Shown piece by piece: positions 1-45,185 of a stretch of DNA of 45,185 nucleotides. Made by a program: the position numbers and the translations under genes. The DNA comes from Bacteroidales bacterium (GTDB taxonomy: Bacteria; Bacteroidota; Bacteroidia; Bacteroidales; VadinHA17): assembly GCA_012519515.1 (NCBI GenBank), contig JAAYQC010000137.1, forward strand, positions 1 to 45,185, read 5' to 3'. Under the pieces are notes generated by a model. The model was not told the DNA's origin and did not search any database. It saw nothing but the letters and a program-made list of their open reading frames with translations. Position 1 is the stretch's first letter, and every line of letters begins with the position of its first letter.

Positions 1-19
1 CAATCAGAATGCAAAAGTA

Positions 20-2749
20 CTATTCCTCAACTTCGAAGAGATATTTCCCCGAGCCTGTTTCAAGAACAACCCTGCCGTCGCGGACAGTATTTTTTGTTAT
101 GATTTTATTTCCGGTCAGAGGCAAGCCATTGAGAGTCACCTTATCGGCTGATTCTGCCGGAAGCATGATCGTTGCCGAGGAATTTGCAGGTATTTCGACA
201 GTGAACAACAAGCGGCCGTCTTTTCTTTCCCAACCTGATACAATCTTTCCGTAATTGCTTTCAAATGTAGCCTTGGACATGTCCATTCTCTTTGTAACAT
301 GAGGTTTAATTATCAGGTTTTTGTATCCCGGATCCCGTGTTTCTATGCCGGCTGAGACCCTGTACATCCAGTCGCCTATTGCTCCATAGGCGTAATGATT
401 GAATGAATTCATCCCTGCATCCTGGAAAGTACTGTCGGGTTTCTGTCCGTCCCAGCGTTCCCAGATTGTTGTTGCACCCATTTTTACCGGATAGAGCCAT
501 GACGGGTAAGTTTCCTGCAGGAGGAGGTCATAAGCCACATCGGAGTAACCGTTCGCTGTAAGTACATGGCACAGGAAGGAAGTTCCCAGGAAGCCGGTAG
601 AGATATGATTGTTTCGTCCGCGAATATCGTCGACAAGGAATTTTGCAGCTGCCGGTCTCAGTTCATCCGGCAGGAGATTGAACATCAGAGCAAGAACATA
701 GGATGTCTGGGAGTTGGTCCCGACCCTTCCTGCAGGAGTGACGTATTCTCTGTTAAACACTGATTTTATCTTCTCAAACAGTTCGGAATACTCTTTTTCA
801 TCAGCCGTATTTCCCAGAACCTTTGCTGTTTTTGACAACAGATCGGTAGAATATGCGAAAAAAGCTGTTGAAATAAAATCCCGCTCTGTGAATCCGTCAG
901 CTTCACTATGCCTGTTTACCGGAGGATGATAGAACAGCCAGTCGCCGTATTTGCTGCCTCCTTTCCAGATGTATGAGTCACCGGCCTTCTTCCTTATATA
1001 TTCAACCCATGCCTTCATGCTAGGGTATTGGTTTTCAAGGAACTCTATGTCGCCATACACCTGATACAAGGTCCAGGGAGTTATAGTTGCAACATCACCC
1101 CATCCTGCCGAAGGAACTGCCGTTACTGCATCCTGCCTGTTAAGCACATCCGGAATAACGTCAGGAACAGCACCGTCCTGCTTCTGGTCAAGGGAAAGGT
1201 CCTTGAGCCATTTGCTGAAGAAGGCTGCAACGTTGAAATTAAAAGCAGCTGTGCGGGTAAATGCCTGTGCATCACCTGTCCATCCGAGTCTTTCATCCCT
1301 TTGAGGGCAATCGGTCGGTACATCGACAAAATTGCCTCTCTGTCCCCACTGAATATTGTGCTGGAGCTGGTTAAGAAGCGAATTTGAGCTCTCATAGTAA
1401 CCTGTCACAGGCATATCTGAATGGACCACGACTCCTGTGATATTATCAGCCGTCAGGGTTCCAGGGAAACCTTTGATTTCAAGGTATCGGAAACCCATGA
1501 ATGTGAATCGCGGTTCATATATTTCATCACCTGTACCACCTGCCGTATAATCGATCTGACATTTGGCCGATCTCAGGTTAGCGGTATAGAACTCTCCGTA
1601 TTTATCGAGAACCTCGGCATGGCGTATAGTTATATGCGTTCCTTTCGGTGCATTGACCTTAAGTCTGATCCATCCAACCATGTTCTGTCCCATATCCACG
1701 AGAAGGCTGCCCTTTGGTGACCTGAATATATTTATTGGTTTAATCTCCTTTATCTTACGGATTTCAGCGCCTTCAGATGCAATTATATTGTTATTGTAGT
1801 TTCCGATCCTTACAGGCAGCCATTTGGAATCATCATAATCAGGCAGGTTCCACCCGATAAGTTTTTTGGTCGCATCATATATTTCTCCGTTGTATAAGTC
1901 ATTCATTCTTATAGCTCCGTCGTTATTGCTTTTCCACGACGAGTCGGTGACAATGAGCGACTCGGTTCCATCGGTATAGACAATTCTAAGCTGCATAAGA
2001 AGCCCGAGTCTCTTATCGTATATTGCCCAGTTATTTCCCCAGGCAAGAGTTCCGCGGTACCAGCCATCGCCCAAAACGGCTCCAACTGCATTTTTTCCCT
2101 TTTTCAGCTGAGATGTTACATCGTATACCTGGTATTGAATCCTTTTTCCATAAGTGGTCCAGCCGGGCATCAGAACCTGATCTCCCACTTTACTGCCGTT
2201 GAGATGAAGTTCGTAAAGGCCGTGAGCTGTCACGTATACAGTTGCTTTGGCTATATTCTTACTGATAGTGAATTCCTTTCTGAAATGAGGGGATGGGGAG
2301 TATCTGTTCGTATCCCGTTCCATCTCTATCCAGTTTGCCTTCCAGTTGTCCTGCGACAGCAGCCCCGTCTCCCAGAAAGCTGTTTCGCTCCATTTTGAGA
2401 CTTTTCCCCTGCTGTCCCATACCCTTACCTGCCAGTAATACCTCTGACAGGGCTGGAGATCGGTTCCTGCATATCTGATAAATACAGATTCGGGAGATTG
2501 TACTTTACCTGACTGCCAGACAATCGAAGAAGATGAAAACTTTGGACTGGTAGCCACTCTGACCGAATAGGCCGACTGCATGACATCATATCCGGTAGCT
2601 GAAATTTTCCACGACAACCTGGGGTTCTTTATATCCGTCCCAACAGGATTTGTCCTGTGTTCGCAAGTCAAATCATAAACTGAAAGATCCTGCGAAAATG
2701 CCATAACCGGAATCAGCAGCATCAAAAAAATTAGTCTTAATAATTTCAT
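20..2749 (-). CDS. Alpha-L-rhamnosidase, GH78-like, with signal peptide
   Basis: 909-aa ORF; N-terminal signal; GH78-like architecture including 'DVPTDCPQRDERLGWTGDAQAFTRTAAFNFN', 'TTIWERWD', 'SFNHYAYGAIGDWMYR'. Confidence 0.95.
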   Translation of the reverse strand: MKLLRLIFLMLLIPVMAFSQDLSVYDLTCEHRTNPVGTDIKNPRLSWKISATGYDVMQSAYSVRVATSPKFSSSSIVWQSGKVQSPESVFIRYAGTDLQPCQRYYWQVRVWDSRGKVSKWSETAFWETGLLSQDNWKANWIEMERDTNRYSPSPHFRKEFTISKNIAKATVYVTAHGLYELHLNGSKVGDQVLMPGWTTYGKRIQYQVYDVTSQLKKGKNAVGAVLGDGWYRGTLAWGNNWAIYDKRLGLLMQLRIVYTDGTESLIVTDSSWKSNNDGAIRMNDLYNGEIYDATKKLIGWNLPDYDDSKWLPVRIGNYNNNIIASEGAEIRKIKEIKPINIFRSPKGSLLVDMGQNMVGWIRLKVNAPKGTHITIRHAEVLDKYGEFYTANLRSAKCQIDYTAGGTGDEIYEPRFTFMGFRYLEIKGFPGTLTADNITGVVVHSDMPVTGYYESSNSLLNQLQHNIQWGQRGNFVDVPTDCPQRDERLGWTGDAQAFTRTAAFNFNVAAFFSKWLKDLSLDQKQDGAVPDVIPDVLNRQDAVTAVPSAGWGDVATITPWTLYQVYGDIEFLENQYPSMKAWVEYIRKKAGDSYIWKGGSKYGDWLFYHPPVNRHSEADGFTERDFISTAFFAYSTDLLSKTAKVLGNTADEKEYSELFEKIKSVFNREYVTPAGRVGTNSQTSYVLALMFNLLPDELRPAAAKFLVDDIRGRNNHISTGFLGTSFLCHVLTANGYSDVAYDLLLQETYPSWLYPVKMGATTIWERWDGQKPDSTFQDAGMNSFNHYAYGAIGDWMYRVSAGIETRDPGYKNLIIKPHVTKRMDMSKATFESNYGKIVSGWERKDGRLLFTVEIPANSSATIMLPAESADKVTLNGLPLTGNKIITKNTVRDGRVVLETGSGKYLFEVEE

Positions 2750-2875
2750 ATAGTTAGTGTATTTAGGGTTGATTATTCGAGTTTTGAAATTTATCCAATT
2801 TAATTGGAAATCTAAAGCGTAAATTCATTATTTTTATACTTTTTGTAAAATCAGCCCGAAAGCACTTAATTTTTT

Positions 2876-2998
2876 ATGAACCCTGTTGCCGGAATTATGT
2901 TGATTGCACCTGGAAGCATCGGGGCCGCAAGTTTCATGATGTCTGTAACAGGAATTATTGTGCTGATATTATCGGCTTTTGTTGTTATATTAAGCTAG
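2876..2998 (+). other. Short 40-aa hydrophobic ORF, possibly a membrane-protein remnant
   Basis: Hand translation MNPVAGIMLIAPGSIGAASFMMSVTGIIVLILSAFVVILS*, directly upstream of rhaM; below the ORF-track cutoff. Confidence 0.3.
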
Positions 2999-3007
2999 CT
3001 GAAAGTA

Positions 3008-3322
3008 ATGAAAAGATTTGCATTCAAAATGAAACTGTTTCCCGGCTTTAAGGAGGAGTACAGGAAGCGTCATGGTGAAATCTGGCCCGAACTCGTGAAA
3101 TTACTTAAGGACCAGGGTATTGGCAATTATTCTATCTTTTATGATGAGGAAACGAACATACTCTTTGCCTATCAGGAACAATCGGGAGAAAGTTCGTCCC
3201 AGGATCTCGGCGCCCTTGAAGTTGTAAAGAAATGGTGGAAATACATGGCCGACATCATGGAGACGAATCCCGACAACTCACCGGTCAGCATTCCTCTTGA
3301 GCAGGTGTTTTTCATGGAATAA
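3008..3322 (+). CDS. rhaM: L-rhamnose mutarotase
   Basis: 104 aa; 'MKRFAFKMKLFPGFKEEYRKRHGEIWPELVKLLKDQGIGNYSIFYDEETNILFAY' and 'WWKYMADIM' are typical of the RhaM/DUF718 fold. Confidence 0.92.
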   Translation: MKRFAFKMKLFPGFKEEYRKRHGEIWPELVKLLKDQGIGNYSIFYDEETNILFAYQEQSGESSSQDLGALEVVKKWWKYMADIMETNPDNSPVSIPLEQVFFME

Positions 3323-3505
3323 ATCAGAGAAAAATCAGTTTATTATATAATGCATAAAAGATAATGGACTTACAACTGCATGAAACAGAATATCGCGATT
3401 GATAAAGATTATATAGAAGAAATTGTAAAATACGAAACCGGGGTACTCAGTAAAAGATAGATTTTTCGGAAGAACCGCTTTGATAAAAACCAGGAGAGAG
3501 CAAAA

Positions 3506-4873
3506 ATGAAGGAGAAAGTAATTGCGATTTTTGACGTGGGAAAAACCAACAAGAAGCTGCTTCTGTTTGATTACAGGCTCAATCTCGTGATGGAGCAGGA
3601 GACAAGAGTTGCAGAAATAGTCGACGATGACGGTTTTGAATGCGACGACATTGAAAAAGTGGAAAAGTGGATCCGGGAATCGATCCTGAAACTGGTACAT
3701 TCAGAAAAATACGAACTGACAGCCATTAATTTTGCTACCTATGGAGCTACCATTGTCTATCTCGATGCTCAAGGCAAAAGGATAGGTCCGGTATACAATT
3801 ACCTCAGGCCGATTGATGAAAAGATACCGGAGCGCTTGTACAGGAGATACGGCGGACAGGATGAATTCTGCAGAAGGACCGCATCTCCCGCTCTTGGAAT
3901 GCTCAATTCAGGGATACAGATACTCTGGCTGAAAACTGAAAAACCGGAGGTCTATGACAAAGTCCGCTATATTCTGCATCTCCCTCAGTACCTTTCATAC
4001 CTGGTCACAGGAAAGATATGCTCGGAACACACATCTATCGGATGCCACACGGGACTATGGGATTTCGACAATATGAAATACCACCCATGGTTAAGCGATT
4101 ATGGGTTGGATCTTCCTGAGCCGGTTCCTGTTACTACCTATACCGAAACTGAAATTGAAGGGAAGAAGATCAATGTAGGTATAGGCATTCATGACAGCTC
4201 TTCCTCGCTGGCTCCTTATTTTTCAGACGATGGGGGTCAATTCCTTCTCATATCCACAGGTACCTGGTGTATCAACATGAATCCTTTCAACAACGAAAAG
4301 CTGACCGTTGAGCAACTTGACAACGACTGCCTGTGCTACATGAGCATCACACGGCAGCCCGTCAAGTCATCCAGACTATTTCTTGGTAATATGCATGATA
4401 ACGGTGTCAGGATGCTGAACGAACACTTCAGGACTACCGAGGATTTTTATAAAAGCGCCGAATATGATCCCGATCTGATCAGGATGCTCAAAAACCGGTA
4501 TCATGGCGATAGAAGGGCCTTCTTCCAGAGCGGACCGGGTTCCAGGGAGTTCAAGGAGACAATCGACCTGTTCGATTTCAAGTCGTTTGACGAGGGCTAT
4601 CTTCAGCTGATGAGCGAACTTGCAGATCTTGTCCAGGAAGCAATTAAACTAATCCTGCCTGAAAAGGATGATATAAGCAATTTCTATATCACCGGCGGTT
4701 TTGCAAAGAACAAAATATTTCTGAAGCTCCTGGCAAAAGCCTTTTCATCGAAGAAAGTTTACACCTCCACGATCAGCAATTCCACCGCTCTGGGTGCTGC
4801 TCTTGTGATATACAAATCGCTCAGTGAAAAGGTACCCGAACCGAACCTCGGTCTAACTGAATATAAAGTCTAG
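3506..4873 (+). CDS. FGGY-family carbohydrate kinase (rhamnulokinase-like by context)
   Basis: 455 aa; N-terminal 'AIFDVGKTNKKLLLFD' phosphate-binding motif and C-terminal 'NFYITGGFAKNKIFLKLLAKAF'; next to rhaM and GH78. Confidence 0.88.
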   Translation: MKEKVIAIFDVGKTNKKLLLFDYRLNLVMEQETRVAEIVDDDGFECDDIEKVEKWIRESILKLVHSEKYELTAINFATYGATIVYLDAQGKRIGPVYNYLRPIDEKIPERLYRRYGGQDEFCRRTASPALGMLNSGIQILWLKTEKPEVYDKVRYILHLPQYLSYLVTGKICSEHTSIGCHTGLWDFDNMKYHPWLSDYGLDLPEPVPVTTYTETEIEGKKINVGIGIHDSSSSLAPYFSDDGGQFLLISTGTWCINMNPFNNEKLTVEQLDNDCLCYMSITRQPVKSSRLFLGNMHDNGVRMLNEHFRTTEDFYKSAEYDPDLIRMLKNRYHGDRRAFFQSGPGSREFKETIDLFDFKSFDEGYLQLMSELADLVQEAIKLILPEKDDISNFYITGGFAKNKIFLKLLAKAFSSKKVYTSTISNSTALGAALVIYKSLSEKVPEPNLGLTEYKV

Positions 4874-4877
4874 ATTT

Positions 4878-5552
4878 ATGACCAAGATAAGGAAACTGAC
4901 CGTAATATTTATACTGTCAGGTATGGGACATACGGCACATACCCAGGAAAAGGATTTCGGAATATGGTACTCACTGGCAGTGGAGAAAAAAGTGGCAAAA
5001 AATCTTGATTTTGAATCAGATATCAATCTCAGGACATATCATGATGCCGGAGAAATAGAGGAAGGATTTATTGATGTTGGCCTAAAATATAAAATCAACA
5101 AGACCTTTTCTTCTGCATTTACCTACAGGTTCACTGAAAGGATGGAGAAAGATGACAACTTTCATCCTCGTCATAAATGGGTTGTCGACTTCAGGGCAAA
5201 AAAAGCGCTCGGCGACCTTGATGTATCAGGAAGGCTGAGATTCCAGCAACGTTTCAAGACCTATTTCAGGGATGAAAATGACAGGGAGCCAAAGGAGCAT
5301 CTCCGTTTCAGGATCAAGGCAGTATACGATATACCAAAATGTCCGCTAAACCCATATGCAAGTTCCGAACTTTTTTTTCCCGTTTTCGATCATGTAAAAA
5401 AGACAATTGATCAGCAGAGATATACAGCAGGATTTGAATACAATGTTTCAAAGAAGCAGTCACTGGAAATTGAATACATCTTCCAGAGAGATCTCCACCC
5501 GAAACCGACTGACATGAATATCATATCACTCAATTACAACATAAAACTATAG
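4878..5552 (+). CDS. DUF2490-like outer-membrane beta-barrel protein
   Basis: 224 aa; signal peptide; 'DFGIWYSLAVEKKVAKNLDFESDINLRT' and alternating amphipathic strands typical of DUF2490. Confidence 0.75.
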   Translation: MTKIRKLTVIFILSGMGHTAHTQEKDFGIWYSLAVEKKVAKNLDFESDINLRTYHDAGEIEEGFIDVGLKYKINKTFSSAFTYRFTERMEKDDNFHPRHKWVVDFRAKKALGDLDVSGRLRFQQRFKTYFRDENDREPKEHLRFRIKAVYDIPKCPLNPYASSELFFPVFDHVKKTIDQQRYTAGFEYNVSKKQSLEIEYIFQRDLHPKPTDMNIISLNYNIKL

Positions 5553-5565
5553 TTTTAGAAAGAAG

Positions 5566-5581
5566 CCGGAAGTTTTTCCGG
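5566..5581. terminator. Short hairpin between convergent genes (CCGGAA-gttt-TTCCGG)
   Basis: 6-bp perfect inverted repeat with 4-nt loop in the 53-bp gap between convergent ORFs. Confidence 0.4.
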
Positions 5582-5605
5582 ACTATCAGGATTTAGCATT
5601 CAAAG

Positions 5606-8600
5606 CTATTCTTTCCTTATCCTGCTTATCAGTGAATCGGTTCTTATGGATCTCACGGAGATCAGGAGTGCTGCTATTCCGGTAGCAAGAATCAGCAATA
5701 TCATCACGGCTATTGTTTCCCACGGGAAACCGGCATCACTAAGCAGCGAGGGCCGTGTGGCAAAAAGAGCTGAAACGATCCCGGTAACAACACCCGCGAT
5801 AAGAATTACCAAATGTTCATCAAAGATCATTTTCCTTATCCGTTTCAAGGAAAATCCTTCTGCCAGCATCAGGTAGAAATCACTTCTGCGGCTGTTGAAA
5901 TTCCTGATCAGGATAAGCCCCATTCCGGTAACTCCGAAAATCATTCCTATTCCTCCCAGAATAGTAAATACCGAAAGGTATGTATTGGTAACCACGAAAA
6001 ACGAGGCAAGCCTGTCGGCAGCCGGCTCAAAATGAACTCCGTATTCTGCCAGCCGATCGCCAAGGATGCTTATATAGTCATCTCTCATTTCATGATTTCC
6101 GTCGGCGAGAAAAATCTGACTTCCTGCTATCGATGGGAAATATCTGTTGAAATTATCAATACCTATCAGGACATATCCCTGAAACACTGAAGACTTAAGT
6201 CCGGCTGCCAGAACAACATTCAGAACCTGACCGCTTTCAGTCCTGATCTTAAGTGTGTCACCAGCCTTAAGCATAAGGCCATACTGCATCACGGTCTGGT
6301 CGGCAATCCCGTAAATTGTTTCATCAACCGGAAGCTGATTAAGGCATTCCCATGGATTGTCTCCCTTAAAGCCCTTCATAGTGACGGCGAAGGAGAAAGA
6401 ATTTCGTTTTATGAATTCAACCGGATCGATTCCCAGCAGGGGAGGAGAAGCAATGTGATTCAGATTCAGGCAGCTAGCATCATTTCCTGCTGTTTTTCGC
6501 GCCTGAAGGATTGAAAGTTCAGCCAGTTCAGCATCATCGAGACCGAATTCCCTTCGTCCGGTTTCACTGGTCAGGGTGCCCTTCACCGGAACCGATGCTT
6601 CGCCCCAGAGAAGATAGCCACCAGTGCCACCCGATGGCTTCAGCATGTTGTCGCTGATACTCATCTTGTTTGCCCCTGTGATTATAACTGCAAAAAGTCC
6701 TGCAGCAAGAAAGAGGACAGGTGCAATAGCCTGGGAAGGATGGAATGAATAATAAGCATCGGATATATGGGAACTTGTACGCGGAACTTTTTTACCATGC
6801 TTTTCCGGTCTCAGACAATACTGACGGATCAGGAGAATGCAGGCGGCAAAAACCAGTATTCCGGAAATATATGAGAGTAGCGTTGCATGTTCGTCAAGAA
6901 TGAAAGACAATGTCACAGTCAGAACTGCGATCGCTGCAGTTACGATCAGGATCATCAGGTTAAGCTTTGCCGAGGCTCTTTCCACCTTTCCCGTTTCTGC
7001 TTCACTGAGCTTTTTCAGGTAACGTGATGAATTGATTTTCAGAATAATAATAACCAATGCCATGGTAGCAAAAAATCCTGTCAGGAAAGAAAGGAGGTCA
7101 AATTTAGCAGCCAGAGTATTTGTCTGAACCGCTCCCTGCCAGACTGAATTCAGGGCTTTTATTATTATCCAGTTGAAGAATCCACCCGCGAAGGCACCTG
7201 TCAGTGCACCTGCCAATGCAATGAGACCGGTTTCGAGAAACAACTGCATTTCTATCCTGCGCCTGGTAAATCCAAGGGAGTAGAAGGTCATCACTTCAGC
7301 CTTTTTTGATTCATAGTGTGTTGATATCACCAGAATCAGAAGAATGAGGGCCGAAACGATAATGAAGAAACCCAGTCCGAGGAAAAGAGTGCTGAAATCA
7401 ACGCTTTTGTCAGCTGCCGCCACTGATTCCTTCCTGAGATCGGATATGAAAAAGCCTGCCTTTTCAGGATCGAGAGATCCGGTGAGCTTTTCCCTTATAT
7501 CATTTTCAGAGAGCTCTTCGCCAAAACGGATTGATGTTGCCGGACCAAAGTTGCCCGCCCATAGCCCGCGGCCTTTTTCGTAACCTATAAAGGCTTTTGG
7601 TGTGCCGCCAAAGCGATTCCAGTATTCCTCATCCTTGTCTCTTATCAATCGCATATCGATATCCACGCCTGCATCCCATTCCGTGCATGATACACTGCCT
7701 GCTATTCCGGGGAATTCAGGCATAAGCAGGGAGTCGGACCATATACCATTCATTGCAACCACTTTTCCCACAATGAAATCCTGTTTCTCCTCGGTAAGAC
7801 GATTCATCGGGTCGGGTGAATACCAGGAAATGTTGAGAGTATCGCCTTCTTCAGCCGAAAGATCCTGAGCAAGCCATTCATTTATCACGATGGTGTCGCC
7901 TTCCGGCATTCCTTCATACAGCGAAGGATCGAGGGCAGAAATAAAGGAATACGGTGTTGACCCGGCTTTGCTGCTGATGTTGTTGGCAAGGTAAGTGATG
8001 GCAGGAAATGCAGATTTAATTTTTTCCCGTACCTGATCCACCTGTAACTGGTCGATGAAAATCCTTCCGGTCACCAGTTCAAAGCCTCCTGTTGCCGGTA
8101 CAGGCCTAAGCCTCAGGCCGGCATCTTCCGGTTTTATAATCCTGCTCAATGCGCTATGCACCACTTCAGGAGTCAATCCGGCTGCAGAACTGAAAATAAG
8201 TCGGTTAATATCAGGGGGTTCGCCTTCAGCATTGATAATATCCGAACGATTTATGAAAATGTTCATGGGGATCAGCTGGCTGATGCCAAGTGAAAAATTG
8301 CCTGCTTCACCCGGTAACAGGATTTTTCCAATCTTCAGAACGACAGATGGATTGGATACCTTGCCGGGAGAAAAAGGGGCATCTGTCGGTATGTCGGTGA
8401 TTGAATTGAACCTGATAATAAGCTCATCACCTTCGCTAACTTCAAGCCATTCGGCAAGCCGTTTGTTTACCGCGACTTCACCCTGCGAAAGGTTGATGCC
8501 TTCAATATTGTGAAAAGGAAAAAAATCTTGGTCTATAGCAAATATCCTTACCCGCGGGGCTATTTTCTGTGTCGCGAAACTCTGGCAATACCCATCCAGC

Positions 8601-8872
8601 TCAAGCAAGCCTGTTGATGTGGCTCCCGTTTCTGCCGACATTCTCTCCACAAGCGACTGATTGAAATACCTAATCCCTGAACTAAGCACAATCCCTGCAT
8701 TGCCCAGTTTTTCGAATGAAGTCTGCTTAAGGCTTTCACGTACCGATTTTCCGGTCATGAGAGAACCGGTCACCACGCCGGTCAACAGGATAATAATTAT
8801 GAGCTGATAAAGGTAGCCCCTTATGTTATGCGTGACGGATCTCGCTATTATCCGGAGCAGGCTAAGCTTCAT
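5606..8872 (-). CDS. ABC transporter permease, FtsX/MacB-like
   Basis: 1088 aa; TM blocks with FtsX-like segments at ~500-620 and at the C-terminus around large extracytoplasmic domains; 3 bp from an ABC ATPase gene. Confidence 0.85.
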   Translation of the reverse strand: MKLSLLRIIARSVTHNIRGYLYQLIIIILLTGVVTGSLMTGKSVRESLKQTSFEKLGNAGIVLSSGIRYFNQSLVERMSAETGATSTGLLELDGYCQSFATQKIAPRVRIFAIDQDFFPFHNIEGINLSQGEVAVNKRLAEWLEVSEGDELIIRFNSITDIPTDAPFSPGKVSNPSVVLKIGKILLPGEAGNFSLGISQLIPMNIFINRSDIINAEGEPPDINRLIFSSAAGLTPEVVHSALSRIIKPEDAGLRLRPVPATGGFELVTGRIFIDQLQVDQVREKIKSAFPAITYLANNISSKAGSTPYSFISALDPSLYEGMPEGDTIVINEWLAQDLSAEEGDTLNISWYSPDPMNRLTEEKQDFIVGKVVAMNGIWSDSLLMPEFPGIAGSVSCTEWDAGVDIDMRLIRDKDEEYWNRFGGTPKAFIGYEKGRGLWAGNFGPATSIRFGEELSENDIREKLTGSLDPEKAGFFISDLRKESVAAADKSVDFSTLFLGLGFFIIVSALILLILVISTHYESKKAEVMTFYSLGFTRRRIEMQLFLETGLIALAGALTGAFAGGFFNWIIIKALNSVWQGAVQTNTLAAKFDLLSFLTGFFATMALVIIILKINSSRYLKKLSEAETGKVERASAKLNLMILIVTAAIAVLTVTLSFILDEHATLLSYISGILVFAACILLIRQYCLRPEKHGKKVPRTSSHISDAYYSFHPSQAIAPVLFLAAGLFAVIITGANKMSISDNMLKPSGGTGGYLLWGEASVPVKGTLTSETGRREFGLDDAELAELSILQARKTAGNDASCLNLNHIASPPLLGIDPVEFIKRNSFSFAVTMKGFKGDNPWECLNQLPVDETIYGIADQTVMQYGLMLKAGDTLKIRTESGQVLNVVLAAGLKSSVFQGYVLIGIDNFNRYFPSIAGSQIFLADGNHEMRDDYISILGDRLAEYGVHFEPAADRLASFFVVTNTYLSVFTILGGIGMIFGVTGMGLILIRNFNSRRSDFYLMLAEGFSLKRIRKMIFDEHLVILIAGVVTGIVSALFATRPSLLSDAGFPWETIAVMILLILATGIAALLISVRSIRTDSLISRIRKE

Positions 8873-8875
8873 AGC

Positions 8876-9562
8876 TCAATTATCTGTTATTGCTTGCAGT
8901 TCAAGTTTTCCTTCGGAGAGAGCGTACCTGACCTTCATCCTGTCGGCGAGATCCTGTGAGTGTGTGGCAAGAATAAGTGTAATACCGTACTCTCTGTTCA
9001 TGCCTGTCAGCAGGTCGCCCAGGATTTCCGCGTTTCTTCTGTCGAGCGATCCGGTCGGCTCATCAGCAAGAAGAATGGATGGCTGGTTGACAAGTGCTCT
9101 AACAAGTGTCGCTCTTTGGGCTTCGCCTCCGGATATCTGGTAAGGGTATTTCGATGCTATACCGGATATACCCGTCTTCTCCATCATTCTCCGGGCCTCA
9201 TCTGTCTTCCTGCTGTAATCTGCATCTGAAGTTTCGGAGGCAAGAAGCGGAAGAAGAATATTCTCAAAAACTGTAAGATAGGGGAGAAGCAGGTGATCCT
9301 GAAAGACAAAGCCTATATTAAGACTTCTGTACCTGGCTGCCTGATTCTGATCGTAGCTCAGCAGCTGTTTATCCCTGAACAATACTTCTCCAGCATCGGG
9401 TCGGTCAAGTAACCCGATGATATTAAGCAAAGTGGTTTTTCCCGAACCGGAAGGGCCGGTTATGGAAACTGTATCTCCTTCTTTTACTGAAAGGTGAAGG
9501 TCATTCAGAACGATACCTCGCTGCAGGAACGATTTTGAAATATTATTAAGTCTAAGCATCAT
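8876..9562 (-). CDS. ABC transporter ATP-binding protein (LolD/MacB type)
   Basis: 228 aa; Walker A 'GPSGSGKTT', signature 'ISGGEAQRATLVRAL', Walker B 'ILLADEPTGSLD'. Confidence 0.95.
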   Translation of the reverse strand: MMLRLNNISKSFLQRGIVLNDLHLSVKEGDTVSITGPSGSGKTTLLNIIGLLDRPDAGEVLFRDKQLLSYDQNQAARYRSLNIGFVFQDHLLLPYLTVFENILLPLLASETSDADYSRKTDEARRMMEKTGISGIASKYPYQISGGEAQRATLVRALVNQPSILLADEPTGSLDRRNAEILGDLLTGMNREYGITLILATHSQDLADRMKVRYALSEGKLELQAITDN

Positions 9563-10854
9563 TGCATGACATTATTATAAACTTCCGCGAGTCCGGCCGA
9601 CATTTTATCAAGCGAGAACTCCTTCCTTACCATCTCGTTTCCCTTCTTTCCAAGACTTGCAATCAGTTCTTTATCTTTCAGAAGCATGGTAAGGTTATCA
9701 GCGAGGGCATCCACGGTATCAGGGGAATATACAATCCCTCCGCCGGTTTTCCCGACAATCTCGGGAAAGGCTCCGGTAGCAGGCTGAACCACGGGTATCC
9801 CGGAAGCATTGGCCTCAAGGAGGTAGAGACCGTAGCCATCGTATTTCCTGACAGGCACGCTTATCACATCAACGTCATTGAAGAATTCAAGCTTTTTATC
9901 TCCTTCAAATTCAGGGTAAATTTTAATTGACTTTTCAAGTTTATGCTCCCGTATCTTTCTTATCTGCTCAGATATGAAATCCTTGTCTATTCCGGTATAG
10001 CCTCCGCATATTTTCAGCAACAATCCCGGGATCTCATCACGCTGTTTCATCAAAATAAAGGCATCAACCAGTTTGTCAATCCCGTTATACCTGTTTATAC
10101 GGCTGAAGAATCCTATTGAAGCGGGTTCCCTGTCAGGTCTCGAAATATCATCTTTTTCCGGATCAAAACCCAGCGGAACAACTTTGACGTTTTCGCCACT
10201 ATGCCCGGTTTTGCTTTTGAACAGTTCGCGATAATAATTGCTGGGAGTAACAAAAATATCTACATGGCCCGCTTCCTTTGCAATCATCTTCCACGCGCGC
10301 GAGCGGAAAGGCTCATCCATATCATCGATCCAGTCGTCCTCGTTCAGCAGGGAACATACCACCTTTACATCCATCCTTTGTTTAAGCTGCCTGGCTATTC
10401 CAAGAATTAGCGCGTTGGACAGATGTATAATATCGGGCTTTCCATCTTTCATCAGATATCTGACCAGCCTGTCAACTTCCTGTTTACGAAAGGCATTGTC
10501 GCCTTCTATCATGCTTATTGTCAGCTCCTCGTAGCCTTCGGTGCTGGTTGTGCCTGCCTGTTTCGCGGCAAACCTTAGAAAGAGTTTGCAATCGAGTAAT
10601 TTATCGAAAAATGCCGGCATATTTCTCAGAAAAGGCACCTTTTCCCTGAGGAACATCGAAATTGCCCCGAAGAACACATTTTTGTCGAAACCGCTTTCAC
10701 TGCCGGTTGTCTTGTCTGGCGGCAGGTAAAGAGGTATCGCGCTTGCCTTTATTCCCGGCACTTTTCTAATCGCACGAACATAAAGCATATCTCGGTAGCA
10801 GTTCCCGCAATAAAAGGACCCTCCTGATCCGGTTATCAAATAAACAATTTTCAT
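9559..10854 (-). CDS. Glycosyltransferase family 4-like protein
   Basis: 431 aa; 'PLGFDPEKD', 'GIGFFSRINRYNGIDKLVDAF'-type region, 'GYGLYLLEANASGIPVVQPATGAFPEIV' GT-B C-terminal motif; N-terminal 'YCGNCYRD'. Confidence 0.85.
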   Translation of the reverse strand: MKIVYLITGSGGSFYCGNCYRDMLYVRAIRKVPGIKASAIPLYLPPDKTTGSESGFDKNVFFGAISMFLREKVPFLRNMPAFFDKLLDCKLFLRFAAKQAGTTSTEGYEELTISMIEGDNAFRKQEVDRLVRYLMKDGKPDIIHLSNALILGIARQLKQRMDVKVVCSLLNEDDWIDDMDEPFRSRAWKMIAKEAGHVDIFVTPSNYYRELFKSKTGHSGENVKVVPLGFDPEKDDISRPDREPASIGFFSRINRYNGIDKLVDAFILMKQRDEIPGLLLKICGGYTGIDKDFISEQIRKIREHKLEKSIKIYPEFEGDKKLEFFNDVDVISVPVRKYDGYGLYLLEANASGIPVVQPATGAFPEIVGKTGGGIVYSPDTVDALADNLTMLLKDKELIASLGKKGNEMVRKEFSLDKMSAGLAEVYNNVMQ

Positions 10855-10958
10855 ATATAATATAAAAGGTATATCTATAAAGTTAGTTAAAAATCTGGAT
10901 ATACAGTAAAAATTTCACATATAATTGTAGCAGATGAATAAAATCCGGTCAGATCATT

Positions 10959-12077
10959 CTATTTTGTATTAAATGCAAGTAAACGGCCATCTTCAGTCAG
11001 GATATAGAATCTATCCCCCGTCACGGCCGGTGTACTGCTTACAGGTGCTCCGGCATTGAAACTCCAGATCTTTTTACCGTCATGTACTCCAAGCATATAA
11101 ACATTGCCGTCGGCGCTTCCGAACAAAACCTTCGAAGGTGTTATAACTGCCGACCCTGTTATTCTTCCGTTTGTCCGGAATTTCCAGTTAAGCTTTCCGG
11201 TAATAATATCATAGCTGTAAAGGTACTTGTCTTCGTTACCTATGATTACCGAATTTCTTCCAATTGCAGGTATTGCAACCACTGATCCCGATGTTTCGCC
11301 TGCCGGTACTTTCCAGGCCAGTTTGCCGGTGAGCAGGTCGACACAGAAAAAATTGCCGTCATAATCGCCGAAGCAGGCTTTTCCACCTGAAAGGGCAGGG
11401 GATGAGGCAATATAGCTGCCTATTTCTATCGTATCCTTTTCTCTTCCGGTATAGGCATCAACCACCCGGATGAATCCGTCGCAGCCGCCGAAAACAATAT
11501 TGTTGTTCGATACTGCAGGAGTTCCATTGACATAGTTAAGCGTTTCAAGCTTCCACTGTAACAAACCATTGGAAGGATCAACGGAATGAAGATAATAGTC
11601 ATAACTGCCGATTACAATGCCTGACCTTTTTGAAGTTGACCATGCATTGGCCGATCCTGCTATCTGTCCATCAGTCTTGTATCTCCAGGCAAGTTTGCCG
11701 CTTGTCTTATACACGGCATGAAGTGTTCCGTCGCTCAATCCTATTATCACCTTGTCGCCGTACACCATCGGAGGAGCTTCAGCAGCCGAGCCTCCTTCAT
11801 ATCTCCATTTTATCTTGCCGTCGGTTCCGACAGCAATCAGCGTTCCCTTATCATTTCCGAAGAAGATCATTCCGCCGCTGACCACCGGTGAAGAACTTGT
11901 TCTTCCGGTGGCTGCCAGATTCCATACAAGCGAAGGTTTTGTGGAGACTTCAATGTTTGTACTTCCTGTCAGATCAGCTTTGCCTCTGAATATGGGCCAC
12001 TCCTGAGCTGATGTTTGGGCGAGGCAGCTCAGCGGACCTGAAAGCAGCAAAACCGATATCAGGAAAAACTTTTTCAT
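10959..12077 (-). CDS. PQQ-binding-like (BamB-like) beta-propeller protein, exported
   Basis: 372 aa; signal peptide; 'EWPIFRG' start and repeated 'SSPVVSGGMIFFGNDKGTLIAV.TDGKIKWRY' blades. ATGA overlap with the upstream gene. Confidence 0.9.
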   Translation of the reverse strand: MKKFFLISVLLLSGPLSCLAQTSAQEWPIFRGKADLTGSTNIEVSTKPSLVWNLAATGRTSSSPVVSGGMIFFGNDKGTLIAVGTDGKIKWRYEGGSAAEAPPMVYGDKVIIGLSDGTLHAVYKTSGKLAWRYKTDGQIAGSANAWSTSKRSGIVIGSYDYYLHSVDPSNGLLQWKLETLNYVNGTPAVSNNNIVFGGCDGFIRVVDAYTGREKDTIEIGSYIASSPALSGGKACFGDYDGNFFCVDLLTGKLAWKVPAGETSGSVVAIPAIGRNSVIIGNEDKYLYSYDIITGKLNWKFRTNGRITGSAVITPSKVLFGSADGNVYMLGVHDGKKIWSFNAGAPVSSTPAVTGDRFYILTEDGRLLAFNTK

Positions 12078-13168
12078 GTCCCATTGTTTTCGTTAAAAAA
12101 TGCCAGTGCACCAGTAGGACATACTTCGACGCATTTTTTTGCAACTAAAGCCGGTATGTCATCAAATTCAACAGTAAGCGGTTCCGAAATCATTGATACA
12201 AAACCCCTGTTAATGAAGCAGAGAGCCGGTTCGTCAGTAGAATCTGCCACTGCCCTTACACAAAGTCCGCATTTAATACATTTGGCATTCTCAAAAACCA
12301 GGCCGGTTTTATGATTTATCTTTTTTGTCACCGGGGTATTGATGAATTTCCCCCTGGGGTCCTTAATCGAGAACATCTCTGCCAGTTCTCTCAGCCTGCA
12401 GCCGGATGAAGCACGGCAGTCACAATGCATACAGCTTGCTGCTTCCTCAGCGGCTTCTTTAAAACCGGCAATTTCCTCATGGCGTACTACTTTGTCAGGG
12501 CATTCTTTCAGCCATTCGAGTTGTTCTGTTGCATCAAGAGCACCTATTCTGGATGCAAATCTCTTTCGGACATCATTTTCTGAATATAGGGGAGACACTT
12601 CATACTTAGGAGTTTCCGGCAGGTTCCTGCTCAAAAAGATCCTGATATTCCTGATTGAAACAGGAGTGTCAATTCTTTTTCTCCTGCAGGCATTCACGCA
12701 GAAAGCCTTGCAATTGATGCAATTCAACTCGCCACCCTTCATTTCGGACCTGATAAGTTCGGCGGCTTCATCATATTCACCGGCAATAAGCAGTCTGTTC
12801 ATAAGCGGTATGTTGTATCCCATCGGGCAAACCACCCGGCACTGCGCTTCACATTCTGCCCTGTGTTCCGACAGCAGGAGAGTGACTGCCTTTTTTCTTA
12901 GGGCAATAACCTCTTCACCTGATGCATCGATATCCATTCCTTCCTGAACAAGGGCTGTGCAGGAGGGAATGAAATTGTTTCGTTTTTTGTCCCTGACCAT
13001 ACAGACCATGCATGATGAGTAAGGTTCAATTCCATCACTATGACAAAGGGTAGGAATTTCAATTCCGGCAATCCTCGCCGCATCAAGAATTGTCTGACCT
13101 TCCCTGACTTCTATCTCTGTATCGTCAATTTTGATTTTCATCTTTTTCATAAACAAGTTCAATGGCAT
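12074..13168 (-). CDS. NuoG/HydA-N-like Fe-S protein without H-cluster domain (2Fe-2S, GltD-N-like Cys domain, 4Fe-4S)
   Basis: 364 aa; 2Fe-2S motif 'CHSDGIEPYSSCMVCMV', 'HRAECEAQCRVVCPMGYNIPLMNRLLIAGEYDEAAELI...CINCKAFCVNACRRKRID' (GltD-N-like), C-terminal 'CIKCGLCVRA...CVEVCPTGAL'. Likely start at 13141 (MKIKIDDTEIEV). Confidence 0.85.
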   Translation of the reverse strand: MPLNLFMKKMKIKIDDTEIEVREGQTILDAARIAGIEIPTLCHSDGIEPYSSCMVCMVRDKKRNNFIPSCTALVQEGMDIDASGEEVIALRKKAVTLLLSEHRAECEAQCRVVCPMGYNIPLMNRLLIAGEYDEAAELIRSEMKGGELNCINCKAFCVNACRRKRIDTPVSIRNIRIFLSRNLPETPKYEVSPLYSENDVRKRFASRIGALDATEQLEWLKECPDKVVRHEEIAGFKEAAEEAASCMHCDCRASSGCRLRELAEMFSIKDPRGKFINTPVTKKINHKTGLVFENAKCIKCGLCVRAVADSTDEPALCFINRGFVSMISEPLTVEFDDIPALVAKKCVEVCPTGALAFFNENNGT

Positions 13169-15560
13169 TTTCCGGGCACACCACCCTGCAGTTGTCGCAT
13201 TTGGTACACAGCGAATAATCTATCACATGTTTCTCATAAGGTGTGAAAGGAATTGCATCAACCGGACAATCCTGTGCACATTTTGTACATCCGGTGCATT
13301 TATCACTTATAGAATATTTTACAAGGTCCCTGCATCTCTTTGAAGGACAGATTCCCCTTGTGTGGGCTTCATACTCTTCCCTGAAATACCGTAATCCGGT
13401 AATTACTGGATTGGGAGCAGTTTTTCCGAGGCCACACAGGCTTCCTTTTTTAATATCAAGGCAAAGCTGCTCAAGTTCATCCAGTTCCGCGATTGTAGCC
13501 TTGCCCTGGGTAAGCCTTGTTAGAATATCGAGCATATGTTTCGTTCCGACCCTGCAATATGTACATTTCCCGCACGACTGCTTGTGTGTGAACTCAAGAA
13601 AGTATTTTGCCATATCGACCATGCAGTCGGTATCGTCAAGAACCACCATTCCTCCTGAACCCATCATAGCCCCCAGGCGGTTCAGCTCTTCATAGTCGAC
13701 GGCTGTATCGGCAAGCCTTTCGGGAATGCATCCTCCTGAAGGTCCCCCGATCTGAACTGCCTTGAAGGTCCTTCCTTCCAGAACTCCATGTCCGATCTTT
13801 TCAACGATATCACGGATGGTAGTCCCCATCGGAACTTCAATGAGTCCTCCCCGCGCCACTTTCCCTGCAAGTGCAAATACCTTGGTTCCCTTGCTTTTTT
13901 CGGTACCTATATCATTGAATTCAGCTGAGCCGTTATTAATAATCCAGGGTACAAGCGAAAGCGTTTCCACGTTATTGACAAGCGTAGGATATCCCTTGTA
14001 ACCCTTTACGGCAGGATAAGGAGGTCTCAGGTGAGGGGTTCCGCGCTTTCCCTCGAGCGAGGCTATCAGGGCTGTTTCCTCACCGCATACAAAAGCCCCG
14101 GCACCTTCAAAAACTTCAATGCTGAATGAAAAGCCTGATCCCTTTATATTATTTCCTACTATACCTTTTTCCTTACAGATCCTCAGAGCATTTTTCACCC
14201 TTGAAACGGCCAGAGGATATTCATCCCTTATGTAAAAGATACCCCTGTCGGCTCCGGTGGCAAATCCAGCAATAAGCATTCCTTCAATAATCCTGAAGGG
14301 AAATGACTCCAGGATCATCCTGTCCATAAAAGCTCCCGGGTCTCCTTCATCGCCGTTGCATACCACATACTTGGGCTTTTCCTTCATTGCCGATGAGATC
14401 TCCCATTTTTTCCCTGTAAGGAATCCTGCTCCGCCGCGGCCTCTCAGACCGCTGGCGGTTATCAGCGATATCACCCCGGCAGGATTATTTTCCGTCAGCA
14501 CAGTCTTAAGAGCATTATAACCTCCGAGAAGCTCATATTCATCATATGAATCAGGTCTCATAACACCGCCGTTCAGCGTAGCAATATGTAACTGCTTGCT
14601 AAGGAAGTTATTCAGGGTTTTCTCCCGGGTATCGGTGGGCAGATTTACCGGACTGTAAACCATATCATCTGAAAGAAAGGTGTCGGCAATATTGTTTATC
14701 CTGAATTTCAGTTTCTTGTCGAACGATTTAGGCTGAATATGTTTCAGGATGATCTCTTCCACCTGGTCTTTTCTCACATTGGTGTATCTGGAACTTACCT
14801 TATCTCCGGAAACAATCTCAAGAAGGGGAGTCTGATTGCAGACACCCACGCAGCCAACAGGCTTAACATTTATGTTGAGCTCATAATACTCCCTTATATC
14901 AAGCAGTTTTCCAAGGATATCCCTGCTGCCTCCGGCCACACAGCATGAGCCCAGTCCAATACGGACTTCAGCGTCATAAGATTCCTGCTCCGGTTCTTCT
15001 TTCTTTTTACTTTTCTTCGATACTGATTGAAGAAAATCAGTCACTATCTCTTTTACCTGAGTAGGCTTCACGTGGCCATAGGTCTTTTCGTCAATCTGAA
15101 CCACAGGAGCAAGGGTGCAGCAGCCCAGGCAGGCTACCTCTTCAATCGAAAACAGATTATCGGGTGAGCTGTTTTTTTCTTCGCTTATCTTCAGACCCCT
15201 CCTGAAAGCATCGGCTATGAGTTCAGATCCCTTCACATGGCATGCAGTACCGGAGCATATTTTAATAGTGTGTTTCCCGGAGGGGATGTGCCTGAACTGG
15301 GAATAGAATGTTGAAACGCCTGATATCTGTCCCGGAGTGATCTCGGTCACTCTGCAAATATATTTAAGGGCTTCCGAAGGAAGATAATTAAGTCTTTTCT
15401 GCACTTTCTGCAGAACCTGTATCACCTTATCCTTCCCTGTACCTGTTTCTTTTACAACGGCATCCACAACCGAGGTTATCTCTTCGACCGAAAGAGTGCC
15501 CTGATTGCAATTACAACTTTCTGTATGTTTATTTTCCTGTTTCAATTTTGTGAAATGCAA
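13125..15560 (-). CDS. NuoE-NuoF-ferredoxin fusion (HndA/HndC or HydC/HydB-like NAD(P)H-oxidising flavoprotein)
   Basis: 811 aa; two thioredoxin-like 2Fe-2S domains ('CSGTAC...CLGCC' and 'SCC...CVGVC'), NuoF domain ('GLRGRGGAGFLTGKKWE', 'CNGDEGDPGAFMDR', 'SCGKCTYCRVGT'), C-terminal 2x[4Fe-4S]. Confidence 0.93.
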   Translation of the reverse strand: MHFTKLKQENKHTESCNCNQGTLSVEEITSVVDAVVKETGTGKDKVIQVLQKVQKRLNYLPSEALKYICRVTEITPGQISGVSTFYSQFRHIPSGKHTIKICSGTACHVKGSELIADAFRRGLKISEEKNSSPDNLFSIEEVACLGCCTLAPVVQIDEKTYGHVKPTQVKEIVTDFLQSVSKKSKKKEEPEQESYDAEVRIGLGSCCVAGGSRDILGKLLDIREYYELNINVKPVGCVGVCNQTPLLEIVSGDKVSSRYTNVRKDQVEEIILKHIQPKSFDKKLKFRINNIADTFLSDDMVYSPVNLPTDTREKTLNNFLSKQLHIATLNGGVMRPDSYDEYELLGGYNALKTVLTENNPAGVISLITASGLRGRGGAGFLTGKKWEISSAMKEKPKYVVCNGDEGDPGAFMDRMILESFPFRIIEGMLIAGFATGADRGIFYIRDEYPLAVSRVKNALRICKEKGIVGNNIKGSGFSFSIEVFEGAGAFVCGEETALIASLEGKRGTPHLRPPYPAVKGYKGYPTLVNNVETLSLVPWIINNGSAEFNDIGTEKSKGTKVFALAGKVARGGLIEVPMGTTIRDIVEKIGHGVLEGRTFKAVQIGGPSGGCIPERLADTAVDYEELNRLGAMMGSGGMVVLDDTDCMVDMAKYFLEFTHKQSCGKCTYCRVGTKHMLDILTRLTQGKATIAELDELEQLCLDIKKGSLCGLGKTAPNPVITGLRYFREEYEAHTRGICPSKRCRDLVKYSISDKCTGCTKCAQDCPVDAIPFTPYEKHVIDYSLCTKCDNCRVVCPENAIELVYEKDENQN

Positions 15561-17263
15561 AAGATACTGTTTCTACCACGAATGTAAATGTTCTTATCCG
15601 AAAACGCCGGGGTACAGTCTGAAGGCTCACCAATTGGCGATTCTGCAATCAGCCGGTACTCCGGACCGGCATTGACTATATGCATCAATCCGCTTCTGTC
15701 GAGGCAGTAAACCTTATCCCCGGCAATAATCGGTGAAGCATAGAACTGATCCGGGAAGTAATGTGTCCACAGGGTGTCTCCTTTCATTGCATCGTAGCAC
15801 GCAAGGTCGCCAACACCAGTAGCAATGAAAAGGTATTGGTTGTTGGCAACAGGACTGGACACATCAGAGGTAAACATATTATCTTCCCAGACAATTGAAG
15901 GACCGGGACCGGGTTTCACCGCGGCCAGGCGTGAATAATCAGTTACGGCATAAACATAATTGCTGTTAATAGCGAGGGAGGGAGCCACATCACCGCTGAG
16001 AACCTCATAGGCCCACAGTTCCTTTCCTGTTGCAGGATCGAATGAAGCCACTTCAGGGTTGCGATTGATAAGCACCTGTGTTATTCCGTTGAATGTCGCG
16101 ATTGATGGTGAAGACCAGGACGATCTTCCCCTCCTCAAGGTTTCCCACTTCATATCGCCTGTTGAAGTATCGAAGCCCATTACCGAAACCTTCTCGTCCG
16201 AATCGAACTGGACAATCAGGGTGCCCTCGTGTATTATAACAGAGCATGAATAGCCGTAGATATTTTCCGGTGTTCCGATATTCTTGCCCCATTTTAATTT
16301 TCCGTCCATATCGAGGCACACCAGGTTTCCGTTTGCAAAAATCGCACAAACGGAATTACCGTCAGTTGCGGCAGTGGGAGCAGCTATGCCAGTGTCGTGG
16401 TCAGTGTCGGGTGGAGCATCGGGCTGACCGGGCAGTCCTGAGGCTGGGGCTGTCCATAGCAAATCGCCGCTGTTCTTGTCAAGACAATATACCTCACAAT
16501 TGTTGCCTTCGGCGCCGGTAACGAATAGTTTGTCGCCCCATATCACCGGTGAGCTTTTGCCGTTCATTGCAACGCTTGTCTTCCATTTAATGTTGGTTCC
16601 GCTTTCGGCATCCCATTCAACCGGGTAATCAGTTCCGCCGGCAATGCCTCTGCCGTCCTGACCTCTGAAAAAGGGAAAATTAACCGGATCGGGAAAGAAA
16701 GTCTCCTCTGACACATAAGCTGATGTTTCTCCCTTCTCCTTTTTCTTTTCACTCTTTTCTGCTTTCGCGGTTCTTCTGCCCGAGAGGTCAGGCAAATCCT
16801 TCCTTAGAATGAATGAAGAAACTATTGCGCCAAGCGTCAGCACGGCAACCGCTCCGGCGAGATATTTTGCATACCTTGCTTTTTCAGAGACCTGATCAGT
16901 TTTTTCTCCCGGTACTGAAGGAAGGTTCTTTTCACTACCTGCAATAAGCCTCTGACAGAGTACGAATATTACAGCACCGCTTATCAGCAGCCATGAACCC
17001 GTTTCAAGTTGCCGGCGGGAGGAAAAATAGGCTTTCCTTGCCATAAGGTCGAGCGCTCTTACCTGCTCAGCCTTAACTGCATTTTCATGATCCTTGTCAA
17101 ATTCCTCCTTTACCGATACTATCGCGGGATTGTCAAGCGGATCGAGGGCTTTCATCTGGATTATGCTCAGGAGCATGGTCAGCGCTACGATCAGCGTGAA
17201 TATACCAGCAGCGGTACCGATTCCCCTGAGAATCTTCAGATCCTTTTCATCAAGCTTTATCAT
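15542..17263 (-). CDS. Membrane-anchored PQQ-like beta-propeller protein
   Basis: 573 aa; three N-terminal hydrophobic segments, Lys/Glu-rich linker, then propeller ('FPFFRGQDGRG', 'SSPVIWGDKLFVTGAEGNNCEVYCLDKNSGDLLWT'). Confidence 0.88.
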   Translation of the reverse strand: MIKLDEKDLKILRGIGTAAGIFTLIVALTMLLSIIQMKALDPLDNPAIVSVKEEFDKDHENAVKAEQVRALDLMARKAYFSSRRQLETGSWLLISGAVIFVLCQRLIAGSEKNLPSVPGEKTDQVSEKARYAKYLAGAVAVLTLGAIVSSFILRKDLPDLSGRRTAKAEKSEKKKEKGETSAYVSEETFFPDPVNFPFFRGQDGRGIAGGTDYPVEWDAESGTNIKWKTSVAMNGKSSPVIWGDKLFVTGAEGNNCEVYCLDKNSGDLLWTAPASGLPGQPDAPPDTDHDTGIAAPTAATDGNSVCAIFANGNLVCLDMDGKLKWGKNIGTPENIYGYSCSVIIHEGTLIVQFDSDEKVSVMGFDTSTGDMKWETLRRGRSSWSSPSIATFNGITQVLINRNPEVASFDPATGKELWAYEVLSGDVAPSLAINSNYVYAVTDYSRLAAVKPGPGPSIVWEDNMFTSDVSSPVANNQYLFIATGVGDLACYDAMKGDTLWTHYFPDQFYASPIIAGDKVYCLDRSGLMHIVNAGPEYRLIAESPIGEPSDCTPAFSDKNIYIRGRNSIFCISQN

Positions 17264-18539
17264 TCTTAATCTTATTTAAATGTACAGGACAATACTGGAA
17301 GCACTTGCCACAGCTGAAGCATTTGCCCTTATGTGGTACATATTCAGTTCTTCTGGTTCGTGTTGACAATGAAACAAGGCTTAGTCCGAATGATATTCCG
17401 AGGAATAGTCCCATCCAGATCGAAGCCTTGCGGAAGCGCTCATGTATGTGCATCTCTTTTTCAAACAGTTCGGCATTTGTGGTTCCTGCTTCCTTGAAGC
17501 TCAGTGCAGCCTGCGAAATTGCCGGTATACCATGTTCGGCTTCAGCCCTGATTTCCCTTGCAAGTCTCACATCACTGTTGAGTCCGGTAAGAACAGGGGA
17601 GAGGCTTGAGAAAATAACAGCTCCTGCAACGGCAAAAACCGGGACAAGCAGAATCCAGGTAAGAAATCTCTTTCGTTCCTTTTCCGGTTCAACAAGCGGG
17701 CGGGCAAGATCCGCGGGAAGAATGGCATTGTAGGGGCATGCATCCTCGCACAATCTGCAATTGGTACATTCGGAAGGTGTAATAGTAAGATGCTTTTTAG
17801 AGAATCGTGAAAAGATATTGAGTAAAACACCGTAAGGGCAAAGATATCTGCAGTAGGGACGGTTTACAAATATCCCCGTTATAAGCAGCAAGGCTCCGAA
17901 GATCGCCATAGTATATGGAGCATTGAGCCTGAAGATGCCGACAAAGGGATCGTAACGACATATAAGGAACTGGCTTTCGGTAGCTGCCGAAAGAACCGAT
18001 AAGCCCAGGTAGACAAAAGGCACTGATATCATTATTGACTCTACAACTCTTGGAAATTTGACAGTCCGGAATCCGACCAGTTCCTGTATCGCGCCCAGGG
18101 GGCACACGCCGGCGCAGAACACCCTTCCGAAGGCAAGTGCGAAGAGCAGCGGAATAATAAAGAACAGAAGTGCTGTGAGCGGAATTGAATAAGTATCATT
18201 AAAGAGAGCCAGTGCAACGTTCTGAATGGAACCGACCGAACAGATGCAACCTTCCCTGAAGAAACCGAAATAAGCCAGTGAAAATACCGACAGCCAGACC
18301 AGTCCGTTCCGGGAGCGTTTTTTGAGAGCCAGCCAGGCAGCCACCGAAAGAGCAGCTATAAGGACAGCGAGATCGATGTATTCCCAGACGGGAGCCCTGT
18401 CGGCCGGCATCTGGTGCTCGGGATAAACGTAACCGGATTCAAATTCCGGTCTCGGGAATCTTTCCTGTGCAAAAAGGACGGCATGCCATGCAAGCATGAC
18501 AAACAGCAGAATATATGGAAGCTTCTTTTTCACCTTCAC
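17250..18539 (-). CDS. NapH/NosR-C-like polytopic 4Fe-4S membrane protein
   Basis: 429 aa; TM segments with 'GRVFCAGVCPLGAIQELVG', 'RPYCRYLCPYGVL', 'CTNCRLCEDACPYNAI', C-terminal 'CFSCGKCFQYCP'. Confidence 0.88.
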   Translation of the reverse strand: MKVKKKLPYILLFVMLAWHAVLFAQERFPRPEFESGYVYPEHQMPADRAPVWEYIDLAVLIAALSVAAWLALKKRSRNGLVWLSVFSLAYFGFFREGCICSVGSIQNVALALFNDTYSIPLTALLFFIIPLLFALAFGRVFCAGVCPLGAIQELVGFRTVKFPRVVESIMISVPFVYLGLSVLSAATESQFLICRYDPFVGIFRLNAPYTMAIFGALLLITGIFVNRPYCRYLCPYGVLLNIFSRFSKKHLTITPSECTNCRLCEDACPYNAILPADLARPLVEPEKERKRFLTWILLVPVFAVAGAVIFSSLSPVLTGLNSDVRLAREIRAEAEHGIPAISQAALSFKEAGTTNAELFEKEMHIHERFRKASIWMGLFLGISFGLSLVSLSTRTRRTEYVPHKGKCFSCGKCFQYCPVHLNKIKNDKA

Positions 18540-19103
18540 TTAAATCTTTTCTTTTGGAATATACTGGACTTTGTCGGAGATCCTTGATATGGCACCGGAA
18601 GGACAACTCCTTGCTATTGCACATTCGTTGCAGTTCACACAAAGGTTCTGATCGATCTGAAGATAAAGCGAGCCGTTGCCGAAATCCTTGCATCCCTTGA
18701 CACATTTTCCACAGCCGTCGCAAAGATCTTTATCGACGGTATACTCGAAATATGGTTCCTCGACGAATTTGCGGGTTATTGCACCGGTGGGACACATCTG
18801 ATTCTCTGCTCCCGTGCTGATGGTTCTCGCACCCTGCCGGAGGTATCCACCGCAGAGGTCGCAATAACCGCACATCTGATAATTATGCATGCATTTTACT
18901 GCCGAGGGAGTAAGCACGCAATGTGTTTTGCACTGTCCGCAGGTGTTGCATTTGTAAGGATCTATCTGCCAGACTGTTCCCGCGGTTGTTATCTTTGTGG
19001 AAAGAACAACGGGGAGAGCCAGTACCGGAACGGCAACAAGGACTTTACCTGCTTTCCTTACAAAGTCCCTTCGCGACTTATATATATTATCTTTCTCCAT
19101 CAT
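18540..19103 (-). CDS. Exported polyferredoxin with twin-arginine-like signal
   Basis: 187 aa; 'SRRDFVRKAGKVLVAVPVLALPVVLS' signal and several CxxCxxC...CP motifs ('CNTCGQCKTHC', 'CDGCGKCVKGC', 'CVNCNECAIARSCP'). Confidence 0.88.
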   Translation of the reverse strand: MMEKDNIYKSRRDFVRKAGKVLVAVPVLALPVVLSTKITTAGTVWQIDPYKCNTCGQCKTHCVLTPSAVKCMHNYQMCGYCDLCGGYLRQGARTISTGAENQMCPTGAITRKFVEEPYFEYTVDKDLCDGCGKCVKGCKDFGNGSLYLQIDQNLCVNCNECAIARSCPSGAISRISDKVQYIPKEKI

Positions 19104-19279
19104 CTTGAGAATTTACTACAGTCATTTTCACTTGTGCAGAGTCCTTTGCCCGGACAGTCTGAACAATTCTTTCCCCTGACGGTTCTTGATCCGAGAGCAA
19201 GTGCAAGAAAAGCCAGAAAGGCAAGCAGGAGACTTCTTGCAAGTTTCTCTATAAAATCCGGTCGTGTCATCTTAGTCAT
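19100..19279 (-). CDS. Small Cys-rich single-TM protein (59 aa), absent from the ORF track
   Basis: Hand translation MTKMTRPDFIEKLARSLLLAFLAFLALALGSRTVRGKNCSDCPGKGLCTSENDCSKFSR*; 4-nt ATGA overlaps with the genes on both sides; C-x2-C-x5-C-x5-C after one TM helix. Confidence 0.8.
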   Translation of the reverse strand: MTKMTRPDFIEKLARSLLLAFLAFLALALGSRTVRGKNCSDCPGKGLCTSENDCSKFSR

Positions 19280-20190
19280 TTTCTTTTGAAGACATAAAGT
19301 TTATTGTCAAAGCTGTTTGCACCATAAATTGTTTCACCGTCGGCTGATGCCACATCGAGTGGAACCGACTGGTTGAAATCATTGTTCACCGATACAAAGG
19401 CAATGAATTTACCTTCCTTGTCAAGGATTTTGATTCTGTTGATTCCCTTTTCAGCAGTAAGGAAACCTTGCGGGACAATGGCAAAATGAACGGGGTTGCA
19501 GCATCCGCAGAATGCTCCCGGAGCAGTTCCTGCCTCCCCGAATTCAGAAAGCTTTCTACCGTCGATGCTCCATGTTTCTATTCTCCTGTACCCGGTGTTT
19601 GTCGCGAAAACCAGGTTACCCGACACTGCAACATCAAAATAGGGACTGGGGATCACAAATCTTTCGTTACCCTGACCCATCATTGTCACAACCTCTCCAC
19701 CCTTGTTCAGAACAAATATCCTTTTGTTCCCTGCATCGGCAAATACAACATACCGTGGCGAAGCAGAAACCGAGGTAATCAGGCAGTCTGCCTCATAGGG
19801 TCCCCATTCACCGATCAGTTTTCCTGAAGGCGAAATAAGGTAGATAAGCTCACTACTTGCAGCAAACACGGTGTCGCCGGATACTGCCAGGGCTGTAATG
19901 CTTTCTTCTGTTTCGACTGACCAGAGTTCCTTAAAATCCTTAGTCATAGCCGACACATGTAATCCGCCGCCAACAAAAACATTTCCGTCCTGTCCGGCCG
20001 CAACTGAGGAGAGCGAGCCTGAAGGAACGTTAAAGGATTTTTTAATTTCCCAATCAGCCTCATAATCCCTGCCTGGCCTTGATGTCGTATTGCTTACAGC
20101 AGGGCCTGCCCTGAATGCATCATAGATCATGTAGCCCATGAATGCCAGGAGTATTACGAGAGAAAATATGGCGGCCGCGTCCTTCTTCAT
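19276..20190 (-). CDS. NHL/six-bladed beta-propeller protein with N-terminal TM anchor
   Basis: 304 aa; 'AAIFSLVILLAFMGYMIYDAF' TM; NHL-like blades; 'GAFCGCCNPVHFAI' motif. Confidence 0.8.
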   Translation of the reverse strand: MKKDAAAIFSLVILLAFMGYMIYDAFRAGPAVSNTTSRPGRDYEADWEIKKSFNVPSGSLSSVAAGQDGNVFVGGGLHVSAMTKDFKELWSVETEESITALAVSGDTVFAASSELIYLISPSGKLIGEWGPYEADCLITSVSASPRYVVFADAGNKRIFVLNKGGEVVTMMGQGNERFVIPSPYFDVAVSGNLVFATNTGYRRIETWSIDGRKLSEFGEAGTAPGAFCGCCNPVHFAIVPQGFLTAEKGINRIKILDKEGKFIAFVSVNNDFNQSVPLDVASADGETIYGANSFDNKLYVFKRK

Positions 20191-20191
20191 G

Positions 20192-21658
20192 TTATATCCC
20201 TGTTCCGATATTCAGACAGAGCAGGTTTCGTGCATCCCTGAGAATGAGGTAATTTCCGGCGATAGCCATAGGTCCCCATGCTTCAATCCCATCAAGAATA
20301 TCATAATGTGAGAGCATGGAGGCAGTTGCGCCTTCGAGCCTGAAAATGTAAAGGTTTGCATCATCATCAAGAAGTATGAGTCTGTCGTCCTTTACAATAA
20401 ACGGCCCGAGCCCTCTTCCGAACCTCATGTCCTTTCCACTGCTCCAGATAAGGTTCCTGAGATCAGACTTATGATAGGAGACAAGCTGTTTTTTCAGTGG
20501 TCCGGCATTCTCGGGCATCACTGACCAGACATAGTCACCTGTAAGAATTGGAGTTTGCTGGTCGCTTGACAATCCTTCCATTGCCTTATGAGTTTCAATA
20601 AGGGTAACAGAGTATCCTGATCCGTCAAAGTCAACTCTGATTTTTCCACCGCCTGCGCCATAGCTTCCGAAGACAGCTATTTCTCCGTTACCCAGATACA
20701 GCGGGGAGGCCGCGGTGGTTGCAGGGTTCCATTCCTTTGTCTTCCACAGTACCCGCCCGACATCACTTCCGTCGGCAGCAACACCTACAACTCCTCCCAC
20801 GGCATTGTAAACATACATCTTCCTTCCATGGATGACCATCGGAATTATTGAACCGTGCGACATCATCAGTGAGTCAGGGTTAGGAGTGCGCCACAGAATC
20901 TCCCCGTCAGCACAATTCACGCCGATCATCAGGGCTTTACCGCCGGGAGCAAGTATTGCAACATCGTTATCAATAAGAGGACACTGGCCTGCATAGAAAT
21001 CAGGTGTTATCTTGCCCTTTGAACTTCCGGGAACACCAAATTCCTTTTCCATGTCGATGGTCCAGAACAGATCGCCGGTGATCGGATCAACGCACATTAC
21101 ATGCGACCTGGGTCCGATGGTTACCACATACTTGTCGGTCACGGCAGGAATAGTACGCGAATAGCCATGATTACGCTTCATTTCCACATTGTACCATCTC
21201 CTCCAGAGTTCGGTACCCGATTTCAGGGAGAAACAGCGCAGCATATCGGCTTTTCTCCTTTCATTATAGTCAAGAAGGTAAACCCTTCCGTTCTTGACAG
21301 CCGGTCCGGCATAGCCCTCACCAAGAGTTACCTTCCACATTACCGGCGGACCTGTGGTATCCCACGATTCAGCCATTGCAAAGGTATCCCTGACAATGTT
21401 ATCGAAATTGACACCCCTGAACCTTGGCCATTCGCCGGATACCATTTCGTCGAAAGTACCAAGCGAGTCGAAGAATTCACCAACAATGACTTCCTCCGAC
21501 CGCGGTTCGATTTTTGGTCTGTTGTCCATACCCGGTACCCTCATAGTCATTTCAGCCGGATAATGGTCGGCGGCAAGCCACCATACCAGTACCGCGGCAA
21601 AGATAACTGCAGATACCCCGGTAAGAAGTCTGTTATTTTTCCTTAATGTCATATGCAA
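20192..21658 (-). CDS. PQQ-binding-like beta-propeller protein, membrane anchored
   Basis: 488 aa; N-terminal TM; 'EWPRFRGVNFDNIVRDT', 'GPAVKNGRVYLLDYNERRKADMLRCFSLKSGTELWRRWY' blades. Confidence 0.88.
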   Translation of the reverse strand: MHMTLRKNNRLLTGVSAVIFAAVLVWWLAADHYPAEMTMRVPGMDNRPKIEPRSEEVIVGEFFDSLGTFDEMVSGEWPRFRGVNFDNIVRDTFAMAESWDTTGPPVMWKVTLGEGYAGPAVKNGRVYLLDYNERRKADMLRCFSLKSGTELWRRWYNVEMKRNHGYSRTIPAVTDKYVVTIGPRSHVMCVDPITGDLFWTIDMEKEFGVPGSSKGKITPDFYAGQCPLIDNDVAILAPGGKALMIGVNCADGEILWRTPNPDSLMMSHGSIIPMVIHGRKMYVYNAVGGVVGVAADGSDVGRVLWKTKEWNPATTAASPLYLGNGEIAVFGSYGAGGGKIRVDFDGSGYSVTLIETHKAMEGLSSDQQTPILTGDYVWSVMPENAGPLKKQLVSYHKSDLRNLIWSSGKDMRFGRGLGPFIVKDDRLILLDDDANLYIFRLEGATASMLSHYDILDGIEAWGPMAIAGNYLILRDARNLLCLNIGTGI

Positions 21659-22967
21659 AAAAAGCTTCTCCGTGTCTTATATAAAGCACACCGTTATGGA
21701 TAACGGGATGTGCCCAGTACGGACCGGATCCGCCATTGATTTTAAAACTGCTTACAAGATCAAAGCCGGCCGGATCGGGCCGCAGCAAACCAACGTTGCC
21801 ATTTTTTTCTTCATAGATATAAAGCATGCCATCGGCAGCCATTATTGATCCTTTATTGTTCCAGTGCTCTTCCCACATAAGCTCGCCTGCCTTCCAGTCA
21901 ACGCAACACCAGTTACCGTTACCATTGTTTATCCAGTTCGATCCGTAAATGTAGCCGTCAACAACCACGACTCCGCCATGGTGCACATCCATAATCTCAT
22001 TCTTCCACACAAAAGAAGCCTTTTTGCCATCATCGCCTATGTCGATCATCAAACCACCGTGATCGTATCCTCCTGACATATAAATCATGTTTCCTGAAGA
22101 TACCGGAGTAACGCACAAGATCTGACCTGTATCGTTGATATCTGATTTGCCCAAAGCCTCCCTGTGATTTATCTTCCAAAGCATTGATCCGTTGGAAACA
22201 TCAATTCCAAATATGAATCGTGGTGTTATGTTTACCAGGATTTTCGTCCCGGCTTTCTTTACAAGAGTAGGAGAAAGATAAGAAGCAGGATCATTTACGC
22301 TTTCCGATTTCCAGATAAGCTCACCTGAATTCTTGTTAAGCGCTATTGTTGTTGTCTGGGGTCCGCCGGTAGTAAAATAAAGCTTGTCACTATCAATCAT
22401 TGGAGATTCGGCTATGCCCCATGGACCATATGTTCCGCCATACTCTTCGCTTGCCTTCAGCGACCATATTATTTCACCCGATATACCATTTATGCATGCA
22501 AGATCACCGTAACCGCTGCTTACGTAAACTCTTTCTCCATCCACTGTCGGTGTACATCTGCTTTCCGGGTATGACTTTTCCCAGCATCTTCCGTAAGGAG
22601 TTTTCCATATAATCTTTCCGGAGGGGTCAAGTGCAACAAGAACATCATTCGGCTCTTCCAGACCTGTTATATATATAGTGTTGTTTCCGAAGACGGGAGA
22701 GGAGTTACCCTTTGGTAATTCATTGGTTGACCAGATCAGTCCGGGGCCTTCATCAGGCCACGATTTCATCAGCCCTTTTGCTGACGAAACACCCGACCGG
22801 TCGTCTTCCCTCCATCCGATCACTTCATTGTCTTTAATCTTAACCATGGAAGTATCAGAGGGACTGACAGACACTCTGGGATCCTTTGAGATCAGATAGA
22901 AAACTCCGTATTCGATGGCACCGATGATTATCAGGGTAAGTACCAATATCAGAATTCTTTTTATCAT
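21633..22967 (-). CDS. PQQ-binding-like beta-propeller protein, membrane anchored (first gene of operon)
   Basis: 444 aa; N-terminal TM; 'SSPVFGNNTIYITGLEEPNDVLVALDPSGKIIWKTPYG' blades. Confidence 0.88.
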   Translation of the reverse strand: MIKRILILVLTLIIIGAIEYGVFYLISKDPRVSVSPSDTSMVKIKDNEVIGWREDDRSGVSSAKGLMKSWPDEGPGLIWSTNELPKGNSSPVFGNNTIYITGLEEPNDVLVALDPSGKIIWKTPYGRCWEKSYPESRCTPTVDGERVYVSSGYGDLACINGISGEIIWSLKASEEYGGTYGPWGIAESPMIDSDKLYFTTGGPQTTTIALNKNSGELIWKSESVNDPASYLSPTLVKKAGTKILVNITPRFIFGIDVSNGSMLWKINHREALGKSDINDTGQILCVTPVSSGNMIYMSGGYDHGGLMIDIGDDGKKASFVWKNEIMDVHHGGVVVVDGYIYGSNWINNGNGNWCCVDWKAGELMWEEHWNNKGSIMAADGMLYIYEEKNGNVGLLRPDPAGFDLVSSFKINGGSGPYWAHPVIHNGVLYIRHGEAFFAYDIKEK

Positions 22968-22990
22968 AATAGTTTAATTTTTAATTCAAA

Positions 22991-23026
22991 AATCAAGACA
23001 CAGACTCAAGACACATGACTCAAAGG
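22991..23026. repeat. Short degenerate tandem repeat (TCAAGACACAGAC / TCAAGACACATGAC / TCAAAGGTCAGAC)
   Basis: Direct reading of 22992-23031, just upstream of the redox/propeller operon. Confidence 0.35.
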
Positions 23027-23194
23027 TCAGACCGCATACCACTTTCGGCATATTTCAGCCATGATGCCGCAAGATATAAAAACTACTGGAATCAATTAAA
23101 ATATCATTCTTGTCTGAATCTTCAACAAACATGTATTTAATGTTTTTTAACAGCTCTTGACAGATACAATACAATCTGTTCCGGATTATCCGGA

Positions 23195-23950
23195 TCAGGA
23201 GTTCCGTACAATCCATGCCTTGAATTCTGCTGCCCTGTTTTTACTCACATAAATTCTTTCCGGCGTTTCCACATCAAGTGTTACAAGCAACCGGCTATCG
23301 AACCAGATTGTTATATTTTTAACACTGCTACGGGCAACAATGAATTGCTTGTTAGCCCTGATGAATTCCTCCGGATTTAGTATCGACTCAATCTGCTCAA
23401 GTGTTCCGGGGTAAGGGAACCATTTACCATTTTTCAGACATACCCTGGTATTTTTTTTAGTAGAATAAAAACATGACAGCTCTTCTGTTCCGACGGGTTG
23501 AAGCTGGTCTTTCACAGGTATCAGAATCTTGTCCCTGAATGTCTGTTTCGGAGAAAGCTGACTAAGCTGTGCCAGGTATTTAACTACTTCCTGCCTGTTC
23601 AGCTTCCGGAATTTTTCAAGCGCCCTTTTCAGGTCATCTTTCTTAACGGGTTTCAGCAGATAATCAATACTGTTAACCCTGAAAGCCTCAATGGCATATT
23701 CATCATAAGCCGTTATGAAAATAACCGGCGTTTCAATGTTCAGTTTGTCAAAGACCGAGAAAGCCGATCCGTCGGACAAATGGATATCCATTAGGATCAG
23801 ATCAGGCAATTCGTTGTTTTTCAACCATCTGACAGTCTGAGCAATACTTTCGGTACAGCCTGCAATATTAATCTCAGGTTCTATTTCCTTCAGAATAACC
23901 CAAAGGTTTTCGCATGCTGCAGTTTCGTCTTCTACAATCAAAATTCTCAT
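23195..23950 (-). CDS. LytTR-family response regulator
   Basis: 251 aa; receiver 'MRILIVEDE', 'DLILMDIHLSDGSAFSVF', 'KPVKKDDL'; C-terminal LytTR-type DNA-binding domain. Confidence 0.92.
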   Translation of the reverse strand: MRILIVEDETAACENLWVILKEIEPEINIAGCTESIAQTVRWLKNNELPDLILMDIHLSDGSAFSVFDKLNIETPVIFITAYDEYAIEAFRVNSIDYLLKPVKKDDLKRALEKFRKLNRQEVVKYLAQLSQLSPKQTFRDKILIPVKDQLQPVGTEELSCFYSTKKNTRVCLKNGKWFPYPGTLEQIESILNPEEFIRANKQFIVARSSVKNITIWFDSRLLVTLDVETPERIYVSKNRAAEFKAWIVRNS

Positions 23951-23956
23951 GTCGTA

Positions 23957-24997
23957 TTACTTTAAAGGCAGGAATACGGCAAAAGTTTTGCCATCATTAA
24001 TTATCCTTATCCTACGGTTCAGAAGAAGCCAGAACCGGCTTTCCAGGTTTTTGAGGCCGGTTCCGTTTGTTTCAGGAGCTACCAATTTGGGGAAAATTGG
24101 ATTTGAAACCACAAGTTCCGAGCTTTCATTGAGCCATATCCGTACCTCCATTTTGTGTTCACTGTCGATGGTATTGTGCAATACAATATTCTCGAGTAGG
24201 GGAAGCAAGGATAGAACGGGGATTCTGAGATCAAGTTTGTCTTCAGCTACCTCAGACAGAAATACCAGCTTACCTGCAAAACGGACTTCCATCATATAAA
24301 TGAAAGCCTTCAGGAAGCCGAGCTCTTCTTCAAGACTAACCATCACCTTCCTTTCACTCTGAAGAATATATCGGAAAACATCCGACAGCTTATTCACGTA
24401 CTCCAGAGTCAGCTCATCATTTTTCTTCCTTATCAACGATGCAAGTCCGTTAAGAGAATTGAAAAAGAAATGGGGATTGATCTGATTTGCAAGTGCATTA
24501 TAGCGGCTTTCAAGATTTTCGATACGCAGCTGCTCGATTTCATGTTCCTTTTTTCTCTGTTCTGAAAGAAGAAATGTAAGGTGGCCGACAAGCATTGAGA
24601 AAATGAAGATCACAAAGAACTGAAACAGAAGCAGTCCGGTAAACCATTCCTGTTTCGGGCTGAGTACCACTGAAAAACCTATGTAGATACCATAGGCTAT
24701 CAGGGTGATCGCAAGACTGCAAAGCAAACGCTTAACAAAAAGAGGTGTTTTTATCTTCCTTAGATTGACGATAATAAGCAACCATGTCAAAGTTGCAAAA
24801 AAGAGGTATCTGAAGATAAAGAACAAGAGATGCACGGTGCTCTTTGACTCTCCGAGATACTCGCGTTCCATTGAAAAGAATGCTATATTTGGATAGATGA
24901 AGAACACCGAGCATACCAGACTGAAGACAAATATTTTGAAAGCTGTGATTTTCTCAGGCAGTTTCTTTTCTTCATTTCTGTTAAACAGAGTACTCAT
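23957..24997 (-). CDS. LytS-type sensor histidine kinase
   Basis: 346 aa; multiple TMs then 'NQINPHFFFNSLNGLASLIRKK...FRYILQSERKVMVSLEEELGFLKAFIYMMEVRF' (His_kinase PF06580-like). Confidence 0.93.
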   Translation of the reverse strand: MSTLFNRNEEKKLPEKITAFKIFVFSLVCSVFFIYPNIAFFSMEREYLGESKSTVHLLFFIFRYLFFATLTWLLIIVNLRKIKTPLFVKRLLCSLAITLIAYGIYIGFSVVLSPKQEWFTGLLLFQFFVIFIFSMLVGHLTFLLSEQRKKEHEIEQLRIENLESRYNALANQINPHFFFNSLNGLASLIRKKNDELTLEYVNKLSDVFRYILQSERKVMVSLEEELGFLKAFIYMMEVRFAGKLVFLSEVAEDKLDLRIPVLSLLPLLENIVLHNTIDSEHKMEVRIWLNESSELVVSNPIFPKLVAPETNGTGLKNLESRFWLLLNRRIRIINDGKTFAVFLPLK

Positions 24998-25192
24998 TAT
25001 GGGTTATTGTAGGTAATAGATTATGTGGTTAATTATGTAATCTATTTATTTGTAGGAATTGATCCTTTCATCTATATATAATCTGCTCACAAATTTAATG
25101 CTTGAAATGTAATTTATAAGGGTAATCGTCTTCAAAAGGAAATTTCCATACATTATCACGAAACAGGATCCATTTTCTATGTTTAAACGGCA

Positions 25193-26974
25193 TCATTTAC
25201 TTTTCAGGAACCTTCTAAATGCCTCTACACTGTATATCAGCGGATACAGCTCTTCATCATACCAGAGCATGGCAAAATACAGACCTATGGGAGATGCTGT
25301 GATCCGGTCGCAGTTCATCAGCCACTGAAATCCCCTGTTGCATGCATCAGGGGATTTTCCTGCCAGGGCACTGACAGCCAGGGAAGTCTCTTCAATAGAA
25401 GCTTTAATTCCTTTTTTTCCGCCCCAGCTACCATCACGGTTCTGCTGATCAAGAAGAAATCCTTCCGCTTTTCTTACCATTTTTTCAATCCTGTTCAAGT
25501 ATTTCTTTCCCGGACCTTCCAAACCGAATGTGTCTTTCAGGTAAATACAAACCTTTGCAGTTCCGTAAACAGGATTGGTTTTGTCGTCGGTAAGCTGGTT
25601 GCCAAACCATAATGGCAGCCATGATCCGTCGCCTGACTGATGCTTCTCGAGGTAAAGCATTGCCTTTGAAATTGACCTGTCAATTTCAGCCAGGAGCTTT
25701 TTGTCCATCTTATCATGCAGCATCTCGACCGATTTCAGCAGGGCAAGAAGTGCATGTCCTGTAAGGTCTGCACAGCTACGGTCGAAGGGCAGTTTGCCCC
25801 AGCCCCGGCAGAATGTAGGAAATCCTCCGTCGGAATTCTGAAGACCTGTCAGCCATCTGCAGCCATTTTCGATGGCAATCACCTCGGCTTTTTCTCCTGA
25901 GAAAAGCATAAGCAGGGCAAGGATTGCTCCCGGAGTGTCGTCGGCATCAGGGACCGAACCTGAATAGCTGGTCCAGCCCCAGCCCCCCGGAGAAGCACCG
26001 TTGAATGGATGGACCGATGTATACTGAAGCCTTAACAAATGGTTCCGGAGGTCCTCAATTTCCTTTTCACTAAGAGAATTCCAGATGTCATTTCCCAGAG
26101 CCTTGATTGAAAGGGTTGTAACCCATATCGACAGATCGGTATCGATAGGCCAGCCGCCATCGCTCCGTTGCTGGTTTCGGAGGAAATCCAGACCTTTTTC
26201 CACTGTGTTGTTGGAGGTTTCACCGCATTCAGTAAGGCACATTGCCACAAAGCCAGTCAATGGTATGGCTTCAAGAAAACCACCGCTTTCGGGTAACAGG
26301 CCGTCAAGTTTTTTAATGGCGGGCTTTACAAGTCTTTCCCGCAAATATCTTATCCCTGCAAAACCTTTCCTTTTCTTGCGGTGATGGTAGATTCCAACCC
26401 CGATCAGTGCCGGAAGCGCATAACTAACAACCCTCAGATTCAGAAACCTGTAGAAGGAAGAAGGAAGAAGTGTAAGCTCGAAAGGCAGGCGGGGAATCAT
26501 ATCGAGTGATGAAGCCGGCAGGACACCGCACAATGTAAGCATCGACAGTATCGGAACCGAAAAAGTGTAATCATTCCCGTAAATATCCAGGATCGAACGC
26601 ACAACATCCGGCGAATCGATGCTAATCCCTTTCCCGGCAAGCCATTTATCCATTGCAGAAAGAACATGTTTTCCCGAATCTGCATTTTGGCAGAAGTGAA
26701 TAGCGGAGTAGCAAAGGAGCGTGGTGCTCAGGTTGCTTAGCGATTCCGGAGTGTCGCCATAGCCTCCGTCGGAATTTATATTACGGCAGAGCCATGAAAA
26801 TCCGGTTTCTACTCTGTTGCGGTCATCAGGATTGCCCGAAAGCTTCAGGGCTACGATTGCCACTGATGTTGACAGGGCGCTGGTCGACAGTCTGCCTGTC
26901 CAGAATCCTTCAGGATTTCTTTTACTGATTAGCTGTGCCCTCAGTTCACTGTATCTTTGAGATATTTTTTCCAT
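25193..26974 (-). CDS. Squalene-cyclase/prenyltransferase-fold protein with class II terpene cyclase DXDD motif
   Basis: 593 aa; 'GGWGWTSYSGSVPDADDTPGAILALLML' (compare SHC DVDDTA), QW-like repeats 'QRSDGGWPI', 'QNSDGGFPTF', 'QSGDGSWLPLWFG', 'QNRDGSWGG'. Confidence 0.85.
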   Translation of the reverse strand: MEKISQRYSELRAQLISKRNPEGFWTGRLSTSALSTSVAIVALKLSGNPDDRNRVETGFSWLCRNINSDGGYGDTPESLSNLSTTLLCYSAIHFCQNADSGKHVLSAMDKWLAGKGISIDSPDVVRSILDIYGNDYTFSVPILSMLTLCGVLPASSLDMIPRLPFELTLLPSSFYRFLNLRVVSYALPALIGVGIYHHRKKRKGFAGIRYLRERLVKPAIKKLDGLLPESGGFLEAIPLTGFVAMCLTECGETSNNTVEKGLDFLRNQQRSDGGWPIDTDLSIWVTTLSIKALGNDIWNSLSEKEIEDLRNHLLRLQYTSVHPFNGASPGGWGWTSYSGSVPDADDTPGAILALLMLFSGEKAEVIAIENGCRWLTGLQNSDGGFPTFCRGWGKLPFDRSCADLTGHALLALLKSVEMLHDKMDKKLLAEIDRSISKAMLYLEKHQSGDGSWLPLWFGNQLTDDKTNPVYGTAKVCIYLKDTFGLEGPGKKYLNRIEKMVRKAEGFLLDQQNRDGSWGGKKGIKASIEETSLAVSALAGKSPDACNRGFQWLMNCDRITASPIGLYFAMLWYDEELYPLIYSVEAFRRFLKSK

Positions 26975-26982
26975 GTCGTAAT

Positions 26983-27864
26983 TTAAGAGTTCAGGGCTCC
27001 CAGTGCCAGGAGTCCATAAAAGGTGTATTCAATATCGGGATCCGGATCGAGCGGATGACCTGAAAAACCACCGTCAATAAAAAGTGAATCAATAAAAGAG
27101 AGCGAATCAGGTTTTATCTCCCTCAGATCGTACCCGCAAAAATTAAGGGCATATAGTGCTACGGCTGTAGAAAGAAGATCGGGTATGGGAGTGGATCCGG
27201 TTGCCCTGAAACCTCCCTTTCCGTCGTAAAATGCCATCACTTGCTTAATATGTCCATCAACTGGCTCTCTGAAACTTCCGGCAAGAACCAGTGAAGCGGC
27301 AGCGAGGGGGCAGGGGAGATCCTCATTAAATGAAAGTGTCTTCATCTTCCTTCTTAATCTGAAGATTCCCCTGAAATCGCGCAGATACCAGTAACTCAGC
27401 ACACTCAAAAAAGCTCCGTACAGTTTCTGTTCGTTCATTCCCGGGGACATTCTCAATCTTGCACCATGGAGTTTTTTAAATTCGCCTGTTCTGCCGCTGA
27501 GGGCGGAAAGAATGGCAAGGCAATGAAGATAAACGCCTTGGGGTTCTTTCCTGTTGATTTCAGTGCTTACATATGGCCAGACCAGGTCGCATTCCTTTTT
27601 CATTCCCAGTGCATCTGCCGTAAACCATCCGAAAAGAGTGTAATAGAGATCCGGGTTTCCGGCCCTGTCTTTAAATCCGCCTGATGAGGATTGGGAACTT
27701 CCAATAAAGCTTTTCAATTCAAAGGCAACAGCGTCATCCAGGATATCAACTGAACGCTTCAGTATCTTTTCAGGACTTTTTTCCTCAAATTTCTTTATGA
27801 AAGGAGCTGCCAGAAAGCTAAACATAGTCAGCGAAAGTTTTTCCCACGATTTCATGCAGTGCAA
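26983..27864 (-). CDS. Prenyltransferase/squalene-cyclase-like alpha-alpha barrel protein lacking DXDD
   Basis: 293 aa; 'SSGGFKDRAGNPDLYYTLFGWFTADAL', 'YDGKGGFRATGSTPIPDLLSTAVALYALNF', 'DGGFSGHPLDPDPDIEYTFYGLLALGAL'. Start may be 27825 (M14). Confidence 0.75.
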   Translation of the reverse strand: MHCMKSWEKLSLTMFSFLAAPFIKKFEEKSPEKILKRSVDILDDAVAFELKSFIGSSQSSSGGFKDRAGNPDLYYTLFGWFTADALGMKKECDLVWPYVSTEINRKEPQGVYLHCLAILSALSGRTGEFKKLHGARLRMSPGMNEQKLYGAFLSVLSYWYLRDFRGIFRLRRKMKTLSFNEDLPCPLAAASLVLAGSFREPVDGHIKQVMAFYDGKGGFRATGSTPIPDLLSTAVALYALNFCGYDLREIKPDSLSFIDSLFIDGGFSGHPLDPDPDIEYTFYGLLALGALNS

Positions 27865-29470
27865 CTTTCAGCCTCAGGTCTGAAATATCTTCCAGACAAC
27901 GGTATGTACTTTCAAGGTATCCGGCCAACATGGCATTAAGCTGTTCCCTGATCCGGTATTTTTCAGCCAGAATCTGCAGATCCTTCATTACCTTGTTTTT
28001 AAGCGCCTCGTTTATAGTACTCAGATCATCAGCTCCGGCCTGTGCGGCAAGCATTGAAACAAGTATTGACTGATCAACAAAGGAAGAAGAAGCGTTTTCA
28101 TCCCTGAAATCCTCAAGGTCATCCTTCATCTGGTAGGCGATCCCGATGAGATCGCTAAAAAGTTCAAGCAGTTTCAGTGTCTCATTGTCAGCGCCTGATG
28201 CAAAGGCTCCCACCTGAAGTGAGACCTTGAATGCTGCAGAAGTTTTGTTTCTGAAAACCTCAATAATTTCCTCCACCGACAATATCCTTTCTTCGCGGCG
28301 GGCCATAAGTTCCTCACCCTGACCGAGCGACATTGCCCTGTGACCCTTAGAAACTGCTTTCAGGCACAAGGCAACACGATCGGGAGGCAGCCCCGATTCT
28401 GCCAGCAGCCTGTATCCCTCGCCGATAAGCAGATCGCCCAGGTTGATTGCAACGGGTATTCCGTAGCGGGTATGAATAGTCTCCTTTCCGTATCTGAATG
28501 AGTCATTGTCTTCAATATCATCATGTATAAGCGAGGCTTTATGAAAACACTCAACGGACATTGCAAGATGAGCCATAATATCCTGATCAGGGTCATTGTC
28601 GAAGGTTTCACAGGCAAGTACGGTAAACAGCGGGCGTATCCTTTTTCCTCCGGCCATAAGCATCTCTTTTACCATCCTGCCTGTAGCGGAATCTGAAGTA
28701 CCAAGGATAGCGTCAATTCTTGCTTCGTTGAAAAGGGCAGAGGTTTTCTCTTTCAGAATATTGATATTCAACAAGCTGAAAGTCGAATCCCTGTCTATGT
28801 AATTTATCTCCTCACTTACCCACTCAGCATCGGCTGTAGTGTCCTTGCATCCGCAGGTTAAAAGGGGGATTCCTGTTGAAGGGATGGAATATTTCGTTAC
28901 CGAATTGAACATCTTTCTAAGCACATCCATACATCCTACACCTACAACAGCATCAACCTTGCCGCTTTCGACCAGGCGAGTGGCAATTGTTGTACCCTCG
29001 GCCACCATTGCAATGTATCCAAGGTCCTCGGCTTCCCTAAGGAAGCAGCATATATTGCAGTTCCCGCATTCACTGCACAAAAGGCCAAGCTCATCTTCCA
29101 CCCCGGTACATAGTTTACTGTTTCTAAGGCACATCGGAAGCAGCAGCATACGGCGGTGGAAGGGAACCGAGCCTACAACGGGCTTCCATGCCGCGTTACC
29201 TCCGCATACCATAACAAAAGCCTTATAGTCTCTGTCCCAGTGGTTTTCCGATATCAGGGTATCGGCATAAGATTCAAGCTGACTATATGAAACAGGCGGC
29301 AATATTTTCCTGTCGGAAAAGAATTGCCCGGTTTTTTGACGGATTTCCTTACGCAGACTGTCATCCGGCGGAACCACGAGGGGCATAACAGTTTCCTGTC
29401 CGATCCCGGCAATATTGCGATTAGTATCATCCATAAGCGCCCATTCCAAAAAAAGCAGTCCGTTTGGCAA
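27818..29470 (-). CDS. DUF116-like / trans-polyprenyl diphosphate synthase fusion
   Basis: 550 aa; N-terminal Cys-rich 'LLLPMCLRNSKLCTGVEDELGLLCSECGNCNICCFLREAEDLGY..VAEGTT' (DUF116-like); C-terminal synthase with both Asp-rich motifs 'HDDIED' and 'KDDLEDF'. Likely start 29434 (MDDTNRN). Confidence 0.85.
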   Translation of the reverse strand: MPNGLLFLEWALMDDTNRNIAGIGQETVMPLVVPPDDSLRKEIRQKTGQFFSDRKILPPVSYSQLESYADTLISENHWDRDYKAFVMVCGGNAAWKPVVGSVPFHRRMLLLPMCLRNSKLCTGVEDELGLLCSECGNCNICCFLREAEDLGYIAMVAEGTTIATRLVESGKVDAVVGVGCMDVLRKMFNSVTKYSIPSTGIPLLTCGCKDTTADAEWVSEEINYIDRDSTFSLLNINILKEKTSALFNEARIDAILGTSDSATGRMVKEMLMAGGKRIRPLFTVLACETFDNDPDQDIMAHLAMSVECFHKASLIHDDIEDNDSFRYGKETIHTRYGIPVAINLGDLLIGEGYRLLAESGLPPDRVALCLKAVSKGHRAMSLGQGEELMARREERILSVEEIIEVFRNKTSAAFKVSLQVGAFASGADNETLKLLELFSDLIGIAYQMKDDLEDFRDENASSSFVDQSILVSMLAAQAGADDLSTINEALKNKVMKDLQILAEKYRIREQLNAMLAGYLESTYRCLEDISDLRLKVALHEIVGKTFADYV

Positions 29471-30605
29471 ACCTGTAAAGGAATTTCCGTTCAGGGATCA
29501 CAGGGCACGATCCGTGACTTGGAGTCCGGGGCGCCGTTTCAAGAGCATCCAGATAATCCGGCCTGTTTGAAGTATTCAAGGCCTTATGCTTTATGCAGAA
29601 TTCCTTAACCCATGCCGGATCCTCCATCAACACGCAGCCTTTTGTCTTTGAGTGAATCTGGTCTCTGAAATCCCTGAGGAACACAGATCCGTCGTAAGGA
29701 GATTTCGCAGAATCCGGATTGATTTTGTCCGCTGAGATCTGAAGCACAGGACAGGGTTCAATATATCCTGCAGGATTAATATCATGGCTAAGTCCGTCGG
29801 CTGCCGGGCAGAATGGTTCGCCTTCAGCGCTCCAGTAAGCATCGATAAGAACAATCGGAAATCTGTCTCTTCCTTCAACTATGAATTTTCTCAGTCTGTA
29901 AATCTCTTCCTGATCCAGGGCAAGCTCATAGTTCGGCATACTTCCGGCCGGCCTGTAGATGTAATACCACAGGTACAGGACTCCCATATCGTGAAGTTTG
30001 TTTACAAATTCATCCGACAGGGCCATATCTATGTTCGATTTGCAGACACTTATCGCCACACCGGTTATAAGCTTTTCCGAAATAGAGTTACGAATGGCAT
30101 CCATGGTCCTGTTGTAAATGTTGTGACCTCCCCTTCGGGTGTCGGCAACCGCTTCATCACCTTCAAGACTAATAAGGGGAGTAACGTTTCCAAGGCTTCT
30201 CAGTTCGGCGGCAACCTTAGGTGTGAGCATGGTGCCGTTGGTGAAGAGCTGGAAGTAGCAATCGGGGTGAACCCTGAATATATTCATCAGTTCGGGATGC
30301 ATAAGAGGTTCCCCACCCAGTATACCATTAAAATATGATCCCTGTCTTTTACCTGCTTCAATAATTGAATTGATCATTTCAGGCGGCATATAGTCGGGTG
30401 TTCCGGAAGCTGTGACCCAGCATCCCTGACAGCTGAGATTACAGTCGTTTGTGACTGAAATGAACTGGAAAGCCGGAAACAGCGATCCCTTATTTATTCT
30501 CCGCTGGAATTTACGGAAACCCAGAAAGCCTTTCCATCCCATGTTTATCAGGAACTTACGCCTACACCTTCTGTCCGCATGTATAAAATTTCTATATATC
30601 GACAT
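29427..30605 (-). CDS. Radical SAM protein
   Basis: 392 aa; 'VTNDCNLSCQGCWV' CxxxCxxC, 'GILGGEPLMHPEL', 'LFTNGTMLTPKVA', 'PLISLEGDEAVADTRRG'. Confidence 0.9.
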   Translation of the reverse strand: MSIYRNFIHADRRCRRKFLINMGWKGFLGFRKFQRRINKGSLFPAFQFISVTNDCNLSCQGCWVTASGTPDYMPPEMINSIIEAGKRQGSYFNGILGGEPLMHPELMNIFRVHPDCYFQLFTNGTMLTPKVAAELRSLGNVTPLISLEGDEAVADTRRGGHNIYNRTMDAIRNSISEKLITGVAISVCKSNIDMALSDEFVNKLHDMGVLYLWYYIYRPAGSMPNYELALDQEEIYRLRKFIVEGRDRFPIVLIDAYWSAEGEPFCPAADGLSHDINPAGYIEPCPVLQISADKINPDSAKSPYDGSVFLRDFRDQIHSKTKGCVLMEDPAWVKEFCIKHKALNTSNRPDYLDALETAPRTPSHGSCPVIPERKFLYRFAKRTAFFGMGAYG

Positions 30606-30613
30606 TGATGATT

Positions 30614-31465
30614 TTAATTTATTGGAGATCCGCCACGGGCTTTGTCTCTTTCCGAAAGCGCTTTTTTCATCGCCTCATCCCTTATTATCGACTGTCTTTT
30701 CAACTTCCTGCGCTGAAGGGCCTTGTATATATCATCCCCCAGGAATTCCTCGATATCCTGTGCCTGCCTCTGATGCTCTGCCTTTTCGTCAATCATATCC
30801 GATCCGCCTATTGCTCCACCATGCCTGTATTTAGGGAAAATTATAGCCGTGGCAGGACAAATCCTGGCACATGCCGGACAGTTATTCTTGCAAGCTTCAG
30901 GATCAGTCACAAGAATACGGCCTTCTTCCTTACTGTAAACCCCGAAGAGGCAGAAATCGGCACACTGACCGCACGAAGTACAGCGTGAATAATCTATAAG
31001 AGGATACCACGAAGGCCATCCTGATTCTTCAACAATTTCGACCAGGTTATGTTTTTCAGAGAAATCAGCGAGAAACTCGTCAATTTTACCGGCAACATCC
31101 TTGAAGGAGGAATCAATAAGATCAATGTGAATAAACTCAGGCAGGGGACTGGCCTCGCCGTATGATTTCCTGAAAAGAATGTCCATGCTCCGGCGGTGGC
31201 ATCCTATAAGCATATTCCTGGTACCCTCAGTAAACAATCCGTTCAGTTCATCCTTCCTTTTCGCTGCAATACCGCAAAGATCCGACAACCTGGTCACTTT
31301 TGCCGGAACGCTTCCGAGGTATTCATCAACATCCCTGAGCAAGGCGCCATCAATCCTTTCGCCGCCGCACCTGCAAAATATTATGTGTCTGCCGCCGGTT
31401 GGTACTGATTTATTTTCCATCATGCAAAAATAATAAATCCGATGGTCAATTAAACCTGAATTCAC
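30614..31465 (-). CDS. Ferredoxin-type 4Fe-4S protein with N-terminal Cys domain
   Basis: 283 aa; 'DYSRCTSCGQCADFCLFGVYS...CKNNCPACARICPATAIIFP'; N-terminal 'IIFCRCGGERI...LCGIA...MLIGCHRR'. Likely start 31423 or 31420. Confidence 0.82.
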   Translation of the reverse strand: MNSGLIDHRIYYFCMMENKSVPTGGRHIIFCRCGGERIDGALLRDVDEYLGSVPAKVTRLSDLCGIAAKRKDELNGLFTEGTRNMLIGCHRRSMDILFRKSYGEASPLPEFIHIDLIDSSFKDVAGKIDEFLADFSEKHNLVEIVEESGWPSWYPLIDYSRCTSCGQCADFCLFGVYSKEEGRILVTDPEACKNNCPACARICPATAIIFPKYRHGGAIGGSDMIDEKAEHQRQAQDIEEFLGDDIYKALQRRKLKRQSIIRDEAMKKALSERDKARGGSPIN

Positions 31466-31613
31466 TCCACCCCGGAAAAGACAGTGTTAAAAAGAAATAA
31501 AACTGCTTTATGACGAATCAGAAAGCTCCTCGGGATATCGCCATCCATAAGTTTATGATATATAAGAAAATGTTATATTTTTATAGCAGGAAAACCCCAA
31601 AAACGCGGAAGCT

Positions 31614-31709
31614 ATGGAAATGGATGATTTTGATGATTTTAAGATCATATTATGGCTGATTCTTTTTCTGCTTTTCGGCATTGTGATAATCACATGCCAA
31701 CATGTTTAA
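31614..31709 (+). other. Possible 31-aa single-TM peptide
   Basis: Hand translation MEMDDFDDFKIILWLILFLLFGIVIITCQHV* in the divergent intergenic region; acidic head plus one TM helix. Confidence 0.35.
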
Positions 31710-31786
31710 GAAGAAGTCTGTAGGCATTATTATATATATTAACCTGTTCCCGCGAAGAGAACAAAAGCTCAAACCGTTCTGTAACC

Positions 31787-33220
31787 TTGATAAAACCAGC
31801 CATACCTCTGACCATCTGCACTTCGCTTGCAGTTATATCCTGCTCACAGGCAGGAAAGGAAAAAGCAGTTCCCAATATTGTTTACATTCTTGCCGATGAT
31901 CTTGGCTATGCCGATTTGAGCTGTTACGGACAGAAGAAATTCACAACCCCCAACATTGACCGTCTCGCCAATCAGGGAATGATCTTCAGGCAGCATTATA
32001 CAGGCTGCACTGTAAGTGCTCCGTCGCGTTCATGCCTGATGACAGGCCTTCATACGGGTCACACACCTATCAGGGGGAACAAGGAATGGAAGCCTGAAGG
32101 TCAGTGGCCCTTGCCTGCAGAATCGGTCACAATTGCCGAAATGTTAAAAGAAAAGGGCTATACGACCGGAGCTTACGGAAAATGGGGCCTTGGTTTTATC
32201 AACACCGAAGGCGATCCCAATTCCCAGGGTTTTGATGAGTTTTTCGGCTACAACTGCCAGCGGCTTGCACATAATTATTATCCTGATCATCTGTGGCACA
32301 ACAGGGAAATGATTCCGCTTCATGAGAACGACAATGGCCAAACCGGAGCCTACAGTCCCGACCTTATACATGCCAAAGCCCTGAAATTCATTGAAACAAA
32401 CAGGAATAAGCCCTTCTTCATGTTTTATCCCACAACCCTTCCTCATGCCGAACTTCTTGCAAAGGAAGAGTACATGCAGAAGTTCAGGGGTAAATTCGAA
32501 CCGGAAAAAGTATATAAAGGTGTTGATGAGGGAGAGGGATTCCGGCAGGGACCATATGGCTCCCAGCCGGAGTCGCGTGCCGCCTTTGCCGCTATGGTAA
32601 CCCAGCTTGACGACTACGTGGGAGAAATCATGAGCAAGCTGAATGAACTTGGAATAGACGACAATACCATTGTGATCTTTGCATCCGACAACGGACCTCA
32701 CCGTGAAGGCGGAGCTGATCCCGACTTTTTCGACAGCAACGGACCGTTGAGAGGTTACAAGAGGGATATGTATGAAGGAGGTATCAGGACAGCGATGATC
32801 GTCAGATGGCCGGGAAAAGTAAAAGCTGGAACAGCATCTGATCATATATCGGCATTCTGGGATGTAATGCCTACCCTTGCCGACATTGCAGGAGCCGAAG
32901 CTCCGGAAGGGATCGACGGGATTTCATTTCTTCCTGAACTGCTTGGCAAAAAGCAGGCAAAACACGATTACCTTTACTGGGAATTCCACGAGCAGGGAGG
33001 CAAGATGGCTGTAAGAATGGGCAATTGGAAAGCGGTAAAACTCAATGTTGACAAAGGTTCTGAAAGCATAACCGAGCTCTATGACCTGTCGGCTGATGAA
33101 GGGGAAACCACCGACCTGGCCGCATCAAATCCCGATCTGGTGAAAAAAATGGAACAGGTGATGAACGATGCACACGTTCCTTCTGATATATTTCCATTTC
33201 CATTTGAAATCAGTAAATAA
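31787..33220 (+). CDS. Sulfatase, Ser-type (S1 family), lipoprotein
   Basis: 477 aa; lipobox 'LAVISCSQ'; 'IVYILADDLGYADLSCYGQKKFTTPNIDRLANQG'; active-site 'CTVSAPSRSCLMTG'. Confidence 0.93.
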   Translation: MIKPAIPLTICTSLAVISCSQAGKEKAVPNIVYILADDLGYADLSCYGQKKFTTPNIDRLANQGMIFRQHYTGCTVSAPSRSCLMTGLHTGHTPIRGNKEWKPEGQWPLPAESVTIAEMLKEKGYTTGAYGKWGLGFINTEGDPNSQGFDEFFGYNCQRLAHNYYPDHLWHNREMIPLHENDNGQTGAYSPDLIHAKALKFIETNRNKPFFMFYPTTLPHAELLAKEEYMQKFRGKFEPEKVYKGVDEGEGFRQGPYGSQPESRAAFAAMVTQLDDYVGEIMSKLNELGIDDNTIVIFASDNGPHREGGADPDFFDSNGPLRGYKRDMYEGGIRTAMIVRWPGKVKAGTASDHISAFWDVMPTLADIAGAEAPEGIDGISFLPELLGKKQAKHDYLYWEFHEQGGKMAVRMGNWKAVKLNVDKGSESITELYDLSADEGETTDLAASNPDLVKKMEQVMNDAHVPSDIFPFPFEISK

Positions 33221-33221
33221 A

Positions 33222-34739
33222 ATGAAGCTTAAACTACTTACAGGAACGGCCGGAATAATTTCGGCTTCGCTTACCCAGATCGGCTTTTCCCAGCCTGTGG
33301 AGAAACCAAATATTATTATCATTCTTGCCGATGATCTGGGCTACGGAGACCTTAGTTGCTACGGCGCAACAAGCCTGAAGACCCCGAACATCGACAGGCT
33401 TTCAAACCAGGGACTTAGATTTACGAATGGGTATTGCACATCGGCCACGAGCACCCCTTCGCGGTACTCGCTGCTCACAGGGAGCTATGCCTGGAGACGC
33501 GAGGGGACAAGTGTCTTGCCCGGCGATGCCTCAGCTTTGATAACCCCGGGTATGATCACCCTGCCGTCGGTTATTAAAAGCGCCGGATATACAACCGGGG
33601 TAGTAGGGAAATGGCACCTCGGCCTTGGTCCGGAGGGAGGTCCCGACTGGAACGGGGTAATACGACCGGGCCCCAACGATATAGGATTTGATTACAGCTT
33701 TTTAATTCCTGCAACAGGTGATCGTGTTCCCTGTGTCTATGTCGAAAACGGGCGAGTTGTGGGGCTTGATCCTTCCGACCCTATTTCGGTTGACTACAGT
33801 AAGAAGATCGGTAACTGGCCCACGGGAAAGGAAAATCCCGAACTCCTTAAAATGCATCCCAGCCATGGTCATGATATGACCATTGTTAACGGTATAAGCC
33901 GCATCGGGTACATGACAGGAGGGAAGTCAGCCCTGTGGGTGGACGAGGATATGGCCGATGTAATTACAGACAAGGCAGTTAAATTCATCGAAGACAATCA
34001 CGAAAAACCGTTTTTCCTCTACTTCGCAACCCACGACATCCATGTTCCAAGGGTACCACACGGGCGCTTTGCAGGTAAAAGCGGTATGGGGCCCAGGGGA
34101 GATGCAATACTGCAATTCGACTGGTCGGTGGGAGAGATCGTAAAAGCTTTGAAAAGGATGAAGATCCAAAAGAACACCCTTATTATTGTTAGCAGCGACA
34201 ATGGTCCGGTTGTGGACGACGGTTACCGCGACCAGGCTGTAGAACTTCTTGGTTCGCACAGGCCATCTGGAAAGCTTCGCGGAGGAAAATACAGTGCCTT
34301 TGAGGGTGGGACCAGGGTTGTATTCATCTCATCATGGAAAGGGACCATCAAAAAAGGAGTATCGGATGCCCTGTTCAGCCAGATCGATCTGTTGGCATCA
34401 CTTGCAGGTATTGCAGGAGCTTCAATTCCCGAGGGCGGGGGTCCCGACAGCCGGAATTACATGAATGTACTGACGGGAAAAGCAAAAACTGGCAGGGATT
34501 GGGTTGTGGAGCAGACCGGACGAAACAAACTTTCAATCGTAAAAAACGAATGGAAGCTTATTCTACCCGGACAAGGCCCTAAGATACAGGTCAACACCAA
34601 TACGGAAACGGGCAATGATCCCGAATACCAGCTTTATAATCTCGGAAACGATCCCAGTGAAAGAAATAATGTGGCAGGCGATAATCCTGCTATTGTTAAG
34701 GAATTAACAGATCTTCTGAATTCAATAAGGTCACTATGA
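33222..34739 (+). CDS. Sulfatase, Ser-type (S1 family)
   Basis: 'NIIIILADDLGYGDLSCYGATSLKTPNIDRLSNQG', 'ATSTPSRYSLLTG'. Track starts at 33168; M19 at 33222 begins the signal peptide. Confidence 0.93.
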   Translation: MKLKLLTGTAGIISASLTQIGFSQPVEKPNIIIILADDLGYGDLSCYGATSLKTPNIDRLSNQGLRFTNGYCTSATSTPSRYSLLTGSYAWRREGTSVLPGDASALITPGMITLPSVIKSAGYTTGVVGKWHLGLGPEGGPDWNGVIRPGPNDIGFDYSFLIPATGDRVPCVYVENGRVVGLDPSDPISVDYSKKIGNWPTGKENPELLKMHPSHGHDMTIVNGISRIGYMTGGKSALWVDEDMADVITDKAVKFIEDNHEKPFFLYFATHDIHVPRVPHGRFAGKSGMGPRGDAILQFDWSVGEIVKALKRMKIQKNTLIIVSSDNGPVVDDGYRDQAVELLGSHRPSGKLRGGKYSAFEGGTRVVFISSWKGTIKKGVSDALFSQIDLLASLAGIAGASIPEGGGPDSRNYMNVLTGKAKTGRDWVVEQTGRNKLSIVKNEWKLILPGQGPKIQVNTNTETGNDPEYQLYNLGNDPSERNNVAGDNPAIVKELTDLLNSIRSL

Positions 34740-36259
34740 AATCATATACCAGACAGGCAGGTATCACAACCATACTTTCCACGGGGGTTCTTGCCCTATC
34801 GCCTTCCCTGGCGGCAAGCGAAGCGGATTTACAGACAGCCCGGAAACCCAATGTTATTCTCATTCTTCTCGATGATTTCGGCTACACCGATCTCGCGTGC
34901 TATGGCAGCAGGTTTTATGAAACACCAAATATTGACAGGCTGGCAGCTCAGGGAATAAGGTTTACCAACGCATATGCTTCTTGTCCGGTCTCTTCACCAA
35001 CCAGGGCTGCTCTGATGACAGGCAGGTATCCGGTCAGTACCGGCATCACCGACTGGATCCCGGGCCGGCAGGCAACAAAACAAGGTTCACCCGATGACAA
35101 GCTGCTTGCCCTTCCGTTCAGGCTTCAGCTTGAAAGAGAGGAGATAACCATTGCAGAGACTCTGAAAAACAATGGATATGCCACAATGATAAGCGGAAAA
35201 TGGCATCTTGGCACAGGCGAGGAATTCTGGCCCGAGTTCCAGGGTTTTGATGTCAACAGCGGAGGTCATGCCGCCGGACAACCTAACCGGAGCAAAACAT
35301 CAAACGGGTTTTTTTCCCCATACGGGAATCCGCGCCTGACTGACGGGCCGGAGGGAGAATACCTTACCGACCGGCAAACCGATGAAGCGATCAAATTTAT
35401 TGAAAGCTCATCCGGCAAGCCTTTCTTCGTCTTTCTTTCATACTATGCAGTCCATAACCCAATGCAGGCAAAGGAGGAGCATATCAGAAAATTCACCATG
35501 AAAGCCGATTCCATGGGGATTACAGATGCTGAAGCCTTTACACGCGACAGGGAATGGATCAATGAATCGATGAGCGATAATTTCAAAGAACGGATAATTC
35601 AGAGCAATCCTGTATACGCTGCCATGATTTACAGCGTGGATGAGAATATTGGAAGGCTTGTTAAAAGACTTGGAGAATTGAATCTCGACGACAATACCAT
35701 TATAATATTTACCTCCGACAACGGAGGTCTTTCAACTTCCGAAGGTTCACCCACGTGCAATTATCCGCTGCGCGCAGGAAAAGGTTGGCTGTATGAGGGA
35801 GGAATCAGGGTGCCTCTGATCATCAAATACCCGGGTTTTGCCGAACCGGGCATCATTAGGAACACCCCGGCAGCAACCATCGATTTGTTTCCTACCATAA
35901 CAGAACTTACCGGTTCTTCCGATAATCCCTTAATTGAAGGTGTCAGTCTTGTACCGCTTTTCAAGAGCGACAGGCTGAAAAAACGTCCTCTTTTCTGGCA
36001 CTATCCGCATTATTCAAACCAGGGATTATGGCCGGGAAGCGCTGTAAGGCTTGGAAAATATAAACTTATTGACAACTTTGAAAAGGAAAGGCAGGAGCTA
36101 TATGACCTTGAATCAGATCTCTCAGAAACAACTGATATTTCAGGAAGGCTACCCGCTAAGACCAAAAAACTGTATAAACTTCTCACTGACTGGAGGGAAA
36201 AGCACGATGCACAGATGATGATCCCCAATCCGGCATGGAAAGGTGCTGAACTGCAATAG
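34736..36259 (+). CDS. Sulfatase, Ser-type (S1 family)
   Basis: 507 aa; 'NVILILLDDFGYTDLACYGSRFYETPNIDRLAAQG', 'CPVSSPTRAALMTGRYP'; ATGA overlap with previous gene. Confidence 0.93.
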   Translation: MKSYTRQAGITTILSTGVLALSPSLAASEADLQTARKPNVILILLDDFGYTDLACYGSRFYETPNIDRLAAQGIRFTNAYASCPVSSPTRAALMTGRYPVSTGITDWIPGRQATKQGSPDDKLLALPFRLQLEREEITIAETLKNNGYATMISGKWHLGTGEEFWPEFQGFDVNSGGHAAGQPNRSKTSNGFFSPYGNPRLTDGPEGEYLTDRQTDEAIKFIESSSGKPFFVFLSYYAVHNPMQAKEEHIRKFTMKADSMGITDAEAFTRDREWINESMSDNFKERIIQSNPVYAAMIYSVDENIGRLVKRLGELNLDDNTIIIFTSDNGGLSTSEGSPTCNYPLRAGKGWLYEGGIRVPLIIKYPGFAEPGIIRNTPAATIDLFPTITELTGSSDNPLIEGVSLVPLFKSDRLKKRPLFWHYPHYSNQGLWPGSAVRLGKYKLIDNFEKERQELYDLESDLSETTDISGRLPAKTKKLYKLLTDWREKHDAQMMIPNPAWKGAELQ

Positions 36260-36324
36260 CACTGAAATGGCGGCCAAAGGGAGGATTAAAAAAAGGAACA
36301 TTAAATTAAACAAACCAGATAAAC

Positions 36325-37887
36325 ATGCAACCCGACTTTAAACTCACTACATTGATCGGAATGGCTGCCCTGTGCTGTCATCAGTTATCAGCACAGAACG
36401 GGCAGCAGCGTCCGAATATAATTTATATCATGTCCGACGACCATGCCTACCAGGCAATAAGCGCCTATGGAGGAGCATTAAAGGATCTGGCTGCCACACC
36501 GAATATCGACAGGATAGCCAGGGAAGGCATCAGGTTTGACCGCTGTCTGGTAACTAATTCGATATCAGGTCCATGCAGGGCAGTGATCCTAACCGGCAAA
36601 TACAGTCACCTCAATGGTTTTTTGAGAAACGAAGGACAAAAGCCTTTCGACGGTTCTCAGCAGACATTTCCCAAACTTCTGCAGAAGGCCGGCTACTCAA
36701 CGGCAATGATCGGGAAATGGCATCTTGGCTCCGATCCGACGGGATTTGACCACTGGGAAATACTTCCCGGGCAGGGGAGTTACTACAATCCCGAATTCAT
36801 CACAAGTCAGGGAAGGCATACCGAAAAGGGATATGTAACGGAGCTTATAACGGATAAATGCATCGAGTGGCTTGAAGATGCTAAAGACTCGGGAAAACCT
36901 TTCATGCTGATGATGCACCATAAGGCGCCGCACAGGGATTGGCAGCCCGGCCCCAATGAACTGACTCTTTATAAGGACATTACATTTCCTGAACCACCAA
37001 CCCTCTTTGACGATTACTCAAACAGGGGTAAGGCTGAACTCACTCAGGACATGACAATCTCAAAAACAATGAGGCTGGAAGAGGATCTGAAGCTTTACCG
37101 CGACAGATCGAAAATGAAGAATACCGGCCTTAACAGGCTCGATCCCTCGCAGATGGCTGAATGGGACTCGGTATACAATCCAATAATCAGAAAGTTTTAT
37201 GCATCAGACTTATCCGGAGATGAACTTGTCAGATTTAAGTACCAGCGTTACTTGCAGGATTATCTCGCGTGCATTGCGGCAGTTGACAAGAGCGTGGGAG
37301 AGGTACTCGATTATCTTAAGGAAAGCGGTCTCGACAAAAACACGGTGGTAATCTACTCCTCCGACCAGGGATTCTATCTGGGCGAGCACGGATGGTTCGA
37401 CAAGAGGTTCATGTTCGAGGAATCGTACCGTACACCCCTTCTTATAAGCTGGCCCGGGGTAACAAAGCCCGGTACCGTAAACGAAGACATAGTTTCAAAT
37501 ATCGATCTTCCCGAAACATTCCTCGAGATTGCCGGAGTCGAAGTACCTTCTGATATGCAGGGGAGGAGTATGCTTCCCATCCTTAAAGGCAAAACACCTG
37601 GCAACTGGAGAAAGGAACACTACTATCATTATTATGAATATCCCGGATCGCACATGGTAAAGCGTCATTACGGAATGAGCACCCAGCGCTATAAACTGAT
37701 TCATTACTACTACGATATCGACGAATGGGAGTTGTACGACAGGCAAGCCGATCCGCTCGAAATGAAGAACATGTATGACGATCCGTCATATGCACGTATC
37801 AAGAAGAAGCTTCACAAACGCCTCGAAAAGCTTATGCTTAAATACGGCGACAGTGAAGAACTCGCGCGAAGCTTTCTTCCCAACTGA
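36325..37887 (+). CDS. Sulfatase, Ser-type (S1 family)
   Basis: 520 aa; '[20 protein letters not shown]', '[22 protein letters not shown]', '[24 protein letters not shown]'. Confidence 0.93.
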
Positions 37888-37936
37888 TAAATCATAGAGA
37901 CCTGGACTTGCACGACCTGCACGACCTTTCATCTCC

Positions 37937-39301
37937 TCAGGTCCTGTAAATGGGCAAGCCCATGCAGCAGTTCTTGAATTTCTTGCCCGATCCGCATGGG
38001 CAGGGGTCATTACGGCCCGGAACGATGGGCTTGACAACCTGGTTTTCCTTATTTCTTATCCAGGTCATAACATTGGCGGGAGCTCTCTTGTTTTCAAGCT
38101 CTTCTGCCATAAATTTCATATAGGGTTCCGCGTGCCGGAAGAACAGTTTGTAGCCTTCACACAGATAATTCAGTCCGGGTTCGCCTTCGGGCGTGGACAG
38201 AAACCTGTGCTTGGGGCATTCACCGTGACAGAAGTACCTTAGATCGCATTTAAGGCAATAGCGGGGAAGCTTATTTCGCTTGTCCACCCCAAAATCAAAC
38301 TGACTCTGCGATTTCACGAGCTCAATCAACGGGGTATCCAGTATGTTACCCAGGAAATATTCGGGATAAACAAAATGGTCGCATGAATAAACATCGCCGT
38401 TATGTTCCATTACCAGAGCATCGCCGCAGGTGTCGTTGAAGACACACAGTCCGGGATTTTCCCCGGCATAGTTGGCAAGGGCTGCATCGAATATCTGAAC
38501 ATAGTACCTGGCAACATCGTTCCGCACCCACTCATCAAAAATAGTAATCAGGAATTTTCCATACTGAGCAGGGGGTACTGAAAAAGGGGCCACCCTGGGA
38601 CGGTCTTGATGAATTGGGGCAATAAGTCTCAGGTTTCCAGGTGTATTATGTTCATTTTCAAATTCCACGACCGGCAGAAACTGTATGAAGCCACTTCCTG
38701 TCTTTTTAAGGAATCGGTATGTCTCAGCAGCGAAATGAACATTGTAACTATTGACAACGCTCAGGGTATTGAATTCCACATCATGCTTGTGAAGAAACTC
38801 TATTCCTTTCATTACCCTGGCAAAAGTGGGTCTGCCCGATCTGGTCCTCCGGAAATGGTTGTGGTTGTGTTCTTCGCCGTCAATTGAGATCCCAACAAGA
38901 AAATTATTATCTTTAAAGAACCGGCACCAGTCATCATCCAGTCTGGTCCCATTGGTCTGGAATGAATTCTCTATCTTCTTGCCGCCAGCATATTTCTTTT
39001 GCAGATCCACCGCCTTGCGGTAAAAGTCCAGCCCCATAAGAGTCGGTTCCCCTCCCTGCCAGGTGAATGTAACCACCGGCACCTGATGAGCATCGATGAA
39101 TTGTCTCGTGAAAATCTCAAGAAGCTCATCACTCATTTTCATCCCCGATCCGGGATTTTTTTCGTATAGTTTGCTCTTCTCCAGGTAATAACAGTAAGTG
39201 CAATTCAGATTACATGCAGAACCGGACGGCTTCAACATTACATGAAAGGCATCGGGCCTTTTCAGCTTAAGTGCATCAGTAAACAGAAGAGTCTGCTTCA
39301 T
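37937..39301 (-). CDS. Anaerobic sulfatase-maturating enzyme (anSME), radical SAM/SPASM, with C-terminal SEC-C motif
   Basis: 'CNLNCTYCYYLEKSKLY', 'TFTWQGGEPTLMGLDFYRKAV', SPASM Cys 'CLKCDLRYFCHGECPKHRF', C-terminal 'PGRNDPCPCGSGKKFKNCC'. Track start 39355; M19 at 39301 (MKQTLLFTDAL) looks more likely. Confidence 0.93.
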   Translation of the reverse strand: MKQTLLFTDALKLKRPDAFHVMLKPSGSACNLNCTYCYYLEKSKLYEKNPGSGMKMSDELLEIFTRQFIDAHQVPVVTFTWQGGEPTLMGLDFYRKAVDLQKKYAGGKKIENSFQTNGTRLDDDWCRFFKDNNFLVGISIDGEEHNHNHFRRTRSGRPTFARVMKGIEFLHKHDVEFNTLSVVNSYNVHFAAETYRFLKKTGSGFIQFLPVVEFENEHNTPGNLRLIAPIHQDRPRVAPFSVPPAQYGKFLITIFDEWVRNDVARYYVQIFDAALANYAGENPGLCVFNDTCGDALVMEHNGDVYSCDHFVYPEYFLGNILDTPLIELVKSQSQFDFGVDKRNKLPRYCLKCDLRYFCHGECPKHRFLSTPEGEPGLNYLCEGYKLFFRHAEPYMKFMAEELENKRAPANVMTWIRNKENQVVKPIVPGRNDPCPCGSGKKFKNCCMGLPIYRT

Positions 39302-39358
39302 GCAGTAAATGTAGAAAAAATTAATATATTTAAGCCTTAACCCTTTCATGTCCAAATT

Positions 39359-40636
39359 ATGAAGAGAAGAAAATTCATCGAAATGGCATCGTTCGGTTCA
39401 GCTGCCCTGGCAAGCTCGCTATACTTCCCGGAGTCGTCACAGGAAAGGAAGTTAAAACTGGGACTTATTGGTTCCGGCTGGTACGGAATGGTCGATGCTG
39501 TAGCCGCGATTAAAGCAGGAGGCGTTGAGATTGCAGCAGTCTGTGATGTCGACTCAGAGCATCTCTCCTCAAGCGCCCTGGAACTGGAAAAACTTCAGGG
39601 CTTCAAGCCACAGACATTCAAGTATTATCCTGAGCTTCTCGATGTGAAAGGTCTTGATGCCGTGATAATCGGCACAATACCTCACTGGCATGCCTTGCAG
39701 TTCATTGCAGCTTGTAAGAAGGGCCTGCACATTTACTGCGAGAAACCCCTTGCATACGATATTGCTGAAGGACTTGCAATGGTAAAGGCTGCACACGAGG
39801 CCGGAAATATAGTTCAGATTGGTTTCCAACGCCGCCAGGCATTATCATATCAGAAAGCCGCGGAGCTGATCAAGGAAGGAAAAATTGGAGACATTCATCA
39901 GGTAGTTGCCCAGATCCATTATAATCCTGGTCCACAGGACACAAAGATTCAGGAGCCGCCTGCCTCACTCGACTGGGAGGAGTGGTGCGGACCTGCCCCA
40001 AAACTCGATTACCGTCCAAATATCGGCCACAAGTCGTGGAGGCTTGAGAAGGAATACGGCAATGGGCATCTGGTTGACTGGGGAATACATTATATCGACA
40101 TAATTCGAAAAATGATGGGAGAGGGGATGCCCGACGATATATATGCCACGGGCGGAATTCTGGCTTTAAAAGGTCAGATCACCTCCCCTGATACCCTGAA
40201 CGTAAAATTCGGATTCAGAAAGGCTCCCGTATTCTGGCAGCACAGGCTCTGGGGCAACGGAGATGTGACAAGGGAATTCAACAACGGGATCTTTTTCTAT
40301 GGAGACAAGGGAACAATTTTCGTGGAAGACTCAAAAGTGATTGTTTTCCCGACCGGAAGGAACGCCGTAAGGGAGGATATTCCTGTTCCTGCACCACTCA
40401 TGCAGGAAAATCATGTTGAAAACTTCATAAAAGCCCTGAGGAACAAGGATAAAAGCATTATCAGCTGCACTCCCGAAGATGCTTTCAGGTCAACGGCAAC
40501 GGTTCAGCTTGCCATGATCTCACTATATACCCAAAGTGTTGTGAGATGGGATGATGAAAAGAAAGAGGTCATTGACAATCCTGAAGCATCCTCAATGCTT
40601 TCAAGGAAATACAGGAGCATTTACAAGCATCCATAG
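39359..40636 (+). CDS. Gfo/Idh/MocA-family oxidoreductase, Tat-like signal
   Basis: 425 aa; 'MKRRKFIEMASFGSAALASS'; 'LKLGLIGSGWYGMVDAVAAIKAGG', 'IYCEKPLAYDIAEG', 'GHLVDWGIHYIDII'. Confidence 0.9.
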   Translation: MKRRKFIEMASFGSAALASSLYFPESSQERKLKLGLIGSGWYGMVDAVAAIKAGGVEIAAVCDVDSEHLSSSALELEKLQGFKPQTFKYYPELLDVKGLDAVIIGTIPHWHALQFIAACKKGLHIYCEKPLAYDIAEGLAMVKAAHEAGNIVQIGFQRRQALSYQKAAELIKEGKIGDIHQVVAQIHYNPGPQDTKIQEPPASLDWEEWCGPAPKLDYRPNIGHKSWRLEKEYGNGHLVDWGIHYIDIIRKMMGEGMPDDIYATGGILALKGQITSPDTLNVKFGFRKAPVFWQHRLWGNGDVTREFNNGIFFYGDKGTIFVEDSKVIVFPTGRNAVREDIPVPAPLMQENHVENFIKALRNKDKSIISCTPEDAFRSTATVQLAMISLYTQSVVRWDDEKKEVIDNPEASSMLSRKYRSIYKHP

Positions 40637-40697
40637 CATACACACTTACCCCGTATAAGCGGGGCAGACATAATACTTTTAGAATCAAAATTATATT

Positions 40698-42704
40698 ATG
40701 ATGAAAAAACCCACCTATTTTCTGATTTCAGGTCTTTCGCTGATTTTTCTCCTTTATTCCTGTGGCGGAGCAAATAAAACCAAACAGCCTGAGCTTGATA
40801 CACGTACCCTTGAAATAATTAACAAGGGAGGACTTAAGTTCAAGGATCACAACAAGAATGGCAAGCTTGATCCTTACGAAGACTGGCGGCTTACAGCCGA
40901 AGAACGCGCAGCCGATCTGGCATCGATGATGACTCTCGAGGAAAAAGCCGGACTGATGCACATCAGCTCCGAACGCAGGTTAGGCCGAGGCGGACCTTTT
41001 GGCAATGTCGGACCCGAACCTGCCGCCGATGCCACTAAGATCGTACCCGAGGATCCTTTTCCGGCTTCGATCGATTATGTAAATAACCGGCATCTGCATT
41101 TTCTTATTATCCGCGACAACATTCCCGCGTCCGGGCTTGCATCGCGAAACAATAAATATCAGGAACTTGCCGAGCAGACCCGACTGGGCATACCGATAGT
41201 CTTCACCTCGAACCCGAGGAATCATGCAGGCAACATTGAATTCGGCATTACCGAGGCCAGCGGTCAGTTTTCGCTCTGGCCGGGTACACTCGGTCTTGCT
41301 GCTGCCGACGATTCATCCATGATAAGGCAGTTCGCTGAAATCGCCCGCAAGGAATGGAGAGCAAGCGGTATAAGAAAGATATACGGTTACCAGGTAGATG
41401 TAGCCACAGAGCCCAGATGGCGCCGGATCAGCGGCACCTTCGGAGAAAGCCCCGACCTTAGTGCCAGATACAGCTATGCGCTTGTGCGCGGATTTCAGGG
41501 CAAGACAATAAACAATGAATCAGTCGTTCATACAATCAAGCACTTCCCCGGCGACGGTCCTGTTTATCTCGGGCTCGATCCTCATTTCATTGAAGGTCAG
41601 TGGGCAGTATATCCCACTGAAGGCAGTCTTTTCAAATATCACCTTCCTCCCTTTCAGGCCGCATTCGACGCCGGTGTCAGCTCACTCATGAGTTATTACA
41701 ACCGTCCCTACAACGAGATGTCGGTTCCTCAGTACAAGGGTACGCTGTTTGAATCGGTGGCCGGAGCCTACAACAAGGGCATCATTGGTGATCTTGCAAG
41801 GGAATTGGGATTCCTGGGATATGTAAATACCGACAGCGGAATTCTCAGCAATACCGCCTGGGGAGTAGCAGACCTGTCGCTTGAAGAGCGTTATGCCAAA
41901 GCTGTAAAAGCAGGTTCGGCAATCTTCTCCGACTATAATGATCCAACAGGTCTGATCAATGCCGTAAATAACGGTTTGCTTACCGAGGAAGAACTGATTC
42001 CGGCAGTGGAGGCATTGCTGAAAGAGATCTTCGCTCTTGGATTGTTTGAAAATCCCTATGTCGATCCGGAAGAAGCACAGAGAGTTGCCAGAGATCCGGC
42101 ATCGCAGGTCCTGGCTGATGAAGCTCACAGAAAATCGGTGGTACTTCTCCGCAACTCAGGTATTCTTCCTCTTGCAGAAAACAAGAAGGTATACATTGAA
42201 ATTTTCAATGGTAACAGAAGCGAAGCAACAACTACAGCTTTCAGGGAACTGGTCGGAAAATCGGTTCAGGTTGTTGACAAACCCCAGGAAGCTGACGCAG
42301 CACTGATATGGGTTATGCCATCCGCCTTCCAGATATCTGCCGAAAAGGGCATGTCAATAAGCCTTAACAAGGATACCGGGATTGATGTTGCAAAAATCAG
42401 GTCGATCGAATCGAAAGTACCTACAATTCTTATTATCAACCTGGTAAATCCATGGGTTATAAATGAAATAGAGCCTCAGGCATCGGCAGTTCTGGCAACC
42501 TTCGGCATAAAGGGCGAAGCACTTCTGGATGTTGTATACGGTCGCTTCAATCCAGTCGGGAAACTGCCTCTCACAATACCAAAGGATCAGGAAGCAGTTG
42601 AGAAAAACGCATCTGATGTACCGGGCTATGCTGAAGATTTTGATTATGCCTACACCAATGCCGATGGCAACAAATACGTATTCGGCTTTGGAATAAACTA
42701 TTAA
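40698..42704 (+). CDS. GH3-family glycoside hydrolase, lipoprotein
   Basis: 668 aa; lipobox 'LLYSCGG'; 'KDHNKNGKLDPYEDWRLTAEERAADLASMMTLEEKAGLM', 'TIKHFPGDGP', 'GYVNTDSGI'. Confidence 0.88.
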   Translation: MMKKPTYFLISGLSLIFLLYSCGGANKTKQPELDTRTLEIINKGGLKFKDHNKNGKLDPYEDWRLTAEERAADLASMMTLEEKAGLMHISSERRLGRGGPFGNVGPEPAADATKIVPEDPFPASIDYVNNRHLHFLIIRDNIPASGLASRNNKYQELAEQTRLGIPIVFTSNPRNHAGNIEFGITEASGQFSLWPGTLGLAAADDSSMIRQFAEIARKEWRASGIRKIYGYQVDVATEPRWRRISGTFGESPDLSARYSYALVRGFQGKTINNESVVHTIKHFPGDGPVYLGLDPHFIEGQWAVYPTEGSLFKYHLPPFQAAFDAGVSSLMSYYNRPYNEMSVPQYKGTLFESVAGAYNKGIIGDLARELGFLGYVNTDSGILSNTAWGVADLSLEERYAKAVKAGSAIFSDYNDPTGLINAVNNGLLTEEELIPAVEALLKEIFALGLFENPYVDPEEAQRVARDPASQVLADEAHRKSVVLLRNSGILPLAENKKVYIEIFNGNRSEATTTAFRELVGKSVQVVDKPQEADAALIWVMPSAFQISAEKGMSISLNKDTGIDVAKIRSIESKVPTILIINLVNPWVINEIEPQASAVLATFGIKGEALLDVVYGRFNPVGKLPLTIPKDQEAVEKNASDVPGYAEDFDYAYTNADGNKYVFGFGINY

Positions 42705-42730
42705 GATAATAAAAAAAAACAGAGTATTTC

Positions 42731-42761
42731 AAGATGCGGCAGGAAAAACCTGCCGCATCTT
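42731..42761 (+). terminator. Strong intrinsic terminator-like hairpin after the GH3 gene
   Basis: Perfect 13-bp stem AAGATGCGGCAGG / CCTGCCGCATCTT, 5-nt loop (AAAAA), followed by TTTCATTTTTT. Confidence 0.85.
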
Positions 42762-42841
42762 TCATTTTTTATGAAGTTCCAGTGTCAGGGAGGATTTCAG
42801 ATGACGGGTCCTATTTACCTATACAACACACATACCCCACT

Positions 42842-42862
42842 AACGCTTACTCCTTTAGCGTT
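42842..42862. repeat. Small hairpin AACGCT-N9-AGCGTT
   Basis: Read directly; 6-bp perfect arms. Confidence 0.5.
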
Positions 42863-42867
42863 TTAAT

Positions 42868-42957
42868 CGGTACAAACTGATTTTTAACAATTCGGGAATC
42901 ACCTTTTTCAAGTACACAAGCCTAAGCCCCAGTCCCTTACAAACTCCACTTGTACCG
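42868..42957. repeat. Inverted repeat CGGTACAA ... TTGTACCG (74-bp spacer)
   Basis: 8-bp perfect arms at 42868-42875 and 42950-42957 in ORF-free DNA. Confidence 0.45.
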
Positions 42958-43120
42958 CCAATTTTCGCTTCTTCTGTGAAAGCCCTGCCACCCAGCACAA
43001 TTCGCTGAATCACAGCCCTTCACCTCCACCATGTCACAGAACACTTCCACCACAAAATTACCCCTTTCCCTCCACTTCCCCAAACTTCCCTTCTCCTTAT
43101 ATAAACTTAGTGAAAAGCAA

Positions 43121-44890
43121 TTACTCTTTATCACTTGGCATGAAATACGATATTGGCCAAGACTCAAAAAGGGAGCGTTCCTCATTTGTTAGTGATTCAA
43201 AAATTATTTTTGATTGACCTATATTATCTAATAAAAGACATGTTGCAAGTTGTATCAGTTTGCTTTCTACACCAGTCTTTGTAAGTAATTCTCCTAACTC
43301 CAATTTTTCCTCTTTGGTGTATTTCCTTTTCCTTTTTATTAGTTGAAACTTGTTAATAATAGCTTCTGGGGTACCATTTGTTTTTTCGAGTATCCAACTG
43401 GAAAGAGATTCTAGGGCTTGGAATAAAGTTTCATCCTTAACAGAGGTTTTGTCATAATAGCTAAGAGCATTGATGAAATCAGCATTTGCAATATCGTAGA
43501 TTGCGGAATTCCCTTCCGCAATTCTTTCATAAGATGGGATTAAATCCTTGTAATCAACATTATTTGACATGATGAATCCTTCCCTGAAAAAGATAGAAAA
43601 GTATGATGTTGGAGCAATTTCATTATTGTCATTTTTTGCTATTATTCTAAATTTATTAGCGACCTTGAAGAAGTCATAAATCCTAACGCCTTTTTTATCC
43701 TTCTCAACAACAATCATAAAAGTATATGAGGCTACAGAAATTGTCATAATAGGCATTATTTGTTCTGGTGCTTTAATTACCTTTTCATGTATTAGCCCAT
43801 CAATTAATAGTTTGATTTTACTCCAGTCTGAATTTTCGAAGTACTCAATATTGATATCATGGTTTACTCCTAAGAACTTGAAGACGCTAATAGTATCCTT
43901 TAATAGAGTTGTTTTTTTAATTATATCACAATTGTTCTTTTGGTTAGGAGCTGCTATACTTAATTGTTTCTCGCCAATAAATAAAGTTTGATTTTTAATT
44001 AAATCATTTAGAAAGCATAGGCTTTTGTATCTCTCAGAGAGCATGATGCTTTTCTCCTCGTACTGTACTTCAATCTTATTATAGCGAAAGTCTAAATCTA
44101 AAGTAAATTCATTTCCGAATTTTATTGTTATTTTCTTTTTGTCGCTTGATGTTACAGTATAATGCGTAAAATACTCATTGTCATTAACTCTAATAGCATT
44201 GTTAATAGTCTGAGAGACAAATGTAATCTTGTATGATTGATCGCCAATAGGCAAGTGTACGTGTGGGCTAACTTCGGAATATAAGTATACCCCATTATTC
44301 ATCCTTCTAGTTATAGCTTCTTCTTCCTTGGGATTATAACTAATCGTCCAATTAATAGTTTGATATTTTTTAATAGCGTCTTCCAGGGTAATAATTGGGG
44401 AATCAGCAAATGAAGTTTGTCTTTTACAATCGCGATGAAAGTCCCTAAATTCGAACTCTAGTTCAGTAGTATTTGTGCTTAATGGGGCTAAACTTACATT
44501 TATTGTCTTTTGTTTATTTGCCTTGTTAATATACCTCTTGGCATCAATAGGGGCTATTTTTGCATAATATGGGACTTCTTCTAGTTCTTCTCCAACAATA
44601 TATACTAAGAAAAATATAACCCCTCCATCACGCATGTAATTCTTGAGATTAGTAATATTTATTGGATATGTTGTTTTATTCGGAATTTTGTCAACTTGCT
44701 TTCCCTTTACTTGTACAGGAATACGTTGGTAATTAGAACCATCTATGTCTTGTTCTAAATAAAGATGCCCGTCCCATACTGGTTCCTTGTCACCAACGGA
44801 AATACGAGGAAAAACCATATTACTTTTATTGAACCTATTGATAATGGCTAAAACTGCCGTATTCTCTATTTTTCCACTCTTCAACTTCAT
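43121..44890 (-). CDS. DUF4365-like protein (putative PD-(D/E)XK nuclease-like N-terminal domain)
   Basis: 589 aa; N-terminal 'FPRISVGDKEPVWDGHLYLE...YQRIPVQVKGKQVDKI...YMRDGGVIFFLVYI' resembles DUF4365/PD-(D/E)XK; rest not recognised. AT-rich relative to the other genes. Confidence 0.65.
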   Translation of the reverse strand: MKLKSGKIENTAVLAIINRFNKSNMVFPRISVGDKEPVWDGHLYLEQDIDGSNYQRIPVQVKGKQVDKIPNKTTYPINITNLKNYMRDGGVIFFLVYIVGEELEEVPYYAKIAPIDAKRYINKANKQKTINVSLAPLSTNTTELEFEFRDFHRDCKRQTSFADSPIITLEDAIKKYQTINWTISYNPKEEEAITRRMNNGVYLYSEVSPHVHLPIGDQSYKITFVSQTINNAIRVNDNEYFTHYTVTSSDKKKITIKFGNEFTLDLDFRYNKIEVQYEEKSIMLSERYKSLCFLNDLIKNQTLFIGEKQLSIAAPNQKNNCDIIKKTTLLKDTISVFKFLGVNHDINIEYFENSDWSKIKLLIDGLIHEKVIKAPEQIMPIMTISVASYTFMIVVEKDKKGVRIYDFFKVANKFRIIAKNDNNEIAPTSYFSIFFREGFIMSNNVDYKDLIPSYERIAEGNSAIYDIANADFINALSYYDKTSVKDETLFQALESLSSWILEKTNGTPEAIINKFQLIKRKRKYTKEEKLELGELLTKTGVESKLIQLATCLLLDNIGQSKIIFESLTNEERSLFESWPISYFMPSDKE

Positions 44891-45027
44891 ATGACCATTC
44901 TGATAAATGGAGGTGCTAGTATTCTAAGTATGTATATTTTATGCGAATTAAGAGTTGAAATAGAATAAATTATTAACATATAAATACCTGAATGTCAATA
45001 AAATAAGTGATTTATATTTGATTAAAA

Positions 45028-45090
45028 CCTTGGGAATCAGTATATTAATGGATATATCTCACTTTATATCATTAATCATGATCCCCAAGG
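45028..45090. repeat. Long imperfect inverted repeat overlapping a start codon
   Basis: CCTTGGGAATCAGTATATTAATGGATATA (45028-45056) against TATATCATTAATCATGATCCCCAAGG (45065-45090), 8-nt loop. Confidence 0.7.
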
Positions 45091-45185
45091 CGAAAGAACT
45101 CAAGTTAATCTCTATCTATTTGTATATCTGTGATATATTTGATTCAAGATTTAAAGGCACATGCCAGCGTTTCAGTAATAATAGC
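45078..45185 (+). mobile_element. 5' end of a probable transposase ORF, truncated by the window edge
   Basis: Open frame MIPKAKELKLISIYLYICDIFDSRFKGTCQRFSNNS... to the window end; resembles the N-terminus of Bacteroidota DDE transposases by recollection only. Confidence 0.5.

Follow-up and report, generated by a model that had tools for sequence, protein, structure and literature searches.

The window, meaning the whole 45,185-nucleotide stretch of Bacteroidales DNA analysed here (contig JAAYQC010000137.1 of assembly GCA_012519515.1), carries a compact cassette of five co-oriented genes that encode, in order, a ferredoxin-like protein, a radical SAM protein, a fusion of a DUF116 domain with a prenyl synthase domain, a small alpha-alpha toroid protein and a class II terpene-cyclase-like protein. 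Neighbouring genes of the five either overlap or are separated by about 8 bases at most. Their coordinates, together with those of a two-component pair and of a redox module on the downstream side, are collected in Table 1.

Table 1. Features of the cassette and its surroundings in the window; the start of the fusion is the probable one.
Feature	Position	Strand	Evidence and remarks
Ferredoxin-like protein, two 4Fe-4S motifs in C-terminal half	30614..31465	-	Fer4_2, Fer4_6 above cut-off; likely start ATG 31423
Radical SAM protein, 392 aa	29427..30605	-	PF04055, E 1.1e-16
DUF116-prenyl synthase fusion, 538 aa	27818..29434	-	PF01976, PF00348; start from ATGA-type overlap
Fusion, N-terminal part, residues 1-215, with DUF116 and seven invariant Cys	28790..29434	-	Profile match, alignments
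Fusion, prenyl-synthase part, residues 216-538	27818..28789	-	Asp motifs, RY at 314-315, no GKxxG loop
Small alpha-alpha toroid protein, 280 aa	26983..27825	-	PF00432, E 3.6e-7; start overlaps fusion stop
Class II terpene-cyclase-like protein, 593 aa	25193..26974	-	PF13243, E 4.7e-29; PF13249, E 6.6e-20
Histidine kinase (23957-24997) and LytTR response regulator (23195-23950)	23195..24997	-	Profile matches
Redox module, associated with but outside the cassette	5606..22967	-	Profile matches, gene-order comparison

In the ORF list, the fusion appears as a minus-strand frame at 27818-29470, and the profile search places DUF116 and then polyprenyl_synt within this single open frame. In the numbering of the TTG-started ORF, PF01976 (DUF116) matches residues 85-221, covering profile positions 19-154 of 155 (E 2.7e-27; 95.6 bits against a cut-off of 25), and PF00348 (polyprenyl_synt) matches residues 265-459 (E 1.3e-41; 142.9 bits, cut-off 27). 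These matches bear out the original prediction, made from the sequence alone, that one ORF unites the two domains; a comparison with the Pfam DUF116 profile had been proposed there as a check, and all the cysteine motifs quoted for the N-terminal domain are found in the fusion. The TTG start behind the coordinates 27818-29470 is probably wrong. The ATG at 29434, which gives a protein of 538 residues, is preferred because, in an ATGA-type overlap (ATGGATGA), it shares bases with the codon that ends the radical SAM gene upstream.

To gauge how widespread this arrangement is, 393 evenly drawn Bacteroidales genomes were surveyed. DUF116 and a prenyl-synthase domain share one open frame in 16 of them, the window's own included, and in a seventeenth (G137) the DUF116 part runs into the contig end; the fusion-bearing genomes are spread over 11 Bacteroidales families. 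A scan of genome contigs added one close fusion, 77% identical to the window's protein and carried by a separate MAG (L002), as well as one plain prenyl synthase (L003). Across a phylum-wide sample of 396 genomes, the window's fusion is the sole one with a prenyl synthase, the remaining DUF116 matches being without that part and one of them being joined to a lipoate ligase, and no fusion was found in the viral contigs and plasmids searched. The count of genomes with the same fusion, for which the original prediction had called, therefore stands at 15 other sampled Bacteroidales genomes plus L002. The window's genome is a 255-contig assembly, a circumstance that could favour an assembly or gene-calling artefact uniting two genes. 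The independent copies of the open frame in 15 genomes and in L002, and the co-divergence of both domains, lead us to reject this explanation, whose probability is negligible.

The fusion had also been called unexpected, which is true only in part, since it recurs in 11 families and was already on record: a DUF116-polyprenyl synthetase fusion, Psta_0175, was reported in Pirellula staleyi in 2015 (PMC5898192), and the fusion as such is therefore not new. As described there, Psta_0175 has the same fusion partner as the window's protein. For the five-gene cassette, its association with a redox module and the altered isopentenyl diphosphate (IPP) site, no description was found in the open-licence literature searched.

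The DUF116 family (PF01976, COG1852, arCOG02078) has been described as metal-binding, with a CxxCxxC motif plus further cysteines and a predicted flavodoxin-like fold, and electron transfer was proposed as its role in 2015 (PMC5898192). The fusion has the same domain and the same type of cysteine pattern, whereas archaeal members differ in being stand-alone proteins with transmembrane helices. Seven cysteines, C102, C109, C120, C123, C126, C168 and C196 in the 538-residue numbering, are invariant in 17/17 fusions and include the CxxCxxC motif. They also align in 24/24 DUF116 proteins without a prenyl synthase, C102 being present in 23 of these and the single exception being a truncated sequence; C129, C130 and C194, which belong to the motifs first quoted, show no conservation. 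The family match and the seven conserved residues back the predicted metal or Fe-S signature, and the cysteine-rich domain of the fusion is, judging by sequence, probably an Fe-S domain. At L062:1402-3009 (minus strand), in a genome from elsewhere in the Bacteroidota (G479), DUF116 lies behind a lipoate-protein ligase domain; here too it is joined to an enzyme, but it is C-terminal and its partner is not an isoprenoid enzyme.

A cysteine-rich domain in cis with a prenyl synthase might also act as an on-off switch for the enzyme, sensing redox state or metal, and redox sensing was indeed suggested in the original prediction. This function finds no direct support. The constant company of radical SAM and ferredoxin genes suits electron supply better, and the same cysteine set occurs in DUF116 proteins without a prenyl synthase and in the lipoate ligase fusion, so that we consider a sensor role improbable.

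The C-terminal domain shares its fold family with the trans-isoprenyl diphosphate synthases (PF00348), including both Asp-rich motifs (D305-D309 and D438-D442) and the KT and Q motifs, and its nearest solved structures are GGPP synthases such as PDB 1wy0. Across the aligned fusions, R267, H298, K397-T398, Q435 and both Asp motifs are invariant. Apart from its N-terminal DUF116, the fusion departs from this enzyme family at three places. The Arg-Arg that follows the first Asp motif has become Arg-Tyr (residues 314-315) in 17/17 fusions, whereas the other prenyl synthases in the fusion-bearing genomes have both arginines (29/29). The lysine of the GGKxR motif is variable, being lost in 7/17 fusions, while the arginine of the same motif, R267, is kept in all. 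Lastly, where all 14 synthases compared have a GKxxG loop behind the second Asp motif, none of the 17 fusions has one. In farnesyl diphosphate synthase, the second arginine and the GGK lysine touch the diphosphate of IPP. The description of the domain as a complete prenyl synthase thus holds for the two Asp-rich motifs, but completeness is doubtful because the presumed IPP site is changed, with RY in place of RR and the GKxxG loop missing.

With these changes at the presumed IPP site, the domain may take a compound different from IPP as its acceptor, and the chances that it does not elongate chains are about even; IPP binding may nevertheless survive, given the retention of R267, H298 and both Asp motifs. 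Comparable changes have been reported in other members of the family. In insects, substitutions in IPP-binding motifs accompany the conversion of chain-elongating enzymes into terpene synthases (PMC10962984), and in fungal IDS-like terpene synthases the loss of an arginine, R81, matters (PMC7484799). These enzymes resemble the fusion in belonging to the prenyl-synthase family and having IPP-site changes, and differ from it in being eukaryotic and without DUF116. Equating the fungal R81 with the RY position was considered and rejected: its numbering seems to fit the GGKxR arginine, R267, and because that residue is kept in the fusions, R81 is not counted as support for a lost use of IPP; the retained arginine speaks, rather, against a complete loss.

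The conserved residues would equally suit an ordinary prenyl diphosphate synthase, making GGPP or a longer chain and feeding the cyclase, with DUF116 docking or transferring electrons and so drawing its radical SAM partner close. Both Asp motifs, K397-T398, Q435, R267 and H298 are all as this explanation would have them, and so is the alanine five places before the first Asp motif, which is found there in longer-chain synthases. It fits less well with the replacement of RR by RY and the absence of the GKxxG loop in all 17 fusions, with the loss of the GGK lysine in seven, and with the presence of two further prenyl synthases in most cassette genomes, the window's included, by which basic chain synthesis is covered. 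An ordinary synthase is therefore a possible reading, though not a probable one. One fusion, at L041:8035-9465 (minus strand) in G205, is shortened after the second Asp-rich motif, to 476 residues, although G205 has an intact cassette and redox module.

Comparison of loci shows the fusion as gene 3 of five in nearly all those with enough contig, several other cassette loci stopping at contig edges. G392 has no cyclase gene within about 2.4 kb downstream of the fusion, and in G016 the upstream part of the contig, 1.3 kb long, contains no radical SAM gene. Pairwise divergences of six cassette domains or genes are correlated (Spearman 0.75-0.91, the observed value being reached by at most 1 of 1000 permutations), which argues that these genes have diverged together, although part of the correlation comes from shared species history. 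The histidine kinase/LytTR pair adjoins the cassette in L002 and G112 as well and is absent from most other loci.

Among the cassette proteins, the radical SAM protein is the best conserved (mean pairwise identity 0.56), and beyond its CxxxCxxC motif the alignment contains five invariant cysteines, C116, C188, C266, C285 and C324. No named NCBIfam subfamily matched it above cut-off. Two tandem radical SAM proteins with distant similarity to this enzyme are encoded at L120 and L122 (G766), in Bacteroidota outside the Bacteroidales. The cyclase-like protein has a DADDT motif (D343-T347), of which D343, D345 and D346 are invariant in 12 full-length aligned sequences; these form DxDD, the acid motif of class II cyclases.

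A DxDD class II cyclase-family protein and a radical SAM protein in one context recall the hopanoid pathway, with its squalene-hopene cyclase and HpnH. The DxDD protein would then cyclise squalene and an HpnH-like radical SAM enzyme would modify the product, in keeping with the hopene-cyclase-family domains, the weak HpnH score and the squalene/phytoene synthase family genes of some cassette genomes. The scores themselves, however, lie far under the equivalog cut-offs, at 80.9 bits against 431.1 for squalene-hopene cyclase (TIGR01507) and 41.2 against 225.05 for the HpnH adenosyl-hopene transferase (TIGR03470), and both assignments were rejected on these grounds. Moreover, no squalene/phytoene synthase family gene was found in five cassette genomes (G000, G112, G100, G205 and G016), the window's genome, of 97% completeness, being among the five; most others have one. 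A hopanoid-type pathway is accordingly very unlikely. As this gene was not found there, squalene is an unlikely cyclase substrate in the five genomes, where a prenyl diphosphate or prenylated compound appears more likely.

The redox module lies downstream of the cassette in the window, and its gene order is kept in many Bacteroidales. It encodes PQQ-like and NHL propellers, ferredoxins (one probably exported), a NapH-like membrane polyferredoxin, NuoEF-like and NuoG-N-like proteins, a glycosyltransferase and a LolD/FtsX-like ABC exporter. The NapH-like protein occurs in about 69 of the 393 Bacteroidales genomes and is concentrated in those with the cassette (15/17, against 54/376 others; Fisher p 1.2e-10, uncorrected for relatedness), and in the window, as in G023, G205 and G257, cassette and module form one contiguous stretch. 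The module also occurs in about 54 genomes that lack the cassette, which makes the link between them an association and not a requirement.

Taken together, these features suggest an Fe-S-assisted, prenyl-modifying fusion as the central enzyme of a five-gene modified-isoprenoid cassette with radical SAM and class II cyclase steps, a proposal that we judge as likely to be right as wrong. The C-terminal domain would bind an allylic prenyl diphosphate via the two Asp-rich motifs, R314, K397 and Q435, and the prenyl group would probably be passed to, or activated for, something other than IPP. The seven invariant cysteines of DUF116 would bind at least one Fe-S cluster, and the domain, together with the ferredoxin-like protein, could hand electrons to the radical SAM enzyme, which is proposed to work on the same prenyl substrate as the fusion. 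The DxDD protein might then cyclise the chain by protonation, aided by the small toroid protein. The product would most likely be a membrane lipid or a lipid-type cofactor from which the redox module so often encoded alongside could profit. The metabolic channelling of the original prediction comes nearer to this model, as the gene lies in a dedicated isoprenoid/radical SAM/ferredoxin cassette, although electron transfer suits the neighbours better.

Carried further, the model would mean an undescribed pathway whose product is a prenyl lipid or cofactor, cyclised and modified by the radical SAM enzyme, and in which a non-elongating enzyme of the prenyl-synthase family, with a tethered Fe-S domain, serves a membrane electron-transfer complex of the Bacteroidales; this extension is tentative and, on balance, rather unlikely. 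If the product did prove to be a new prenyl lipid or redox cofactor, an unexplored lipid pathway of the Bacteroidales would be opened. DUF116 has so far been an orphan metal-binding family whose role was only guessed, and the fixed, co-diverging chemical context described here makes its function testable by expression of the five genes.

Two minor observations concern other parts of the window. Within the redox module, the protein encoded at 19276-20190 (minus strand) is an NHL-type propeller with a GCCNP motif and weak similarity to ScyF, a family of the scytonemin cluster. Three sulfatase genes, together with one for a SEC-C-motif radical SAM/SPASM protein that may be the sulfatase maturase, lie at 31787-39355, a region that looks like an ordinary polysaccharide-use locus.
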